Below, one piece after another: positions 1 through 64,000 of a DNA stretch of 64,000 nucleotides. Position numbers and translations under genes: made by a program. The notes beneath the pieces were generated by a model. That model was not told the origin of the DNA, did not search any database, and worked only from the letters and a program-made list of their open reading frames with translations. Source of the stretch: Streptomyces lydicus (GTDB taxonomy: Bacteria > Actinomycetota > Actinomycetes > Streptomycetales > Streptomycetaceae); contig NZ_JNZA01000032.1 of NCBI RefSeq assembly GCF_000717345.1, forward strand, positions 39,417 to 103,416, written 5' to 3'. Each line of letters starts with the position of its first letter. The first letter of the stretch is position 1.

Positions 1-133
1 CCGTGCGTCTCTGGCTCCGCCGTGACTCCCGCGTCCCCCCGTGACTGCGCAGCTGGAATCTAGGACAGCTGGTGTCCGCCATCGCGCCTAGCCTGACGTC
101 CGGCACAGCAGACAAGCACGAAATGAGGCGACC

Positions 134-871
134 ATGGCAGAGATCGTTCTGGTTCCCGGGTTCTGGCTCGGAGCATGGGCATGGGACGAGGTGACACCGG
201 CACTGAGAGCGGCGGGACATGACGTCTACCCCCTCACGCTGACCGGCCTGGCCGACCGCGCAGCCGAGGCCACCCCCGATGTGGACGTCTCCACACATAC
301 GGACGACATCATCCGCCTCGTCGAGGACAACGGTCTGCGGGAGGTGGTGCTGGTCGGGCACAGTGGCGCCAACCAGCCGGTCACCGGCGCCGCCGACCGG
401 ATCCCGGAGCGCATCGCACGGGTCGTGTACGTGGACGCCGGCCCGTTGCCCGCCGGCATGGCCCTGATCGACTTCAACGAGCCCCAGAAGCAGGAGGAGT
501 GGCGCAAGCAGGTCGCGGAGAAGGGGGACGGCTGGCAGTTGCCCGTACCGCCGTTCGACCCGGCAGCAGATCCGGATAACCTGGTAGGACTCACCGGTGA
601 ACACCTCGCGCGCATCGCCGAGTTGGCCACCCCCCAGCCCTTCGCGACCGCTACTCGCCCCCTGGACCGTCCCACGCCGCCGCCGGACACGCCCTGCTCG
701 GTGATCGCCTCAACCTTTACTCCCGAACAGGTACGCATGCTGGCCGACAGCGGCAACCCGGTCTTCGCGCCGATGGCCGCGATGGACCTGCGCCACCTGC
801 CGACCGGCCACTGGCCGATGTTCTCCCGGCCGGTCGAACTGGCCTCACTGCTGGACGAGATCGCCCGCTGA
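134..871 (+). CDS. alpha/beta-fold hydrolase
   Basis: A 245-residue cytosolic alpha/beta hydrolase. The nucleophile elbow GHSGA lies at residues 75-79 (Ser77), and the late catalytic-type His is about residue 226 in a TGHWPMFSRP stretch, which is typical of this small esterase-like family. The N-terminal strand VLVPGFW carries the oxyanion-hole region. No signal peptide is seen. The ATG is preceded by a GAGGCGA stretch that can serve as ribosome binding site. It is followed 28 bp later by an AraC-type regulator on the same strand, so the two may be cotranscribed. The substrate cannot be told from sequence. Confidence 0.9.
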   Translation: MAEIVLVPGFWLGAWAWDEVTPALRAAGHDVYPLTLTGLADRAAEATPDVDVSTHTDDIIRLVEDNGLREVVLVGHSGANQPVTGAADRIPERIARVVYVDAGPLPAGMALIDFNEPQKQEEWRKQVAEKGDGWQLPVPPFDPAADPDNLVGLTGEHLARIAELATPQPFATATRPLDRPTPPPDTPCSVIASTFTPEQVRMLADSGNPVFAPMAAMDLRHLPTGHWPMFSRPVELASLLDEIAR

Positions 872-899
872 CCAGGGCTGGCTGTGGTGGGATGGCGTC

Positions 900-1292
900 G
901 TGAGTCGCGCCGCAGAGGAGACCAACCGCCGCATGCTTCGGGCACGGGACGCGATGGACCGTGCCTATGCGCAGCCGCTGGACGTGGCGGCCCTGGCCCG
1001 GATCGCCCATGTGTCGGAGGCGCATTTCTCGCGCGTCTTCCGGGCCACCTTCGGTGAGACGCCCCACCGCTACCTGCAGCGCCGTCGGGTCGAGCGCGCG
1101 ATGTTCCTGCTGCGGGAGACCGATCGCCGGGTGACCGACATCAGCTTCGAGGTGGGCTTCAACAGTCCTGGGACCTTCAGTCGCACCTTCCATGACATCG
1201 TCGGCCGGTCGCCGAGGGAGTACCGCAAGCAAGCGGCGGCCACGGGCGTGCCCACCTGCTTCATGATGACGTGGTCGCGACCGAGTACCTGA
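900..1292 (+). CDS. AraC-family helix-turn-helix regulator (DNA-binding domain only)
   Basis: A 130-residue protein that is essentially one AraC/XylS DNA-binding domain: helix-turn-helix 1 around LDVAALARIAHVSEAHFSRVF and helix-turn-helix 2 around RRVTDISFEVGFNSPGTFSRTF, followed by the family signature ending GRSPREYRK. There is no ligand-binding domain, so activity may be set by expression level or a partner. The start is GTG. The next gene, about 100 bp downstream, is a VOC (glyoxalase-fold) protein; AraC single-domain plus VOC pairs are common in actinomycetes, suggesting that the regulator controls the VOC gene. Confidence 0.9.
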   Translation: MSRAAEETNRRMLRARDAMDRAYAQPLDVAALARIAHVSEAHFSRVFRATFGETPHRYLQRRRVERAMFLLRETDRRVTDISFEVGFNSPGTFSRTFHDIVGRSPREYRKQAAATGVPTCFMMTWSRPST

Positions 1293-1390
1293 CCCTCCGC
1301 GCCGGCCGACGACTCCCCGTGCGCGCGACGTCCGTCGACCGATCAGTTTTGGATAAGTTTTCGCCCCGCGTGCCCAGTAGCGTCAGGGAC

Positions 1391-1801
1391 ATGTTCAACG
1401 CCATCACGCACTCGCAGATATACGTCCTGGACCAGGACGAGGCCCTCGACTTCTACGTCGGCAAGCTCGGCCTCGAGGTCACCGCCGACGTCGACATGGG
1501 TTTCATGCGCTGGCTGACCGTCAGCGTTCCCGGACACCCCGAGCGCCAGATCCTGCTGGAGAGGCCCGGCGCGCCGGCGATGTCCGAGCAGACCGCTGAG
1601 CAGGTACGGGAACTGGTCACCAAGGGCGCGATGGGCGGCTGGCTCATCTTCACCACGGACGACTGCCGCAAGACCTACGAGACGCTGCTGGGCCGGGGCG
1701 TGGAGTTCACCGAGGAACCCACCGACCGTCCCTACGGAACCGACTGCGGCCTCCGCGACCCCTTCGGCAACCGCCTTCGCTTCACCCAGCCGAGAGCCTG
1801 A
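1391..1801 (+). CDS. VOC (glyoxalase/bleomycin-resistance fold) family protein
   Basis: A 136-residue single-module vicinal-oxygen-chelate protein. It opens with THSQIYVLDQDEALDFYV, the usual first beta-alpha element of the fold, and ends with a DPFGNRLRFTQ stretch, the usual last one. An in-frame codon exists further upstream at 1271, but the ATG at 1391 gives a family-length protein with an AGGGA stretch just before it, so it is preferred. It lies downstream of a single-domain AraC regulator on the same strand. Members may be dioxygenases, lyases or drug-binding proteins; nothing here decides which. Confidence 0.87.
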   Translation: MFNAITHSQIYVLDQDEALDFYVGKLGLEVTADVDMGFMRWLTVSVPGHPERQILLERPGAPAMSEQTAEQVRELVTKGAMGGWLIFTTDDCRKTYETLLGRGVEFTEEPTDRPYGTDCGLRDPFGNRLRFTQPRA

Positions 1802-1851
1802 GCCGCGACCGATGGGGGTGGCACCTCCCGGCGCCGGCCGGGGGGCGTCGC

Positions 1852-1887
1852 GGGCCCGGGCTGGGCCAAAGGCCCGCCCCGGGTCCC
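1852..1887. terminator. bidirectional hairpin between convergent genes
   Basis: GGGCCCGGG at 1852-1860 is complementary to the CCCGGGTCCC arm ending near 1887, with an internal GGCC-AAA-GGCC stem. It lies between the converging VOC gene and the ABC ATPase gene and can fold on either strand. It lacks a U-tract, as is usual in Streptomyces. Confidence 0.55.
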
Positions 1888-2676
1888 TCACCCGTCCCCG
1901 GTGGGCAGCACCTCCCGGTGGTCGTAGGCGATCAGCACCTCGCCGGTGAGCGGATGGTCCGTCACCGCGGCGCGCACCCCGAACACCTCGGCGAGCAGCC
2001 GGGGCGTGAGCACCTCGCGCGGCGGGCCGGACGCCACCACCCGCCCGGCGTGCAGCACGTGCAGCCGGTCGCAGAGCGAGGCCGCGGCGTTCAGGTCGTG
2101 CAGCGAGATCAGCGTCGTCCGGCGCCGGGCGCGCAGCAGCGCGAGCAGCTCGACCTGGTGCCGGACGTCGAGGTGGTTGGTGGGCTCGTCCAGCACCAGG
2201 ACGTCGGGGTCCTGGGCGAAGGCCCGGGCCAGCAGGGCCCGTTGCCGCTCGCCGCCGGAGAGTGCGGCGAACCGGCGGCCGCCGTGGCCGGCCAGGCCGA
2301 CGGCGGCCAGGGCGTCGGCCACGGCCTCCCGGTCGGCCCGGCCCTCTCCGGCGAAGGCCCGCTGGTAGGGCATACGGCCCATGGCCACCACCTCGTGCAC
2401 GGTCAGCTCGAAGTCGCTGCCGCGCTCCTGGGGCAGCGCGGCGACCCGGCGGGCGGTCTGGCCGGGGGTGAGCGTGCGCAGGTCGGTACCGGCGAGCAGT
2501 ACCCGTCCGGCGGTGGGCCGCAGATGGCGGTAAACGGTGCGCAGTACGGTCGACTTGCCGCTGCCGTTGGGGCCGACCAGCCCGGCGGTCTCCCCCGCCG
2601 CGGCGATCAGCCGCACTCCGGAGACGACGTCACGGCCCGCGTAGCCGACGTGCAGGTCCTCGATCGCGACGTTCAC
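1888..2676 (-). CDS. metal-chelate (siderophore/cobalamin type) ABC transporter ATP-binding protein
   Basis: A 262-residue ATPase of the FecE/FepC/BtuD class that drives import of an iron-chelate or similar ligand through the FecCD permease encoded just upstream. Visible motifs are Walker A GPNGSGKST (residues 35-43), signature LSGGERQ (139-145), Walker B VLVLDEP (159-165) and the switch His193 in SLHDL. The start is the GTG at 2676, which overlaps the permease stop as GTGA, so translation is probably coupled. The reading frame stays open upstream, but that part is only a shadow of the permease gene. It is the third gene of a substrate-binding, permease, ATPase operon. Confidence 0.93.
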   Translation of the reverse strand: MNVAIEDLHVGYAGRDVVSGVRLIAAAGETAGLVGPNGSGKSTVLRTVYRHLRPTAGRVLLAGTDLRTLTPGQTARRVAALPQERGSDFELTVHEVVAMGRMPYQRAFAGEGRADREAVADALAAVGLAGHGGRRFAALSGGERQRALLARAFAQDPDVLVLDEPTNHLDVRHQVELLALLRARRRTTLISLHDLNAAASLCDRLHVLHAGRVVASGPPREVLTPRLLAEVFGVRAAVTDHPLTGEVLIAYDHREVLPTGDG

Positions 2677-3752
2677 CGGCCCACCGCCGTCCGCCGGTCC
2701 AGGACGAACAGCAGCGCGGGCGCCCCGATCATCGCCGTCACCACGCCGACCGGCAGCTCCTGGGTGTCCATGGCCGTACGGCACACGAGGTCCACCACGA
2801 CCAGCAGCAGCGCCCCGGTGAGCGCGGACAGCGGCAGCAGCCGGCGGTGATCGCCGCCGATGACCAGCCGGCACAGGTGCGGCACCATCAGGCCGACGAA
2901 GCCGATGGCGCCGGAGACCGCCACCAGGACGCCGGTCAGCAGGCCGGTCACCACGAACAGTTCCCGGCGCAGCCGGGTGACGTCGACGCCGACGCCGGCC
3001 GCGGTCTCCTCGCCCATGAGCAGCGCGTTCATGGGGCGGGCGCGCGCCATGAGGGCGAGCAGCCCGGCGGCGAGGGCGAGCGCCGGCGGCCCCAGCACGC
3101 TCCAGGTGGCCCCGCTCAGGCTGCCCATCAGCCAGAACAGCACGCTGCGGGTCTGCTGTTCGTCGCCGGCCTGCAGCACCAGATAGCTGGTGAAGCCGGA
3201 CAGGAACTGCCCGATGCCCACCCCGGCCAGGACCAGCCGCAGCGGGGAGAACCCGCCGCCGCGCCGCGCGACGCCCCACACCAGCGCGAACGAGCCGAGC
3301 GCCCCGGCGAACGCGGCGGCCGGCAGGCCGAGCCCCGACGACCCGCCGGCGCCCAGCACGATCGCGGCGACCGCGCCGAGCGAGGCGCCGTTGGAGATGC
3401 CCAGCAGATACGGGTCGGCCAGGGGGTTGCGCACCAGCGCCTGCGCGGCGGTGCCGACCAGGCCGAGCCCGGCACCGACCAGTGCCGCCAACAGCGCCCG
3501 GGGGACGCGTAGTTGCCAGACGATCAGGTCGTCGGTGCCGGGCCGGGGCGGTGTGCCGCCGAGGCGGCGCAGCACCACCGACCACACCTGGCCGGGCGCG
3601 AGGTCGGTCGGGCCGAGACAGACCGCGGCGGTGAGGGCCAGGACCAGCGCGAGTCCGAGTCCCAGGGCGAGCAGCCCGGCGCGCGGGGTGCGCGGCCCGG
3701 GCGGCGCGGCCGGCTCCGCACGTCGGAGCGCGTCCTCCCGCAACGGGCCCAC
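2673..3752 (-). CDS. FecCD-family ABC transporter permease
   Basis: A 359-residue multi-spanning inner-membrane protein with the FecCD hallmarks: an early LRVPRALLAALVGAGLGL region, the RNPLADPYLLGISNGAS coupling region, and GFVGLMVPHLCRLVIGGDH near the C terminus. About nine or ten hydrophobic segments are visible. Only one permease gene is present, so it probably forms a homodimer. The GTG start overlaps the TAG stop of the substrate-binding protein by one base, and its stop overlaps the start of the ATPase; all three form one operon. The Ala/Pro-rich first 25 residues are probably cytoplasmic. Confidence 0.93.
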   Translation of the reverse strand: MGPLREDALRRAEPAAPPGPRTPRAGLLALGLGLALVLALTAAVCLGPTDLAPGQVWSVVLRRLGGTPPRPGTDDLIVWQLRVPRALLAALVGAGLGLVGTAAQALVRNPLADPYLLGISNGASLGAVAAIVLGAGGSSGLGLPAAAFAGALGSFALVWGVARRGGGFSPLRLVLAGVGIGQFLSGFTSYLVLQAGDEQQTRSVLFWLMGSLSGATWSVLGPPALALAAGLLALMARARPMNALLMGEETAAGVGVDVTRLRRELFVVTGLLTGVLVAVSGAIGFVGLMVPHLCRLVIGGDHRRLLPLSALTGALLLVVVDLVCRTAMDTQELPVGVVTAMIGAPALLFVLDRRTAVGR

Positions 3753-4822
3753 TAGCGGGCCGCCTTGAACCGCGTCGGGTGGAGCGTGTGCGCGATCTCC
3801 TCGACGGTCTCCGCGTTACGGACCCCGGCGATCGTCGTACGCTCCGAGCCGATCCGCAGGAAGCGTCCCTTGCGCACGGCCGTCAGCTCCTTCGTGGCGG
3901 GGAAGCTCTTGAGGAAGGCCGCGGCCCGGTCGTACGCGGCGTCGTCGGCGGCGGCGTCGCCCCGGTTGCGTACCGCGAGCTGGATCCAGTCCGGATCCTT
4001 CGCGACCACGTCCTCCCAGGAGACCGCCTTGAAGTCCCCGTCGCAGCCGTCGAAGACGTTGCGCGCCCCGGCCAGGGTGATCACGGCGTTGGCGAGCTGC
4101 TTGCGGCAGACGGCCATCGGCTGCTTGGTCCCGGCGTCGTAGTCGAAGAAGAAGTACGTGGGCCGCTCGTCGGCCGCGAGGCCGCCGACCGCCTCGCGCA
4201 CCGTGGAGAGCTTCGCGCGCATGCCCGCCACCAGGGCGTCCGCGCGTCCGGCGGTCCCGGTCACCGCGCCGAGCCGCCTGATGTCGCCCTCCACCGCGGA
4301 CAGGTCGCGCTGCGGCTTCCCGTTCGTCGGGGCGCAGGCGGTGGACGCCAGATAGAGGTGCTTGATCCCGGCCGCGCGGAACTCCTCGGGGGTCGGCGCG
4401 TCGCCGGCGCCGCCCATGGCACCCATCGACGCGAAGGTGTCGATGTAGAGGTCGGCGCCCGAGGCGAGCAGTTTCTCCTTGGGGATGATGTGCTTGCCCA
4501 GCACCGGCACCTTGCGGGCCCGCTCGCCCAGTTCCCCGGGCAGGGCGCCCTTGCCGGGCGGGAATCCGGTGCCGATGACCCGGTCGCCCGCGCCGAGCCG
4601 GAGCAGCATCTCCAGGGCAGCGGCGTTGCTGGTGACGATCTTGCGGGGCGGGGCCGTGAAGGTGGTCGTGTTGCCCTGGCAGTCGGCGATCCGCACCGGG
4701 AATCCGGAGCCGCGCCCGGAGGCGCCCGGACCGTCGCCGGGTCCGCTGTCGCGTGCGCCGCCGCAGGCGGTCGCGGCCAGCGCCACCACCACCGCCAGAC
4801 CGCACAACTTCCCAGGACGCAT
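3752..4822 (-). CDS. metal-chelate ABC transporter substrate-binding lipoprotein
   Basis: A 356-residue lipoprotein with a short signal peptide and Cys20 as lipidation site (AATAC). The mature part is a FecB/BtuF-like periplasmic-binding fold: PRKIVTSNAAALEMLLRLGAGDRVIGTG is the usual N-lobe start, with the ligand-binding C-lobe after a long helix. It captures a ferric chelate or corrin-like ligand outside the cell for the adjacent permease and ATPase. It is the first gene of the three-gene operon. I looked upstream for an IdeR/DmdR1-type iron box and saw none, so iron control is unsupported and the ligand is unknown. Confidence 0.9.
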   Translation of the reverse strand: MRPGKLCGLAVVVALAATACGGARDSGPGDGPGASGRGSGFPVRIADCQGNTTTFTAPPRKIVTSNAAALEMLLRLGAGDRVIGTGFPPGKGALPGELGERARKVPVLGKHIIPKEKLLASGADLYIDTFASMGAMGGAGDAPTPEEFRAAGIKHLYLASTACAPTNGKPQRDLSAVEGDIRRLGAVTGTAGRADALVAGMRAKLSTVREAVGGLAADERPTYFFFDYDAGTKQPMAVCRKQLANAVITLAGARNVFDGCDGDFKAVSWEDVVAKDPDWIQLAVRNRGDAAADDAAYDRAAAFLKSFPATKELTAVRKGRFLRIGSERTTIAGVRNAETVEEIAHTLHPTRFKAAR

Positions 4823-4975
4823 GGTGCCTCTCCCTACGCATCACCGGCCGGTCCCCCGGCCCGTTCACCGGCCCACTGGCGGGCCGGCGGGGCCGCGGGC
4901 GCGACCCGGCACAGGTAGTCGGCCGGGCCCGGGCGGCGGTTCCGGGGCGGTGCGTCCTTTTCCGCCCGCGGCTGC

Positions 4976-5386
4976 CTACCCCTCGTCGGCCTCCTGGTCG
5001 GCTGCTTCGTTGGCGCGGTCGATCTCGGCCATGTGCTCCTCCGCCCAGGTCCGCAGCCCCGCAAGCGCGGATTCCAGGGACAGGCCGAGTCCGGTGAGGT
5101 GGTAGAAGACCCGCGGCGGCACGGTCGGTTCGACCCGGCGCGACACCAGCCCGTCGCGGGTCAGGCTGCGCAGCGTCACGGACAGCATCTTCTGCGAGAC
5201 GCCGGGCATCCGGCGTCTCAGCTCCGCGAAGCGCACCTCGTCCGGTGCGGCATCGGCGAGCGTCTTGACGGCCATCGATGTCCACTTCGTACCGATGCGG
5301 TCCAGCAACTGCCGTGTCGGGCAATGGGGATCGAACAGATCGCCGCGTACCCCGCGACCGGCGGCCCGGGCCCCTCGGGTGGTCAC
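4976..5386 (-). CDS. HxlR-family winged-helix transcriptional regulator
   Basis: A 136-residue HxlR-type MarR-like regulator. The signature is seen in CPTRQLLDRIGTKWTSMAVK followed by RFAELRRRMPGVSQKMLSVTLRSLTRDGLVSR and the wing RVFYHLTGLG. The last roughly 20 residues are acidic. It is divergent from an alpha/beta hydrolase gene whose start is 100 bp away, and the shared intergenic region contains a 21-bp palindrome; regulation of the hydrolase and of itself is the simplest reading. The inducer is unknown. Confidence 0.92.
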   Translation of the reverse strand: MTTRGARAAGRGVRGDLFDPHCPTRQLLDRIGTKWTSMAVKTLADAAPDEVRFAELRRRMPGVSQKMLSVTLRSLTRDGLVSRRVEPTVPPRVFYHLTGLGLSLESALAGLRTWAEEHMAEIDRANEAADQEADEG

Positions 5387-5451
5387 CTGTGGCTCACCAC
5401 CTTCCGTGAAAGTGCCCTCTGGGAAGCGGTCGGGCAGTTACCTATCGTTGT

Positions 5452-5472
5452 GTGGTCACCAATGGTAACCAC
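5452..5472. promoter_or_regulatory. candidate HxlR operator, 21-bp imperfect palindrome
   Basis: The arms GTGGTCACCA and TGGTAACCAC mirror each other around the centre with one mismatch pair (C/T opposite A/G). The site lies 15 bp before the hydrolase start and overlaps its ribosome-binding region, inside the divergent HxlR/hydrolase intergenic region. A further GTTACC at about 5437 and GGTAAC at about 5464 form a wider inverted pair. Binding by HxlR is inferred from position and symmetry. Confidence 0.5.
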
Positions 5473-5486
5473 CCGGAGGAGCCGTC

Positions 5487-6344
5487 ATGCCCGTCACCAC
5501 CGCACTCCACCTGCGCCGCATCGCGACGAACGGCGTCCGGCTCAATGTCGCCATCGCCGGGGACGGACCCGCGGTTCTCCTGCTGCACGGCTTTCCGCAC
5601 ACCTGGCAACTCTGGAGCGGCATCATGGGCCGACTGGCCGGGCGGTACCGGGTCATCGCCCCGGACCTCCGAGGCTTCGGTGCCAGTGCACGTGCCACCG
5701 AGGGGTACGACGCAGGCACCCTCGCCGCCGACGCCGAAGGGCTTCTCGACGCACTCGGCGAGCCCTCGGCAGCGGTGGTCGGCATCGACGCGGGCACCGC
5801 CCCCGCCGTCCTGCTCGCGCTGCGCCGACCCGGCCTGGTCCGGCGCCTGGTCGTGATGGAGGCACTGCTCGGCCGACTGCCCGGAGCAGAGCACGTCGTC
5901 GCCGGCGGCGCCCCGTGGTGGTTCGGCTTCCACGCCGTCCCCGGCCTCGCCGAGACCGTCCTGACCGGCAACGAGGCCCCGTACATCGACTGGTTCCTCG
6001 ACTCGGGGACGCTCGGGCGAGGAGTGCCCGACGCCATCCGTGCCGCCTTCGTCCACGCGTACACCGGGAGTGCGGCCCTGCGCTGCGCGTTCTCCTATTA
6101 CCGGGCCCTGCCCCTCAGCGCGCAGCAGATCCAGGACGCCGTCGCGACGGCTCGGCTGACCATGCCCACCATGGCCGTCGGCTCTCACCCCGTCGGCACC
6201 GGGCTCGAACGCCAGCTCCGTCCCTTCGCCGATGACCTGGTCGGACACCATCTCCAGGACTGCGGCCACCTCATCCCCCTCGACCGCCCCGACGCGCTGT
6301 TCGCGCTCCTTGCTCCCTTCCTCTCCGCCGACCTGCCGAAGTGA
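5487..6344 (+). CDS. alpha/beta hydrolase of the epoxide hydrolase/dehalogenase type
   Basis: A 285-residue hydrolase. It has the HGFP oxyanion-hole motif (residues 34-37) and, at the nucleophile elbow, VGIDAG with Asp101 where serine hydrolases have Ser; an Asp nucleophile is typical of epoxide hydrolases and haloalkane/haloacetate dehalogenases. The late CGHLIPLDRPD segment supplies the catalytic His. No signal peptide is present. A GGAGGA ribosome site sits just before the ATG. The gene is divergent from an HxlR regulator and probably controlled by it. The true substrate (epoxide, halide or ester) is not determinable. Confidence 0.88.
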   Translation: MPVTTALHLRRIATNGVRLNVAIAGDGPAVLLLHGFPHTWQLWSGIMGRLAGRYRVIAPDLRGFGASARATEGYDAGTLAADAEGLLDALGEPSAAVVGIDAGTAPAVLLALRRPGLVRRLVVMEALLGRLPGAEHVVAGGAPWWFGFHAVPGLAETVLTGNEAPYIDWFLDSGTLGRGVPDAIRAAFVHAYTGSAALRCAFSYYRALPLSAQQIQDAVATARLTMPTMAVGSHPVGTGLERQLRPFADDLVGHHLQDCGHLIPLDRPDALFALLAPFLSADLPK

Positions 6345-6471
6345 CCGGAGCGGGGCCGGGGGATCACGGTCGGCGGTGCGGGCGTTCGTCCCAGCGGTGA
6401 CGTCCAGGACCGCCGGGGCGGGCTGCGCACGGTGCGGAGTGCCGGTGTCCGCCGCCTGTCCGCGCGCCCTC

Positions 6472-6930
6472 TCAGTCGTCGGGCTCGACGCCCTGGGGGC
6501 CGTAGAGGTCGAGCAGCCGGGTGCGGGTGCCGTGCAGCCGGTCGGCGACCGTCTCGGCCACATAGCGGTACATGGCCCGGCCGAGCACCGCGTCGGACTC
6601 GCACAGCGCGCGGACGAGGGCGGCGTCGAACTCCACCGCCTCGACCGGGCCGACGGTCTGTGCGCCCAGGTGCCACAGGTAGGGCGGGAACAGCCAGGAC
6701 CAGCCGAGGAGTTCGTCACGGCCGAGGGTCTCCACCACCAGCGCGCGCCGGCCGGGGACGTGCTGGTCGAGCGCGACCTGTCCGCTGCGGATGATCCAGA
6801 ACCGGTCGGCCCGCCGGCCCTCCTCGAAGAGGCGGGTGGCCCGCGGCAGCGACACCTCGCGGGCGAGGTCGGTCAGCCGTTGGCGCCGGTCGGGTGGCAC
6901 CGCCTCGAAGAGATTTCTCGCTGTGGCCAT
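6472..6930 (-). CDS. stand-alone cyclic-nucleotide-binding (Crp/Fnr N-terminal-like) protein
   Basis: A 152-residue protein made of one cNMP-binding beta-roll: LFEEGRRADRFWIIRSGQVAL is the first half, and an ETLGRDELLGWSWLFPPY stretch follows. No helix-turn-helix follows; the chain ends after the C-helix (TRTRLLDLYGPQG), so it cannot bind DNA like Crp. The ATG at 6930 has GGAGG five bases upstream; an in-frame ATG at 6963 is the alternative. It is the last gene downstream of the NHLM export genes (83-bp gap) and likely part of that transcription unit, perhaps as a ligand-sensing partner of export. Its ligand is unknown. Confidence 0.85.
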   Translation of the reverse strand: MATARNLFEAVPPDRRQRLTDLAREVSLPRATRLFEEGRRADRFWIIRSGQVALDQHVPGRRALVVETLGRDELLGWSWLFPPYLWHLGAQTVGPVEAVEFDAALVRALCESDAVLGRAMYRYVAETVADRLHGTRTRLLDLYGPQGVEPDD

Positions 6931-7013
6931 CTCATCCTCCGTCCGCTGGCTGCTGTGCAACATATGCGGTGATTTACGGGGACGGTGGGACCGGCTCGGC
7001 CGGGCGGGCCGGG

Positions 7014-9902
7014 TCAGGTCATCTGACGTCGCACCAGGTCGTGCAGCCGGCCGCCGGCGTCGGCGAGCAGCTCGGCCGGTGCGCCCTGTTCGACGATCCG
7101 GCCGTCCTCCATGACGATCACCCGGTCGGCGTCCATGACCGTGGACAGCCGGTGGGCGATCACCAGCCGGCTGGCGCTGAGCTGGCGGGTGCTGTCGATG
7201 ACGATGCGCTGGGTCTCGTTGTCCAGGGCGCTGGTGGCCTCGTCGAAGAAGAGGATCCGGGGACGGCGGACCAGCGCCTGAGCGATCATGAGGCGCTGCC
7301 GCTGGCCGCCGGAGATCGCGCCACCGCCGGAGATCATGGTGTGCAGCCCCATCGGCATCCGCTTGATGTCCTCGGCCAGGCCCGCCATCTCGGCGGCCGC
7401 CCACGCCTCCTCCTGGGTGAAGGCTTCGGCGCCGCAGATGCAGTCCAGGATGGAGCCGGTCATCGGCTGGGCGTTCTGCAGGACGACGCCGCACTGGCGG
7501 CGGACCGCGGCCTGGTCGAGCGCGGCGAGGTCCTGGCCGTCGTAGACGACGCTGCCCGAGGTCGGCTTGTCGAAGCCGATGAGGAGCCGCAGCAGGGTGG
7601 ACTTGCCGCAGCCGCTCGGGCCCACCACGGCGACGAACTCGCCGGGCCGGACCTGGAAGGAGACGTCGTCGAGGACGAGGGGGCCGTCGTCGGTGTAGCG
7701 GAAGGAGAGCTTCTTGGCCTCGATGCCGCCGGAGAGGACGCCGGGCTGGGCGCTGGCGCCGCGGACCTCGGGTGCCTCGTCCAGCACCGGCTTGATCTGC
7801 TCGAACATCGGCACCGCGGCGGCGGCCGCGACACAGGCACCGGTGATCTGGGTGACCGAGGTCAGCAGCATGGTCACCGCGGTGTTGAAGGTGAGGAAGG
7901 AGCCGGCGGACATGGTGCCGCGGGCCGGCCCGGCCAGCAGCATGAACATGGTGAGCGAGCAGATCGGCAGGTAGACCGCGTTGAGGACGGTGGTCAGGTT
8001 CTTGATCCGGCCGGCCTTCTGCTGGAGTTCCCGGGAGCGTGCGAACTCCCTCGCCCAGGCCGCGTAGGCGAAGCTCTCGGCGGCGGCGACCCGCAGTTTG
8101 GGCAGCCCGCGCAGGGTCTGGAACGCCTGGTTGTTGAGCTTGTTGCCGAGCTTGACCAGCCGTCGCTGCCAGCGCAGCTCCCACAGTCCCATGGCGAGGA
8201 AGACCGCGCCGATGACGAGCAGCATGGCGAGCGCGGCGAGTGCCAGCGGCACGCTGTAGACGAGCAGCAGGACGAGGTTCATCGCGCCGATCGTCGTGGA
8301 CTGCACGGCCACCGGCCCGATGCCGGACAGCACCCGCCGGATGGCGCTGATGCCCATCGCGGCACTGGCCAGCTCGCCGGTGGAGCGCTCGGTGAAGAAC
8401 TTCGTCGGCAGCCGCAGCAGCCGGTCCCAGACGGCCGGCTGGAGCGCGCTCTCGATACGGCCCTCCATCCGCAGCACGGTGAGGTTCTGCAGCAGCATGA
8501 AGGCGGCCGAGACGATGCTGGTGACGATGACGGCCAGGGACACCTGGACGATCAGGCTCCGCTCGGCGGCCGGTACGTACACGCCGAGCACCTTGCCGGT
8601 CGCGATCGGGACGAGCGCTCCGAGGCCGACCGCCACCAGGCCGCTGAGCGCCAGGTTGCGGACGTCCTTCCGGCTGCCGCGCAGGCTGAAGCGCATCAGC
8701 CGCCACATGCTCATCGGCCGCTCCGGCAGCGGGCGGTAGAACATCACCGCGCGCGACTCGAACTCGTCGGCGTTGTCCTTGCCGACGCGGATGCGCAGCC
8801 CGGACGCGGGGTTCACGGCCTCGTAGCGGCCGCGGCGCCACAGCAGCGCGACGGGGGCACCGGACTTGGCGCGATGGCCCACCAGCGGGCCGGCGTCCGT
8901 CCGCCACCAGGAGCCGGTGAGCCGCACCGCGCGGGTGCGGATCCGCGAGCTGACCGCGATCCGCTCCACGGGGCTGACCCGGTCGTTGACGGCCCCGCCC
9001 CGCGGGGGTGCGGTGAGCGTGATCCCGGCCGCCTCGGCCACCGCCCGGCAGACCTCGAAGGTGGCGTCGTCACCGGCCCGGTTGGTGGCGTCGCCGCCCC
9101 GCCCGGAGCGGTCCTGGCGGCCGATGGACGCCAGCAGGGCCTGGTCGGCGCGCTCGCGGACCGCCTCGCCGGCCTTGATGCCGGCCGCCGCGCGGTCCTC
9201 GTGGGCACGCTCCAGCTGCTCGATCCAGCGGTCGACGGCGGACAGCAGCCGGTACTGCTGATTGACCATCCGCTGCCACAGGTCGGGGTCCATCAGCAGA
9301 TCGGCGGCCGCCTCCGCGCTGTAGGAGGCGCCGTACTGCACGCTGCCGGGCGGGACCGGCATCCACAGCACGTCGTCGTCGGCGACCGCCTCGTCGCCGG
9401 GCCGGCCGTCCAGGGGCGCCTCGAACAGCACCCCCAGGCTGCGGGCGGTGCCCAGGGCGACGGCGTGCTCCAGCGCGGAGGGCTGCTCGGCCTGGGTGGC
9501 GTACTGCGGGTAGGACCCGGTGTCCCCGTACTCCCCGTAGGCGCCGTAGTCGTGGCGGGGCAGCTCGCGCAGCGGGATCCGGCGCAGCCCGCAGTCCTGC
9601 GAGGGGCGGCCGAGCAGGGTGTGCTGGGGGCCGTCGACCGGGCCGAGCAGCAGGGTGCCGGCTTCGAGCCGGCCGAGGAAGTGCCAGTGCCCCTCGGCGG
9701 CGGCGTCGACCGCGAAGAGGTCGAGCGCGCCCCCGGTGACGAGCCAGAGCACGTGCGGCCCCTCCAGGGGGACGCTGCGCAGACCGGCGCAGTGGACGGG
9801 CGCGCCGAGGCCGCCCAGGGCCTGCGTCACCGCGTCCGTCCCGCCGGGCCCCGCGGCGGGGACCGGCGACGGGGACGACGGGGACGACGACATGGCTGCC
9901 AC
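7014..9902 (-). CDS. NHLM-type peptide export ABC permease/ATPase (second subunit)
   Basis: A 962-residue fusion: an N-terminal region of about 380 residues without clear enzymatic motifs (the NHLM subunit-2 extension, which may include a cNMP-like fold), then six membrane spans of an ABC exporter and a C-terminal ATPase with GPSGCGKSTLLRLL (Walker A), SGGQRQRL (signature) and ILFFDEATSALD (Walker B). It has no C39 peptidase. The GTG start lies one base past the stop of the peptidase-containing partner, so the two are translated together and probably form a heterodimeric exporter. Alternative start: ATG at 9893. Confidence 0.92.
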   Translation of the reverse strand: MAAMSSSPSSPSPVPAAGPGGTDAVTQALGGLGAPVHCAGLRSVPLEGPHVLWLVTGGALDLFAVDAAAEGHWHFLGRLEAGTLLLGPVDGPQHTLLGRPSQDCGLRRIPLRELPRHDYGAYGEYGDTGSYPQYATQAEQPSALEHAVALGTARSLGVLFEAPLDGRPGDEAVADDDVLWMPVPPGSVQYGASYSAEAAADLLMDPDLWQRMVNQQYRLLSAVDRWIEQLERAHEDRAAAGIKAGEAVRERADQALLASIGRQDRSGRGGDATNRAGDDATFEVCRAVAEAAGITLTAPPRGGAVNDRVSPVERIAVSSRIRTRAVRLTGSWWRTDAGPLVGHRAKSGAPVALLWRRGRYEAVNPASGLRIRVGKDNADEFESRAVMFYRPLPERPMSMWRLMRFSLRGSRKDVRNLALSGLVAVGLGALVPIATGKVLGVYVPAAERSLIVQVSLAVIVTSIVSAAFMLLQNLTVLRMEGRIESALQPAVWDRLLRLPTKFFTERSTGELASAAMGISAIRRVLSGIGPVAVQSTTIGAMNLVLLLVYSVPLALAALAMLLVIGAVFLAMGLWELRWQRRLVKLGNKLNNQAFQTLRGLPKLRVAAAESFAYAAWAREFARSRELQQKAGRIKNLTTVLNAVYLPICSLTMFMLLAGPARGTMSAGSFLTFNTAVTMLLTSVTQITGACVAAAAAVPMFEQIKPVLDEAPEVRGASAQPGVLSGGIEAKKLSFRYTDDGPLVLDDVSFQVRPGEFVAVVGPSGCGKSTLLRLLIGFDKPTSGSVVYDGQDLAALDQAAVRRQCGVVLQNAQPMTGSILDCICGAEAFTQEEAWAAAEMAGLAEDIKRMPMGLHTMISGGGAISGGQRQRLMIAQALVRRPRILFFDEATSALDNETQRIVIDSTRQLSASRLVIAHRLSTVMDADRVIVMEDGRIVEQGAPAELLADAGGRLHDLVRRQMT

Positions 9903-9903
9903 G

Positions 9904-12192
9904 TCAGTGCTCCTTGACCAGCTCGGCGTACGCGCCCCCGGCGGCGACCAGGTCCTCGTGCCGGCCTCGTTCGACGACCACGCCGTGGTCGAGGACCACG
10001 ATCTCGTCGCTGTCGCGGACGGTGCTCAGCCGGTGGGCGATGACGACGCAGGCGCAGCCGCGCCGCCGCAGGTTGTCCATAATGATCTGTTCGGTCCGGG
10101 CGTCCAGGGCGCTGGTGACCTCGTCGAGGACCAGGATGCTGGGGCGCCGGACCAGGGCGCGGGCGATCTCCAGTCGCTGCCGCTGTCCGCCGGAGAAGTT
10201 GCGGCCGTCCTGCTCGACGCGGCTGTAAATGCCGTCGGGACGCCGGGCTATGACGTCGTCGTAGAGCGCGGCGTCCTTCAGGGCGGTGATGACCGCGTCG
10301 TCCGGGATCGAGGGGTCCCACAGCGCCACGTTGTCGCGGACGGTGCCCTCGAAGAGGAAGACGTCCTGGTCAACGAAGGACACCGAGGCGGCGAGCGCGC
10401 TGCGGGAGAGGTCCTCCAGGCGCCGGCCGTCGATGCGGATGGTGCCTTCCCAGGGGCTGTAGAGGCCGGAGATCAGCCGGGAGACGGTGGATTTGCCGCT
10501 GCCGGAGCCGCCGACGAGGGCCACCTGCCGGCCGGGGCCGACGGTCAGCGAGAAGCCGCTGAGCAGCGGTTTGTCCAGCGGGCTGTAGCCGAAGGTGAGG
10601 TCCTCCAGCGTCACGTGGCCCTTGAGCCGGCGGGTGTCGGCGTCCGAGCCGGGGCGGGCGTAGAGACTGTCGGCGGGGAAGGACTCGACGTCCTTGAGGC
10701 GGGCCACGTCGGCGGCGAAGTCCTGGATTCGGCCGGCGACGCCGTTGAGCCGGGTCAGCGGCGCGGTGAAGCGGGTCACCAGCGCCTGGAAGGCGACCAG
10801 CAGGCCGATGGATATGTGGCCCTCGACCGCCCGCATGCCGCCGATCCACAGGATCAGCGCGCTGTTGAGGGTCGCGAGGGTGGGGGCGACCACGGCCAGC
10901 CAGGCGCTCGGAACGCCGAGCCGCTGCTGTACCTCCAGCGTGGTGGCGTGCTGGCCGGCCCAGCGGCGGAAGTAGCCGTTCTCCCCGCCGGTGGCCTTCA
11001 TCGTCTCGATGAGCTGGAGGCCGGTGTAGGCGGTGTTGGTCAGCCGGGCGCTGTCCGCCCGCAGCTTCGCCGTGTGGGTGGCGCGCAGCCGCACCACGAT
11101 GCGCATCGCGACGACGTTGAGCAGCGCGATGCCCACGCCGATGACGGTCAGTTGGGGGTCGTAGCTCCACAGCAGGAAGGCGTAGAGGACGACGACGATG
11201 CCGTCGACGCCCGCCGCGGCCAGGTCGCGGGCCAGGGTTTCGGCGACCGCGTCGTTGGACTGCAGCCGCTGGACGAGGTCGGCCGGGCTGCGCTGGGCGA
11301 AGAAGGTGACCGGGAGTCTGAGCAGGTGGCGCAGGAAGCGGGCGCTGGTCAGGGTGGAGGAGATGATCCGGCCGCGCAGCAGGTTGGCCTGTTGCAGCCC
11401 GGTCAGTACGGCGGTCAGCGCGACCATCGCGGCCATCGACGCGAAGAGCGGCCCCAGCAGCGACGTCTGGTTGCCGATCAGGAACATGTCGATGTACGTA
11501 CGGCTCAGCGCGGGCACCGCGGCGCCGACCGCGACCAGCAGCAGGCTGGCGAGCAGGGCGGCGAGCAGGGTGCCGGTGGTGCCGCGCATCCGGGCGGGCA
11601 CCGCGCTCAGCACGCCGGGCTTGCGGCCGCCCTTGCGGAAGCTCTCGGACGGCTCGAAGACCAGCGCGACACCGGTGAAGCTGGTGTCGAAGTCCTCCGT
11701 CGGGACGAAGCGGCGGCCCTTGTCGGGGTCGTTGATGTACACGCCGCGGCGGCCGAAGCGGCGGCCGGTGCCGTCGTAGACGACGTAGTGGTTGAACTCC
11801 CAGAAGAGGATGGCGGGGGCCTGCACCTCGGCGAGCGCGGCCGGTTCCATCTGCATGCCCTTGGCCTGGAGCCCGTAACTGCGGGCGGCCTTGAGCAGGT
11901 TGCTGGCGCGCGAGCCGTCGCGGGAGACGCCGCAGGCGATCCGCAGCTCCTCCAGCGGCACATGGCGCCCGAAGTGGGCGAGCACCATGGCCAGGGAGGC
12001 GGCGCCGCACTCCACGGCCTCCATCTGGAGGACGGTGGGGGTGCGGACGGTCCTGGCCTTCTTGGGCTTGGGGGCGGGCGGCGCGGCACGGCGGGTGCGG
12101 CGGGCGCCGGGCGCGGGCTCGGGGCGGTGGCGGCCGCGGCCGGGCGGCGGCAGCTGCGCCTGCGGGGCCGCGGAGTCGTTCGGTGCGGTCAC
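9904..12192 (-). CDS. NHLM-type peptide export ABC transporter with C39 peptidase
   Basis: A 762-residue bacteriocin-type exporter in three parts. The N-terminal C39 cysteine peptidase has Cys62 in VECGAASLAMVL and His135 in FNHYVVYDG; this domain removes double-glycine leaders. Six membrane spans follow, then an ATPase with GGSGSGKST, FSGGQRQRL and SILVLDEVTSALD. The GTG at 12192 overlaps the HlyD-like gene stop as GTGA and is preferred; a TTG four codons earlier is possible. The natural substrate is the 70-residue GG-leader peptide encoded at the head of the same operon. Confidence 0.94.
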   Translation of the reverse strand: MTAPNDSAAPQAQLPPPGRGRHRPEPAPGARRTRRAAPPAPKPKKARTVRTPTVLQMEAVECGAASLAMVLAHFGRHVPLEELRIACGVSRDGSRASNLLKAARSYGLQAKGMQMEPAALAEVQAPAILFWEFNHYVVYDGTGRRFGRRGVYINDPDKGRRFVPTEDFDTSFTGVALVFEPSESFRKGGRKPGVLSAVPARMRGTTGTLLAALLASLLLVAVGAAVPALSRTYIDMFLIGNQTSLLGPLFASMAAMVALTAVLTGLQQANLLRGRIISSTLTSARFLRHLLRLPVTFFAQRSPADLVQRLQSNDAVAETLARDLAAAGVDGIVVVLYAFLLWSYDPQLTVIGVGIALLNVVAMRIVVRLRATHTAKLRADSARLTNTAYTGLQLIETMKATGGENGYFRRWAGQHATTLEVQQRLGVPSAWLAVVAPTLATLNSALILWIGGMRAVEGHISIGLLVAFQALVTRFTAPLTRLNGVAGRIQDFAADVARLKDVESFPADSLYARPGSDADTRRLKGHVTLEDLTFGYSPLDKPLLSGFSLTVGPGRQVALVGGSGSGKSTVSRLISGLYSPWEGTIRIDGRRLEDLSRSALAASVSFVDQDVFLFEGTVRDNVALWDPSIPDDAVITALKDAALYDDVIARRPDGIYSRVEQDGRNFSGGQRQRLEIARALVRRPSILVLDEVTSALDARTEQIIMDNLRRRGCACVVIAHRLSTVRDSDEIVVLDHGVVVERGRHEDLVAAGGAYAELVKEH

Positions 12193-12995
12193 GGCAGCAG
12201 CCAATCGATCGGGTGCTGCGCGGCCAGGTGGACGGCGCCGCTGGCCAGCGTCATGGAGTCGACGGCGTAGGGCGGGCCGCCGGAGGTCGACCAGGCGTAG
12301 CCGGACTTGTTGTGCGGCGCCGGTTCGAGTTGCACCAGGACCGCGACGGGCGGCCCGGACTTCGAGAACTGCTCACCGAGCTGGCTGCTGCCGAGGTAGG
12401 CGCCGATCCGCTGGCGGGTCTGGGCGGTGCGGCCGACGGCCTTAACCCGCCCGCGCAGCACGCCGTACTGCTGGCTGGGCACGGACTGCACGGTGAGGTC
12501 GACCGAGCCGCCCACGGGGACGCTGGCGCCGTTGTCGGCGGGGACGTACAGGGTCGCGGTCAGCGGGTCGCCGCGGTGCGCGACGCGCTCGACGGAGGCG
12601 ACGTCCGCGCCGGTCGTGACGACGGATCCGATGGTGGCGACCATGGTGGTCAGCCGGCCGGCGGCGAGGCTGCGCACGACGGTGGTGCCCCGGTCGGTCC
12701 GGACCCTGAGCAGCGGGGTGTTGGCGGCCACCCGCTGGCCCTCTTCGGCGAGGACGGCGGTGACCTGGCCCGCGACGGGGCTCTGCAGGATGTAGCTGCC
12801 CTGGCCGTGGGTGAGGATGCCGGGGGCGTTGAGCGTGGAGGAGACGGTGCCGGTCACCGCCCAGAAGGACGCGCCGATCAGCACGGCGACCGTGACGATC
12901 AGTACGAGCCAGCCCTGGGGGCGGGCGAAGCGCACCGGAAGATCCATTTCCTCCGGCGACTGCAGCTTGGAAAGGGCCTGTTGACGGAACTGCAC
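12189..12995 (-). CDS. HlyD-family adaptor of the NHLM peptide exporter
   Basis: A 268-residue membrane-fusion-like protein: a cytoplasmic N terminus of about 28 residues, one membrane span (WLVLIVTVAVLIGASFWAV), then an extracytoplasmic biotinyl-lipoyl-like hairpin region (ILQSPVAGQVTAVLAEEGQRV) and beta-barrel domain. It would couple the ABC pump to the cell-wall side. The coiled-coil arm is very short, as expected without an outer membrane. The start is GTG with GGGAAGAG upstream. It overlaps the C39 exporter by four bases and lies 201 bp after the precursor gene, with a strong hairpin between. Confidence 0.9.
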   Translation of the reverse strand: MQFRQQALSKLQSPEEMDLPVRFARPQGWLVLIVTVAVLIGASFWAVTGTVSSTLNAPGILTHGQGSYILQSPVAGQVTAVLAEEGQRVAANTPLLRVRTDRGTTVVRSLAAGRLTTMVATIGSVVTTGADVASVERVAHRGDPLTATLYVPADNGASVPVGGSVDLTVQSVPSQQYGVLRGRVKAVGRTAQTRQRIGAYLGSSQLGEQFSKSGPPVAVLVQLEPAPHNKSGYAWSTSGGPPYAVDSMTLASGAVHLAAQHPIDWLLP

Positions 12996-13111
12996 GACAC
13001 TCTTCCCTCAACTGCAACGATCTGTCAGGACACCGCGGACGGGGCGGCTCGCCCCGGTTGCCGCGGTGGAGCCGAGCCTACGGCGGCCTGTCCGGGGCTC
13101 GGCAGCCGGGT

Positions 13112-13148
13112 GCCCCGGAACCCGGCGAAGGCCAGGCGGTTCCGGGGC
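13112..13148 (-). terminator. 10-bp stem hairpin between precursor and export genes
   Basis: GCCCCGGAAC at 13112-13121 pairs perfectly with GTTCCGGGGC at 13139-13148 around a 17-base loop. It lies 49 bp past the precursor stop and before the HlyD-like gene. It could act as a partial terminator or 3' stabiliser that lets the peptide transcript exceed that of the transporter. Confidence 0.55.
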
Positions 13149-13196
13149 AGCCGGCCGGCATGTCGGCAAGGAGGGGATGCCGACCTGCCGTGGGTC

Positions 13197-13409
13197 TCAG
13201 AGACCGGCGACGAGGCCCGTGACCTGGCCGGTGTTGACGCCGGTCAGACCCTCGACGGTGCCGGTGACGGTGCCCAGGGTGCCGCCGACGTTGAGGCCGG
13301 TGGCGCCGTCAACGGTGGAGGTGGCGGTGCCGGCCAGGTTGCCCACGAGGCCGCCGGCCACGTTGTCGAGCTCGCTGTCAGCGATTTCCTGGGTCTGAAT
13401 CTCGCGCAT
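13197..13409 (-). CDS. double-glycine leader precursor peptide of the NHLM export system
   Basis: A 70-residue peptide. Residues 1-20 are an acidic leader ending ELDNVAGG, the classic GG site cut by C39 peptidases. The 50-residue core (21-70) has 13 Gly and 11 Thr, no Cys, no aromatic and no basic residue, and shows loose repeats of a Thr-Gly-hydrophobic pattern (TGLN, TGTVEGLTG, TGQVTGLVAGL). No modifying enzyme is encoded next to it, and without Cys it cannot form lanthionines. The ATG at 13409 has AAAGGA eight bases upstream; an in-frame upstream codon at 13430 is less likely. It heads the operon of HlyD adaptor and two ABC proteins. Confidence 0.85.
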   Translation of the reverse strand: MREIQTQEIADSELDNVAGGLVGNLAGTATSTVDGATGLNVGGTLGTVTGTVEGLTGVNTGQVTGLVAGL

Positions 13410-14172
13410 GGTGATTCCTTTCGGATACATATCTCAAAATAGCTGCGACCGAGTCGCCCGGCAGGGCGGTCCGGCCGCGGCAGCGGTCGCCGGGACCCTC
13501 AAGACTGAGAACCCCAGTGCGACTTCCGCGGTGTGAAGGATCAAAGCATGCAGGCCCGTTGCCCTGCTAATCGGACAACCGTCGATCCGGGTGTCATCGC
13601 ACCATTGAATTACGTGTCGTGCACGCACATCCATGAATCGGTGGCAGCTTCTTCACAACTTCTTCGGTTTCACTTCCACCAAAGCGTCCCGGCCACCTTC
13701 GGCGAACTGGACATTCCCGCACCAAACCGATGAGGCGCAGGTCAGCAGGGGGAACCGTCTCCGACAGCCGTGCCCTGACTGAGCATTCGATGTGGAGGTT
13801 TTTTGAAGGCCGTCAATTTTTACGGCACCGATTCACCCGATGGCCGGAAGATCGGCGCGCCCGCTACCCGACGCCCTTCATCGAATGTTGCGGGAGCTTT
13901 GCGCGAGTTTTAACCGCGCCCGATTCATCCGAAGTTCCCGGGGCGGTATTACACGCCGTGCACACCTTGCAGGGAATGATCAGCACTAACCGTGCGTCTT
14001 TCCGAAGCAATCGGATCGACCGGCCCGAGAACGGACATAACCGCATAACGGCACGGCTTCCGACTCGGCGGAAATAGGTGATTTACCGCCGGTACCACCC
14101 CCGGTGGCAGCCGTCCCCCGGCTGGGGCACCGTGAAAGAGACCTGGGCCGGCGCACCGGGAAGGAGCCGCAC
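13410..14172. other. 763-bp intergenic region with no convincing gene
   Basis: This divergent region between the peptide-export operon and the PHP gene is clearly richer in AT than its surroundings. Short frames on both strands lack codon bias and recognisable domains. The minus-strand leader just before the precursor gene contains GCGACCG/CGGTCGC arms (13445-13451, 13484-13490) and other GC-rich inverted segments. The minus-strand promoter must lie here, but I cannot assign a single convincing -35/-10 pair. Confidence 0.5.
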
Positions 14173-15204
14173 GTGGAGCCCGTCGAGGCGCTGGAGCGGA
14201 TCGCCTTCCTGCTGGAGCGGCAGGGGGCGGAGACCTATCGCGTACAGGCGTTCCGTACGGCCGCCGCGGCGATCCGGGAGCTGTCCGACGACGAGCTGCG
14301 CGGGCGCGCCGAGGACGGCACCCTCACCCGCCTCAAGGGGCTCGGCCCCAAAACCACCCGGGTGGTCGAAGAGGCGTTCGCGGGAGTGCGCCCGGTGTAT
14401 CTGGCCCGCCTGGAGGACGAGGCGGGCGGGCCGCTGGTCGACGGAGAGCAGGGGCAGCGGCTGCGGCGGGCGCTGCGCGGGGACTGCCACACGCACTCGG
14501 ACTGGTCGGACGGCGGCAGCCCGGTCGAGGAGATGGCCAGGACCGCCCGCGACCTCGGCCACGCCTGGTGCGTGCTGACCGACCACTCCCCCCGCCTCAC
14601 CGTCGCCCGCGGGCTGTCCGCCGACCGGCTGCGGGAGCAGCTGGCGCTGGTCGCCGAGGTGAACGAAGCGCTGGCGCCGTTCCGGCTGTTAACCGGGATC
14701 GAGTGCGACATCCTCGACGACGGCACGCTCGACCAGGAGCCGGAGCTGCTGGACCGGCTCGACGTGGTGGTGGCCTCGGTGCACTCCAAACTGCGGATGG
14801 ACAAGGGCCCGATGACGCGGCGGATGCTCGCCGCGGTGCGCAACCCGCTGGTGGACGTGCTCGGGCACTGCACCGGACGGCTGCTCACCCGCAAACCGCG
14901 CCCCGAGTCGCAGTTCGACGCCGACGAGGTGTTCGCGGCCTGCGCGGAGCACCGCACCGCGGTGGAGATCAACTGCCGCCCGGAGCGGCTGGACCCCCCG
15001 CGCCGGCTGCTGCGCCGTGCCCTGGACGCGGGCTGCCTGTTCTCCATCGACACCGACGCCCATGCGCCGGGCCAGCTGGACTGGCAGTTCTACGGCTGCG
15101 CCCGCGCCGAGGAGTGCGGCGTCCCTGCGGAGCGGGTCATCAATACCTGGACGGAGCGCCAGCTGGCCACCTGGACCCGTACGGGCCGCACCCCGCACGG
15201 CTGA
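14173..15204 (+). CDS. PHP-domain metal-dependent phosphoesterase with N-terminal helix-hairpin-helix
   Basis: A 343-residue protein resembling a PolX without the polymerase palm. Residues 1-75 match the PolX N-terminal DNA-binding helices (a LERIAFLLERQGAETYRVQAF stretch) with a helix-hairpin-helix LKGLGPKT at 54-61. The PHP domain follows: HTH metal motif H106/H108, TDHSPR, HSKLRM, GHCTGR, EINCRP and DTDAHAPGQLD. It probably hydrolyses phosphodiesters in DNA-related or nucleotide substrates. The GTG at 14173 has AAGGAG seven bases upstream and is clearly better than upstream codons. Codon 173 is TTA, so translation would depend on the bldA tRNA. Confidence 0.88.
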   Translation: MEPVEALERIAFLLERQGAETYRVQAFRTAAAAIRELSDDELRGRAEDGTLTRLKGLGPKTTRVVEEAFAGVRPVYLARLEDEAGGPLVDGEQGQRLRRALRGDCHTHSDWSDGGSPVEEMARTARDLGHAWCVLTDHSPRLTVARGLSADRLREQLALVAEVNEALAPFRLLTGIECDILDDGTLDQEPELLDRLDVVVASVHSKLRMDKGPMTRRMLAAVRNPLVDVLGHCTGRLLTRKPRPESQFDADEVFAACAEHRTAVEINCRPERLDPPRRLLRRALDAGCLFSIDTDAHAPGQLDWQFYGCARAEECGVPAERVINTWTERQLATWTRTGRTPHG

Positions 15205-15215
15205 GCCCGGACCGG

Positions 15216-16568
15216 TCAGCCGGCGGACGGCGCGGGCGCGGCCGGTGCCGTCGCCGGGGTGAGCCGCAGCGCGGCGACGTGCGCCACGACCACGGCGACG
15301 ATGACCAGCGGCATGACGGTCAGTCCGTTGCTGCCCATCAGCAGCGTGGCCAGCAGCACCGAGGTCATCGGCAGTCTGAGCATCGCCGCCCCCAGCGCGC
15401 CGACGCCCATCGCGAAGCCCGCGGTGAGCGACAGTCCGGGCAGGTGGGACAGGATGACCCCGCCGGCCGCGCCGAGGAACAGCGCCGGGAAGATCGGGCC
15501 GCCCCGGAAGGCGCTGAGCGACGCACAGTAGGCCAGGCCCTTGCACACCACGAGGAGCAGCAGCGCCCCCACCGAGTAGCCGGCGCTGTCCCGGAACAGC
15601 GACCCGAGCGCCGACTGCCCCGAGTAGAGCATCTCGGTCGCGGGCTTGCCGGTGGCCAGGGCGAACCCGGCCGCCAGCGCCCCGACCACCAGGCCCATCG
15701 CCACCGTCATCGGCACCCGGTGCCGCCCCACCCGCTCCTTCAGCAGCAGCGAGAGCCGCCGTACGCCGCCCCCGAAGCAGGCCGCGGCCAGCCCGATGAC
15801 CAGCGCCCAGCCGAACTCCGAGAGCGTCGGTCCGGAGGCCCTGGGGATGTCGTGCAGCGCGAGCGAGTACGTACCGAGTCCGGTCCAGTCCCCCAGCCCG
15901 GTGAAGATCAGCGCGCCGACGCCGGACGCGAGCAGGCCGGGCAGCAGCAGCGCGCCCAGCATCGGGCCGACCGGCGCCGCCACCTCCATCAGCAGGAACG
16001 CGCCCAGCAGCGGGGAGCCGAGCAGCGCGCTGACCGCCGCGAAGCTGCCGGCGGCCGCCACCGCGGCGACGGTCCGCTCCGGCAGGCCCCGGCCCACCAG
16101 CCGTGCGGCGCCCGCGGACAGCCCGCCGCCGAGCGCGATCAGCGGCGCCTCCGGCCCGAGCACCGCACCGAAGCTGAGGGAGGCCAGGGCCGCGAGGACG
16201 ATGCCGGGGAGCGCGGAGAGTGCGGGCGCGCCGCCGAGCGCCAGCCCGTCGGCCGGCTCATGGCCGCCGTGGCCCGGCAGGTGGCGGACCGTCAGCCCGA
16301 CCAGCAGGCCGGCCACCACCAGCATCGGCACCGGCCACCACCACGGCGTCCCGGCGAAGCCCAGCGCCCGGGGCAGCGCTTGCATGATCAGCGGTTCCAG
16401 TTCGTGCACCAGCGCCAGAAAGCCGAACGCCACCGCGCAGACCGGGACGCCGATCACCGCCGCGATCAGCAGCAGCTTCAGATAGCCGCGGGTGCGGGCC
16501 GGCGCGTAGGGGTCCTGGGGCACACCGGGAGGTGTCCCGCCGCCCGGGCCGGTGGGGCCGACCGCCAT
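15216..16568 (-). CDS. ClC-family chloride channel/transporter-like membrane protein
   Basis: A 450-residue polytopic protein with ClC-type helices. The selectivity segments are recognisable in divergent form: GPEAPLIALGGG (equivalent of GKEGP) and FRGGPIFPALFLGAAGG (equivalent of GxFxP). The N terminus is cytoplasmic and Pro/Gly-rich. No CBS domains are attached. The ATG at 16568 is preceded by GGAGGCGAGG; the longer open frame upstream overlaps the LysR gene and is a shadow. Its stop converges with the PHP gene 11 bp away. Whether it is channel or antiporter cannot be told. Confidence 0.85.
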   Translation of the reverse strand: MAVGPTGPGGGTPPGVPQDPYAPARTRGYLKLLLIAAVIGVPVCAVAFGFLALVHELEPLIMQALPRALGFAGTPWWWPVPMLVVAGLLVGLTVRHLPGHGGHEPADGLALGGAPALSALPGIVLAALASLSFGAVLGPEAPLIALGGGLSAGAARLVGRGLPERTVAAVAAAGSFAAVSALLGSPLLGAFLLMEVAAPVGPMLGALLLPGLLASGVGALIFTGLGDWTGLGTYSLALHDIPRASGPTLSEFGWALVIGLAAACFGGGVRRLSLLLKERVGRHRVPMTVAMGLVVGALAAGFALATGKPATEMLYSGQSALGSLFRDSAGYSVGALLLLVVCKGLAYCASLSAFRGGPIFPALFLGAAGGVILSHLPGLSLTAGFAMGVGALGAAMLRLPMTSVLLATLLMGSNGLTVMPLVIVAVVVAHVAALRLTPATAPAAPAPSAG

Positions 16569-16662
16569 CGCCTCGCCTCCTCGCCGCCGCCACGAGGAGC
16601 GTGCCACGGCCGGACCCGGCCGGTGCGCAGGACGCGGTCCGCGCCACCCGAACGCCGTCGCG

Positions 16663-17571
16663 TCACCCCTGCGGGGCCGCCGCCTCCCGCAGCGCGGCCA
16701 GCACCGGGCGGAACAGCGGATGGTCCTCGGCTCCCCGGCGTACCGCGGCGAACACCCGGCGGGTGGGCGCGACTCCGTCGACGGGCCGGACCACCACTCC
16801 CGTGAGGTCCACGTCGCGCAGCGCCGAGCGCGGCACGAGCGCCACGCCCGCCGCGGCCGAGGCGAGGGCGACGACCGCGCGGAAGTCGTCGGAGGAGTGC
16901 TCCAGCCGCGGCTGGAAGCCGGCGTTCTCGCAGGCCAGGACGACCACGTCATGGCAGGGGTTGCCGGGGTAGGGGCCGATCCAGAGGTCGTCGGCGAGCG
17001 CGGCGACCGCTACCTGAGGCGTCGCGGCGAGCCGGTGCCCGGTGGGCAGGACCGCGTCGAACGGCTCCGCGTAGAGCGGGACGCGGGTCAGCCGGGGGTC
17101 GTCCGCGCGGGGCGCGCCCCGGTATTCGACGGCCACCGCCACATCGACCTGCCGGTCGAGGACCATCCGCAGGCTGGCGTCGCCCTCGGCGTCCTGGACG
17201 CGGACCCGGATGCCGGGCGCGGAACGGGCGAGCGCGGTGAGCGCGGGCGCGACCACCAGGCCGATGCCGGTGGCGAAGGCCGCGACGGTGACCGTGCCGG
17301 CCTCGCCCGAGCCGTAGGCGGCGAGCTCGGACTCGGCGCGTTCCAGCTGGGCGAGGACGGCGTTGGCGTGGGTGAGCAGGATGTCGCCCGCGGCGGTCAG
17401 CCGCACACCGCGGGCGCTGCGGTCGACGAGGCGGTGCCCGGTCTCCTGCTCCAGCGCCGCCAGCTGCTGGGAGACCGCTGACGGCGTGAGGTAGAGCGCG
17501 GCGGCCGCGGCGGTGACCGTGCGGTGGTCGGCCACCGCACGGAGGATGTGCAGCCGGCGTGCTTCGATCAT
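16663..17571 (-). CDS. LysR-family transcriptional regulator
   Basis: A 302-residue LysR protein: an N-terminal winged HTH (LHILRAVADHRTVTAAAAALYLTPSAVSQQLAALEQETG) and a C-terminal effector-binding domain with the VAVEYRG and LPTGHRLA segments usual in this family. The start MIEARRLHILRAV fits family length; an alternative GTG at 17610 overlaps the kbl stop as GTGA and would add 13 residues through translational coupling. Lying directly downstream of tdh-kbl, it may regulate threonine use, or the ClC-like gene 94 bp further on. Confidence 0.9.
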   Translation of the reverse strand: MIEARRLHILRAVADHRTVTAAAAALYLTPSAVSQQLAALEQETGHRLVDRSARGVRLTAAGDILLTHANAVLAQLERAESELAAYGSGEAGTVTVAAFATGIGLVVAPALTALARSAPGIRVRVQDAEGDASLRMVLDRQVDVAVAVEYRGAPRADDPRLTRVPLYAEPFDAVLPTGHRLAATPQVAVAALADDLWIGPYPGNPCHDVVVLACENAGFQPRLEHSSDDFRAVVALASAAAGVALVPRSALRDVDLTGVVVRPVDGVAPTRRVFAAVRRGAEDHPLFRPVLAALREAAAPQG

Positions 17572-17606
17572 GTGGCTATTTTCGCAGGCCGGCCGCGCGG
17601 GTGGCG

Positions 17607-18869
17607 TCACCCCGCGGCGGCGGCCCCCGTCTCGGCCGCCATGGCGGTCCGCGCGGCCACGAAGGCGTCCACCGCGCGGTTGACGTCCTCGGTGGAGTGC
17701 GCGGCCGACAGCTGGACGCGGATCCGCGCCTGGCCCTGCGGGACGACCGGGTAGGAGAAACCGATGACGTACACCCCGCGCTCCAGGAGCAGCTCCGCCA
17801 TGCGGGCCGCCTCGGCCGCGTCGCCGATCATGACGGGGGCGATGGCGTGGTCGCCGGGGAGGACGTCGAAGCCCTCCGCGGTCATCCGGGAGCGGAACAG
17901 CGCGGTGTTGGCCTGCAGCCGCTCGCGCAGCTCGCCGGCCGACTCCAGCAGGTCGAGCACCTTCAGCGAGGCGGCGGCGATCACCGGGGCGAGCGAGTTG
18001 GAGAAGAGGTACGGGCGCGAGCGCTGGCGCAGCAGGGCGACGATCTCGGCGCGGGCCGCGACGTAGCCGCCGGAGGCGCCGCCGAGGGCCTTGCCGAGGG
18101 TGCCGGTGATGATGTCGACGCGGTCCATGACGCCGTGCAGCTCGGGGGTGCCGCGGCCGCCGGGGCCGACGAAGCCGACCGCGTGTGAGTCGTCGACCAT
18201 CACCATCGCGCCGTGGCGGTCGGCCAGATCGCAGATCTCGTCCAGGGGTGCCACGTAGCCGTCCATCGAGAAGACGCCGTCGGTGACGATCAGGGTGCGG
18301 CCGGCGCCCCCTTCGGTGGCCTCCTTCAACTGGCGTTCCAGGTCGGCCATGTCGCGGTTGGCGTAGCGGTAGCGGCGAGCCTTGGACAGCCGGATGCCGT
18401 CGATGATGGACGCGTGGTTGAGGGCGTCGGAGATCACCGCGTCGTCCGGGCCGAGCAGGGTCTCGAAGACGCCGCCGTTGGCGTCGAAGCAGGAGGAGTA
18501 CAGGATGGTGTCCTCCTGGCCGAGGAACCCGGAGATCCGCTGCTCCAGCTCCTTGTGGACCTCCTGGGTGCCGCAGATGAAGCGGACCGAGGCGAGGCCG
18601 TAGCCCCAGCGGTCGAGCGCCTCGTGGGCGGCGGCGACGACCTCGGGGTGGTCGGCGAGGCCGAGGTAGTTGTTGGCGCAGAAGTTGAGGACCTCGCCGG
18701 GGCTGCTCTCCCCCGCCTCTCGGCTTCGCTCGAGCAGGGGAGACCCCATCGCGGTGACCGCGACGGTGGCGGACTGCGGGGTGCTGATGACGCGCTCGGG
18801 CTTGTGCAGGCCGGCGGCGCGGATCTCGTCGAGGGTGGTGCGCAGTTCGTCACGCACGGCGTCAAACAT
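17607..18869 (-). CDS. kbl: glycine C-acetyltransferase (2-amino-3-ketobutyrate CoA ligase)
   Basis: A 420-residue PLP enzyme that splits 2-amino-3-ketobutyrate with CoA into glycine and acetyl-CoA, the second step of threonine degradation. Diagnostic features are [45 protein letters not shown] and the PLP lysine K260 in [10 protein letters not shown]. Relative to the familiar E. coli enzyme there is an extra stretch of about 16 residues (41-57, [17 protein letters not shown]) just before the core. It is encoded by an in-frame palindromic repeat. AAGGAG precedes the ATG. tdh lies 42 bp upstream in the same direction. Confidence 0.96.
18706..18747 (-). repeat. Streptomyces-type short palindromic repeat inserted in frame in kbl
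   Basis: On the kbl coding strand this reads GGGGTCTCCCCTGCTCGAGC, then GAA, then GCCGAGAGGCGGGGGAGAG. CTCG and GC arms pair with GC and CGAG around a GAA loop (one bulged A), flanked by CCCC/GGGG arms. It resembles a short intergenic palindrome I associate with Streptomyces genomes, but here it is translated. A related hairpin lies at 61103-61134. Confidence 0.6.
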
Positions 18870-18911
18870 GGGGTGCTCCTTGGGTGGCGGTAGGGCGAAC
18901 CGAGCCGGGAA

Positions 18912-19940
18912 TCAGGCGGTCCAGTCGAGGATGATCTTGCCGCTGCGGCCGCTGGCGGCGTCGTCGAAGGCGGCGTCGAAGTCCTGGTAGGAGTAGCGGC
19001 CGGTGATCACGGGCGCGAGGTCGAGACCGCCTTCGAGCAGTACGGACATCGCGTACCAGGTCTCGAACATCTCCCGGCCATAGATGCCCTTGATCGTGAT
19101 CATGGAGGTGACGATCCGGGACCAGTCGACGGGGAATTCCTGCGCGGGCAGACCGAGCATGGCGATCCGGCCGCCGTTGGTCATGTTGGCGATCATGTCG
19201 CGCATCGCCTCGGGCCGGCCGGACATCTCCAGGCCGATGTCGAAGCCCTCGCGCAGGCCCAGTTCGCGCTGGCCGTCGGCGATGGTCGCCTCGGCGACGT
19301 TGAGCGCGAGGCTGACGCCGACCTTGCGGGCCAGGTCCAGGCGCTCCTCGCTGACATCGGTGATCACGACGTTGCGGGCGCCGGCGTGCCGGGCGACGGC
19401 CGCCGCCATGATGCCGATCGGTCCGGCGCCGGTGATCAGGACGTCCTCGCCGACCAGCGGGAACGACAGCGCGGTGTGCACGGCGTTGCCGAACGGGTCG
19501 AAGACCGCGGCGATGTCGAGGTCGACGGGGACGCGGTGCACCCACACATTGGTGGCGGGCAGCGCCACGTACTCGGCGAAGGCGCCGTCCCGGCCGACGC
19601 CGAGGCCGACGGTGGCGCGGCACAGATGGCGGCGCCCGGCGAGGCAGTTGCGGCACTTGCCGCAGACGAGGTGGCCCTCGCCGCTGACCAGATCGCCGGC
19701 CTTGATCTCGGTCACGTCGCGGCCGGTCCCCACCACCTCGCCGACGAATTCGTGGCCGAGGGTCAGCGGGGTGTGCACGGCCTGCTGGGCCCAGCCGTCC
19801 CAGGCGCGAATGTGCAGATCGGTGCCGCAGATGCCGGTGCGGAGCACCTTGATCAGTACGTCGCCCGGGCCGACGGACGGCTCCGGCACCTCCGTGAGCC
19901 AGAGTCCCGGCTCCGCCTTCTGCTTGACCAGTGCCTTCAC
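18912..19940 (-). CDS. tdh: L-threonine 3-dehydrogenase
   Basis: A 342-residue zinc alcohol-dehydrogenase-fold enzyme oxidising L-threonine to 2-amino-3-ketobutyrate with NAD+. Catalytic zinc residues are Cys38 (GICGTDLHI) and the His63-Glu64 pair of GHEFVGEV. The structural zinc cluster is [14 protein letters not shown]. The Rossmann motif [10 protein letters not shown] is followed by the NAD-selecting ITDV segment. The next gene, kbl, catalyses the following step, so the pair turns threonine into glycine and acetyl-CoA in the cytosol. The divergent neighbour is a secreted protease. Confidence 0.96.
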
Positions 19941-20284
19941 CGCGACGGCTCCCGTACGTAAAAGTGACCTGCCGGGGGCGCATACCGGCCACCCGATCTT
20001 CGTTCAGGAAATCTTCCGTACCTCGACCGCCAGGTCCATCGAGGTTTTCTTAAATGCGGTCACAGCTGACCTTTACGCCCGTCTCGTGCGCGGGTGGGGA
20101 GCGGGCGGGCCGGGAGTGTAGGACGTCGCAGCCGCGAACGACGGAATTCATCACAGCTTGAGTGCCCCTGAGACCGGGGCGGACGGCGCTACGTAGGACT
20201 GGATGCAACCTCACACGGGTGCTGACGCGACGCACCTCGGCTTCCCGTGTGCATCGTTCCTGTGCGTCCCTGGAGGTCAGTGAA

Positions 20285-21799
20285 TTGAGCCACCGACATG
20301 TGAACAAGCGGACGGGCGCCATCGCCGGCGCGGCCGCGGCCGCCATCGCGGGCGCGGCGATCCTGCTCCCCAACGCCAACGCGAGCACGGACCGGCCCGC
20401 GGCCCTGCGGACCTTCAGCGCCCCTGCGGCCACCCAGGTGGCGACGGCTCTCAAGGCCGATCTCGGGGACCAGGCCGCCGGCTGGTACCTGGACGGTGCG
20501 AACGGTCACCTGGTCATGAACGTCCTTTCCGAGGACGACGCGACGAGCGTGCGGGCCAAGGGCGCGGTCGCCAAGGTCGTGCACAACAGCTTGACCGCGC
20601 TCAAGGCCGGTGCGCGGACGCTGCGGAACAACGCCTCGGTGCCCGGCACGGCGTGGTCGATCGATCCGAAGACCAACAAGATCGTGGTGCTGGCCGACAA
20701 GACGGTCACCGGCACCAAGATGGCCACGCTCAGCAAGGTGACCGACCAGATGGGTGCCGGCATGGTCACCGTCAAGCGGTCCCGTGGCGAGTTCAAGCGG
20801 TTCGACGGGGGGGCGATGGGCGGCGCGGCGAACGGCGACGCCAACGGCAACGCGAACGGCAATGCCAACGGGAACGCCAACGGTTCGGCCGACTCCAACG
20901 GCGGAGCCGGCGGGAGCGCGGCGAACAGCGGCGGCCAGGGCGGCGGCCAGGGGGGCGGTGCGGCGGCCGGGCCGGTGGGCGGCAGTGCCATCTTCGGTGG
21001 CAACGCCCGCTGTTCCCTCGGGTTCAACGTGACGGTCAAGGGCGCGCCCGCCTTCCTGACGGCGGGTCACTGCGGCAACGACTCCAAGACCTGGTCGGCG
21101 GACCAGGGCGGTGGGCAGCCGCTGGGCACGGTGGCCGACTCCCAGTTCCCGAAGACCGACTTCGCGCTGGTCACCTACGACGACCCGGGGGCCCAGCCGC
21201 AGAGCGCGGTCGACCTCGGCAACGGCAGCACCCAGGCGATCACCAAGGCCGCCGAGGCCGCGGTCGGCATGAAGGTGCAGCGGTCGGGTTCCACCACCGG
21301 TCTGCACGACGGCACCGTCACCGGCCTGGACGCCACGGTGAACTACGGCAACGGCGACATCGTCAACGGCCTGATACAGACGGACGTCTGCGCGGAGCCC
21401 GGCGACAGCGGCGGCTCGATGTTCTCCGGTGACTCGGCCGTCGGTCTGACCTCGGGCGGCAGCGGCGACTGCACCCAGGGCGGCGAGACCTTCTTCCAGC
21501 CGGTCACCGACGCCCTGCAGGCCACCGGGGCGGAGATCGGCGCCGGCGGCGGTGGCGGCGGTGACGCGGGCGGCAGCGCCGCGGGCGGCGGGGACCAGGG
21601 CGGCGGCGCCGCGGGTGCCGCGGACGGCGGCGCCGGCGACGCGGGTGCGGGCAGCGCGGGCGCCGGCGACGCGGGGGCGGCGAACGCGGGCGCCGGGGAC
21701 GCCGGTGCCGGCGACGCCGGCACCCAGGACCCCGGCACGGAGGCTCCGGGCACCGGCGCCCAGGACCCCGGTGCGGCGGCCGGCGACTCGCTCAACTGA
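20285..21799 (+). CDS. secreted chymotrypsin-like (S1/alpha-lytic type) serine protease
   Basis: A 504-residue exported protease: signal peptide (about residues 1-40, ending near PNANAS), a propeptide of the alpha-lytic/streptogrisin kind, a low-complexity Asn-Gly-Asn-Ala and Gly-rich linker (about 180-230), then the catalytic domain with His262 (TAGHC), Asp292 (KTDFALV) and Ser375 (PGDSGGS). After the domain comes a long Gly/Ala/Asp tail of GAGDAG repeats to the C terminus. The TTG at 20285 has GGAGG eight bases upstream and gives a normal signal peptide; GTG at 20300 is the alternative. The tail could be a cell-wall spacer, but no sorting signal or binding module follows. Confidence 0.9.
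   Translation: MSHRHVNKRTGAIAGAAAAAIAGAAILLPNANASTDRPAALRTFSAPAATQVATALKADLGDQAAGWYLDGANGHLVMNVLSEDDATSVRAKGAVAKVVHNSLTALKAGARTLRNNASVPGTAWSIDPKTNKIVVLADKTVTGTKMATLSKVTDQMGAGMVTVKRSRGEFKRFDGGAMGGAANGDANGNANGNANGNANGSADSNGGAGGSAANSGGQGGGQGGGAAAGPVGGSAIFGGNARCSLGFNVTVKGAPAFLTAGHCGNDSKTWSADQGGGQPLGTVADSQFPKTDFALVTYDDPGAQPQSAVDLGNGSTQAITKAAEAAVGMKVQRSGSTTGLHDGTVTGLDATVNYGNGDIVNGLIQTDVCAEPGDSGGSMFSGDSAVGLTSGGSGDCTQGGETFFQPVTDALQATGAEIGAGGGGGGDAGGSAAGGGDQGGGAAGAADGGAGDAGAGSAGAGDAGAANAGAGDAGAGDAGTQDPGTEAPGTGAQDPGAAAGDSLN
20831..20884 (+). repeat. 12-bp coding repeats for an Asn-Gly-Asn-Ala linker
   Basis: Four and a half copies of a 12-bp unit of the form AACGGCAACGCC encode an alternating N-G-N-A/D-A linker between the propeptide and catalytic domain of the secreted protease. 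Copies differ mainly at third positions, so the peptide pattern rather than the DNA is conserved. Confidence 0.75.
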
Positions 21800-21833
21800 C
21801 CGCAGGAAAAAGGAGGTTCGCACTCCGCACGGT

Positions 21834-21864
21834 CCCGCCCGTCCCCCTGACGACGGCGGGCGGG
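21834..21864 (+). terminator. GC-rich hairpin after the protease gene
   Basis: CCCGCCCGTC at 21834-21843 pairs, with a small bulge, with GACGGCGGGCGGGG at 21850-21864, 35 bp past the protease stop. It is a likely rho-independent-type hairpin without a U-tract. Confidence 0.5.
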
Positions 21865-21968
21865 GCCGGCGGGGAGTACGGGGCCCCTGAGTGCGGCGGA
21901 ACCATAGCGACCGCCGGCGGAGCGGTGTCAGAATACCGGCCCTACTCCGACCCTTGCTCAGGGGCACC

Positions 21969-24767
21969 ATGGCGTCGAACGAACTCGATTCCCCCATCCC
22001 CGTCTTCCGCGGAGCCGGGCATCTGCTCCGTCTGACAGCCGATCTGGTGCGCAGGCCCCGGCGTCGCGAGTGCCCCGAACCAGTGCGGCACCGTGGCGTG
22101 GCGCAGGGGCGCGAAGGGCTGCCGGTGGTCTGCCTGGTGGCCGGGGACGACCACACCCGGCTCGCCAAAGGGATCAGCTACTTCCTCAGCCACGCCGACC
22201 CCCGCCGGGTACCGCACGTCCTGCACGACCTGGAGTCCGGCCCCGACCCCGCCGCTCCCGCTCCCCCCGACTCCGTCGAGGCGGTGCGGCGCACCCTGGA
22301 GCGGCTGGCGCAGGGCTTCGCCCTCGGCGTCAACGGCAGCGACGGGCGGGTCCGGTTCCGCCGCTTCGGCCTGGTCAACTGGCTGACGCAGGTCGGCGCG
22401 GGCGGCGGGCCCAGCCACCCCGGCGACGTCGAGGGCAACGACCACTCGCTGCTCCAGGCCCTGCGGGAGCGGGAGTTCCGGCGCCGGCGGCTGTTCGGGC
22501 TGCTGCGCTCCCCGGAGACCGAACTCGCGGTGGACGGCAAGGTGCCCTGGTGGGTGTGGCTGTTCGCGGTGCACGTCTTCCCGCTCGCGTGGTTCCGGGT
22601 GCGCCGCGGGCTGGGCTGCGCGTACCGCTGGCTGCTCAACCAGCCGTATCTCGCACCGCGCGACCCGGGCACCTTCACCGGGTTCGCCGAGCGGCTGACC
22701 ACCCCGCACAACCAGGTCGAAGACCCCGAGCAGCTGCGGAAGTTAATGGTCAACGCGTTCCTGGAGGACCTGCGGGTCGCGTTCCGCCGCCGCTTCTGGC
22801 GGCCCCGGACGGCCCGCCGGACCGCTTACTGCGTGGCGCTGCTGGACGGTCTGGGCCCCGACAACTGCGGCTATCCGCTGCTGCGGACGATCATCGACGT
22901 GCGCAACGAGACCGGCGCCTTCGACCCGCTGCTGGTCATCGCCTGCGGTGCCGAACCGCCCGCCGAGGGCTCCGAGGTCCGTGAGGACTGGGGGCACAGG
23001 TCCCTGTGGGAGCTCACCGACCGGCTGTACGGCGGCTGGCGGGAGACCTTCCTGCACCAGGGCCGGGCCCGGAACCGCGCGCCCTGGTACCTGCCGGTCA
23101 GCATTCCGCCGCTGATGCCGTCGTCCCATGAGACCTACGAGCTGACGCGGCGGCTGGAGGTCGCCCAGGACGCCCGGCTGCGGATCCCCGAACCGCCGCT
23201 GTGGGCGCGCCGGGTGACGTCCGTGGTGGCGGCCTGCGCGGTGACCGTCGCGCTGCTGGGCGCCGCCGGTCTGGTGCTGCGCACCGAGAGCGGCTTCCGG
23301 GACGCGCACTGCGGCCTGGGCCGCTTCGACGACGACGCGCAGACCCTGCGCACCGCACCGACCGGCGAGTGCATCGGGGTGGCGCGGTACGGCTTCACCT
23401 TCCACTCCCCCGACCCGTCGCTCGACAACACCCTGCAGACCGTCTACGCCCAGAACGCCCGCGCCGACGAGGCCCACAAGGCGTCCCCGGAGCGCCCGTT
23501 CGTCACCCTGGTCCACCTCTCCGCGCTGCTCAGCGTCTCGGGGAAGCCGGCCGGCCAGCTCGCCTACGGGCGCGAGGCGCTGCAGGGCGCGGCGAGCGCC
23601 CAGTCCCGGCAGCTGCGCAGCACCGGCGCGACCGAACCGATCCTGCGGATCTTCCCCGCCAACGCCGGTTCGGGGATGCGTTTCGGCACCCAGGTGGTGG
23701 ACATCCTCGACGCGCTCAAGCAGCAGGACCCGTCGATCGTCGGGGTCACCGGGCTCGACCAGAGCCGCGAGGCGACCAACCGGACGATCCGCAAGCTGAC
23801 CGCGGTGGGACTGCCGATGGTGGCCACGACCCTGTCCGCGGATTCCCTGGTGCGGCAGTCACCCATGTACTTCCAGGTGTCGCCGCAGAACACCCGGGAG
23901 GCGGACGTCGCCGCCGCGTACGCCGATCACGTGGTGGCCCGGGACGGGAGGAAACCGGCCCGCCAGGTGCGGATCATCGGCTCGGCCGACCCCACCGACA
24001 CCTACAGCAGGACCCTCAGCGACGATGTCGCACGGCGTTTCAAGGCCCGCGGGTTCGCGGTGGAGCGGACCCCGTTCACCCCGCCCCCGCCGCCGGGCCG
24101 GGAGCCCTCGTCGGACGCCCCGGGGCCGGGGACGGTCGGCCAGCGCAGCTGCTCCTACCGGGGTGTGGTGTTCTTCGCCGGGCGCGCGGAGGACTTCGAG
24201 TCGCTGCTCGGCGGGATCAACGAGTCCTGCAACTCCGCTCCGCCGGCGCTCCTCGGCGGTGACGACGTGGCGCGGCTGGCGGCCGACGCGGACCGCCGCG
24301 AGCACTACCCCGGGATCCCGTACGACTTCCTGGACTTCACGCTCGGCTCGGCGCGCTGCGACGGCAGCAGCGAGCTGTACGCGGAGCTGAGCCGGATCTT
24401 CCACGACGAGTGCGCGAAGATCCCCAACTCCTCGTTGGACGGCCATGCGGCGCTCGGCTTCGACGCGGTCAAGCTGTACGTCAACGCGGTCAAGCAACTG
24501 CGGGAGGAGGCCGCGCAGATGCCGCTGACGCCGCCCGCGGTGTGGCATGCGATCAGCGGGGTGCACGGCGACGAGGCGCTCGACGGGGCGAGCGGCATCA
24601 TCAGCTTCGGCGGGGACGTGGACCGCCAGGTCCCGCTGGACAAGCTGCTGTCGGTGCAGCACATCGACGGGACCGGCCACCCGACGCAGGCCGGGTTCTG
24701 CGGCCGGGTCGGCGGGCGGACGCAGTCGTCGTGGTGCCCGCCGCTGGAGCCGGAGAAGGGCCGCTGA
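21969..24767 (+). CDS. large membrane protein with extracytoplasmic periplasmic-binding-like domain
   Basis: A 932-residue protein of unknown function. Residues 1-410 are mostly cytoplasmic, with VVCLVAGDDHTRLAKGISYF near residue 50 and an aromatic-rich segment (WWVWLFAVHVFPLAWF) near 195. One clear membrane span (SVVAACAVTVALLGAAGLVL) lies at about 417-436. The rest looks like a type I periplasmic-binding fold: VGVTGLDQSREATN, VATTLSAD, YFQVSPQNTREADVAAAYAD and ALGFDAVKLYVNAVKQL are typical of Leu/Ile/Val-binding-like receptors. Codon 259 is TTA, implying bldA-dependent translation. The ATG at 21969 is preferred over a GTG at 21891. It may be a one-chain sensor; no kinase or cyclase domain is visible. 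Confidence 0.75.
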   Translation: MASNELDSPIPVFRGAGHLLRLTADLVRRPRRRECPEPVRHRGVAQGREGLPVVCLVAGDDHTRLAKGISYFLSHADPRRVPHVLHDLESGPDPAAPAPPDSVEAVRRTLERLAQGFALGVNGSDGRVRFRRFGLVNWLTQVGAGGGPSHPGDVEGNDHSLLQALREREFRRRRLFGLLRSPETELAVDGKVPWWVWLFAVHVFPLAWFRVRRGLGCAYRWLLNQPYLAPRDPGTFTGFAERLTTPHNQVEDPEQLRKLMVNAFLEDLRVAFRRRFWRPRTARRTAYCVALLDGLGPDNCGYPLLRTIIDVRNETGAFDPLLVIACGAEPPAEGSEVREDWGHRSLWELTDRLYGGWRETFLHQGRARNRAPWYLPVSIPPLMPSSHETYELTRRLEVAQDARLRIPEPPLWARRVTSVVAACAVTVALLGAAGLVLRTESGFRDAHCGLGRFDDDAQTLRTAPTGECIGVARYGFTFHSPDPSLDNTLQTVYAQNARADEAHKASPERPFVTLVHLSALLSVSGKPAGQLAYGREALQGAASAQSRQLRSTGATEPILRIFPANAGSGMRFGTQVVDILDALKQQDPSIVGVTGLDQSREATNRTIRKLTAVGLPMVATTLSADSLVRQSPMYFQVSPQNTREADVAAAYADHVVARDGRKPARQVRIIGSADPTDTYSRTLSDDVARRFKARGFAVERTPFTPPPPPGREPSSDAPGPGTVGQRSCSYRGVVFFAGRAEDFESLLGGINESCNSAPPALLGGDDVARLAADADRREHYPGIPYDFLDFTLGSARCDGSSELYAELSRIFHDECAKIPNSSLDGHAALGFDAVKLYVNAVKQLREEAAQMPLTPPAVWHAISGVHGDEALDGASGIISFGGDVDRQVPLDKLLSVQHIDGTGHPTQAGFCGRVGGRTQSSWCPPLEPEKGR

Positions 24768-24799
24768 CCGAGAGGTGACACACCGTCAGGCCGGCGCGG

Positions 24800-25579
24800 T
24801 CAGGTCGAGGTGACGGTGAACAGGCCGCCGTCGGGGTCGCGGACGACGGCCTGCCGGCCCTCGCCGTCGGCCGTGGTGGTCACCGGGGTGACGGTGCCGC
24901 CGGCGGCCACCGCCACGGCCGCCACCTTCTCGATGTCGCGGACCGGGAAGTGGACGTCCCAGCGGGGCCGTACCCGCGGGTCGGGGGCGGACTCGACGGC
25001 GCCGCCGCGCAGCGTGGCGACGGTGTGCGGACCGTCGTGGACGACCACCTGGTCGTGCTCGTAGGTCACCTCGCAGCCGCCCGGCTCGCCCGAGGCCCAA
25101 TCGAAGACCTCCGCGTAGAAGATGGCGGCCTCGAAGGCGTCCCGGGTGCGCAGTTCCAGACGGGCGGGGGCATTGCCCTGCCCGACCGACCAGGCCAGCC
25201 GCTGGCCCTCCCAGAAGCCGAATGTGGCGCCGTCGCGGTCGGCTGCCAGGGCGGCGCGTCCGGGGCCGAGCTTCAGCGGGCCGACCGCGACGGTCGCGCC
25301 GCGCTCGCGGATCCGGTCCGCGGTGAGGTCGGCGTCGTCCACCGCGAAGTACGAGGTCCAGGCCACGGCGATCCGGTAGCTCTGGGCGAGCGCGCCGATG
25401 CCGGCCACCGGCTGCCCGTCGGCCACGGCGACGGAGAACTCCTCGCCGAGGCTGGCCGGCCGGAACCGCCAGCCCAGGACGGCGGAGTAGAAGTCCTGCG
25501 CGGCCCCCAGGTCACGGGCCAGCAGGCTGACCCAGCACGGAGCACCGCGGCCCGGCGTCGCGAGGCCATGGGCCGACAT
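24800..25579 (-). CDS. two-module VOC family protein
   Basis: A 259-residue protein with two glyoxalase-fold modules: the first begins at APCWVSLLARDLGAAQDFYSAVLGW and the second at APARLELRTRDAFEAAIFYAEVFDW, ending in RDPDGGLFTVTS. Two-module VOC proteins of this length are common in Streptomyces and include antibiotic-binding and unassigned enzymes. AGGAGG lies nine bases before the ATG. It is divergent from the SpoIIE-type phosphatase gene. The function is not identifiable from sequence. Confidence 0.9.
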   Translation of the reverse strand: MSAHGLATPGRGAPCWVSLLARDLGAAQDFYSAVLGWRFRPASLGEEFSVAVADGQPVAGIGALAQSYRIAVAWTSYFAVDDADLTADRIRERGATVAVGPLKLGPGRAALAADRDGATFGFWEGQRLAWSVGQGNAPARLELRTRDAFEAAIFYAEVFDWASGEPGGCEVTYEHDQVVVHDGPHTVATLRGGAVESAPDPRVRPRWDVHFPVRDIEKVAAVAVAAGGTVTPVTTTADGEGRQAVVRDPDGGLFTVTST

Positions 25580-25737
25580 GACATCTGCCTCCTGTTGCTT
25601 CGCCCCCTTCGCGCCCCTCCCACTGTGCCAGCGACCCCGCGGGGCCGCACCAAGGGCGCACCCCGCGGGGCAGCGCAGTTGTGCCGGTCTTGATCAGGAT
25701 CGATGCTGTACATACGGAACCGGGCTGGGTTGATGCC

Positions 25738-28134
25738 ATGAACGCATGGAACGCGGTGGAGAGCGCCGAATTCCGTGGTCCCCTCGACGTCACCAGGGCG
25801 GCCACTGCGGTTCTGGACGCCCATGACGTGGTCATCGGGTGGAGCCCGGCGGCCCGGCAGCTGCTGGGCTACCCGCCGGAGGAGGTCCTCGGACGTCCGC
25901 TGCGGACCTTTCTGCCGGCCGCCGAGGTATCCGGTCGGGCGGGGGCCGGACGGCCGCCGGAAGCCTCGCTGAGCGGCATCGAGGTCCGGACGGCCCGGCA
26001 CCGCGACGGCCGGCTGCTGGAGGTGGCGCTCACCACCTGCCGGCTGAACATGCCGGAGTCCGGTACCGAGGGCGTGCCGGCCCGCATCGTGGTGGCGGCC
26101 CCGCTGGCCGAGCAGCAGCTGTGGGAATCCCAGCAGTCGATGCTCGGCGGGCTGGCCACCCAGTCCCCGGTCGGTCTGGGCATCTACGACACCGACCTGC
26201 GGCTGACCTGGGGGAATGCCGCGTTCATCCGGGAGATCGGGCTGCCGCTCAAGGACTTCCTGGGCGTCCGGGCCGAGGCGCTGTACCCGGGCGGCGAGTT
26301 CGTGACCGAGGGGTATCCGCGGACGCTGGACGGGGTGATGCAGCAGGTCCTGGACACCGGTGAGCCGGTCCTCGATCTGCACTTCGTGGGGCAGCAGCCC
26401 TCCGAGCCGGGCCCCGAGCACGTCTGGTCCTGCTCCTACTACCGGCTGCTCGACGCCCGCGGGCAGGTGCTCGGGGTGTGCGAGGACGCCTTCGACATCA
26501 CCGACCGCTATCGGGCCCAGCGCCGGCTGAACCTCCTGGTGGCGGCCGGCCGCCGGATCGGCACCACCCTCGACATGACCGTCACCGCCCGGGAGATGAC
26601 CGAGGTGGCGGTGCCGGACTTCGCCTCCCTGGTGGCCGTCGACCTGGTGGAGTCGGTGCTGGCGGGCGAGGAGCCGGGGCCGCGCGACGGCGCCCTGCCC
26701 ACCCTCGTCCGCGTCGCCACCCGCTCGGCCGGCGACCCGCCGGACGCGTCGCCGCACGACCCGTACCGCCTCGCGTACCCGCCGGGCTCGCTGCCGTACC
26801 GCAGCCTGTCGTCCGGGGGGATGGTGCGCGGGGAGAGCACCATGGTCGTGCCGCTGCGGGCGGGCGGCGCCGCGATGGGGCTGGTCACCTTCACCCGCGA
26901 GGGAGAGCCGGCGTTCTTCGACAAGGGCGAGATCGCACTCGCCGACGAGCTGGTGACCCGCACGGCGGTGTCCCTGGACAACGCGCGCCGCTTCGCCCGC
27001 GAGCACACCGCCGCACTGACCCTCCAGCGCAATCTGCTGCCGCAGCACCTGCCCGAGCAGTCCGCGGTGGATCTGGCCTACCGGTACCTGCCCAGCGACG
27101 ACCGGGCCGGGGTGGGCGGTGACTGGTTCGATGTGATCGGACTGTCCGGTACGCGGGTCGGACTGGTCGTCGGGGACGTGGTGGGCCACGGCCTGGAGGC
27201 GGCGGCGACGATGGGGCGGCTGCGGACGACCGTGCGCGCGCTGGCGCAGCTGGACCTCTCCCCCGACGAGCTGCTGAGCCGGCTGGACGACCTGGTCGGG
27301 CAGAGTGCGGACGCCGGCCCGGACGATGTGGCCACCGGTGTGACCTGCCTGTACGCGGTCTACGACCCGGTCTCGCGGCGCTGCACCATGGCGCGGGCCG
27401 GCCACCTTCCGCCGGCCGTCGTCGAGCCGGGGGGCGGCCTGTCCTTCCCGGAGCTGCCGGCCGGCCCACCACTGGGGCTCGGGGGCCTGCCGTTCGAGTC
27501 GCTGGAGATCGAACTGCCGGTGGGCAGCCTGATCGCGCTGTTCACCGATGGGCTGGTCGAGGGCCGCGACCGGGACATCGAGCGGGGGCTGCGGACGCTG
27601 GGCCAGGTGCTGACCGATCACGACAGACCGCTGGACGAGCTGTGCGACCGCGCGCTGGCCGAACTGCTGCCGGACGGGCCGGGCGCCGACGACTCGGCGC
27701 TGCTGCTGGTGCGCACCCGCGAGCTGGGCGTCCGGCAGGTGACGGCCTGGGAGCTGCCCGCCGAGCCGGCGGCGGTCGGCCGGGCCCGGGAGCTGGCCAC
27801 CCGGCAGCTGCGCGAGTGGGGCCTGGAGGAGCTGACGTACACCACCGAACTTGCGGTGAGCGAGCTGGTCACCAATGCAATACGGCACGCGTCGGGGCCG
27901 CTGCACCTGCGGCTGCTGCGGGACCGGACGCTGCTGACCGAGGTCTCGGACACCGGGCACACCTCGCCGCACCTACGGCACGCGGCCAGCGACGACGAGG
28001 GCGGCCGGGGCCTGTTCATCGTGGCGCAGCTGGTGCAGCGCTGGGGGACGCGCTACACGCCGTACGGCAAGACGATCTGGACCGAGCAGGCGTTTCCGCC
28101 GGACTATCCCGGTGCCCCGCGGACGGGCGGCTGA
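25738..28134 (+). CDS. PAS/GAF-containing SpoIIE-family phosphatase with HATPase domain
   Basis: A 798-residue signalling protein. Domain order: PAS at about 10-120 (AATAVLDAHDVVIGWSPAAR), a second PAS at about 135-270 (QSPVGLGIYDTDLRLTWGN), GAF at about 285-440, PP2C/SpoIIE phosphatase at about 455-655 with the metal-binding GGDWFDV and VGDVVGHG motifs, and a C-terminal anti-sigma-like HATPase (TTELAVSELVTNAIRHA, GGRGLFIV). Proteins of this layout dephosphorylate anti-anti-sigma factors and may bind sigma factors through the HATPase part. ATG at 25738 is chosen; GTG at 25681 would add 19 residues. No partner genes are adjacent. Confidence 0.9.
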   Translation: MNAWNAVESAEFRGPLDVTRAATAVLDAHDVVIGWSPAARQLLGYPPEEVLGRPLRTFLPAAEVSGRAGAGRPPEASLSGIEVRTARHRDGRLLEVALTTCRLNMPESGTEGVPARIVVAAPLAEQQLWESQQSMLGGLATQSPVGLGIYDTDLRLTWGNAAFIREIGLPLKDFLGVRAEALYPGGEFVTEGYPRTLDGVMQQVLDTGEPVLDLHFVGQQPSEPGPEHVWSCSYYRLLDARGQVLGVCEDAFDITDRYRAQRRLNLLVAAGRRIGTTLDMTVTAREMTEVAVPDFASLVAVDLVESVLAGEEPGPRDGALPTLVRVATRSAGDPPDASPHDPYRLAYPPGSLPYRSLSSGGMVRGESTMVVPLRAGGAAMGLVTFTREGEPAFFDKGEIALADELVTRTAVSLDNARRFAREHTAALTLQRNLLPQHLPEQSAVDLAYRYLPSDDRAGVGGDWFDVIGLSGTRVGLVVGDVVGHGLEAAATMGRLRTTVRALAQLDLSPDELLSRLDDLVGQSADAGPDDVATGVTCLYAVYDPVSRRCTMARAGHLPPAVVEPGGGLSFPELPAGPPLGLGGLPFESLEIELPVGSLIALFTDGLVEGRDRDIERGLRTLGQVLTDHDRPLDELCDRALAELLPDGPGADDSALLLVRTRELGVRQVTAWELPAEPAAVGRARELATRQLREWGLEELTYTTELAVSELVTNAIRHASGPLHLRLLRDRTLLTEVSDTGHTSPHLRHAASDDEGGRGLFIVAQLVQRWGTRYTPYGKTIWTEQAFPPDYPGAPRTGG

Positions 28135-28247
28135 GGGGGTGCACGGGGCCGGGTCCGGCGCACGTCGTGCGGGTGTTCGGAGGCAGTCCCATGATGGAAC
28201 CAAGCGAGGTCCCGGCGACTCGGCGGGCGCGGACACGAGGAGGACCT

Positions 28248-28439
28248 GTGACGAGCAATGGCAGGGAGCATGCGGCCGAGAACCGGCCGGCCGAGCTGTA
28301 CACCGGCAGCGAGCGGCCCTACGACCCGGAGGACCTGGTGAAGGTCTCCGGCCGCGAGCCCACCCCCAGGGCCCTGGAGTGGGCCAGGCGCCTCATGGCG
28401 GAGGAAGGCCAGGGCGCCATAGAGCGGTATCTGCCGTGA
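28248..28439 (+). CDS. small conserved hypothetical protein
   Basis: A 63-residue hydrophilic protein not recognised as any named family. It starts at a GTG with a near-perfect GAGGAGG ribosome site five bases upstream, which makes it a real gene despite its size. The C-terminal half (PTPRALEWARRLMAEEGQGAIERYLP) is predicted helical and reads like a conserved actinomycete small protein. It lies 113 bp after the SpoIIE-type phosphatase gene on the same strand, so it may be cotranscribed. Confidence 0.75.
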   Translation: MTSNGREHAAENRPAELYTGSERPYDPEDLVKVSGREPTPRALEWARRLMAEEGQGAIERYLP

Positions 28440-28476
28440 GGCCCGCGCCTCGGTGAGGGCGGCCGGGCCGGCCCGG

Positions 28477-28501
28477 GGACGTGCCCCGCGGGGACACGTC
28501 C
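28477..28501. terminator. hairpin between convergent genes
   Basis: GGACGTG at 28477-28483 pairs perfectly with CACGTCC at 28495-28501, with an inner CCCC/GGGG pairing. It lies between the small hypothetical gene and the converging GH15 gene and can serve both strands. Confidence 0.65.
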
Positions 28502-30292
28502 TCAGGCCGGCGTGGCCGCCGCGGTCGTCTCGGTGAGCAGGAACGCCGTGTTGACCAGCGCGACGTGGGTGAACGCCTGCGGGGTGTTGCCCAGTTGGCG
28601 CCGCTCGGCGGGGTCCCACTCCTCCGAGAGCAGCCCCACGTCGCTGGCGGAGGACAGCACCTGGCCGAACAGCTCGCGGGCGGCGTCGGTGCGGCCGGTC
28701 GCGGCCAGCGCGTCGGCGAGCCAGAAGGAGCAGGCCAGGAACGTGCCCTCGGTGCCGGGCAGTCCGTCGATCCCGGCCTCGTCGGCGTAGCGGCGGACGA
28801 AGCCACCGTGGTCGAGTTCGTCGCGCACCGCGTCGACGGTGCGGATCACCCGTGGGTCGTCCGGTGGCAGGAAGCCGGTCTTGGCGACGAACAGGGTGGC
28901 CGCGTCCAGCTGCTGGCTGCCGTAGTGCTGGACGAAGACCCCGCGCTCGGGGTCGTAACCGTGCGCGCAGACGTCGGCGTGCACCGCGTCGCGCATCGCC
29001 CGCCAGCGGTCGACGGGGGCCGGGAGGCCGGTGGCCCGGGCCATCCGGACCGCGCGGTCCGCGGCGACCCAGGACATGACCTTGGAGTGCACCCAGTGCC
29101 GGCGGCCGCCCCGTCCCTCCCACAGGCCCTCGTCGGGCTCCTGCCAGTGCGTTTCGAGGAAGGACATCAGGATCCGCAGCAGGACCCAGACATGACGCTC
29201 CATCGGGATGCCGGCCCGCAGCGCGAGGTAGAGGGTGTCGACCACCTCGCCGTAGATGTCGAGCTGGAGCTGGTCGACCGCGGCGTTGCCGAAGCGGACC
29301 GGCACGGAGTTCTCGTAGCCCGGCAGCCAGTCGGCGGCGACCTCGGGCAGCCGGCGTTCACCGGCGACGCCGTACACGCTCTGCAGGTCCCGCGGGTCGC
29401 CGGCGATGGCGCGGACCAGCCACTGCCGCCAGGCCGCCGCCTCCTCACGGAAGCCGCCGCGCAGCAGGGCGGACAGCGTCATGCTGGAGTCGCGCAGCCA
29501 GCAGAAGCGGTAGTCCCAATTGCGTTCCCCGCCGATGCGTTCGGGCAGGGAGGCGCTGGCCGCGGCGACGATCCCGCCGGTCGGCCGGTAGGCGAGGGCC
29601 TTGAGGGTGATCAGCGAGCGCAGTACGGCGTCGTGCCACGCCCCGTCGTAACGGCATCCCGCCGTCCAGCGCTGCCAGCCCTCGGTGGTCTCGCGCAGGG
29701 CGCGGTCGGGGTCGACGCGGTGGGTGTTGGGCTGGTGGGAGGGCTGCCAGGTGAGGACGAACGGCACCCGGTCGCCGGCCCGCACGGTGAACTCCGAGCG
29801 GGTGACGCCGTCACGGCCGTAGGTGTGCACGCCGGGGGCGAGCCGCAGCCAGGCGGAGTCCGGCCCGGCCACCGCGATGCGGTGGTGCTCGGTGCGCCGC
29901 ACCCAGGGGGCGATCCGGCCGTAGTTGAAGCGCAGCCGCAGGTCGCTGCGCATCTCGACGCTGCCGCGCAGCCCTTCGACGAGGCGTACCAGGCGCGGTG
30001 GGTGGTCGCCGCGCTGCGGCATGAAGTCGATGACGCGTACCGCGCCGTCCGGTGTCTCCCAGGTCGTCTCCAGGACCAGGGTGTCGCCGCGGTAGGCGCG
30101 GTCGGTGCACGGCCCGGCGTCGGTCGGGGCGATCTGCCAGCGGCCCTGCTGCTCGTCGCCGAGGAGCGCCGCGAAGCAGCTGGGCGAGTCGAAACGGGGC
30201 AGGCACAGCCAGTCCACCGAGCCGTCCCTGCCCACGAGCGCGGCGGTCTGCAGATCGCCCAGGAGGGCGTAGTCCTCGATGCGTCCCGGCAT
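28502..30292 (-). CDS. glycoside hydrolase family 15 protein (trehalase/glucoamylase type)
   Basis: A 596-residue cytosolic GH15 enzyme. The N-terminal signature is seen in IEDYALLGDLQTAALVGRDG and SVDWLCLPRFDSPSCFAALLG, followed by a beta-sandwich and the (alpha/alpha)6 barrel with NWDYRFCWLRDSS and, in the second half, GLWEGRGGRRHWVHSKVMSW, which carries barrel active-site residues. Proteins with this N-terminal motif in mycobacteria are trehalases; others are glucoamylase- or dextranase-like. The ATG at 30292 has GGGAG upstream; upstream frame is antisense to the methyltransferase gene. No signal peptide is seen. Confidence 0.93.
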   Translation of the reverse strand: MPGRIEDYALLGDLQTAALVGRDGSVDWLCLPRFDSPSCFAALLGDEQQGRWQIAPTDAGPCTDRAYRGDTLVLETTWETPDGAVRVIDFMPQRGDHPPRLVRLVEGLRGSVEMRSDLRLRFNYGRIAPWVRRTEHHRIAVAGPDSAWLRLAPGVHTYGRDGVTRSEFTVRAGDRVPFVLTWQPSHQPNTHRVDPDRALRETTEGWQRWTAGCRYDGAWHDAVLRSLITLKALAYRPTGGIVAAASASLPERIGGERNWDYRFCWLRDSSMTLSALLRGGFREEAAAWRQWLVRAIAGDPRDLQSVYGVAGERRLPEVAADWLPGYENSVPVRFGNAAVDQLQLDIYGEVVDTLYLALRAGIPMERHVWVLLRILMSFLETHWQEPDEGLWEGRGGRRHWVHSKVMSWVAADRAVRMARATGLPAPVDRWRAMRDAVHADVCAHGYDPERGVFVQHYGSQQLDAATLFVAKTGFLPPDDPRVIRTVDAVRDELDHGGFVRRYADEAGIDGLPGTEGTFLACSFWLADALAATGRTDAARELFGQVLSSASDVGLLSEEWDPAERRQLGNTPQAFTHVALVNTAFLLTETTAAATPA

Positions 30293-30469
30293 TGGTGGCT
30301 CCCTCGGACTTCCATTCTGCGAGCGGACGGCGGTCGGCGCGACCGCCGTCGTGCCGGTCCCGTCCCGCGGGGCCCGGGGCCGCCGCCAGCTGGTCCGCTT
30401 GCGGCGGGTATGGGATAGTAGGAGGCTTTTTCTGGAGCGTGGGATCCCTCGTGAGGGGAGGACCGCTCG

Positions 30470-31276
30470 ATGTCGCGTGAGCAGTGGGTGCCCGAGGGGA
30501 CGGACCAGGAGACACCGAACGTCGCCCGGGTCTACGACTGCTATCTGGGCGGTTCGCACAACTTCGCGGTGGACCGGGACCTGGCGCGCAAAGCCGTCGA
30601 ACTGTGGCCCGACCTGCCGTTGATCATGCGCGCCAACCGCGCGTTCCTGCGCCGTTCCGTGCAGTATCTGGCCGGCGACGGCATCACCCGCTTCCTCGAC
30701 CTCGGCTCCGGCATCCCGACGTTCGGACCGGTCCACGAGATGGCCCGGCTGATCCAGCCGACGGCCCGGGTGGTCTACGTCGACATCGACCCGGTGGCGG
30801 TGCAGCACAGCCTGCTGCTGGTGGCGGACGACCCGCTGTGCGCCGTGGTCCAGGCGGACCTGCGCGACACCGAGACGCTGCTGAAGCAGCCCGCGGTCGC
30901 CGAATTGCTGGAACCCGGCGAGCGGGTCGCGGTGTTGCTGCTGGCCGTACTGCACTTCGTGACGGACGAGGAGGACCCGGCGCGGATCGTCCGGGTGCTG
31001 CGTGAGGCGATGCCGCCGGGCAGCGCGCTGGCGCTCTCGCACGGCACGCTGGGCGGCCGGCCGGAACTGGCACGTCAGCACCAGGAGCTGTACGCCCAGG
31101 CGTCGGCGCCGCTGACCATGCGCTCGCGGGACCGCATCGTGGCGCTGTTCGAGGGCTTCGAGCTGATCGACCCGGGCGTGGTCTACCTCCCGCAGTGGCG
31201 GCCGCAGCACCCGGAGTCGGTGGGCCCGCACCCCGAGCTGGTCACCGGCCTCGCGGGCGTGGGGATACGGCCGTGA
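30470..31276 (+). CDS. SAM-dependent methyltransferase of the actinomycete DUF574 type
   Basis: A 268-residue protein of the S-adenosylmethionine methyltransferase family abundant in Streptomyces. The family opening is seen as TPNVARVYDCYLGGSHNFAVD, then FLDLGSGIPT as the SAM-binding motif I, VVYVDIDPVAVQHS as motif II, and ALALSHGTLGG later. A GGGAGGACC ribosome site precedes the ATG. It ends in a four-base GTGA overlap with the PAS-GGDEF-EAL gene, so the two are translationally coupled. The substrate of this family is not established, and the coupling to a c-di-GMP enzyme is worth noting. Confidence 0.9.
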   Translation: MSREQWVPEGTDQETPNVARVYDCYLGGSHNFAVDRDLARKAVELWPDLPLIMRANRAFLRRSVQYLAGDGITRFLDLGSGIPTFGPVHEMARLIQPTARVVYVDIDPVAVQHSLLLVADDPLCAVVQADLRDTETLLKQPAVAELLEPGERVAVLLLAVLHFVTDEEDPARIVRVLREAMPPGSALALSHGTLGGRPELARQHQELYAQASAPLTMRSRDRIVALFEGFELIDPGVVYLPQWRPQHPESVGPHPELVTGLAGVGIRP

Positions 31277-33414
31277 GCGGCCCGCCGGCCGGCCGGGTGG
31301 ACCCCGCCGCGGTCCGCTTCCGTGACTCCTGGTCCCGGCTTTTGCGGGACGGTCACGGCACGGTGGTGAGCCCGGCGATCCTGGGCCCGTTGGTGTACCG
31401 CACGGCGGAGTTGCTGGCCCGGGCGCACGGCGAGGACCCGTTCGACGCCTCGCTGGCCGAGCAGGCCGGGGCGCTGCTCGTCGATGCCCAGTTCACCGAT
31501 CCGGTGGTGCTCGCGCGGGCCGTCGCGCTGCTCCAGCAGTGGCCGCCGGCGGACGACCGGGGACCGGCGCTGACCGGGGCGTTCGCCGCGGGCTGGTCGG
31601 CCGCGCTGCGCGACCGGACGCTGCGCGAACAGGAGGCGACCCGGCTCGCGGTGGACCTGGCGCGGCGCGGCGCGGAGCGGGCGCTGTACGCGTCGGAGGC
31701 ACGGTTCCGGGCGATGTTCGAGCGGGCCGCGGTCGGCATCGGGTTCGCCGATCTGGAGGGGAACGTCCTGACGGTGAACAGCGCGCTGCAGGAGATGTTC
31801 GGCGCGACCGTCGAGGAGTTGCGCCACCTGAACATCGCGACGATGGTGCACCCCCAGGACGCGCCCCGGATCTGGGAGATGTACCGCGACCTGATCGGGG
31901 GGAAGCGCGAGCAGTTCCAGTGCGACAAGCCGTACTACCGGCAGGACGGCGAGGTGATCTGGACGCATCTGACCGTGTCACTGATCCGCGACGAGGACGG
32001 AACGCCCCGTTACCAGGTGGCGATGCTGGAGGACATCACCGACCAGCACCGGCTCCAGGAGCGGCTGCGCTATCAGGCCACTCACGATCCGCTGACCGGC
32101 CTGTGGAACCGGACGGCGTTCTTCGAACGGCTGGAGGCGCTGTTCGCCGACCCCGAGCCGGAGGCGCGGTTCGGCCTGTGCTCGGTGGATCTGGACGGCT
32201 TCAAGAACATCAACGACAGCCTCGGCCACGCGACCGGCGACCAGCTGCTGAGTTCGGTGGCGGACCGGCTGCACTCCAGCCTGGCGCCGCTGGGCCACAT
32301 GGTGGCCCGGCTGGGCGGCGACGAGTTCATCGTGCTGCTGGAGAACTGCCGCGGGCAGCAGGAGGGCATCGCGGCCGCACAGACGGTACTGGCGGCGCTG
32401 GCGCCGCCGTTCCTGATCGACGGCCAGCAGCTGGCGGTCCGGGCGAGCGTCGGGGTGGTGGAGCAGCCACTCTCGGCGACCACTCCGGGTGCCGCGATGC
32501 GCAGCGCCGATCTGACGCTGTACCGGGCGAAGAGCGAGGGCCGCGGCCGGTGGACGCTGTTCGACTCCCGGCGCAACGCGGTGGCGGTCAGCCAGTACGC
32601 GATGTCGATGCGGATCCCGATGGCGCTGGACCGCGGGGAGTTCTTCCTGGAGTACCAGCCGCTGTGCACGCTCGACGACGGTGCGATGGTGGCGGTGGAG
32701 GCGCTGGTGCGCTGGCGGCACCCGGAGTTGGGGGTGCTGGGCCCGGAGGAGTTCATCGCGACGGCCGAGGACAGCGGGCTGATCATCCCGCTGGGCCGGT
32801 GGGTGCTGGGGAAGGCGTGCCACCAGGCGGCGCGCTGGTCGGCGCGGTTCGGTGCGGCGGCGCCGCGGATGAACGTCAATCTGGCGGTGCGGCAGGCACG
32901 GAACGCCGAGCTGATCGCGGACATCGACCGGATCCTCCAGGAGAGCGCTCTGGAGCCGGGAAAGCTCCAGTTGGAGATCACCGAGAGCGCGATGCTCGGG
33001 CCGCGGGACCCGGCGCTCCAGGCGCTGCGGGAACTGGTCGGCATGGGGGTGTCGCTGACGGTGGACGACTTCGGCACCGGCTGGTCGAATCTGGCGTACC
33101 TGCGGACGCTTCCGGTGGCCGGACTGAAGATCGCCGGGGCGTTCGTCTCGGACCTGCACTCGGCCGGTGAGGACCCGCTGGGCTGGCGGATCATCGGCGG
33201 GATGGTGTCGCTGGCGCACCAGCTGGGGCTGACGGTGACGGCGGAGGGCGTGGAGACCGCGGCGGACGCGGACCGGCTGCGGTCGATGGGCTGCGACTGC
33301 GCCCAGGGCTGGCACTACGGGCGGCCGGCGCGGCCCGGTGACATCACCCGCCGGATCGTCGAGGCCGCGGGCGGAACGCGTCGTGGCCCCGACGGGGCGG
33401 GTCGCGACACCTAA
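31273..33414 (+). CDS. PAS-GGDEF-EAL cyclic-di-GMP turnover protein
   Basis: A 713-residue cytosolic protein. An N-terminal helical region (1-135) precedes a PAS domain (about 140-260), then a diguanylate cyclase domain with intact GGDEF at 348-352 and an EAL phosphodiesterase domain with EAL at 476-478, plus DDFGTGWSNL and TAEGVE. Both active-site motifs look complete, so it could make and degrade c-di-GMP; the architecture matches Streptomyces RmdA, but identity is not proven. The GTG start overlaps the methyltransferase stop as GTGA. It lies immediately before an exopolysaccharide-type gene cluster, a process c-di-GMP often controls. Confidence 0.92.
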   Translation: MSGPPAGRVDPAAVRFRDSWSRLLRDGHGTVVSPAILGPLVYRTAELLARAHGEDPFDASLAEQAGALLVDAQFTDPVVLARAVALLQQWPPADDRGPALTGAFAAGWSAALRDRTLREQEATRLAVDLARRGAERALYASEARFRAMFERAAVGIGFADLEGNVLTVNSALQEMFGATVEELRHLNIATMVHPQDAPRIWEMYRDLIGGKREQFQCDKPYYRQDGEVIWTHLTVSLIRDEDGTPRYQVAMLEDITDQHRLQERLRYQATHDPLTGLWNRTAFFERLEALFADPEPEARFGLCSVDLDGFKNINDSLGHATGDQLLSSVADRLHSSLAPLGHMVARLGGDEFIVLLENCRGQQEGIAAAQTVLAALAPPFLIDGQQLAVRASVGVVEQPLSATTPGAAMRSADLTLYRAKSEGRGRWTLFDSRRNAVAVSQYAMSMRIPMALDRGEFFLEYQPLCTLDDGAMVAVEALVRWRHPELGVLGPEEFIATAEDSGLIIPLGRWVLGKACHQAARWSARFGAAAPRMNVNLAVRQARNAELIADIDRILQESALEPGKLQLEITESAMLGPRDPALQALRELVGMGVSLTVDDFGTGWSNLAYLRTLPVAGLKIAGAFVSDLHSAGEDPLGWRIIGGMVSLAHQLGLTVTAEGVETAADADRLRSMGCDCAQGWHYGRPARPGDITRRIVEAAGGTRRGPDGAGRDT

Positions 33415-33456
33415 CGGTAAATAAACCGCAAATTGCTGTTTTCCGGACAAATACTC

Positions 33457-33486
33457 TTGACCTGGCGTTGACGACCTGCCCATGAT
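33457..33486 (+). promoter_or_regulatory. candidate promoter of the polysaccharide locus
   Basis: TTGACC at 33457-33462 and CATGAT at 33481-33486 are separated by 18 bp, a reasonable HrdB-type promoter. It lies just after the GGDEF-EAL gene in a locally AT-rich stretch. Transcription would start near 33493, leaving a leader of about 315 nt before the first glycosyltransferase. Confidence 0.45.
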
Positions 33487-33492
33487 GGGGCC

Positions 33493-33807
33493 CTGGCACC
33501 GCAGGCAATCGCGAACATCCAGTTCCGCGGCCGCAGCGGAAAGCACATCGCCAGTTGTGGTGGTCGACGCTTCACGCGTCCGAGAACGAACGACGCCTCG
33601 CGTCCGAGGCCCGGCGATCAGAGCGCACAGGGGTACCTCTTTCCGTACCCCGCGGCCTCGTTGCACGTTCTCCATTGCCTCGCGGGTGTACCGCGCCTTC
33701 TCCACAGGCCCCGACGGCCCGGCCGCCGGTGTACACCCCTACACCTCCCGGGTCTGCCCACGGCCCCGGCCCTGGGCCCCCGTTGCCTCTCGTAAGGCAG
33801 TCAGCCC
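33493..33807 (+). other. long structured 5' leader of the polysaccharide locus
   Basis: This gene-free stretch carries four consecutive hairpins: 33523-33541 (TTCCGC/GCGGAA), 33566-33580 (GACGC/GCGTC), 33595-33610 (GCCTCG/CGAGGC, perfect 6 bp) and 33630-33651 (GGGGTAC/GTACCCC, perfect 7 bp). An ATCGCC/GGCGAT pair encloses part of it. The density and perfection of the stems suggest a structured RNA, possibly a riboswitch; I cannot assign a class. Confidence 0.45.
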
Positions 33808-34638
33808 ATGAGTACCACCCTGCCTTCGGGCACCATCCAGCGCACCGTGGACGGCGGCCGACCGCTGCGCCGCGCCAGCGACCGCTTCGCGGCCCCGCTG
33901 CCGGCCCGGCGCGCCACCGACGTCCCGCCGGTCCGACACTCCGTCAGTTTGGTGATCCCCGCGCACAACGAAGCACGCAACGTCCCCTGGGTCTTCGAAC
34001 AGATCCCGCCCAGCATCGACGAGGTGCTCCTGGTCGACGGCGCCTCCGACGACGCGACGGTCCGCATGGCGGCGCACTGCCTGCCGTCCGTCCGCGTCGT
34101 CCAGCAGACCGGCATCGGCAAGGGCGATGCGCTGCGCACCGGCTTCGAGGCCGCGACCTGCGACTACGTCGTCATGATGGACGCCGACGGCAGCATGTGG
34201 CCGGGCGAGATCCCGCACTACGTGCACTTCCTCGACAACGGCTTCGACTTCGTCAAGGGCTCGCGCTTCATCGCCGGCGGCGGCTCGCTCGACCTGACCC
34301 CGGTGCGCTCCCTGGGCAACCTGGCCCTGCTCACCGTCGTCAACCGGATCTACCACGCCACCCTGACCGACCTGTGCTACGGCTTCTGCGCGTTCCGCCG
34401 CAGTTTCCTCGACGAGCTCGACCCGCACGCCCCGGGCTTCGAGATCGAGGCGGAGCTGATCGCCCACGCACTGCGCCTGGGACTTCGCATCGCCGAGGTC
34501 CCGAGCCTGGAACTTCCCCGCCGCAGCGGGCGCTCCCATCTGCACGCCGTCTCCGACGGCCGGCGCGTGCTGCGGACCCTCCTCGCCGAGCGCCCCAACG
34601 GCCGGCACTCGGCAGCCGCGGGGGCGGGGAAGCGATGA
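33808..34638 (+). CDS. glycosyltransferase family 2 (polyprenyl-phosphate sugar transferase-like)
   Basis: A 276-residue GT2 enzyme with the SLVIPAHNEARNVPWVFEQI start, the EVLLVDGASDDAT nucleotide-binding stretch and MMDADGSMWPGEI carrying the DxD motif. The KGSRFIAGGGSLDLTP segment resembles dolichyl-phosphate mannose synthase-like transferases. No membrane anchor is seen. It probably moves a sugar from a nucleotide sugar to a lipid carrier or growing glycan. It is first in a run of overlapping genes: its TGA overlaps the next ATG, so translation is coupled. A Gly/Ala/Arg tail ends the protein. Confidence 0.9.
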   Translation: MSTTLPSGTIQRTVDGGRPLRRASDRFAAPLPARRATDVPPVRHSVSLVIPAHNEARNVPWVFEQIPPSIDEVLLVDGASDDATVRMAAHCLPSVRVVQQTGIGKGDALRTGFEAATCDYVVMMDADGSMWPGEIPHYVHFLDNGFDFVKGSRFIAGGGSLDLTPVRSLGNLALLTVVNRIYHATLTDLCYGFCAFRRSFLDELDPHAPGFEIEAELIAHALRLGLRIAEVPSLELPRRSGRSHLHAVSDGRRVLRTLLAERPNGRHSAAAGAGKR

Positions 34639-35957
34639 ACGACGTCGGCCGACGCCCCGCAGCGGCCTGCCCCGGTCTTGCCGCCCGCGACTCGCTCTAC
34701 ACCCCCGCTCATGTCGTCGAGCTGGACCTGGCGGTGCCCGGTGAGCTGCGCTCGCCCGGCGGCGCTGCTGCCGGCGCCCCGGGCGGACGCGTGTTGGCGT
34801 TGGTGCGGCTGCACGGACACCCGCTCGGCATGGTCAGCGTCCCCGGTGCCCCGGGAGACACCGCGGACCTGTACCGCGCGCTGGCCGACGCCGCACATCG
34901 TCAACTGGCCGCCACAGACGCCCGGGAGGCGCCAGGGCCCGGTTCCGGTCCGCCGGGCCGGGCCCCTGGGCGGGGCACCGGGCCCGCGGTCAGCGTCATC
35001 GTCGCCACCCACAACCGGCCGGTGATGCTCCGCCAGTGCCTGGACGCCCTGCTGCGCAGCGAACACTCCTCGTACGAGATCGTGGTGGTCGACAACGCTC
35101 CGCGCGACGACGCCGCCGAGCGGCTGGTGCGCGCGCACTACCCGTCCCGGGTCAGATATGTGAGGGAACCCAAGGCGGGTCTGGCCCGGGCGCACAACCG
35201 CGGGCTGACGACCGCCCGGGGGCGGATCTGCGCCTTCACCGACGACGACACCCTGGCCGACCCCGGCTGGCTCGCCGCGCTGGAGCGCGCCTTCGACGAC
35301 GGTGCCGCCCCGGACGGCGGCCCGGCGGTCGGCTGCGTCACGGGGCTGATCCTGCCCGCCGAGCTGGAGACCCCCGCGCAGTCCGCGCTGGAGGGGCACG
35401 GCGGCTTTGCCAAGGGGTTCGCGCCGCGCAGCTGGTCGTCGGCCGAGCCGCCCGCCGATCCGCTCTTCCCGTTCACCGCGGGCCGGTTCGGGTCCGGCGC
35501 CAACATGGCCTTCCGCACCGACGTACTGCGCGGGCTCGGCGGCTTCGACCCCTCGACGGGCACCGGCACCCCGGCGTACGGCGGTGACGACCTGCTGGCC
35601 TTCTTCCTCGTGCTGGCCGCCGGACACCGCATCGTCTACCGGCCCGACGCGCTCGTCTGGCACCGCCACCGCCGCGACCTCGACGCGGTGCCGGCCCAGG
35701 CGTTCGGCTACGGCGCCGGCTTCGGCGCCTTCCTGGCCGCCGCGATCCGGCACCGCCCGGCCGCGCTGCCCGCACTGCTGCGCCGCCTGCCCGGCGGCAT
35801 CCGGCACGCCGCGGCCCGGACCCGCGCCCGGCCGGCCACGCCCGGCCGGTGGCCGGACCGCCTCGCGCTGCTGGAACTCCGCGGCCTGCTCTACGGACCG
35901 GTCGGCTACCTGCGCAGCGTGTACGACACCCGCCGCCACTCCCCGAGCGTGACGTGA
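34635..35957 (+). CDS. glycosyltransferase family 2 with N-terminal extension
   Basis: A 440-residue protein. Residues 1-115 form a small unknown domain followed by a Gly/Pro-rich linker; the GT2 catalytic domain begins at about 118 (VSVIVATHNRPVMLRQCLDAL), with FTDDDTLADPGW as the DxD region and a later GGDDLLAFFLVLAAG segment. The C-terminal part (about 360-440) is basic and may lie on the membrane. The ATG at 34635 overlaps the previous gene as ATGA. It ends in an overlap with the flippase gene. It likely adds a sugar to the same glycan as its neighbours. Confidence 0.88.
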   Translation: MNDVGRRPAAACPGLAARDSLYTPAHVVELDLAVPGELRSPGGAAAGAPGGRVLALVRLHGHPLGMVSVPGAPGDTADLYRALADAAHRQLAATDAREAPGPGSGPPGRAPGRGTGPAVSVIVATHNRPVMLRQCLDALLRSEHSSYEIVVVDNAPRDDAAERLVRAHYPSRVRYVREPKAGLARAHNRGLTTARGRICAFTDDDTLADPGWLAALERAFDDGAAPDGGPAVGCVTGLILPAELETPAQSALEGHGGFAKGFAPRSWSSAEPPADPLFPFTAGRFGSGANMAFRTDVLRGLGGFDPSTGTGTPAYGGDDLLAFFLVLAAGHRIVYRPDALVWHRHRRDLDAVPAQAFGYGAGFGAFLAAAIRHRPAALPALLRRLPGGIRHAAARTRARPATPGRWPDRLALLELRGLLYGPVGYLRSVYDTRRHSPSVT

Positions 35958-37291
35958 TGGCCTCGCAGACCGCCGCGTCCGGCACCGTGACACTGCCCGC
36001 CGCGCCCTACACGGTCGTCCTGCGCCGGCGGCTCAGGTCGCTGTGCTCGTACGAACCGCTGCTCCGCAACGGCCATGTCCTGGTGGCGAGTTCGGTGATG
36101 ACGGCGGGGCTCGGCGCGGTCTACTGGGTGCTCGCCACGTCCTGGTACCGCCCGGAGACCGTCGGCCGCAGCTACGCGGTGATCTCCGCGGTCACGCTGC
36201 TGGGCGGGATCGGGCAGCTCAACCTCGCCGACGTGCTGATGCGGTTCGCGCCGTCGGCCGGCCGGCACACCAGGCGGCTGCTGCTGCGCAGTTACGCCGC
36301 CTCCGGGCTGTGCGCCGGCGCGGGCGCGGCCGCCTTCCTCGCCCTGGTCCCGCTCGTCGCCCCCGGCCTCGGCTTCCTGCGCGGCCCCCTGGTCGCTCCG
36401 TTCTTCATCGCGGGCACCATCGGCTACGCGTGGTTCATCGTGCAGGACGGGGCACTCACCGGCGTACGGCGGGCCAACTGGGTGCTGGGCGAGAACACGA
36501 TCTTCGCGGTCGTCAAGACGCTGGCGCTGGCGCTGGCCGCCGCCTGGGCCCTGAGCTCCGGGATCCTGCTGTCGTGGGCCGGGGCGCTGGCCGTCTCGCT
36601 GACCGTCGCCAACTACGTGCTGCTGCGGCGCGCGGTCCCCGCCCACCAGCGGGCGCACGCCGACGGCACGATGCCGCCCAGGCTGCTGGGCTACGCCGCC
36701 ACCGACTACAGCGGCGCCCTGTGCCGGCTCGCCGCCTACAACATCGTGCCGCTGATCGTGCTCAACACCCTCGGCGGGGCCCGCAACGCCTACTTCTCGC
36801 TGTCCTGGGTGATCGCGTACACGCTGTACCAGGCCGCGTACAACATGGGCAGTTCGCTGTTGGTGGAGACCGCCCACGATCCGACACGGATCAGCGAACT
36901 GGGCCGCAGGGTGCTGCGGCACACCGGCCCGCCGCTGACCGTCGCCGTGATCCTCCTCGTCGTCGTCGCCCCCTGGCTGCTGTCGGTCTTCGGCGCCGAG
37001 TACGCCCACGAAGCCACCGGGGTGCTGCGGCTGCTGGCCCTGTCCGCGCTGCCCAACCTGCTGCTCAACGTGGCCATCGACGTGGCCAGGGCACACCGCC
37101 GGCTGGCCTGGGCCGTCGCCCTCCAGGCGACGCTGTGCGCCCTGGTGCTCGTCCTGACGCTCCAGCTGATCCCCCGCTTCGGCCTCAACGGCGTCGGCGC
37201 CGCCTGGCTGCTGGCCGAATGCGCGCTCGCGCTGCCGCTGCTGCTGACGCTGCCGCGCTGGCTGCCCTCCCCCGCAAGGAGCTCCCGATGA
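35957..37291 (+). CDS. polysaccharide flippase-like (MOP superfamily) membrane protein
   Basis: A 444-residue polytopic protein with about 12-14 hydrophobic segments, resembling Wzx/oligosaccharide flippases (HVLVASSVMTAGLGAVYWVL, then the characteristic helix series). It would move lipid-linked glycan units across the cytoplasmic membrane. Start: ATG at 35957 shares bases with the upstream TGA stop; a GTG three bases earlier is equally possible. The next gene overlaps by ATGA. Flanking glycosyltransferases and a deacetylase support a role in exopolysaccharide or cell-surface glycan export. Confidence 0.88.
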   Translation: MASQTAASGTVTLPAAPYTVVLRRRLRSLCSYEPLLRNGHVLVASSVMTAGLGAVYWVLATSWYRPETVGRSYAVISAVTLLGGIGQLNLADVLMRFAPSAGRHTRRLLLRSYAASGLCAGAGAAAFLALVPLVAPGLGFLRGPLVAPFFIAGTIGYAWFIVQDGALTGVRRANWVLGENTIFAVVKTLALALAAAWALSSGILLSWAGALAVSLTVANYVLLRRAVPAHQRAHADGTMPPRLLGYAATDYSGALCRLAAYNIVPLIVLNTLGGARNAYFSLSWVIAYTLYQAAYNMGSSLLVETAHDPTRISELGRRVLRHTGPPLTVAVILLVVVAPWLLSVFGAEYAHEATGVLRLLALSALPNLLLNVAIDVARAHRRLAWAVALQATLCALVLVLTLQLIPRFGLNGVGAAWLLAECALALPLLLTLPRWLPSPARSSR

Positions 37292-40134
37292 ACGCCCTCG
37301 GATTCCCCGGCGGCACCGGCGTGCGACAGGCCGTCCGCTCGGCCCTGGGCGCCTGGCGCCGCGTCACGACAATGACCACCCTGAACCCCGCCGCGGCGAC
37401 CGAGTGCTCCGCCGCGGCGGCCAAGCCCACGACGACGGGCCCGGCCACCCCGAGCCTGACCGTCGTCATCTGCGCCTACACCCTCGACCGCTGGGACCAA
37501 CTCCTTGCCGCGGTCGGCTCGGTGCAGCACCAGCACCCCGCCCCCGACGAGGTCCTCCTTGTCGTCGACCACTGCCCCGAGCTCGCCCGGCGCGCCGCGG
37601 ACGCCCTGCCCGGCGTGCGCGTCCTGCCCAACGCCGAGGCGCAGGGCCTGTCCGGCGGACGCAACACCGGGGTGCGCGCCGCCCACGGCGACATCGTCGC
37701 CTTCCTCGACGACGACGCGGCGGCCGACCCGGACTGGACCGCCCGGCTGCTCGCCGCCTACCGGGACCCGCTGGTGCTCGGCGTCGGCGGACTGGTGCGC
37801 CCGCTGTGGGAGACCGGCCGTCCCGGCTGGTTCCCGCGCGAGTTCGACTGGGTGGTCGGCTGCTCGTACCGCGGACTGCCCGAACACCCCGCGCCGGTAC
37901 GGAACTTCATTGGCGCCAACATGTCCTTCCGCCGCGCCGAGATCCTGGCCGCCGGCGGCTTCCGCACCGACCTGGGCCGCATCGGCACCCGCCCGCTGGG
38001 CTGCGAGGAGACCGAACTGTGCCTGCGCGTCGCGGCCCGCAATCCCGGCTCGACGCTGCGGTACGAGCCGTCCGCCGCGGTCCGCCACCACGTGCCGGCG
38101 GCCCGCACCACCCGCAAGTACTTCCGCGCGCGCTGCTACGCGGAGGGGCTCTCCAAGGCTGCCGTCGCCCGGCACTCCGGTTCCGGCCCGGCGCTCGCCA
38201 GCGAACGCACGTATCTGCGCCGAACCCTCCCCGCCGCCGTCGCCGAAGGGCTGCGACCCAGCGGTGCGGCGCCCACGGGCACGGTGCCGGCACTCGCCAC
38301 CGGCGTGGCCGCGACCGTCCTGGGCTACGCCGTCGGCCGGCTGCACCAGGCGGTGGAGCGGGCCCGGGGCTTCGCGGCGCGGAGCCCCGGGAAGGCCGCG
38401 CTGCGCGCGCTGGCCGTCCTCGGGCTGCCCGCCGCCCTCGTCCTGTGGGCGGTCTCGCTGCGCGGGGTGAACCTCGGTGCGATGGGCGACCTCGGCCTGG
38501 TGCACGTCCTGCCGGTCACCTACTGGGCCGGCCTCGGCCTGCTCGGCCTCGGGGTCTGCGCCGCGCTCACCAACCGCCGCACCCGCGGCATCCACTACGC
38601 CGGCTACGTCCTGGCGCTGATCACCTTCCTGCACGCCACCCCGCTCGCGCTCTACCCGGAGCTGCGGTACTCCTGGGCCTGGAAGCACGTGGCCGTCACG
38701 GACGTGCTGCTGAGCAGCGGCACCCTGCCCACCAAGGCCGGCCTGCTGGCCGTCTACGCCCGGTGGCCCGGCTTCTTCTGGCTGAACGACCTGTTCGTCC
38801 AGCACTGGGGCCTGCGCTCCCCCGGGTCCTACGCCAGCTGGTCGCCCCTGCTGATCAACGCGGCGCTGGTGATCCCGCTGCTGGTGCTCTACCGCTCCTT
38901 CACCCGCAGCCGGCGGCTGGTCTGGGGCGGGGTGTTCCTGTTCTTCACCTGCTCCTGGGTGGGCCAGGACTACTTCTCGCCGCAGGCGTTCGCCTTCCTG
39001 CTGTACGTGTGCGTCATCGCGGCCGTGGTGCGCAAGCTGCCCCGCCCGGGCCGGCCGAAGCCGACCCGGCCGAGCGTGGGCTGGTGGGTGCTGCTCGTGC
39101 TCGCCCTGGTCATCATCGTCTGCTCGCATCCGCTGACGCCGGTGCTGCTGACCGGCACACTCGTCCTGCTGGCCCTGCCCCGCCGCAACCGCGCGGTGGT
39201 GGTGCCGGTGCTGCTGGTCGCGCTGGTGCTGACCACGGCCTGGGACATGACCGTGGCACGGCCTTATCTGGAGCAGAATCTGCACAGCATCCTGACCGGC
39301 CTGAGCCAGCCGGAGGCGAACGCCGGTTCCGGGCTGCTCGGTCTCTCCGGCGCCACGTCCGGCCAGGTCGCGGTGGCCTGGGCCGACCGGATCCTGTCCG
39401 CCGTGGTCTTCCTCTTCGCGGGCCTGGCGGTGCTGGTGCGGCCCTCGTTGCGGCGCACCGCCCTCCCGCTGCTGGCGATCGCCCCGCTGCCCTGGGCGGT
39501 GGCCAACAGCTACGGCGGTGAAATGATCTTCCGGGTCTATCTGTTCGCGCTGCCCGCCACGGCGTTCGGCGCCGCCGCGCTGCTGCTGCCGCCCCTCCTG
39601 GCCACCGCCCACGGTCACGGCCTGCACCGCCCGCTGCGGCGCCTGCGGGCCGCGGCGGTGCCCGTCGTCGTCGTGACGCTGTTCGCCGCGCTCTCCCTCG
39701 CCTACTTCGGCAAGGAGAACGTCAACTACTTCACCCCGTCGGAGACCGCGGCCGCGAAGTGGCTCGCCGGGCACGCCCCGGAGGGCTCCCTGGTCGTCGG
39801 TGCCTCCGACAACTTCCCGTACGCCTACGCCGATTACCCGTACCACGACCGGATCTGGCTGTCCGAGGCGGCGCCCGAGGACCAGCGGCAGGTCAACCGC
39901 GACCCGGTCTCCGAACTGCGTGTGCTCACCGGCGCCGGGCCGCCGCGCCCCGTCTACCTGATCCTCAACCGTGCCCAGGAGGCCCAGGTCCTCGCCACCG
40001 GGGCGCTGCCGCCCGGCACTCTCGCACACATCAAGCACGCGCTGGCCCACCGCCGCGACTTCCCCGTCGTGCACCGTACCGCCGACGCCGTCGTCTACCG
40101 CATCCTGCCGGAGGGCGCCCCCGGTGGCCGCTGA
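37288..40134 (+). CDS. fusion of GT2 glycosyltransferase and polytopic membrane (GT-C-like) domain
   Basis: A 948-residue bifunctional-looking protein. Residues 55-320 are a GT2 domain (LTVVICAYTLDRWDQ, LSGGRNTGVRAAHG, FLDDDAAADPDW, GCEETELCLR). From about residue 345 to 850 there are at least ten membrane spans, with a final extracytoplasmic stretch (about 800-948) starting FGKENVNYF; this half resembles GT-C/PMT-like transferases or polymerases using lipid-linked sugars. AAGGAG precedes the ATG, which overlaps the flippase stop as ATGA. Longer frames upstream are artefacts. It may combine cytosolic sugar addition with outside polymerisation. Confidence 0.85.
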   Translation: MNALGFPGGTGVRQAVRSALGAWRRVTTMTTLNPAAATECSAAAAKPTTTGPATPSLTVVICAYTLDRWDQLLAAVGSVQHQHPAPDEVLLVVDHCPELARRAADALPGVRVLPNAEAQGLSGGRNTGVRAAHGDIVAFLDDDAAADPDWTARLLAAYRDPLVLGVGGLVRPLWETGRPGWFPREFDWVVGCSYRGLPEHPAPVRNFIGANMSFRRAEILAAGGFRTDLGRIGTRPLGCEETELCLRVAARNPGSTLRYEPSAAVRHHVPAARTTRKYFRARCYAEGLSKAAVARHSGSGPALASERTYLRRTLPAAVAEGLRPSGAAPTGTVPALATGVAATVLGYAVGRLHQAVERARGFAARSPGKAALRALAVLGLPAALVLWAVSLRGVNLGAMGDLGLVHVLPVTYWAGLGLLGLGVCAALTNRRTRGIHYAGYVLALITFLHATPLALYPELRYSWAWKHVAVTDVLLSSGTLPTKAGLLAVYARWPGFFWLNDLFVQHWGLRSPGSYASWSPLLINAALVIPLLVLYRSFTRSRRLVWGGVFLFFTCSWVGQDYFSPQAFAFLLYVCVIAAVVRKLPRPGRPKPTRPSVGWWVLLVLALVIIVCSHPLTPVLLTGTLVLLALPRRNRAVVVPVLLVALVLTTAWDMTVARPYLEQNLHSILTGLSQPEANAGSGLLGLSGATSGQVAVAWADRILSAVVFLFAGLAVLVRPSLRRTALPLLAIAPLPWAVANSYGGEMIFRVYLFALPATAFGAAALLLPPLLATAHGHGLHRPLRRLRAAAVPVVVVTLFAALSLAYFGKENVNYFTPSETAAAKWLAGHAPEGSLVVGASDNFPYAYADYPYHDRIWLSEAAPEDQRQVNRDPVSELRVLTGAGPPRPVYLILNRAQEAQVLATGALPPGTLAHIKHALAHRRDFPVVHRTADAVVYRILPEGAPGGR

Positions 40135-40191
40135 GGCACCCGAGGGCACCTACCGGCACATGCACCGCACGGGGGTCCGAAAGGACCGATC

Positions 40192-41016
40192 ATGACCGCC
40201 GTCCCCGTCTTCGTCTACCACTCGGTCAACACCGACCCGCCGCCCTGGATCGCGCCGTACACGGTCACCCCGCGGGTCTTCGCCGAACAGCTCGACCGCA
40301 TCGCGGACGCCGGGCTCACGGTGGTGCCGTTGCGGCGGCTGGTCGCGGCGATCCGGGGCGGCCCGCCGCTGCCCCCGCGCTGCGCGGTCCTCACCTTCGA
40401 CGACGGCTTCGCCGACTTCTACTGGACGGTGGCGCCCCTCCTCACCGAGCGCGCCCTGCCCGCGACGCTGTACGTCACCACCGGCGCCGTCCATCCACCC
40501 GGCGGCCGCCCCGAGGGCAGTCTGCTGCCGGCCGCCGCGATGCTGAGCTGGCGGCAGATCGCCACCCTCGACGCGCTCGGCTTCGAGATCGGCGGACACA
40601 CCGTCACCCATCCGCAGCTGGACACCGTGCCCGCGCAGCGCGCCTGGCGCGAGATCGTCGGCTGCAAGCGGCGGCTGGAGGACGCGCTCAGCCATCCGGT
40701 GTACGCGTTCGCCTATCCGCACGGCTACTCCAGTGCGGCGGTCCGCCGCACCGTACGCGAGGCCGGGTGGACCTCGGCCTGCGCGGTGGCCAACGCCTTC
40801 GCCTCGGCCGACGGCGACCCGATGCGCATCCCCCGGCTGATGGTTCAGGCAGACACCCGGCCGGAGCTGTTCACCCAGTGGACGCGCGGCGGCGGCGCGC
40901 CCACGGCACCGGTGTCCGAGTCCCTGCGGACCAAGGGCTGGCGGCTCTACCGCCGGTCCCGGGCGCTGCTCGGCCGCCCGGTCGGCGGCCCGCCCGGGTC
41001 CGGCACGCTGTCCTGA
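40192..41016 (+). CDS. polysaccharide deacetylase (NodB/CE4 family)
   Basis: A 274-residue carbohydrate esterase family 4 protein. Catalytic and metal motifs: TFDDGFAD (residues 68-75, base Asp70 and metal Asp71) and HTVTH (His136 and His140 metal ligands), with YAFAYPHGY as motif 3. No signal peptide is visible, so it may act inside the cell, on lipid-linked glycan precursors, or leave by another route. GAAAGGACC precedes the ATG. It lies 57 bp after the fused glycosyltransferase and probably deacetylates N-acetyl sugars in the glycan made by this cluster. Confidence 0.9.
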   Translation: MTAVPVFVYHSVNTDPPPWIAPYTVTPRVFAEQLDRIADAGLTVVPLRRLVAAIRGGPPLPPRCAVLTFDDGFADFYWTVAPLLTERALPATLYVTTGAVHPPGGRPEGSLLPAAAMLSWRQIATLDALGFEIGGHTVTHPQLDTVPAQRAWREIVGCKRRLEDALSHPVYAFAYPHGYSSAAVRRTVREAGWTSACAVANAFASADGDPMRIPRLMVQADTRPELFTQWTRGGGAPTAPVSESLRTKGWRLYRRSRALLGRPVGGPPGSGTLS

Positions 41017-41083
41017 GCGGCCGCCTCCCGGCTGCCGTACCGCCGTGTGCCTCCGGCGCCCCGGCCCGGTCCGTGGTGCCCCG

Positions 41084-41914
41084 TCAGTGCTGCCAGACCC
41101 GCACCCAGTCCACCGACATCCGGGCGTGGTCCACCCCGGGCGGCGGCACCGTCGGGTAGCCGACCGCGAGGGTGAACAGCAGCTCCATCGGGACGTGCGG
41201 GATCTTCGCGGGATCGGTGACCCGGAAGCGGACCTCGCCGTCCACGTACCAGGTGAGCGCGTCCCGCTCCCAGTTCAACGCGAAGACGTGGTGGCCGGCG
41301 GGGAAGTCCACCGGCCCGAACCGCCCCGCGGCGGTGCGTTCCTCGCCGGCCGGCCCCTTCCAGTGCACCGTCATCTCGATCCGGTCGGTGCTGCCGAGCC
41401 CCTCGGCGACATCGAGTTCCGGGGGCGTGTGCCGGGACGCCGGCATCAGCCAGAAGGCGGGCAGCATCCCGGCCTGCGGGGGGATCCGCACGGCCGCCTC
41501 GAAGTAGCCGTAGGTGAAGACGAAGCGCGGCCGGGCGTTCCACGAGCTGCGGCCGGTGGAGACCATCCCGGACGTCCACGGATAGCGGCGGCCGTCCGTG
41601 CCCCGGGTCGTCCGGCGCCGGGCGGTCAGCGTGAGCTTGCCGTCGCCGACCGACACCTGCTCCGGGCGGTACCACTCCAGCTCGTTGTTGCCGCGGTTGG
41701 TGCAGCCGCCCTGGTTCCAGTCGTAACAGGTCGTCCAGCGGGCCGGGTTGAGCCGGGTGCCGCCGAAGTCGTCCGCGAAGACCTCACGCCAGTGCCCCGG
41801 CACCGGCGGGCTCGGTGGCGGGGTGGGCGAGCGGGTGCCCGACGCGCAGCCGGTGGCGGCCGCGAGCGCGAGAAATCCGCTTGCGGCGGCGCGCGCCAGT
41901 CGGCAAGATCCCAT
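41084..41914 (-). CDS. secreted glycoside hydrolase family 16 lipoprotein
   Basis: A 276-residue lipoprotein with Cys23 in ATGC as the likely lipidation site, a Pro/Ser linker and a GH16 beta-jelly-roll domain. The catalytic signature is ELDVAE at 166-171 (Glu166 and Glu171), a slight variant of the usual ExDxxE. WNQGGCTNRGNNELEWY and GYFEAAVRIP are typical of endo-beta-glucanase/galactanase relatives. The ATG has GGGAGG upstream. It converges on the deacetylase gene; it may trim or release the glycan made next door, which is an inference from location. Confidence 0.9.
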   Translation of the reverse strand: MGSCRLARAAASGFLALAAATGCASGTRSPTPPPSPPVPGHWREVFADDFGGTRLNPARWTTCYDWNQGGCTNRGNNELEWYRPEQVSVGDGKLTLTARRRTTRGTDGRRYPWTSGMVSTGRSSWNARPRFVFTYGYFEAAVRIPPQAGMLPAFWLMPASRHTPPELDVAEGLGSTDRIEMTVHWKGPAGEERTAAGRFGPVDFPAGHHVFALNWERDALTWYVDGEVRFRVTDPAKIPHVPMELLFTLAVGYPTVPPPGVDHARMSVDWVRVWQH

Positions 41915-42022
41915 CGACCGCCTCCCGGGGCGCGCTCCGGAACACCTCCGGTGATCATCTCCCATCCCCCGGCGTCCCGCTACTTCCGGCCCTTCGCCAC
42001 TCCTCAGAGGAACCCCCACCCC

Positions 42023-42529
42023 ATGACCATCGAACGCGTCTCGCCGCCCGTCCGCGGCGGCGAACGGGAGACCCTGCGGGCCTTCCTGGACTTCCACCGC
42101 GCCACGCTCGCCCTGAAGACCGAGGGCCTGACCGACGAGGAGCTGCGCCGCCGCTCCATGCCGCCCTCCACGCTCTCCCTGCTCGGCCTGGTCCGGCACA
42201 TGGCGGAGGTGGAGCGCACCTGGTTCCGCCGGGTGATCAACGGCGAGGACATCCCGCTGGTCTGGTCGGCCGAGGGTGACTTCCAGGCGGCGTACGACCC
42301 CGACGGGTCAACCGGCGCGGAAGCCTTCGCCGCCTGGCAGGAGGAGGTCGCCCAGTCCCGCCGCATCGAGCAGGCGGCCCCCTCCCTCGACGTCACCGGC
42401 TACCAGCCCCGGTGGGGCGAGCACGTCTCGCTCCGCCTGGTCATGCTCCACCTCATCCACGAGTACGCGCGCCACAACGGCCACGCCGACTTCCTCCGGG
42501 AGGGCGTCGACGGCACGGTGGGAGCCTGA
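42023..42529 (+). CDS. DinB/DUF664 family protein
   Basis: A 168-residue four-helix-bundle protein of the DinB superfamily, DUF664 branch. Metal-binding histidines are visible in LVRHMAEVERTW and HLIHEYARHNGHADFLRE. Such actinomycete proteins are thought to be mycothiol-dependent transferases or metal enzymes; no substrate can be inferred here. The ATG at 42023 gives the family length, whereas the open frame extends far upstream antisense to the GH16 gene. It stands alone, in front of a repeat-like non-coding stretch. Confidence 0.88.
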   Translation: MTIERVSPPVRGGERETLRAFLDFHRATLALKTEGLTDEELRRRSMPPSTLSLLGLVRHMAEVERTWFRRVINGEDIPLVWSAEGDFQAAYDPDGSTGAEAFAAWQEEVAQSRRIEQAAPSLDVTGYQPRWGEHVSLRLVMLHLIHEYARHNGHADFLREGVDGTVGA

Positions 42530-42590
42530 GCGCAGGCTCCCGGGCCGCTGTGTCTTGTGGCTCAGGTCCGGCACCAGCCGAAGGACACGA

Positions 42591-42690
42591 CTAGGGGCTG
42601 TCGTTTGGATCAGGCCGGATCAGGGAGCGGGGTCTGGTGCCGTGCATCGCAAGGCGGAGGAGGGAGTCAGGGCGGAGCCCTGGCGACCGG
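42591..42690. repeat. repeat-like insertion sequence remnant or small mobile-element footprint
   Basis: The stretch starts CTAGGGGCTGTCGTTTGGAT and has a direct repeat GGATCAGG (42607-42614 and 42617-42624) and purine-rich GGCGGAGGAGGGAGTCAGGG. This type of sequence recurs in my knowledge of Streptomyces genomes, often beside disrupted genes. It overlaps the end of a GNAT gene that lacks its usual C terminus. No transposase or clear terminal inverted repeats are visible. Confidence 0.35.
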
Positions 42691-43497
42691 GGTCAGACCG
42701 CGGGAGGCGGCCAGCGCGACGGCGGCGCGCCGGGGCTCGGGGATGTCCAGGAACACCTCGTCTTCCGGGTCCACACAGGCCGTCAGGGCGTCGAAGAGCG
42801 CCTCGGCGGCCTGCGGGCTGTCGGCGAAGAGCGGACCGATGCGGTGGCCCGTACGGGCCGGGCGGATCACCCCGTAGCCGGCGATCGCGCCGTCGCGGAG
42901 GTAGACGCGGGCGGTGTGGCCGGGGGCGGTGACCCAGCGGGTGACGAATCCGCGCCGGCCTGCGGGGAAGCACAGGCGGTCGTAGGCGGCGAGCGCGTCG
43001 AGGTGGGTGCCGGCCACCGGGACGACCTCCGGCCGCGGGGTGTCGCCGCCGGTGGGGCGACCGCCGTAGCGGGCGGTGTCGTAGGCGGGGGTGAACCCGG
43101 CGCGCCGGTAGGTGGCTTGCTGGGCGGGTACGGCGTCCAGGCCGACGGTGCGCACGCCCGCGTGCGGGAAGGCCGCCCGCCAGGTGGCGAGGCCCAGGCC
43201 CTGTCCCCGGTGGTCGGGGTGGACGAGGTAGTAGCCGAGGAAGGCGTAGGCGTCGGAGTAGTTGACGACGGAGACCGCGGAGACCGGGTGGCCGGCGCGG
43301 CGGCCGAGGAAGAAGCCCGCCGGGTCGGTGGGGTGGAAGCAGTCGGTGTCGCCGCGGCCGGGGTTCCATTCCTCGTCGGCGGCCCACCGGGCCACCTGGT
43401 GCCAGTCCTGTGGTGAGGCCGTGGTGACGGTGAGGGGGTCGGCCGCGGAGGTGTGCCGGGGCGCGTCCGGGCGGGCGTCGTCGCTGGGGGGAGGCAT
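42667..43497 (-). CDS. GNAT acetyltransferase, probably truncated at the C terminus
   Basis: A 276-residue two-part GNAT protein. The first domain has the acetyl-CoA loop in YLVHPDHRGQGLGLATW; the second is the companion domain typical of this family (GYGVIRPARTGHRIGPLFAD). Relatives I know continue after the SRGLTPV region with about 25 more residues that begin with an FETARMY-like motif. Here the chain ends almost at once (ARAPP) inside a repeat-like sequence. The N-terminal domain is intact, so activity may remain. The start ATG at 43497 lacks a strong ribosome site. Confidence 0.8.
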   Translation of the reverse strand: MPPPSDDARPDAPRHTSAADPLTVTTASPQDWHQVARWAADEEWNPGRGDTDCFHPTDPAGFFLGRRAGHPVSAVSVVNYSDAYAFLGYYLVHPDHRGQGLGLATWRAAFPHAGVRTVGLDAVPAQQATYRRAGFTPAYDTARYGGRPTGGDTPRPEVVPVAGTHLDALAAYDRLCFPAGRRGFVTRWVTAPGHTARVYLRDGAIAGYGVIRPARTGHRIGPLFADSPQAAEALFDALTACVDPEDEVFLDIPEPRRAAVALAASRGLTPVARAPP

Positions 43498-43598
43498 GCC
43501 GGTGGTCGTCCCTTCTGTTGGGGGGCAGGGGGCGTACGGTGCGGGTCCTGGTGGTGCGGGGCGGGGCGGCGCGGGGCCGCCCGTCCGTGGCCGGGTTT

Positions 43599-45137
43599 CT
43601 AGATCAGGTCCATGGCGGCGACCTCGTCGGGGCGGCCGTAGCTGACCGGTCCCTGGAAGCGCCTCCGGGCGGTGGCGAACCACCAGACGGTGGCGATGAT
43701 CAGCACCACGGCCAGGGCGATCGGCGCGTAGTTGAACGAGTCGGAGGTGATCGGGGATGCCTGGGGCAGCATGAACAGCACGTTGCTGACCAGGATCCAG
43801 GCCACCGCGACGGCCGCGACGGGCCGGCCGTAGCGGCCGAGGTTCCACGGCCCGGCCTGGAAGTCGTCGAGCCGCAGCCGCAGGAAGATCGGCACGGCGT
43901 AGGCCAGGAACAGCCCGACGACGTTGACGCTCACCACCGCGGTGAACGCGGTGTGCGACCACCAGCCGGGCAGCACCAGCACCAGCGGGCAGGCCGCCGC
44001 GAGCCAGACGGCCTTGACGGGGGTGCGGGTACGCGCGGAAACGGAATGCCACCAACGGGAGCCGGGCATCGCGCCGTCGCGGGAGAAGGCGAAGATCTGC
44101 CGGGTATTGCTGGTCATGTTGGCGAGGCCGCAGAAGAGCATGGCGCCGATAACGATCAGCAGCAGGAACTGCGCGGTGCCGGGGCCGAGCGCGTCGATGA
44201 GAATCTGCACCGGCGGTGCCTCGGCGCTCGCGGCGTGCCCGTAGTCACGGATCGCGTACACCAGCGCGAGCATCAGGATGAGTCCGGTGATCGCGGAGCA
44301 GGTGATGGCCCGCATGATGCCCCTGGGCGCATTGACCGTTGCCTTCACCGTTTCTTCGGACATGTGGAAACTGCCGTCGAAACCGGTGAACGTCCAGCTG
44401 GTGACGAGCAGGCCGAGCATTCCGCCGTACACCGCACTGGTGAAGCCGGTGTTGTTGACGAAGTGGGTGGCGAAAGAGGGTGATTGGTGATGGTCGGGTA
44501 TGAACGTGAGCGCACCGACGATCACCACCATGCCGATCAGCAGCCACCACACGGAAATGCGGTTCACCAGCGCGACCAGCCGCACGGTATAGGTGTTGGC
44601 CAGCGCCTGGAGCAGGAGGATGACCGCGGTGATGCCGACGGTCTGCTGCGGGGTCGGCTCGTAGGACGGCCACTGCATCGCGAGGAACGCCTGGATGAAG
44701 GTGGCGGCCGCGAAGTTGGTGGCCGCGGTGCCGCCGACCTGGCCGACGAAGTTCAGCCAGCCCGTGTACCAGGACCAGGCGCCCTGGTGCCGCTTGGCCA
44801 GCTTGCCGGCGGAGAAGTAGAGCGCGCCGCTGGTCGGGTAGGCGGAGGCGATCTCGCCCATCGCGGCACCGACGAACAGCACCATGACCGAGACACCGAC
44901 CCAGCCGAGGACCAGGATCCGCGGGCCGCCGGCGTTCATCCCGAACCCGAACGAGGAGAAGATGCCGGAGATGATGTTGATGATGGTGAAAGAGATGGCG
45001 AAGTTGTCGAACGCGCGGAATCTGCGGGTGAGTTTCCGCGGGTATCCCATGGCATGCAGCGTGGCATCGTCGTCGAGGGTGACGGGATCTGCCGGGTGGG
45101 GGGATTTCGAGCGAGTGAGAGACGTGCGCTCGGACAC
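43599..45137 (-). CDS. APC-superfamily amino-acid permease
   Basis: A 512-residue transporter with 12 predicted spans. It has the amino-acid/GABA permease look: RKLTRRFRAFDNFAISFTII before span 1, GWVGVSVMVLFVGAAMGEIASAYPTSGALYF, and a late FSRDGAMPGSRWW loop. It probably imports an amino acid or amine with protons. The GTG at 45137 has AAAGG eight bases upstream and avoids the unlikely N-terminal extension of the longest frame. The neighbour upstream is a TPR-like protein on the same strand; a functional tie is not evident. Confidence 0.92.
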   Translation of the reverse strand: MSERTSLTRSKSPHPADPVTLDDDATLHAMGYPRKLTRRFRAFDNFAISFTIINIISGIFSSFGFGMNAGGPRILVLGWVGVSVMVLFVGAAMGEIASAYPTSGALYFSAGKLAKRHQGAWSWYTGWLNFVGQVGGTAATNFAAATFIQAFLAMQWPSYEPTPQQTVGITAVILLLQALANTYTVRLVALVNRISVWWLLIGMVVIVGALTFIPDHHQSPSFATHFVNNTGFTSAVYGGMLGLLVTSWTFTGFDGSFHMSEETVKATVNAPRGIMRAITCSAITGLILMLALVYAIRDYGHAASAEAPPVQILIDALGPGTAQFLLLIVIGAMLFCGLANMTSNTRQIFAFSRDGAMPGSRWWHSVSARTRTPVKAVWLAAACPLVLVLPGWWSHTAFTAVVSVNVVGLFLAYAVPIFLRLRLDDFQAGPWNLGRYGRPVAAVAVAWILVSNVLFMLPQASPITSDSFNYAPIALAVVLIIATVWWFATARRRFQGPVSYGRPDEVAAMDLI

Positions 45138-45254
45138 AACCGCAACCTTTCTGGGGGCACAGGGGGGAAATGGCGGATCGGGTTGAGCGTTCGGAGGCGG
45201 AGCGGATGCGGAGAATCCGTGAGCCGCTTTCACATTCTTTTGTGCGACGCGAAT

Positions 45255-46211
45255 TCAGGACCCGTGCGGCACGGGCAGCCCGCAGGAGCGTCTGGCTCTG
45301 CTCAATTGTTCGGCGGGATCTCCGAACGCACTCCACGGCATCCGCGCGGCAAAGGGGCCCATGGCGGTGAAGACTTCCCGGGCCTCGAATTCACGTTTCG
45401 CCATGAACAGCGCATGCGCCAGATACGACAGGTCCAGCACCGGTGTGAAGCGGTAATCGGCCACCCGCGGGAACCAGTTGCGGTGGATGCTCGTCGCGGT
45501 GGTGATCCACTGGGGTTGCTCCCATGTGCGGTCGGCGAGCAGGGCGGTGGGGTCATAGTCCTCGACCAGCGCCACCAGCGGCAGCAGCCGCAGCGGGGAG
45601 GTGGCCGGCGCCCGCTGGCTGAGGAAGGCGGCGACGTCCCAGCTCGCGCTGGAGGAGCCGCCGTAGCGGGTGAAGAAGTACGACAGGAAGCGGTGGTGCG
45701 CCTCGCGGTGCCAGGCGTCGAGCCGGAGGATGTGCGCGAAGAGGTACCAGGGGCCGGCCGGTGCGGTCAGCAGGCCCTGCGGCGCGGGGTCCCGGGGGCG
45801 GTCGAGGCGGGTCAGCGCCAGTTGGGCCACCCACGGCGTGGGGTCCTCGGGAAGTTCCTTCGCGGCCCGGTCGCAGGCGGACCGCGCTATCCGGGCCAGC
45901 GCGCCCTGCCGCCGGTCGCCGGCGTCGGCCATCCGCAGCGCCCGCAGCATGGCCACCCGCGCCCAGAGCAGCGCGGCCTCCGCGCCGGGTTCCTCGGCCA
46001 GCCAGCGCTCGGCCAGGTCCGAGTCGGCCGCCACGGACGCGAGGACGAGCGAGCGGTGGGCCCGTACCTCGAAGTCGTCCCGGGTCTCCTTGAGCACCTC
46101 GTGGGCGCTCAGGTAGCGGCCGGCCCGGACGTCCATGCACGCTCGCGCCAGCGCCCGGTCATCGGCCGCCGGACTCCACACGTACTGCCCCTCGAAAGAG
46201 CCGGCCGCCAT
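45255..46211 (-). CDS. helical-repeat (TPR-like) hypothetical protein
   Basis: A 318-residue soluble protein I do not recognise by name. It is rich in alternating Ala/Leu/Arg helices in the TPR style (ALLWARVAMLRALRMADAGD, ARSACDRAAKELPEDPTPWV), with tryptophans at repeat ends, and matches the kind of actinomycete tetratricopeptide-like proteins of unknown role. No signal peptide or catalytic motif is seen. GGGAGGGACC precedes the ATG. It lies upstream of the permease (about 120 bp) and downstream of a gene-poor region. Confidence 0.75.
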   Translation of the reverse strand: MAAGSFEGQYVWSPAADDRALARACMDVRAGRYLSAHEVLKETRDDFEVRAHRSLVLASVAADSDLAERWLAEEPGAEAALLWARVAMLRALRMADAGDRRQGALARIARSACDRAAKELPEDPTPWVAQLALTRLDRPRDPAPQGLLTAPAGPWYLFAHILRLDAWHREAHHRFLSYFFTRYGGSSSASWDVAAFLSQRAPATSPLRLLPLVALVEDYDPTALLADRTWEQPQWITTATSIHRNWFPRVADYRFTPVLDLSYLAHALFMAKREFEAREVFTAMGPFAARMPWSAFGDPAEQLSRARRSCGLPVPHGS

Positions 46212-47119
46212 GGTCCCTCCCGGTCACGAAGGCGTCTTCCCCACACCGCATTCCAGCCGCACCGAATTCAGCTGAGTTGCCGCCCTCGGTCAAGTGGCAG
46301 CGGAGCACACCCTACTCATCATCAACTCCTTGCGAAAACAGTGGTCTGGAATATCTGGTTCCGCACCTTTTCGCCGCGATGAGATTGAAGAGGAAACAAC
46401 TTTTCGGCCGATCTCCCGAAGCCCCTCCCCTTTGCCTCTCCGGCAGTCACAGGACAACACGCGCCATTTATTTGGCATATTCACCGGCGCACGGGACCTC
46501 CACAACCGGACCTCACCGGTCGGCCACTCCCCCGTTTCTCCGCTCCCCGTACACCGCGGAGCTGATATCGGACGCCGGGAACGGCGGCGGCAGGCCCTCG
46601 ACCGGCGCGAGCGGCACCAGAGCATCACAGCATCGCCCTTGCGGTCCAGACCAGTTGGCCGGCGCCGGGGGTCCGGGCTCACCCAGCGACACTTTCCGGC
46701 CAAAACCAGTCGGTGGTTGTGCACTCGCGAACACCGGAAAGACTCTCCCCTGGGCGCCAACTGCCGCACTTCACGGGGCACTTGGCACGCCCCCAGCACG
46801 GAATCGGGTCAAGAGCAACCGAAATTAGCGGAAGCTACTTTCCGGAACCGCGCGATCACATGTAGCGTTCGACTCGACCGGAGGCCGTGACTTCGCACCA
46901 CGTCATGGCCGAGTACGGGCATGGGCGCGAGCGTTCTTACGGCACGGACGGAGCGGTTGCCCCCGATGGGCGCACCCGCATTACGAGTGCCTGTTCGCCC
47001 CCTACGCCCAGCACCGGACTGCGTCGCATCACCTGCGCAGCACCTCAGCACCCTTGAACGTCGAGCACCGCCATGTCTGTCCGTACACGCCTGCTTTGCA
47101 AGAGGAATGGGCCCAGATC
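46212..47119. other. 908-bp gene-poor, AT-richer intergenic region
   Basis: No frame here shows Streptomyces codon bias or a recognisable domain; several short frames on both strands look like chance. It separates a TPR-like gene from the winged-helix regulator. A weak promoter-like pair, TTCCGG at 46840-46845 and TAGCGT at 46863-46868 (17-bp spacing), points right. CACTTGG at 46779-46785 recurs in the hypX/precursor intergenic region. Confidence 0.45.
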
Positions 47120-47665
47120 ATGTTTATGAACTCCTCGACGACCCCGCTTGCGTTGCGACCGGAAGCCGACTTCGGCCGCACGGTGACAGCCGGGCCCGGC
47201 GAAGGGCCACCGCTGGCGGTCGACCGGCTCCCCGACGGCACGTGGCAACTGACCCTGCACGACCTGGAACCGGTATCGGTGCACCGGCTGCCCTCGGACG
47301 AGGTCCACATCATCCTGGCGCCGCCGCGGGAGGATCCGGCACACCCCGACGGGCCCGCGGCTCCGGCCGCCCCGCCCCGGCCGGAGCCGATCCAGATCGA
47401 CACCGCGGCCCGGACCGTCTCCATCCAGGGCCGCCAACTCAGCCTGCCACGGCTGGAATTCGATCTGCTGGCCCACCTCGTGCTGCACCCCCAGCGGGCC
47501 TTCACCCGGGAACAGCTGATGGCCGCGGTCTGGCCCAGCTGCCAGTCCAGCACCCGTACCGTCGACGTCCACATCGCGCGGCTGCGCCGCCGCCTGGGGC
47601 CCGGCCTGCGCGACTCCATCAGCACGGTGTTCGGCATCGGCTACAAGTACCTGCCCGCCCTGTAA
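47120..47665 (+). CDS. winged-helix (OmpR/PhoB C-terminal type) regulator without receiver domain
   Basis: A 181-residue protein. Residues 1-85 are a short domain with no receiver motifs, ending in a Pro/Ala linker; residues 95-181 are an OmpR-type winged helix (a LPRLEFDLLAHLVLHPQRAFTREQ stretch, then a TVDVHIARLRRRLG recognition helix and FGIGYKYLP wing). Lacking a phospho-acceptor, it is probably controlled by ligand or level. Start: ATG at 47120; 47126 and 47054 are alternatives. It converges on hypX and is the likely regulator of the peptide locus; CACTTGG copies upstream of it and of the precursor may be its sites. Confidence 0.8.
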   Translation: MFMNSSTTPLALRPEADFGRTVTAGPGEGPPLAVDRLPDGTWQLTLHDLEPVSVHRLPSDEVHIILAPPREDPAHPDGPAAPAAPPRPEPIQIDTAARTVSIQGRQLSLPRLEFDLLAHLVLHPQRAFTREQLMAAVWPSCQSSTRTVDVHIARLRRRLGPGLRDSISTVFGIGYKYLPAL

Positions 47666-47762
47666 CCGGCGGACGGTTGACGCGCGGGCACGGCGGCCGG
47701 GGGAAGCCGGCGACCGGGCCCGCGGAAGCGACGGACGCGGCAGTCCGGCGGCGGGGGACGCC

Positions 47763-49472
47763 TCACACCCCGGCCGCCCCGGGGTTGAGGTGCGCCGGGG
47801 TGCCGGCGGCGGGTTCCTTGCGCACGAAGGCCCGCCGCAGGGCGTGGTAGGGGTGGTCCGGGTCGAAGAAGATCTCGCGCATACGGGCCAGTTCGTGCTC
47901 CCGGTAAGCGGCGAGCGGCCGCTCCGCCTCGTCCTGCTCCCGCCCGGCCTTCTTCGTGGCGATCCGGGCGTGGACGGCCGGTGAGGACGCCAGCCGCACG
48001 GCCAGGTGCGCGGTCTGCGGACCGAATTCCTGCGGATCGCAGTCGACGATGCGGTCCACGAGCCCGAGCCGCTGGCCGGCCGCCGCGGTGAGCGGCAGGG
48101 CGCGCCGGGTGAGCTGCTCGGCGACCTCGGGGCCGGCCCGCCCGGGCAGGGTGTACGTCCAGTACTCCGAGCCGTACAGCCCCATCAGCCGGTAGTGCGG
48201 GTTGAGCACCACGGCGGCGCGGCACCACACCTCGTCGGCGGCGAGCGCCAGCATCACCCCGCCGGCCGCGGCGTTGCCGCCGAGCGCGGCGACCACCAGC
48301 CGGTCCGTGGTGGTCAGGACGGCGTGTACGAGGTCGTCCATGGCGTTGATGTTGTCCCAGGACTCCGCGGCCGGGTCCGCGGCGGCCTCGATCACGTTCA
48401 GATGGATGCCGTTGGAGAAGAAGTCCCGGCGGCCGCCGAGGACCAGGACGGAGGTGGGCCGGGCGCAGGCGTGCCGGTAGGCGGCGAGCAGCCGGCGGCA
48501 GTGGTCGGTGCTCATCGCACCGCCGGGGAACGAGAACTCCAGGAATCCGGCCGGGCCCTCCTCGCGGTAGCGGATGTCGGCCCAGGTCCGGGGGGTGTCG
48601 GGGGCCTCGAGCGGGGCGGGCACCTCGGGGAGCGGGGGGAGGCGGTCGCCCAGCGCCAGGGTGGCGGGCAGTTTGACGGGGCGGGGCTCCCCCGGGCGGC
48701 GTGCGGGCCGGAGTTCGGGGATCCACACCGCGCCGTCGGCCGTCGCCCGGCAGACCGCGCCGCACCGGGTGGCGAGCAGGTCCCCCGGCCGGCCGGTCAG
48801 GGTGTCCTCGGGGTGACCGCCGTGCAGGAACCAGGTGCCGCCGAGGAGTTCGTCCCGGACGCCGGGCTGGGAGTCGGCGGCGCGCAGCTTGCTCAGGACG
48901 GTGCCGGTGGGGTCGCGCTGCCAGTCGATCCGGCGCAGGTCCTGACGCAGGGGCGGCCGGGGGCGGCCGGTTCTGGCGGTGGCCGGCAGGGTGTCCTGCG
49001 GTTGCGGGCGGTGGGTACCGGACGCGACCCGGTCGACGGCCGTCAGGACCGCCTCGACGGCGGCGTCGGCGATCTCGTTGCGGTAGAGGTCGCTCTTGCC
49101 GACCTCGGGGACGGCGCACTCGGCGGTGGCCCAGATGTCGCCGGCGTCCATCTCGTCGTTGGCCTGGAAGACGGTGACGCCCCACCGGTCCGCGCCCAGG
49201 TGCACCGCCCAGTCCACCGAGGAGGGGCCGCGGTCGCCGACCGGGCCGGGGTGCACGATCAGGCAGGTGTACGCCGACCACACCTCGCGGGGTACCGCCG
49301 TCTTGAGCATCGGCGCCACGACGAGCTCGGGGTCATGACGGCGGACGACCTCCGGCAGCGGCGTCTCCCGCGTCACCAGCTCGACGTTCACCTGGTGCCC
49401 GCCGTCGCAGAGTTCGGCGTGGACGCGCTGCGTCAGGCTGTTGAACGCGCCGGCGATGAGCAGAATGCGCAC
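47763..49472 (-). CDS. hypX: HypX-like formyltransferase/enoyl-CoA hydratase fusion protein
   Basis: A 569-residue two-domain protein with full HypX architecture. Residues 1-230 are a formyltransferase fold: VHPGPVGDRGPSSVDWAV (His74) and DEMDAGDIW (Asp109/Asp112). Residues about 290-520 are a crotonase fold with SNGIHLNVIEAA, SWDNINAMDDLV, GGNAAAGGVMLALAAD and LNPHYRLMGLYGSEYWTY. HypX takes formyl from 10-formyl-tetrahydrofolate through formyl-CoA to CO for NiFe-hydrogenase assembly; no hydrogenase gene is near. GGAGGAG lies six bases before the GTG at 49472. It is divergent from a repeat-bearing peptide gene and may act on it or supply a one-carbon group. Confidence 0.88.
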   Translation of the reverse strand: MRILLIAGAFNSLTQRVHAELCDGGHQVNVELVTRETPLPEVVRRHDPELVVAPMLKTAVPREVWSAYTCLIVHPGPVGDRGPSSVDWAVHLGADRWGVTVFQANDEMDAGDIWATAECAVPEVGKSDLYRNEIADAAVEAVLTAVDRVASGTHRPQPQDTLPATARTGRPRPPLRQDLRRIDWQRDPTGTVLSKLRAADSQPGVRDELLGGTWFLHGGHPEDTLTGRPGDLLATRCGAVCRATADGAVWIPELRPARRPGEPRPVKLPATLALGDRLPPLPEVPAPLEAPDTPRTWADIRYREEGPAGFLEFSFPGGAMSTDHCRRLLAAYRHACARPTSVLVLGGRRDFFSNGIHLNVIEAAADPAAESWDNINAMDDLVHAVLTTTDRLVVAALGGNAAAGGVMLALAADEVWCRAAVVLNPHYRLMGLYGSEYWTYTLPGRAGPEVAEQLTRRALPLTAAAGQRLGLVDRIVDCDPQEFGPQTAHLAVRLASSPAVHARIATKKAGREQDEAERPLAAYREHELARMREIFFDPDHPYHALRRAFVRKEPAAGTPAHLNPGAAGV

Positions 49473-49633
49473 AGCGGACTCCTCCGGGGCTGGGCGGTGG
49501 CCGATGCCCGTGAGCGTTCCCCGGGCGGGCCGGGCGGCCCCGGAGTCGCCCGGCAGGTCACCCGGCCGGCCGCCGCCGTACGGCCCAAGGCACCGGGTCC
49601 GCACCGGCGCGCACGCCAGGAACTGACGGCGCG

Positions 49634-49684
49634 TCACTTGGTTCCGCCGTTGATCATCTCGACGGGATCCCGCCAAAGTTGGCG
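49634..49684. promoter_or_regulatory. candidate operator elements upstream of hypX
   Basis: TCACTTGGT at 49634-49642 recurs exactly at 49731-49739 in the precursor promoter, and CGCCAA/TTGGCG arms at 49671-49684 form a 14-bp palindrome around AG. Direct repeats of this kind suit OmpR-type winged-helix proteins such as the one encoded at 47120. The assignment is positional inference. Confidence 0.4.
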
Positions 49685-49723
49685 CGCCGGGCCCACTTCA
49701 CCCCGCACCGGCATTGCCTTTCA

Positions 49724-49753
49724 TTGACATTCACTTGGTCATACTTTTACCTT
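49724..49753 (+). promoter_or_regulatory. candidate promoter of the repeat-peptide operon
   Basis: A consensus TTGACA at 49724-49729 and TACCTT at 49748-49753 are separated by 18 bp in a locally AT-rich stretch. It points at the 51-residue peptide gene with a leader of about 65 nt. The spacer contains TCACTTGGT, a copy of the upstream direct repeat, so a regulator bound there could block or assist polymerase. Confidence 0.6.
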
Positions 49754-49823
49754 CATGGTGCGGCATCGGCGCAGGTCAGCGTCGTGTGCCCGGCATCTTT
49801 CCGCACTCTTCCCGGAGGTCCCG

Positions 49824-49979
49824 ATGGAGCAGCTCATCAAGAAGATGGCCCAGGACACCGTCTGGCAGAACTGGCTCGCCGCCAACTCCGCACAGCAGGC
49901 CGCGAAGAACGGCTGCATCAGCGCGGCACCCAAGGCCGGTTGCATCAGCGCCGCGCCGAAGGCCGGCTGCATCTCCTGA
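49824..49979 (+). CDS. 51-residue putative RiPP precursor with GCISAAPKA tandem repeats
   Basis: A small peptide: leader-like residues 1-29 (MEQLIKKMAQDTVWQNWLAA and an Ala/Gln-rich stretch, helical and without signal peptide), then residues 30-51 made of GCISAAPKA twice plus a terminal GCIS. Three Cys, three Ser and two Lys recur with nine-residue spacing, as in multi-core RiPP precursors. GGAGG lies seven bases before the ATG, and a near-consensus promoter lies upstream. Downstream on the same strand are a PaaK-like ligase, a WH-motif protein and an MFS exporter; hypX is divergent. No known RiPP class is matched. It could instead be a structural or metal-binding peptide. Confidence 0.8.
   Translation: MEQLIKKMAQDTVWQNWLAANSAQQAAKNGCISAAPKAGCISAAPKAGCIS
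49911..49976 (+). repeat. 27-bp tandem coding repeat, 2.4 copies
   Basis: Units at 49911-49937, 49938-49964 and a partial 49965-49976 encode GCISAAPKA, GCISAAPKA and GCIS. The two full units differ only at several third positions, so the peptide is conserved exactly while DNA has drifted: a sign of selection on the repeat peptide. Confidence 0.85.
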
Positions 49980-50015
49980 AGCCCGGTACCCGCCGAGTGA
50001 TCCGGGGGCGGGCGA

Positions 50016-50038
50016 CGGCGGCGCTTCCCCGGCCGCCG
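50016..50038 (+). terminator. hairpin between the precursor and ligase genes
   Basis: CGGCGGC at 50016-50022 pairs perfectly with GCCGCCG at 50032-50038 around a nine-base loop, 37 bp after the peptide stop. Outer GGGCGGG/CCGCCC stretches extend it. It may terminate most transcripts and so raise precursor over enzyme expression. Confidence 0.5.
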
Positions 50039-50114
50039 ACCACCGCCCACCCCCGGGCACCCCGCCCCGCACCGCCCCCACGGGCGCCGTTCTCCGAGCC
50101 CTGACGAGGAATCC

Positions 50115-51350
50115 ATGGATGGTCAGCCGACCGCCGAGGTCATCGAGCAGCTGCGCGACATACCGCTCTACCGCGAGTCGCTCGCGCAGGGGTACTTCCC
50201 CGTACTGGACAAGCCGGAGATCGCCCGCGGCTTCCCCGAGAACTGGATGACGCCCCGGCTGTCCGCCGCGCTGGCGGCGGGCGAGGCGGAGTACGTCCTG
50301 TCCACCGGCACCAACCACGCCCGGATGCAGCTCATCCGCCCGCCGTACTTCCTGCTGCACTCCTACTACCGGCTGTGGCGCACCCACCCCGACATCTCCG
50401 GCACCTGGGAGTCCGGCTGCCGGCGGGTCTCGCTGACCACGGTGCTGGCGACGGAACATGTCGCACGGGTCAACGCGGCCCGCAGCGGAGTGCCGCCGCA
50501 GGCGGTGCCCACCCTCGACGACCGGTGGCTCGACGACCGCACCTGCTATCTCAACCTCCGGCTCGACCCGGCGCTGTGGGAGCGCGACGAGGTCGTACGG
50601 ATGCTCCGGGAGATCGAGGCCGCCCGCCGGACCCACCGACGCGGCGAGTACCACCTCGACTGCTCCGGCTACCACCTGGCGCACCTGGTGCGGAAGGTCG
50701 GCGAAGAAGGACTGTGGGATGAGTTCCCGCCGCCCGCCAGCATCATCCACGCCTACGAATACACCCCGGTGAACGTCCGGCGCTTCCTGCGGCAGCATTT
50801 CGACTGCCCGCTGATCGACCTGTTCGGCAGCACCGAGCTCGGCTATCTCTACTACAGCGACCGCCGCGGCACCTATTGGCCGCACCTGGACGACATGAGC
50901 GTCGAACTCCACCCGGTCGCCCCCGGGAGCACGATCTTCGAGCTCATCGTCTCCAGCGTGCGCAACCCGTACATGCCGCTGATCCGCTACCGCTCCGGTG
51001 ACTGCGTACGCACCCAGGACGGGACGCCGGATCCCTCGAAGATCACCCAATTCTGCGGCCGGCAGAAGGAGTTGCTGAGCACGCCGCACGGGCCGGTGGC
51101 GCAGGGCGATCTCGACCGGTGCATCGGCGAGGCCACCGCACGCGTCTTCCTGCACCAATTGCGGCTCGCGGGCCCGGCCGAGGCGCGGCTGGCGTACACG
51201 ACATTCGACGGCGCACCCCTCGACGCGACCGAGTGCGCGGCGCTGGAGCACGGCGTCGGTGAACTGACCGGCCGGCACTGCCGGCTGGAGCACCGTGCGC
51301 ACCTCCCCATCGGGCCGTCCGGGAAGTACGCCTGGCTCGCCGCCGCCTGA
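50115..51350 (+). CDS. PaaK/coenzyme F390 synthetase-like adenylate-forming enzyme
   Basis: A 411-residue ANL-superfamily protein related to phenylacetate-CoA ligase and F390 synthetase. The ATP loop is divergent (LSTGTNHAR at 62-70 instead of SSGTTGKP), while FGSTELG (237-243), IRYRSGDCV and the C-terminal catalytic-type Lys404 in GPSGKYAW are kept. It should activate a carboxylate as an acyl-adenylate; no carrier-protein domain is attached. Candidate substrates are the precursor carboxyl terminus or a small acid to be attached to it. GAGGAAT precedes the ATG. It is the first enzyme gene after the repeat peptide. Confidence 0.82.
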   Translation: MDGQPTAEVIEQLRDIPLYRESLAQGYFPVLDKPEIARGFPENWMTPRLSAALAAGEAEYVLSTGTNHARMQLIRPPYFLLHSYYRLWRTHPDISGTWESGCRRVSLTTVLATEHVARVNAARSGVPPQAVPTLDDRWLDDRTCYLNLRLDPALWERDEVVRMLREIEAARRTHRRGEYHLDCSGYHLAHLVRKVGEEGLWDEFPPPASIIHAYEYTPVNVRRFLRQHFDCPLIDLFGSTELGYLYYSDRRGTYWPHLDDMSVELHPVAPGSTIFELIVSSVRNPYMPLIRYRSGDCVRTQDGTPDPSKITQFCGRQKELLSTPHGPVAQGDLDRCIGEATARVFLHQLRLAGPAEARLAYTTFDGAPLDATECAALEHGVGELTGRHCRLEHRAHLPIGPSGKYAWLAAA

Positions 51351-51384
51351 CCCCGCCCACCCCGCCCACCTGCACAGGAGCGCC

Positions 51385-51900
51385 ATGACCAGCCGCCCGC
51401 CGCTGTCCGCCGACGACCTGAGGGAGCTGCTCGGGGAGACCCTGCACACCGAGGTCGTCGACCATTTCGCCGTCAAGAGCCCGGACCTGCCACGGGAATA
51501 CGTGCTTCGGCAGGTCACCGAATGCCTGCGGTACCTGTATCTCGTTTCCCGGCACCGCGAACAGCTCGGCGGGCTGTTCCTGCCCGTCGAGCAGGACATC
51601 GACGAGATCTGGCACTACCTGATCCTCCAGACCCGCGAATACCGGGCACTGTGCGAGGAACGGCTGCCGGGGCGGTTCTTCATCGAGCACCGCAGCATCG
51701 CCTACGAGGAATACCAGCAGGAACCGGGCCGCGAACAGGCGGTCGAGGAAGCGCTCCGCTGGATTCCGCTGTACTGCCGGGAATTCGGGGCGTTCGACGA
51801 GGGGGCCCTGCCGCACTGGACCATCGTGCGTTTCCTGCACGAGCAGATGGACCTGTCGCTCACCGACATCTCGGCGCTGGAACCCATGGCTCCGGCGTAA
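51385..51900 (+). CDS. small protein with a WH motif, DUF1399-like, function unknown
   Basis: A 171-residue soluble helical protein. The segment VEQDIDEIWHYLILQTREY (Trp76-His77) resembles the xDxxWHxHILxTxxY signature of DUF1399/glycine-rich-domain-like proteins, for which no biochemical role is established. Further His/Tyr/Cys residues (EHRSIAYEEY, YCREFGAF, PHWTIVRFLHEQ) could bind a metal; this is speculation. ACAGGAG precedes the ATG. It is placed between the adenylating enzyme and the MFS exporter with short gaps, so it is probably a maturation component of the same pathway. Confidence 0.75.
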   Translation: MTSRPPLSADDLRELLGETLHTEVVDHFAVKSPDLPREYVLRQVTECLRYLYLVSRHREQLGGLFLPVEQDIDEIWHYLILQTREYRALCEERLPGRFFIEHRSIAYEEYQQEPGREQAVEEALRWIPLYCREFGAFDEGALPHWTIVRFLHEQMDLSLTDISALEPMAPA

Positions 51901-51947
51901 CACCCACCGCCCCCGTCCGCGCTCCGCGGTTCGATCGGAAAGGAATC

Positions 51948-53219
51948 ATGACGGCTCGGAACGGCGCGCCGGCCACGCGCGACATACCGGAACAGCGGCG
52001 GGTTCTCGCGGTCCTGGTCCTCGCCCAACTCCTCAGCGGCGCGGGCCTGGCCGCGGGCATCACCGTCGGCGCGCTGCTCGCCGAGGAGATGCTCGGCTCG
52101 ACCGGTCTGGCGGGGGTGCCCAGCGGACTGTTCACGGCGGGCGCCGCGCTCGGCGCGGCCGGCATCGGCCGGATCTGCCGCCGCTGGGGCCGGCGTCCCG
52201 GGCTCGCGCTCGGCTACGCCACCGGGGCGCTCGGCAGCCTCGGGGTCGTCGTGGCGGCCACCAGCGGCAGTGTCCCGCTGCTGTTCCTGAGTCTGCTGGT
52301 CTACGGCGCCGGCACCGCCACCAACTTGATGGCGCGCTACGCGGGAGCGGACCTGGCGTCCCCGGCGCGGCGCGGCCGTGCGGTCAGCACCGTGCTGTTC
52401 GCCACCACGCTCGGTGCGGTGGCCGGTCCCAACCTGGTCGAGGTCACCGGCGAGCTGGCGCTCTCCTGGGGCGTACCGCGCCTGGCCGGGCCGTTCCTGC
52501 TGGCCACCGCGGCCTTCGGCGCGGCCGCGGTCGTGCTGGCGGCCCTGCTGCGGCCCGATCCGCTGCGGCTGGCCCAGGCGCTGGCGCGGCGCCCGGCCGC
52601 GCCCGCCGGCCCGCCCGCACCCGCGGCCGGGGAGGAGCGGCGGCCGGCCACCGGACCGTACCGGCGCGGAGTCGTCGGAGGCACCGCGGTCGTGCTCGTC
52701 GGCCAGCTCGTGATGATCTCCGTGATGACGATGACGCCCGTCCACATGCAGGCGCACGGCCATGACACCGGGGCCGCCGGACTCGTCATCGCGCTGCACG
52801 TGGGCGCGATGTTCCTGCCGTCCCCGCTCACCGGTCTGCTCGTCGACCGGCTCGGCCGGCGGTGGGTGGCCGCGGCGTGCGGCCCGGTACTGCTGGCCGC
52901 CGGTGCGCTCGCGGCCACGGCGCCGCCGCACTCCGTCGCGCTGCTCGCCACGGCGCTCGTACTGCTGGGCCTCGGCTGGAACTTCGGGCTGGTCAGCGGT
53001 ACCGCCATGGTCACCGACGCACTGCCGCCCGAGCGGCGCGCGCCGGTGCAGGGGCTGGTGGACGTGGGCATCGCGCTGGCCGGCGCGTCCGGCAGCCTGG
53101 CCTCCGGTCTCGTCGTGATGCTGGGCGGCTACCCGGCGCTGGCGCTGGCCGGCGGGCTCCTCGCGCTGACGGTCGTCCCGCTGGCCGTGTGGGCGGTACC
53201 GCAATCGGAAAAATCTTGA
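51948..53219 (+). CDS. MFS transporter
   Basis: A 423-residue major-facilitator protein with 12 predicted spans and a charged central loop. The loop between spans 2 and 3 reads RICRRWGRRPGLALGYATGALG, and that between 8 and 9 has LLVDRLGRRWVAA, both standard MFS signatures. AAAGGAAT precedes the ATG. As the last gene of the repeat-peptide operon it probably exports the mature product and could give self-protection. Neither substrate nor direction can be proven from sequence. Confidence 0.88.
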   Translation: MTARNGAPATRDIPEQRRVLAVLVLAQLLSGAGLAAGITVGALLAEEMLGSTGLAGVPSGLFTAGAALGAAGIGRICRRWGRRPGLALGYATGALGSLGVVVAATSGSVPLLFLSLLVYGAGTATNLMARYAGADLASPARRGRAVSTVLFATTLGAVAGPNLVEVTGELALSWGVPRLAGPFLLATAAFGAAAVVLAALLRPDPLRLAQALARRPAAPAGPPAPAAGEERRPATGPYRRGVVGGTAVVLVGQLVMISVMTMTPVHMQAHGHDTGAAGLVIALHVGAMFLPSPLTGLLVDRLGRRWVAAACGPVLLAAGALAATAPPHSVALLATALVLLGLGWNFGLVSGTAMVTDALPPERRAPVQGLVDVGIALAGASGSLASGLVVMLGGYPALALAGGLLALTVVPLAVWAVPQSEKS

Positions 53220-53312
53220 AACTTGGCGTCATTTCTCGTTATCACACCGGAAACCTGGATGCTGCACTCTAAGGGCAGGATCGTCGTCGCATGGACTGCC
53301 CACGGGGGAAGC

Positions 53313-53732
53313 ATGAGGAAGGACATCGGCACCGCCGGCACCTCGCTGCTGCGCCGGTGCCGCGTTCCGCTGCTCGCCGTCGGCATCGTCCTGGCGTTCC
53401 TGCTGGGCGCGGCGGCGACCGGCGCGAGTGCGACCACCGCGTTCGCCGCGCCGGCCGCCGCGAAGCCGGCGGGCGCCCCGCCCGCCGCCAAGCCCGGTAA
53501 CGACCCCGACGAGGAGAAGAGCAAGCGCGAGGCCGAGCACGGCCAGCCCCGCGGCACCGCGCGCCGCTCCGTCGGCGTCCCCCGGCACACCGGCCGTCCG
53601 CTACCGCCCTACGACGTTCAGGGCTCCACGTTCCCGGCCGACGGCCCGGAGGGGCCCACCACGCACCGCTCCACCAGGGCCGCGTCGAGACCCGCCGCGC
53701 TGCCCGTCCTGCACTGCGTCTTCCGCTGCTGA
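53313..53732 (+). CDS. small secreted protein with C-terminal Cys-x3-Cys end
   Basis: A 139-residue protein with a signal peptide (basic start MRKDIG, hydrophobic PLLAVGIVLAFLLGAAATG, cut near AFAA) and a mature part that is hydrophilic, Pro/Arg-rich and likely disordered. It ends in ALPVLHCVFRC, where the two mature cysteines sit four residues apart at the very C terminus. I do not recognise a family. GGGGGAAG precedes the ATG. It is 92 bp before the carbonic anhydrase gene. It may bind a metal or form a disulfide; it is not part of the peptide locus on clear evidence. Confidence 0.65.
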   Translation: MRKDIGTAGTSLLRRCRVPLLAVGIVLAFLLGAAATGASATTAFAAPAAAKPAGAPPAAKPGNDPDEEKSKREAEHGQPRGTARRSVGVPRHTGRPLPPYDVQGSTFPADGPEGPTTHRSTRAASRPAALPVLHCVFRC

Positions 53733-53824
53733 GCGCGGCGTGGTGGCCTGCCCCACCAGCCGCACCGTCCGACGTCAGCCACCACCCCCACAGTGGCACC
53801 ACTCATCAGCAGGAGCCCTCCCTC

Positions 53825-54427
53825 ATGGAGACCTTCATTCAGCATGCCCGCGGCCTGACGGCCCGGATCGCCGACCGGCGCGAGGAGCAGGAGACCTACG
53901 GCCGGTTCGCCGCCGGCCAGTCGCCCCTCGCCCTGTTCATCACCTGTTCCGACTCCCGCGTCGTACCGTCCCTGATCACCGGCGCGCGGCCCGGCGAACT
54001 CTTCGAACTGCGGACGGCCGGCAACGCCGTCCCCGTCCACCGGGAAGGCATGGCGGCCTGCGCCGAGGCCGCCACCATCGAGTACGCGATGCGCGTACTG
54101 AAGGTGGCCGACATCGTGGTGTGCGGTCACTCGCACTGCGGCGCGGTCGGCGCCAAGGTCCGCGGCGAGGACCTGACCGGCGCGCCCGCCGTGCGGGACT
54201 GGCTGGCGCAGGCACTGTCCGACGAACTGCCCAGGGACGAGGAGCCGACGGTCTCCGCGGCCGTCCAGCAGCACGTGCGCCAGCAGCTCGCCCGGCTGCG
54301 CGACTACCCCTGTGTACGGGAGCGGCTGGACACCGGTGAGGTGAACCTGCACGGCTGGTTCTACGAGGTCCACACCGGCATGGTCGCGGCACACCACCCG
54401 GCCTCCGACCTGTTCCTCCCCCTGTGA
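53825..54427 (+). CDS. beta-class carbonic anhydrase
   Basis: A 200-residue zinc enzyme interconverting CO2 and bicarbonate. Zinc ligands are Cys41 (TCSDSR, with the Asp43/Arg45 dyad), His102 and Cys105 in CGHSHCGA. The RTAGNAV segment is also diagnostic. AGGAG precedes the ATG. Its TGA overlaps the GTG of the SulP transporter, so the two are translated together. The pairing of a carbonic anhydrase and a SulP permease suggests that bicarbonate is the transported anion. Confidence 0.95.
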   Translation: METFIQHARGLTARIADRREEQETYGRFAAGQSPLALFITCSDSRVVPSLITGARPGELFELRTAGNAVPVHREGMAACAEAATIEYAMRVLKVADIVVCGHSHCGAVGAKVRGEDLTGAPAVRDWLAQALSDELPRDEEPTVSAAVQQHVRQQLARLRDYPCVRERLDTGEVNLHGWFYEVHTGMVAAHHPASDLFLPL

Positions 54428-55899
54428 AGGCGCGGGTACCTCTCATGAAGCGACTCACCTCCTTCCGGGCGGACTTCACCGCCTCCCTCGTCGTGTTCCT
54501 GGTCGCCGTCCCGCTGTGCGTGGGCGTGGCCGTCGCCTCCGGCGTCCCGGCCGAACTGGGGCTGGTCACCGGTGTCGTGGGCGGACTGCTCACCGGTCTG
54601 CTCCCCGGCAGCAGCCTGCAGGTCAGCGGCCCGGCCGCGGGCCTGACGGTGCTGGTCTTCGAGGCCGTCAAGGAGTACGGCATCGGAGCGCTGGGCGCGC
54701 TGGTGCTGGCCGCCGGCGTACTTCAACTCGCCATGGGCGCACTGAAGTTGGGCCGCTGGTTCCGGGCGATCTCGGTCGCCGTCGTCCAGGGCATGCTGGC
54801 CGGCATCGGCCTGGTGCTGATCGCCGGGCAGCTCTACGCCCTCGCCGACGCCAAGGCGCCGGGCACCGGCCTCGCCAACCTCGGCTCGCTGCCGAGGCTG
54901 GTCACCGACACCCTGGGCTCCGGGACCGCGCTGTCCGCCCTGGCCATCGGCACCGGCACCATCGCCGTACTGGTGCTGTGGCCCCGCTGGCGGCGCGCCG
55001 CGCGGGTCCTGCCCGCGCCGCTGGCCGCGGTGGCGCTCGCCACCACCGCGGTCTGGGCACTGGAACTGCCGGTCGCCCGGGTCCGGGTGAGCGGGCTGCT
55101 GGACGCGATCCAGCCACCCGGCCTCGCCGATCTGGGCCGGCTCACCGAGGTCGGGGTGCTGGGCACGGTCGTCGCGTTCGCGCTGATCGCGTCCGCCGAG
55201 TCGCTCTTCAGCGCCGCCGCGGTCGACCGGCTGCACGACGGGCCGAAGACCGACTACGACAAGGAGCTGATCGCGCAGGGCGCGGGCAACGCCGTCTGCG
55301 GTGTGCTCGGTGCGCTGCCGATGACCGCGGTGATCGTACGCAGTGCCGCCAACGTCCAGGCGGGCGCACGGACCAAGGCGTCGCGGGTGCTGCACGGCGT
55401 CTGGCTGCTGGTGTTCGCCGCGGCGTTCCCGGCCGCGCTGGGCGTGGTGCCGGTCGCCGCGCTGGCGGGTGTCCTGGTGCACGCCGGCTGGAAACTGATC
55501 CCGCTGCGTGAGCTGCGTCCCCTGTGGCGTGAACACCGCGGGGAGGCCGTCGTCCTGCTCGTCACCGCCCTCGCGATCGTCACGGTCAACATGTTCGAGG
55601 GTGTGCTCATCGGTCTCCTGATGGCCGTGGCGAAGACCGCCTGGGAGACCTCGCACGTCCACCTGGAGGTCCGTACGCCGGACGACGCGGACGCGCCGGT
55701 GCTGGTGCGCGCCGTCGGCAACGCCACCTTCCTGCGGTTGCCGAAGATCCTCGACCAGCTCGACGCGCTGCCCGCCGACCGGGACGTGGAGCTCGACCTG
55801 AGCGGGCTGCGGCACCTGGACCACGCCTGCGGCACGGCGCTGACGAACTGGGCCGAGCAGCACCGCCGCAGCCGGCGGGCGGTGGAGCTGGTGTCCTGA
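54424..55899 (+). CDS. SulP-family anion (probably bicarbonate) transporter with STAS domain
   Basis: A 491-residue protein: about 11-14 membrane spans (residues 10-410) starting FRADFTASLVVFLVAVPLCVG and including GLLTGLLPGSSLQVSGPAAGLT, then a C-terminal STAS domain (about 420-490: VGNATFLRLPKILDQLDALP, ELDLSGLRHLDHACGTAL). SulP proteins move sulfate, bicarbonate or other anions. The start GTG overlaps the carbonic anhydrase stop (GTGA); ATG at 54445 is an alternative. Bicarbonate is the best guess from context, sulfate the alternative. Confidence 0.92.
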   Translation: MKARVPLMKRLTSFRADFTASLVVFLVAVPLCVGVAVASGVPAELGLVTGVVGGLLTGLLPGSSLQVSGPAAGLTVLVFEAVKEYGIGALGALVLAAGVLQLAMGALKLGRWFRAISVAVVQGMLAGIGLVLIAGQLYALADAKAPGTGLANLGSLPRLVTDTLGSGTALSALAIGTGTIAVLVLWPRWRRAARVLPAPLAAVALATTAVWALELPVARVRVSGLLDAIQPPGLADLGRLTEVGVLGTVVAFALIASAESLFSAAAVDRLHDGPKTDYDKELIAQGAGNAVCGVLGALPMTAVIVRSAANVQAGARTKASRVLHGVWLLVFAAAFPAALGVVPVAALAGVLVHAGWKLIPLRELRPLWREHRGEAVVLLVTALAIVTVNMFEGVLIGLLMAVAKTAWETSHVHLEVRTPDDADAPVLVRAVGNATFLRLPKILDQLDALPADRDVELDLSGLRHLDHACGTALTNWAEQHRRSRRAVELVS

Positions 55900-55909
55900 C
55901 GGCCCTTTC

Positions 55910-55940
55910 CTGCCCGCACATCCACCGGGTGTGCGGGCAG
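55910..55940. terminator. perfect 11-bp stem hairpin between convergent genes
   Basis: CTGCCCGCACA at 55910-55920 pairs without mismatch with TGTGCGGGCAG at 55930-55940 around a nine-base loop. It lies between the SulP gene and the converging APC permease gene and should end transcription from both sides. Confidence 0.8.
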
Positions 55941-55975
55941 CCGGCCCGGCCGGCGGGCCCGGCACCGCGGGCGCC

Positions 55976-57457
55976 TCAGCCGCGTTCCGCGTCCACCGTC
56001 GTCAGCCGGTCGTACGCCTCCGGAGCGCGGCGCCGGATGCGCAGCGCCACGGCGAGTCCGAGGGCGAAGACGAGCGGCAGGGGCACCAGCAGCGCCAGGT
56101 TGACGCCGGCCGGGGCGTTCGTCAGCAGGGCGAAGTGCCGGCAGACCAGCACGAGCAGCACGGCGAGACCGGCGCAGGCGGCCAGCGGCGCGGCCACCAC
56201 CCGCCAGGCGGGCAGACCGCGGCGGTCGCGGCGGAAGAAGCCGACGACGGCCAGGGCGGCGAGCGCCTGGAGCAGCATGATGCCGACGATGCCGGTGCCG
56301 TTGCTCCACAGAAAGGTGACCGTGTACGGGTCCTGGCCGGTGAGGACGGTGGCGAGGACGACGAGGAGGGCGAGCGCCGACTGCAGGACGACCGCGGCGG
56401 CCGGGGACCGGGTCCGTGCGGTGACGGTGCCGAGGCGGCGGGGCAGCAGGCGTTCCCGTCCGAGCGCGTAGAAGTAGCGGGTGGCGCCGTTGTGGAAGGC
56501 GAGGGTGGCGGCGAAGGCGCTGGTGACGAGGAGGAGTTGCATGGCGTCGGCGGCCCGGGCCCCGGCGAAGCGGCGGGTGGCGGCGAAGACCATGTCGGTG
56601 CCGCCGGGGCCGTTGGCGACCGCCTGCGCGGCCCCTGCCCCGTAGGCGTTGACGACCGTCCAGACCGTGAACGTGTAGAAGACCGCGAGGAAGCCGACGG
56701 CCACGCAGGTGGCGCGGGGCACCGAGCGCTCCGGGTGCCGCGCCTCCTCGGCGTAGAGGGCGGTGGCCTCGAAGCCGACGAACGCGCCGACGGCGAGCAC
56801 GAACATCCCGCCCACGCCCGCGCCGCCGAGGTGCCCGGGCGACAGCGCCCCGAACTGCGGTCCGGCCGGCCCGCCGCCGTGCGCGTACACCGCGGCCTCG
56901 AAGACCAGCAGGATCAGCACCTCCAGCGCCAGTGCGACGCCGAGCACCCGGGCGCTGAGGGTGACCCGCAGCAGGCCGAGGACCCCGATGGCGACGAGGC
57001 CGGCGAGCGCCCAGACCCACCAGGCGAGAGGAAGCCCGGTCAGCTCCGCGACGGCGGACTCGGCGAACCGGCCCAGCCCCGCCAGCAGACCGACCTCGAT
57101 CGCGTTGTACGACAGCAGCGCGACGTACGCCGCGCCGACGCCGGTCGCCCTGCCCAGTCCCCGTCCGACGTACGCGTAGAAGGCGCCGGCGTTGCGCACG
57201 TAGCGGCTCATCGCGGTGAACCCCGCGGCGAAGACGATCAGCAGCACCCCGGACAGCAGGTAGCCCAGGGGCGCCGCCGGTCCTGCCATGCCGATGGCCA
57301 CCGGCGCCGCGCCGGCCGTCACGGTCAGCGGGGCGGCCGCCGCGACGACGAAGAACACCAGCTCACCGGTGCCGATGGCGTGGTGCGCGAGACCGCTGCG
57401 GGGGCCGGCCGGGGACGGCGGGGCAGCGGTGGGAGGCGCGGGCCGCGGGGTGCTCAT
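55976..57457 (-). CDS. APC-family permease
   Basis: A 493-residue transporter with about 12 spans. The start of the fold, IGTGELVFFVVAAAAPLTVTAG, and MSRYVRNAGAFYAYVGRGLG are typical of amino-acid/polyamine antiporters; FHNGATRYFYALGRERLLPRRLG is the usual loop in this subfamily. The ATG at 57457 is chosen because the frame upstream runs antisense to the neighbour. It is divergent from an F420-type reductase gene, 190 bp away. The substrate is unknown. Confidence 0.9.
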   Translation of the reverse strand: MSTPRPAPPTAAPPSPAGPRSGLAHHAIGTGELVFFVVAAAAPLTVTAGAAPVAIGMAGPAAPLGYLLSGVLLIVFAAGFTAMSRYVRNAGAFYAYVGRGLGRATGVGAAYVALLSYNAIEVGLLAGLGRFAESAVAELTGLPLAWWVWALAGLVAIGVLGLLRVTLSARVLGVALALEVLILLVFEAAVYAHGGGPAGPQFGALSPGHLGGAGVGGMFVLAVGAFVGFEATALYAEEARHPERSVPRATCVAVGFLAVFYTFTVWTVVNAYGAGAAQAVANGPGGTDMVFAATRRFAGARAADAMQLLLVTSAFAATLAFHNGATRYFYALGRERLLPRRLGTVTARTRSPAAAVVLQSALALLVVLATVLTGQDPYTVTFLWSNGTGIVGIMLLQALAALAVVGFFRRDRRGLPAWRVVAAPLAACAGLAVLLVLVCRHFALLTNAPAGVNLALLVPLPLVFALGLAVALRIRRRAPEAYDRLTTVDAERG

Positions 57458-57647
57458 GGGCGCGACCGTAGGCGCGGAACGGACCGGTGGGTAAGGGCGC
57501 ACGGTGCCGCGGCAGGCGCGCGGGACACGACGGCCGCGCCGGGATGATTGCGTGCGCCGCGGTTGTTGAGCGAAGGTCAGGGCGGTCGCGGCGCCTTCGT
57601 CAGGCCCGGGCCGACACCACAGCCGTCTTGCAGAGGGGACACACCGC

Positions 57648-58097
57648 ATGCCTCTAGAGGGTGAGTACGAGCCGAGCCCGACGCCGTGGGTGCGCGAGCA
57701 GGTCGAACGGTACGAGAGCTCCGGCGGCACGGAAGGGACGACGATGCGCGGGCTGCCGGTCATCGTCCTCACCACGCGCGGCGCGAAGACCGGCAAGCTC
57801 CGCAAGAGCCCCCTGATGCGGGTGGAACACGACGGGAAGTACGCCGCGGTGGCTTCCCTGGGCGGCGCGCCGCAGCACCCGGTCTGGTACCACAACGTCG
57901 TCGCCGATCCCCGGGTGGAGCTCCAGGACGGCCCGGTGCGCCAGGACATGACGGCGCGTGAGGTGACCGGCGAGGAGAAGGCCCGGTGGTGGGCGCGGGC
58001 GGTCGAGGCGTTCCCCGACTACGCCGACTACCAGGAGAAGACCGAGCGGGTGATCCCGGTGTTCGTCCTGGAACCGGCGGCCGGCGCGCACGACTGA
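57648..58097 (+). CDS. deazaflavin(F420)-dependent nitroreductase (DDN) family protein
   Basis: A 149-residue split-barrel protein of the DDN/FDOR-A group that uses F420H2. Family features are [46 protein letters not shown] and the [19 protein letters not shown] tail. Members reduce quinones, nitro-compounds or other hydrophobic acceptors, some protecting from oxidative stress. GAGGGGA precedes the ATG. It stands alone and converges on the fused molybdate transporter gene, with only 30 bp between stops. Confidence 0.93.
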
Positions 58098-58127
58098 CGC
58101 CGCTCCGGTTCACGCCGCCCGCTCCGG

Positions 58128-60128
58128 TCACAGCGTCACGAGCGACACCTCGGTGGCCTTGACGCTGGTCCACACCGGCACCCCGTCGGCGAGCCCGAGT
58201 TCGAGGGCTGCCGAGGGGGTGATTTCGGCCACCAGATCCGGCGCGCCCGGCGAGGTGACCAGGACCCGCAGCCGGCTGCCGGCCGACGTGATCTCCCGTA
58301 CGGTCCCGGGCCAGACGTTGCGCGGGCTACCCGCCGGCTTGTCGAGGTGGACGGACACCGCTTCGGGCGCGATGACCGCCAGCGCCCGGCCGCCGTCGGG
58401 GAGGAGGTCGGCGACGACCAGCCGGCCCCCGCCGTCGAGCGCTAGGCCGTCGTCGGTGGCGGTGCCCGGCCAGGCGTTGCGGCCCAGCATCCGAGCCACC
58501 CAGGGTGAGCGGGGGTGGCGGGTGACCTCGGCCGGCGGGGCGTCCTGCAGGAGGTGTCCGCCGTCGAGGACGAGGACCCGGTCGGCGAGCGAGACCGCCT
58601 CGACCGGGTCGTGGGTGACGATCAGGCAGACGCCGCCGAAGTCCGCGAGATGCCCGCGCAGGGTGTGGCGGACGTGGGCGCGGGTGGTCTGGTCGAGGGC
58701 GGCGAGCGGCTCGTCCAGCAGCAGCAGCCGGGGGCGGGCGGCCAGCGCCCTGGCCAGCGCGACGCGTTGGGCCTGTCCGCCGGAGAGCTGGGCGGGCCGG
58801 CGGTGGGCGAGGTGGCCGACGCCGAGGCGGTCGAGCCACTGCTGAGCGGTGCGGCGGGCCTCGGCCCGCGCCGTGCCGTGGGCGCGCAGCCCGTAGGCGG
58901 TGTTGGCCAGGGCGGTCAGATGCGGGAAGAGCGCACCGTCCTGCGGGACCCAGGCGACGCCGCGGCGGTGCGGGGGCAGCGGGGTGACGTCGGTGTCGCC
59001 GAGCCGCAGCACGGCGCGGGAGCGCGGGGTCAGCCCCAGCAGGGCGCGCAGCAGGGTGGTCTTCCCCGCGCCGTTGGGGCCGACGACGGCGAGGGTGGTG
59101 CCCGGTTCGGCGTCCAGGGTCAGCTGGTTGAAGCCGGTGACCTCGGCGCGCAGCGGCCAGCGTTCCTGGTGCGGGACGACGGCGGCGGGCGGTCCGGTGG
59201 CCGGGGCGGGCTCGGTGCGGTCCTCGGTGACCGGGGCGGGCGGGGCCGCCGGGCCGGTGTCGTCCGCGGCCGGTGCGGCGCGTCCCGACCGGCCGGCTGC
59301 GGCGCCGGTCCAACGGCCGCGCAGGCAGATCAGCACGGTCATCGCGATGCCGAGCAGCAGCAGGGAGACCGAGGTGGCGGCCTCCGGGGAGTCCTGAAGC
59401 AGCAGGTAGACCTGGAGCGGCAGGGTCTGGGTGGTGCCGGGCAGATTGCCGGCGAAGGTGATCGTGGCGCCGAACTCCCCGAGCGCGCGGGCCCAGGTCA
59501 GTGCGGCGCCGGCGGCGAGGCCGGGGGCGACCATGGGGAGGGTGACGGTGCAGAAGACCCGCAGGGGTGAGGCGCCGAGGGAGGCCGCGGTCTCCTCGTA
59601 GCGGGGACGCAGTCCGGCGAGGGTGCCCTCCAGGCTGATGACCAGGAACGGCATGGCGACGAAGGTGGCGGCGACCACCGCACCCGAGGTGTGGAACGGC
59701 AGCACGATGCCGAAGGTGTCCTCCAGCCAGGGGCCGAGCAGGCCCCGGCGGCCGAAGCCGAGCAGCAGCGCGACGCCGCCGACGGTCGGCGGCAGCACCA
59801 TCGGCAGCAGCACCAGGGAGCGGACCAGCGCCTTGCCGGGGAACCTCACCCGGGCCAGCAGCCAGGCCAGCGGTACGCCGAGCAGCAGCGACAGGCCCAG
59901 CGCCCAGCAGGACACCAGCATCGAGAGGCTGAGCGCCTGGGTGACGTCCGGGCTGGTCAGATGGGTGCCGATCTGGCTCCAGTCGGTCCGGGCGAGGATG
60001 CCGAGGAGCGGCATCAGCAGGAACCCGACGGCGAGCAGCGCGGGGACGGCGAGCGCGGCGGGGGTGCGGGCCCCGGGCGTCCGGGGCCCGACTGCCGGGG
60101 CCGTGGCGCGAATGCGGGGGCGTCTCAT
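58128..60128 (-). CDS. molybdate ABC transporter, fused permease (ModB) and ATPase (ModC)
   Basis: A 666-residue fusion. Residues 20-275 are a ModB-type permease with six spans and the EAA-like loop AASLGASPLRVFCTVTLPMVAPGL. A Pro/Ala linker follows, then a ModC ATPase (about 330-535) with GPNGAGKTTLLRALLGL, LSGGQAQRVALARAL and LLLLDEPLAALD, and a C-terminal TOBE regulatory region (about 560-666). One chain thus supplies both membrane and motor parts. It lies 102 bp after modA on the same strand. Tungstate could also be carried. Confidence 0.94.
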   Translation of the reverse strand: MRRPRIRATAPAVGPRTPGARTPAALAVPALLAVGFLLMPLLGILARTDWSQIGTHLTSPDVTQALSLSMLVSCWALGLSLLLGVPLAWLLARVRFPGKALVRSLVLLPMVLPPTVGGVALLLGFGRRGLLGPWLEDTFGIVLPFHTSGAVVAATFVAMPFLVISLEGTLAGLRPRYEETAASLGASPLRVFCTVTLPMVAPGLAAGAALTWARALGEFGATITFAGNLPGTTQTLPLQVYLLLQDSPEAATSVSLLLLGIAMTVLICLRGRWTGAAAGRSGRAAPAADDTGPAAPPAPVTEDRTEPAPATGPPAAVVPHQERWPLRAEVTGFNQLTLDAEPGTTLAVVGPNGAGKTTLLRALLGLTPRSRAVLRLGDTDVTPLPPHRRGVAWVPQDGALFPHLTALANTAYGLRAHGTARAEARRTAQQWLDRLGVGHLAHRRPAQLSGGQAQRVALARALAARPRLLLLDEPLAALDQTTRAHVRHTLRGHLADFGGVCLIVTHDPVEAVSLADRVLVLDGGHLLQDAPPAEVTRHPRSPWVARMLGRNAWPGTATDDGLALDGGGRLVVADLLPDGGRALAVIAPEAVSVHLDKPAGSPRNVWPGTVREITSAGSRLRVLVTSPGAPDLVAEITPSAALELGLADGVPVWTSVKATEVSLVTL

Positions 60129-60230
60129 CGGGGTTCCTGGGATCGGGAGGCGGGGTCGGCCGGGTAACGGCGGCGCGCACGGGGCTGTCCGCTCCCCCGA
60201 GCCGGGCAGTCCCGTGCGCGCCTTGCCCCG

Positions 60231-61028
60231 TTACGGCTTCTGGAAGCCCGCGCCCTGGAGGATCTTCTGCGCCTCGGGCGTGCTCAGCCACTTCACGAAC
60301 GCGGCCGCGGCCGCGGCGTTCTTGGAGGTCTTCAGGGTGGCGGCCGGGTAGGAGGCGACGGCGTTCTGGGCGTCCGGGATGTCGACGGCGTCGACCTTCT
60401 TGGGCGCGGTGGCGGCGTCGGTCCGGTAGACGAGTCCGGCGTCGGCCTCACCGAGTTCGACCTTGCTGAGCACGGCGCGGACGTTGGGCTCCTGGGAGAC
60501 CGGCTTGACCTTGATCTTCTGGGCGTCCAGCACCTGCTTGCCGTAGCGGCCCACGGGCACCTCGGAGGCGGCGAGAACGACCTTGAGCTTGCTGTCGGCG
60601 AGGTCCTTCAGGCCGGAGATCTTCTTGGGATTGCCCTCGCCGGTCGCGATGACCAGGCGGTTCTTGGCGATGACGGTCGGGGTGCCGGCGTCGGCCTTCA
60701 GCCCGTCCATGGTCTTGGTGTCGGCGGTGACCAGGGCGTCGGCGGGGGCGCCCTGCTTCACCTGGGCGGCCAGCTCCTGGGATCCGGCGAAGGAGAAGTG
60801 CACCTTGGTGCCCTGGTGTTCCTTCTCGTAGACCGCACCGGCCTTCTTGAAGACGTCGGTCAGCGAGGACGCGGCCAGCACGGTGAGTTCCGTCGTGGCG
60901 CTGCCGGCGGACTTCCCCGCGCCCTCGTCCTTCTTGCTGTCGCCGTTGCCGCAGGCGGCGAGCGGGACGAGGAGGGCGGCGGTGACGAGCGCGGCGGCGG
61001 CGCGGCGCGGGGTGACCAGCTGGGACAT
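60231..61028 (-). CDS. modA: molybdate-binding lipoprotein
   Basis: A 265-residue lipoprotein with Cys26 in LAAC as lipid anchor. The mature protein is a ModA-type type II binding fold: LTVLAASSLTDVFKKAG, FSFAGSQELAAQV, ADALVTADTKTMD and GLVYRTDA are diagnostic and include the oxyanion-binding Ser residues. It delivers molybdate (or tungstate) to the fused ModB-ModC protein encoded next. AAGGAG lies ten bases before the ATG. The upstream region holds a palindromic hairpin and an HTH-TOBE regulator-like gene. Confidence 0.95.
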   Translation of the reverse strand: MSQLVTPRRAAAALVTAALLVPLAACGNGDSKKDEGAGKSAGSATTELTVLAASSLTDVFKKAGAVYEKEHQGTKVHFSFAGSQELAAQVKQGAPADALVTADTKTMDGLKADAGTPTVIAKNRLVIATGEGNPKKISGLKDLADSKLKVVLAASEVPVGRYGKQVLDAQKIKVKPVSQEPNVRAVLSKVELGEADAGLVYRTDAATAPKKVDAVDIPDAQNAVASYPAATLKTSKNAAAAAAFVKWLSTPEAQKILQGAGFQKP

Positions 61029-61102
61029 GGGGCGGGACTCCTTGTGACGCAGGACGACGGGGTCGTCCGAGCGGATGGGAAAAGCCGCGCCGGTTGGGGC
61101 CT

Positions 61103-61134
61103 CCCCTGCTCGAGGACGTTTCGAGAGCCAGGGG
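61103..61134. repeat. palindromic hairpin related to the kbl repeat, upstream of modA
   Basis: CCCCTG at 61103-61108 pairs with CAGGGG at 61129-61134, and CTCGA with TCGAG inside. It shares CTCCCCTGCTCGAG, CGAGAG and GGGGA with the element in kbl (18706-18747). It sits in the 201-bp gap between modA and an HTH-TOBE gene and may also terminate transcripts from the latter. Confidence 0.5.
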
Positions 61135-61229
61135 AAGGGCGACGCCGCTGGGTTGAGGCAGCAGCCGACGTGGGGACGGTGGGGGCGGTCCGGCTGTGGC
61201 GGGTGCGGGGCGGGACGCCCCGCGGGGTG

Positions 61230-61625
61230 TCAGGTGCGGTCGATGTGCACGCTGGTGGACTTCACGCGGGCGGTGGCCTGCATGCCGACCTCCAGCCCCA
61301 GTTCCTCCACCGCTTCCCTGGTGAGCAGGGACACCAGGCGGTGCGGACCGGCCTGGATCTCGACCTGGGCGGCGACGTCGCCGAGGGTGACGGCGGTGAC
61401 GATGCCCGGGAAGGCGTTGCGCGCGGAGGTGTACGAGGCGTCGTCCTCGCCGGTGCCGTGCTGCGCCACCTCGATGGAGAAGGCGGCGAGGTCACGGCCG
61501 TCGATGAGGCGGCGGCCGCTGTCGTCGCGGTGGGTCGCGACCTTGCCGGCGTCCGCCCAGCGGCGGGCGGTGTCCGGGCTGACGCCCAGCAGCCGCGCCG
61601 CCTGGCCGATCGTATAGGACTGCAT
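61230..61625 (-). CDS. HTH-TOBE molybdate-binding protein (copy 1)
   Basis: A 131-residue protein. Residues 1-50 are a MerR/excisionase-type helix-turn-helix (YTIGQAARLLGVSPDTARRWADAGK), and residues 66-131 are a TOBE/molbindin domain (ARNAFPGIVTAVTLGDVAAQ, AVEELGLEVGMQATARVKST). It probably binds molybdate and DNA and may sense Mo for the mod genes downstream. The ATG at 61625 fits both domains. A close paralog lies at 62938-63345. Confidence 0.9.
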   Translation of the reverse strand: MQSYTIGQAARLLGVSPDTARRWADAGKVATHRDDSGRRLIDGRDLAAFSIEVAQHGTGEDDASYTSARNAFPGIVTAVTLGDVAAQVEIQAGPHRLVSLLTREAVEELGLEVGMQATARVKSTSVHIDRT

Positions 61626-61838
61626 GTGCGACAAGATATGCGTCCTGACCTGGCATTTGCAATCCATAAGGCGAAGCTCTATGGCAGATGCCAGGGGCAT
61701 TGGAGGAAAGGACGAAGGATTTCCTGACGCGTGCGACAAAGGCGGCGAGCAGGGTGGGGAGAGCGCCGGTCCCCGTACGGAAATCCCGGCATCGCACGGC
61801 GAATTCCCCTTTCCCCGGCATTCTGCGAGGTATTTCCG

Positions 61839-61979
61839 ATGAGCCCGAGCATGCGCAATCAGATGTCCGGCGCCGCGCCGGCGGTGACGGCCGGCGCGGT
61901 CGAGGACCTGGGCCTGATGCCCGGCTCCGAGGTCACCGCACTGATCAAGTCGACCGAGATCGCGCTCGCGGCCGGCTGA
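61839..61979 (+). CDS. shrunken Mop/TOBE molybdopterin-binding protein
   Basis: A 46-residue protein that starts like a standard Mop (MSPSMRNQMSGAAPAVTAG) and ends like one (AVEDLGLMPGSEVTALIKST), but lacks about 23-25 residues in between that carry the central beta strands of the TOBE fold. GAGG lies before the ATG. Either it is an in-frame deletion derivative on its way to becoming a pseudogene, or an unusually small functional form. It is divergent from the HTH-TOBE gene within the molybdenum region. Confidence 0.6.
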   Translation: MSPSMRNQMSGAAPAVTAGAVEDLGLMPGSEVTALIKSTEIALAAG

Positions 61980-62014
61980 GCGACGACCGGACCCCGGAGG
62001 CCGGCGCGCCACCC

Positions 62015-62054
62015 CTATACGGGCCTGGGCGGGGCTATACGGGCCCGGGCGGGG
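62015..62054. repeat. 20-bp tandem direct repeat across the 3' end of the Moco-domain gene
   Basis: CTATACGGGCCTGGGCGGGG at 62015-62034 is followed directly by a second copy at 62035-62054 with one mismatch. The second copy contains the last codons and stop (TAG) of the minus-strand gene, so the stop region has been duplicated, as by replication slippage. Confidence 0.85.
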
Positions 62055-62553
62055 CGCAGGTGCCGAGCCAGATGCCGGTGACCGCGCTGATGTAGCGCGC
62101 CCCGCAGCGGTCGGAGGGCACCACCAGCTGACTGCCCGCCGCCTCCAGGCCGCGCCCGTCCATGGCCGTGGCCAGCAGGATCGGCGCGTCGCCGAAGTCG
62201 GCGTCGATCTCCGCCCAGGACAGCACCGTGTGGTGCCCGTCCCCGCCGGCCACCGTCAGGACGTAGCGGGAGCGGTCCTTGCGCCGACGGGCGTCGAAGG
62301 CCGGCTCGGCCGCGTCGAGGACCTCCCGCAGCAGCGGGCCCTCGAAGGTGTGGTGCTGCGGACCGTTCTTCGCGCAGCCGAAGACCACCGCGGCGCGCCG
62401 CTGCGCCCACCGCTGCCGCAGTTCCGCGACGGTCAGCGTGAGCGGGCGGCGGACCTGACCGCGGATCACCAGGCGCCCGGGCCCGGCCCGTTCGACGCCC
62501 TCGGGTGCCGGGCGTACGGCGGTGGTGCGGGACGTCGGGCTGAGACGGCTCAT
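62035..62553 (-). CDS. small molybdopterin-dependent oxidoreductase-like (sulfite oxidase fold) protein
   Basis: A 172-residue protein resembling the Moco-binding core of the sulfite-oxidase family: RLVIRGQVRRPLTLTVAELRQR, FGCAKNGPQHHTFEGPLLREVLDAA (Cys in the ligand position) and DGRGLEAAGSQLVVPSDRCGARYISAVTGIWL. It is shorter than full enzymes and has no dimerisation or heme domain. GGGGG lies before the ATG. It may bind the cofactor without catalysis or partner another subunit. It sits among Mo-related genes. Confidence 0.8.
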   Translation of the reverse strand: MSRLSPTSRTTAVRPAPEGVERAGPGRLVIRGQVRRPLTLTVAELRQRWAQRRAAVVFGCAKNGPQHHTFEGPLLREVLDAAEPAFDARRRKDRSRYVLTVAGGDGHHTVLSWAEIDADFGDAPILLATAMDGRGLEAAGSQLVVPSDRCGARYISAVTGIWLGTCAPPGPV

Positions 62554-62712
62554 TCGAGACCCCCTTGAGGCGCTCCGCGCTGCGGCTGCCTCCCTGTGAT
62601 GCCCGACCGGCACGCCGCTGAACCACGGATGCCACCCCGATAGCCGCTTTCGCCTCGCTGGTGTGAGACAAAAGGGGCCATCAGGGCGGCAGATCCACAG
62701 GGAAATCAGGCC

Positions 62713-62895
62713 ATGGGCGCCGCTGCCCCCCGCTTCCTCGCGCAGCACGGTTCCTGGGCGCGTACCGCCGAGGCGCTCCCTCTGCACGTGAACACGGTCC
62801 ACTACCGCATCCAGCGGATCGAGACGCTCACCGGCCGCGACCTGTCCCGGCTCGACGGCACACTCGATCTGCACGCCGCGCTGCTGTGCCGCTGA
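62713..62895 (+). pseudogene. PucR/CdaR-type helix-turn-helix remnant
   Basis: Sixty residues that match only the C-terminal HTH of PucR-family regulators (FLAQHGSWARTAEALPLHVNTVHYRIQRIE, then LTGRDLSRLDGTLDLHAALL). The several hundred residues that normally precede it are absent, and the upstream sequence in this frame does not resemble the family. It starts at an ATG, so a short peptide may be made. It looks like the leftover of a larger regulator lost by deletion in this molybdenum region. Confidence 0.7.
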
Positions 62896-62937
62896 GCGGT
62901 GCCCGTGTCGCCGGGCCGGGCACCCGGCCCGGCCCCG

Positions 62938-63345
62938 TCAGCTCCGGCCGTCCGCCCGGTCGATGTGTACGTTGGTGGACTTCACCCGGGCCGTCGCGGT
63001 CACCCCGACCGCCAGGCCCAGCTCCTCGACCGCCTCCCGGCTGACCACCGACACCAGCCGGTGCGGCCCGGACTGGATCTCGACCTGGGCGATCACGTCG
63101 TCCAGCAGCACCCTGGTGACGATCCCCGCGAACGAGTTCCGCACGGACGTCTGCACCTCGCCGGGCACCGGATGCAGCCCGGCGCCGCGCTCCTTGGCGA
63201 ACGCCGCCAGGCTCACCCCGTCGAGCACGCGGTTGCCCGCACCGTCCCGGTCCATCCGCAGCTGCCCGCCGTCGGCCCACCGGCGAACGGTCTCCGTACT
63301 CACTCCCAGCAGCCCAGCTGCCTGACCAATGCTGTACGTCGGCAC
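62938..63345 (-). CDS. HTH-TOBE molybdate-binding protein (copy 2)
   Basis: A 135-residue paralog of the protein at 61230-61625: helix-turn-helix YSIGQAAGLLGVSTETVRRW and TOBE domain VRNSFAGIVTRVLLDDVIAQVE, AVEELGLAVGVTATARVKST. The two share most motif residues, so they come from a duplication in this region or separate gains. The start is GTG. It probably senses molybdate and regulates, but neither copy has a defined target in view. Confidence 0.9.
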   Translation of the reverse strand: MPTYSIGQAAGLLGVSTETVRRWADGGQLRMDRDGAGNRVLDGVSLAAFAKERGAGLHPVPGEVQTSVRNSFAGIVTRVLLDDVIAQVEIQSGPHRLVSVVSREAVEELGLAVGVTATARVKSTNVHIDRADGRS

Positions 63346-63407
63346 CCCCGCACTCTAGGGCAGCGACGGGGGCGGACGGGACGGCGGGGCGCCCGCATGA
63401 CGTGCCG

Positions 63408-63932
63408 TCAGCCGGCGTCGTCGACGAGCTCTTCCAGGGCGGGGAGCGCCGCGTGCAGCAGGTGCTGCCGGTCGGGGGGCAGCCGGCCGATCCGTTCGGC
63501 GAGCAGGCCGGTGGTCTCCCGGCGTACGGCGCGCAGCAGCGCCCGGCCGGCGTAGTTGAGGCTGATCAGGCTGGCGCGCTGGTCCACGGGGTCGGTGCGG
63601 CGGGCGATCCAGCCGCGGTCGTCGAGCAGGTCCACCATGCGGGAGGTGGTGGACAGCGCGATGTTCATCCGTGCGGCGAGTTCGCTGACCCGCAGTGGCC
63701 CGTGGGCGTCCAGCATCGCGAGGGCGGCCGTGCGGCTGGGGGTCAGCTCGCGGTGGGTGCTGTGGCCGCGGAGCACGGGCAGCAGGTGCTGGATCACCGC
63801 GCGCAGCCGCCCGGCCAGCTCGGCGGGGTCGGCGGAACCGGCGGCCGCGGACCCGTCGCACAGCTCGGCCGGCCCGGGCCGTTCGGGCGCCGGTTCCGGC
63901 GGGTGCCCGGTCGTGGTGTCGGACGGCGCCAT
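63408..63932 (-). CDS. MarR-family transcriptional regulator
   Basis: A 174-residue winged-helix protein. After a Pro/Ala-rich N terminus of about 35 residues comes the MarR core: LTPSRTAALAMLDAHGPLRVSELAARM, the recognition helix ALSTTSRMVDLLDDRGWIARR and the wing DPVDQRASLISLNYAGRALL. AGGAG lies seven bases before the ATG. Nothing beyond it up to the window end is a gene, so its target is unknown. MarR proteins commonly respond to phenolic or oxidative signals. Confidence 0.92.
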   Translation of the reverse strand: MAPSDTTTGHPPEPAPERPGPAELCDGSAAAGSADPAELAGRLRAVIQHLLPVLRGHSTHRELTPSRTAALAMLDAHGPLRVSELAARMNIALSTTSRMVDLLDDRGWIARRTDPVDQRASLISLNYAGRALLRAVRRETTGLLAERIGRLPPDRQHLLHAALPALEELVDDAG

Positions 63933-64000
63933 CAGGTGCTCCTCGGGTTCAGCGCGGGCGGTGGCGGGGGTGCGGGCGGGGGCGGGCCGGGGTGTCCGGC

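Follow-up and report, generated by a model that had tools for sequence, protein, structure and literature searches.

A candidate new RiPP family in Streptomyces with repeated Cys units, encoded beside a PaaK-family adenylating enzyme and a WH protein

Among systems in which a ribosomal peptide carries repeated cores, the multi-core RiPP precursors of the cyanobactins and pheganomycin are presumably the closest to the locus described here. They share with it a short ribosomal precursor, consisting of a leader and several near-identical units; next to it lie dedicated enzymes, for which the locus has candidates. Adenylating enzymes are also used in other pathways; in nataxazole biosynthesis, for example, an ester is formed via such an enzyme (PMC7204872). 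HypX/HoxX, in turn, acts in [NiFe]-hydrogenase maturation and has a solved structure, 6J0P (PMC6802093). We analyzed a stretch of 64,000 nucleotides from Streptomyces lydicus (the window), in which a peptide natural-product locus built around HypX had been predicted. The six features reported there (peptide, HypX-like, PaaK-like, WH, MFS, and winged-helix proteins) are all present, and they are listed below with a promoter-like element and two downstream genes.

47054..47665, + strand: winged-helix protein, PF00486 (Trans_reg_C) at 2.2e-20 and no other domain found; the start may be 47120
47763..49472, - strand: HypX, 569 aa, hydrogenase maturation protein (full-length HypX/HoxX alignment), judged to be outside the peptide system
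49724..49750, + strand: promoter-like element TTGAC-N17-TTTAC (TTGACATTCACTTGGTCATACTTTTAC), 100 bases upstream of the peptide start
49824..49979, + strand: 51-aa peptide, candidate precursor, with three K-x-G-C-I-S units and a C-terminal GCIS (homologues, repeat signature, dN/dS)
50115..51350, + strand: PaaK-family adenylate-forming (ANL) enzyme, 411 aa (motifs, model fold)
51385..51900, + strand: WH protein, 171 aa, all-helical model, with invariant E46, D73, W76-H77, Q82-T83, C90, and H102
51948..53219, + strand: predicted MFS exporter, PF07690 at 1.4e-30, which follows WH in 30/42 loci
53825..54427, + strand: beta-carbonic anhydrase (CA), PF00484 at 7.4e-42, with intact zinc-site motifs
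54424..55899, + strand: SulP anion (presumed bicarbonate) transporter, PF00916 at 1.5e-59

Our sample comprised 42 distinct loci, the window counted, collected with the PaaK-like (ANL) gene as the search query. The peptide, the PaaK-like enzyme, and the WH protein were found together in 41 of them, and the remaining locus was cut by a contig end; beside the peptide gene, the ANL gene (the query) was present in 42/42 loci and the WH gene in 41/42. Within the genus Streptomyces, 28 of 199 sampled genomes carried the locus; S. griseus, S. anulatus, S. noursei, S. rimosus, and S. nigrescens are among the species with loci, and no plasmid copies of the PaaK-like gene were found. Pfam and NCBIfam scans revealed no class-defining enzyme of the lanthipeptide, lasso, thiopeptide, sactipeptide, or YcaO type among the core proteins and no credible match of the peptide to a precursor family; searches of the core yielded neither an enzyme of an established RiPP class nor a dedicated protease. 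At the sequence level, the locus has a ribosomal precursor whose leader is conserved, as are its candidate modification sites, and it probably represents a candidate new RiPP family with the repeated cysteines as putative modification sites. The earlier view of a peptide locus unlike the named RiPP classes is supported by the joint conservation of the three genes and by the recurrence of the WH family in clusters with RiPP hallmarks. The co-occurrence search that was proposed at the same time confirmed the association of these three genes but not that of HypX, which was present at 11/42 loci. The peptide locus is genuine; HypX very probably lies outside it.

The peptide gene starts at ATG 49824, with GGAGGT four bases upstream. 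Homologues numbered 68 at E<=0.01, and dN/dS was approximately 0.33 (190 equal-length pairs among 20 distinct genes), which indicates purifying selection and, consequently, a real gene. The N-terminal leader is conserved (MEQLIKKMAQD.VW..W.AANS), while the number of units varies, with 0, 1, 2, 3, and 4 units in 1, 1, 9, 51, and 6 of the 68 homologues, respectively. Together, these peptides contain 196 GC[IV]S units, 191 of which have a lysine two residues ahead of the glycine; glycine precedes 201 of their 204 cysteines, and a motif-like tail ends 63 of the 68 peptides. A unit that is conserved while its copy number varies is what one would expect of units that each serve an enzyme as a site. 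The 51-aa peptide would be a precursor in which the leader is usually followed by two to four K-x-G-C-[I/V]-S units, with the cysteines of the units as the modification sites, and cleavage, perhaps near the conserved lysine, would yield identical small products. An attenuator or other non-coding reading of the repeat was ruled out by the dN/dS value and by cysteine codons that do not lie in a run. A homologue was also found in Paraburkholderia (P0068). The promoter-like element lies 65-139 bases upstream of the peptide gene in 37/42 loci, a count made in the same loci from which the pattern was derived, and is missing at L045, L066, L067, L068, and L073. Neither the window nor the fetched loci (758,666 bp, including one duplicate locus) contained a second match, and there was 1 match in 166,936 bp of other DNA.

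The HypX of the window is complete, with residues 1-562 aligning with solved HypX/HoxX (E 7.6e-143) over both the formyl-transferase N-domain and the enoyl-CoA hydratase-like C-domain. Unlike HypX/HoxX encoded in a hydrogenase operon, it adjoins the peptide locus. The original prediction placed it at the center of maturation, where formyl or CO from HypX would formylate or metallate the Cys peptide. HypX does lie divergent beside the peptide gene at 11/42 loci, its domain structure is fully kept, and the clade in question has retained it next to the peptide gene after its departure from the hydrogenase operon. However, there is no HypX at the other 31 loci, and the 11 all belong to one clade of 18 (two changes on the locus tree, one also being possible). 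HypX instead follows the distribution of hydrogenase. Among the 199 genomes of the genus, 79 had both, 7 had HypX only, and 8 had hydrogenase only (Fisher p 2.9e-37), so that the [NiFe]-hydrogenase large subunit was present in 79/86 HypX genomes; in hydrogenase-bearing genomes, 65/80 HypX copies were within 35 kb of its gene. HypX and the locus showed no association in the same genomes (11 with both, p 0.69). At the cut-off used, 17/28 locus-bearing genomes had no HypX, and all 11 with HypX also had hydrogenase. A hydrogenase operon elsewhere in the source genome, together with an unexpressed peptide, had been named beforehand as evidence against the proposal. The hydrogenase part of this holds: contig C12 carries such an operon, with both subunits, small and large, and genes of the HypA, B, F, D, and E types (Pfam), and the only HypX of this genome is that of the window. 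On its distribution, its coupling to hydrogenase, the C12 operon, and its single genomic copy, we ruled out HypX as a pathway enzyme. Maturation centered on HypX is highly improbable, the proposed formylation or CO chemistry is not supported, and the role of HypX is most likely [NiFe]-hydrogenase assembly, with which it co-occurs. The winged-helix gene adjoins HypX in the same clade; at L051, which is without HypX, it lies 7.7 kb from the PaaK-like gene. With HypX removed from the picture, effort need not be spent on CO chemistry.

The PaaK-like enzyme falls in no Pfam family, and its sequence matches are marginal. Its predicted structure (pLDDT 89) has PaaK1 (2y27) as the best PDB fold (E 4.7e-17, TM 0.67), and STGT, FGSTELG, the GD of Y-x-[ST]-GD, and SGK are invariant in 39 ANL sequences. 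These include the P-loop (STGT), acidic motif, and C-terminal Lys of ANL enzymes; with Y-x-[ST]-GD and the modeled fold, they place the enzyme in the PaaK family of the ANL superfamily. Predicted fold and adenylation motifs are common to the PaaK-family AMP ligases NatL2, AjiA1, ClxA, and PaaK1, at 12-18% identity among the structures listed. Unlike in those systems, no small-acid pathway was seen in the core, and the neighboring candidate acceptor is the peptide. The enzyme would adenylate a carboxylic acid for transfer to the peptide, most likely onto or next to the cysteine thiols. It might instead activate the C-terminal Ser carboxylate of the peptide, given that carboxylates are substrates of ANL enzymes and that the motif-like tail ends 63/68 homologues. 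However, internal copies of the GC[IV]S unit, usually two, are conserved as well, at positions without a carboxylate, and the matched PaaK-family structures are described with small acids, which makes activation of the C-terminus improbable. We know of no PaaK-family adenylating enzyme paired with a ribosomal peptide among described RiPPs.

Scanned against copies of Pfam and NCBIfam, the WH protein matched no family; the Pfam copy was one without PF27765, a family that WH relatives carry. Its model matched no solved fold in the PDB (best E 3.6). Some relatives are named "glycine-rich domain-containing protein" by NCBI, and the protein had been labeled "DUF1399-like." This label proved weak, as only 1/50 members matched GRDP/DUF1399 (PF07173), at E 0.097 and below the cut-off; the PF07173 profile had no match in the protein's own genome, where the control was equally silent. 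A single-sequence WH search of 396 genomes of the phylum found the protein only in the source genome, a profile added weak matches in 12 more, and 37/150 genomes of the family had weak matches only. Of nine such neighborhoods listed, several contained genes judged by eye to be helix-turn-helix-like, with no peptide cluster evident, so that WH may serve for binding and not be an enzyme.

Relatives of WH also occur directly downstream of other short Cys peptides, ending in NCWSAAS (L170) and NCWADIK (L184), a pairing of WH protein and short Cys peptide that they share with the window. The L170 cluster includes TldD/TldE-type and ATP-grasp proteins; in the L184 cluster, a RiPP radical-SAM methyltransferase matches TIGR03975 with 613.7 bits, far above the curated cut-off of 281.85. 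These WH proteins are only 34-36% identical to that of the window, the leaders of their peptides are unlike the window leader, and a single NCW site takes the place of the repeated units. Unlike the window core, the two clusters have an aminotransferase, an FAD monooxygenase, and either radical SAM or TldD/E-type proteins, and no relatives of the PaaK-like, CA, SulP, or MFS proteins were found in either stretch (19.9 kb each) at E<=0.1. Searches of viral contigs and of 13 more genomes from the same genus found no relative of the L170 WH protein. We draw no link between these clusters and methanobactin: an FAD monooxygenase in them is similar to MbnF, yet RdmE gives it a higher score, and every one of these scores is below its cut-off. 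Since WH relatives accompany other Cys peptides in RiPP-type clusters, we take WH action as the shared step, in which the protein would act at, or present, the Cys-hydrophobic site.

The MFS protein, where present, would export the small products. It is absent at 12/42 loci, two of which are cut by contig ends, and L036 retains a fragment. The CA gene adjoins 28/42 loci, in several arrangements and orientations, and is absent at 14, three of them cut on one side; SulP accompanies it at every CA-linked locus but L056 (27/28). The C-x-D-x-R and H-x-x-C motifs of beta-CAs are present in 27/27 linked CAs outside the window, and the window enzyme has CSDSR and HSHC. In view of this recurrence, the peptide might not be exported as a natural product but act inside the cell in CO2/bicarbonate physiology, as a multi-thiol carrier or by binding metal, with the ANL enzyme loading acyl groups on its thiols and WH passing them on. 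The usual two to four regularly spaced cysteines would suit such a role, as would the 10 loci uncut by a contig end that lack a full MFS gene. However, MFS adjoins WH at 30/42 loci, a RiPP-type cluster that contains a WH relative also has a MATE-like transporter, and the patchy occurrence (28/199 genomes) resembles accessory metabolism. We consider an intracellular carrier unlikely and favor an exported product.

The CA-SulP adjacency could also reflect a genomic hot spot or inherited neighborhood without a functional link. CA is common in the genus (142/199 genomes), the pair is missing at 14/42 loci, and the pattern is partly inherited, with 16 downstream-linked CAs forming one clade. On the other hand, trees that included 20 unlinked proteins, hand-chosen from a longer list, placed the linked CAs (16 of 28 in the first tree, all 28 in the second) in at least two well-separated lineages, and orientations differ. 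At L068 and L073, moreover, the CA-SulP genes point towards the peptide gene on the same strand, and the promoter-like element of the peptide is missing. A hot spot is a minor but real possibility. For HypX, raw adjacency is misleading (6/11 locus-bearing genomes with HypX, against 18/28 for CA) because it reflects one inherited arrangement, as opposed to the several arrangements and lineages of CA; CA and SulP are more relevant to the locus than HypX. They would serve the pathway through bicarbonate supply or producer protection. Nothing relevant on a link between carbonic anhydrase and such peptides was found in the accessible parts of the literature. A more specific proposal is that the product of the locus, a small peptide that is acylated or carries thiols, acts as an inhibitor of carbonic anhydrase (or keeps zinc from it), that a second CA and the bicarbonate importer protect the producer by bypass, and that WH defines a new RiPP maturation class at Cys-hydrophobic sites; as a whole, we regard this as quite doubtful.

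An apparently unannotated peptide family would thus occur in about one-seventh of the sampled Streptomyces genomes. A literature search in which subscription journals were thinly covered, and which is a weak negative, found no paper on GCIS repeats, none that connects HypX with a precursor peptide or PaaK with a peptide of this kind, and none that ties the name of the WH relatives to RiPPs. A ribosomal peptide combined with an adenylating enzyme of the PaaK family is apparently new to RiPPs, and the WH protein, which turns up again in peptide clusters of the radical-SAM and TldD/E types, could offer a new handle for RiPP mining. Because CA and a bicarbonate-type transporter are repeatedly associated with the locus, a target or CO2 link can be tested directly. 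In comparison with the cyanobactins and pheganomycin, no class-defining enzyme was found in the window core, which has a PaaK-family enzyme and the WH protein instead.

The gene order of the original prediction (a 51-aa GCIS-repeat peptide with a HypX-like gene opposite, and PaaK-like, WH and MFS genes on the peptide strand) was borne out in the window, part of contig C32 in a genome of 8.18 Mb. The genes are as follows.

47763-49472, minus strand: HypX, a [NiFe]-hydrogenase maturation protein
49824-49979, plus strand: candidate precursor peptide, 51 aa, ATG at 49824 with GGAGGT ahead of the start; the third GCIS unit forms the C-terminal end
50115-51350, plus strand: PaaK-like adenylate-forming (ANL) enzyme
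51385-51900, plus strand: WH protein, 171 aa
51948-53219, plus strand: MFS exporter
53825-54427, plus strand: beta-carbonic anhydrase (CA)
54424-55899, plus strand: SulP anion transporter

HypX is opposite in direction, across the peptide promoter. The PaaK-like, WH and MFS genes follow the peptide after gaps of 135, 34 and 47 bases, respectively, with CA and then SulP beyond. The genome is assigned to Streptomyces on the basis of its relatives; the closest homologue of the WH protein (98%) is named S. lydicus.

Conservation of the gene set in related genomes had been proposed as a test, and the peptide, PaaK-like and WH genes are conserved together. Of 199 genomes sampled from the genus, 28 carry the PaaK-like gene; a collection of named genomes yielded 17 loci, one of them in Sciscionella. 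Wide flanks were taken from 25 of the 27 other genomes (G048 and G194 were left out, their contigs being equal in length to those of L042 and L034); with locus L054 dropped for a gene identical to another locus's and the window added, 42 distinct loci were compared. Every one of the 42 has the peptide gene 206-508 bases upstream of the PaaK-like gene. A WH gene lies downstream of the latter in 41 (the remaining locus ends at a contig edge), and an MFS gene occurs in 30.

The 68 peptide homologues contain 187 GCIS and 9 GCVS units. Of these 196 units, 191 have a Lys two residues N-terminal of the Gly, and Gly directly precedes 201 of 204 cysteines. Most homologues (51) have three units, while two occur in 9, four in 6, one in 1 and none in 1; by eye, some with an unusual number appear truncated or frameshifted. 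For the 20 distinct peptide genes that share one length, dN/dS was 0.33 (leader 0.37, repeats 0.30). The locus is quite probably a RiPP locus, with the peptide's cysteine as the likely modification site; alternatively, the peptide could remain intracellular as a thiol carrier. One homologue with four GC[IV]S units (P0068) is from Paraburkholderia, the only non-actinobacterial organism among the matches listed, possibly through lateral transfer.

Of the 42 loci, 37 carry a promoter-like element, TTGAC-N16..18-TTTAC, upstream of the peptide gene; this count is descriptive because the pattern was derived from these same loci. Neither the window nor the fetched loci contain a second copy, and other DNA examined gave 1 match in 166,936 bp. 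The informative part of this putative promoter is its uniqueness, not its presence.

The original prediction built the locus around HypX, and named a hydrogenase operon elsewhere in the genome that explains hypX, together with a peptide that is not expressed, as findings that would speak against this. The HypX gene was confirmed as full length, and is the genome's sole copy. A [NiFe]-hydrogenase operon was found by Pfam on a different contig.

G000:C12:13317-26806 (the window's own genome): [NiFe]-hydrogenase small and large subunits, HypA, HypB-type GTPase, HypF, HypD and HypE-type proteins

Across the 199 genomes, HypX (E<=1e-60) was found in 86 and the hydrogenase large subunit (E<=1e-30) in 87; 79 had both, 7 HypX alone and 8 the large subunit alone (Fisher p 2.9e-37). 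Among the 86, one copy is a fragment (G023) and three are split. HypX and the peptide locus were independent (both in 11 genomes, p 0.69). In hydrogenase genomes, 65 of 80 HypX copies are found no more than 35 kb from the large subunit, and 6 of the other 15 are those adjoining the peptide locus. HypX adjoins 11 of 42 loci, all inside one clade of 18 (support 98/96) on the ANL tree, where this adjacency needs two changes, with one still possible. Because HypX tracks the large subunit, is independent of the locus, adjoins it in one clade and has an established role in CO supply for hydrogenase (PMC6802093), it is most simply a hydrogenase gene that happens to neighbour the peptide locus.

CA adjoins 28 of 42 loci, scored within roughly 8-10 kb fetched per side, and SulP is present at 27 of these 28. 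There are at least four layouts: downstream, upstream on the same strand, and close or far upstream on the opposite strand. Among the matches listed, CA was beside the locus in 18 of 28 locus-bearing genomes, the ten CAs with 75% or higher identity to the window's all adjoin the locus, and the best CA from a genome without the locus reaches 68%. Both zinc-site motifs are kept in all 27 linked CAs outside the window. A tree was built from all 28 linked CAs and 20 hand-picked unlinked ones. In it, group A (downstream, 16 rows) and group B (S. griseus-type, 6 rows) each form one clade (100/100), and a 96/99 branch separates group A from group B plus the mixed group C. Linked versus unlinked status takes 6 changes, and well-supported branches force no fewer than 4 of them; a smaller tree with 16 linked rows agrees. 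On the simplest reading, the associations arose separately at least twice, probably three or more times, unless the common ancestor was already linked, gains and losses being indistinguishable.

In L068 and L073, SulP lies on the peptide strand and terminates about 64 and 169 bases, respectively, upstream of the peptide gene, which lacks its promoter-like element at both loci; this suggests that SulP and peptide genes there share one transcript. CA is missing at 14 of 42 loci (3 cut on one side), and is therefore a frequent helper, not core. A functional link between CA/SulP and the locus seems rather probable. Our boldest reading, drawn solely from the repeated association, is that the product might inhibit carbonic anhydrase, with CA and bicarbonate import as the producer's self-protection. 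In six loci of the S. griseus/anulatus group (L037-L040, L055, L060), the CA-SulP pair is separated from the peptide gene by a response-regulator-like gene (matching the window's winged-helix protein at 34-36%) and, by eye, a sensor-kinase-like gene.

The WH protein model is all-helical (pLDDT 86), and a fold search found no solved relative. Its profile, run against 150 family genomes, gave 7 close members and one intermediate (G633); in 37 genomes all matches were weak. Querying 236 class genomes with the G633 protein returned the window's genome, G870 (closer, 51% identical) and one weak match. Two further clusters emerged.

L170 (G633:C1:5565000-5584900), 1-15094: 54-aa peptide ending NCWSAAS, then the WH gene
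L184 (G870:C3:214500-234400), 9894-16661: 34-aa peptide ending NCWADIK, then the WH gene

L184 appears to be a RiPP cluster: after WH come an aminotransferase and an FAD monooxygenase, then a RiPP radical-SAM C-methyltransferase (TIGR03975, 613.7 bits vs cut-off 281.85) and a MATE-like transporter scoring under its cut-off. L170 is related, with aminotransferase, FAD monooxygenase, TldD/TldE-type, ATP-grasp and PhyH proteins, a probable ABC transporter by eye, and a 523-aa protein with no Pfam match. NCBIfam gave no family for either short peptide, and no PaaK-like, CA, SulP, MFS or HypX relatives were found in these stretches at E<=0.1. Invariant residues in seven WH proteins from all three contexts include E46, D73, W76, H77, Q82, T83, C90, H102 and W145. 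Because the contexts have in common a WH gene beside a short peptide whose Cys precedes a hydrophobic residue, we infer that WH may act at, or present, that Cys. Possibly the family represents a binding fold of general use that peptide clusters have recruited. Weak relatives in L171-L179 match only residues about 6-101, and by eye several lie close to helix-turn-helix-like genes.

No earlier description of the locus was found in the open-access literature, which is weak evidence of novelty. Predicted to be unlike named RiPP classes, the locus is filed as a candidate new family outside all of them. Adenylation signatures are conserved in the PaaK-like enzyme (39 sequences), and we tentatively suggest, at somewhat less than even chances, that it would transfer an acyl group to the peptide. 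Its model (pLDDT 89) matches the fold of PaaK1, and also those of the PaaK-family ligases NatL2, AjiA1 and ClxA; in nataxazole biosynthesis, an adenylating enzyme forms an ester (PMC7204872).
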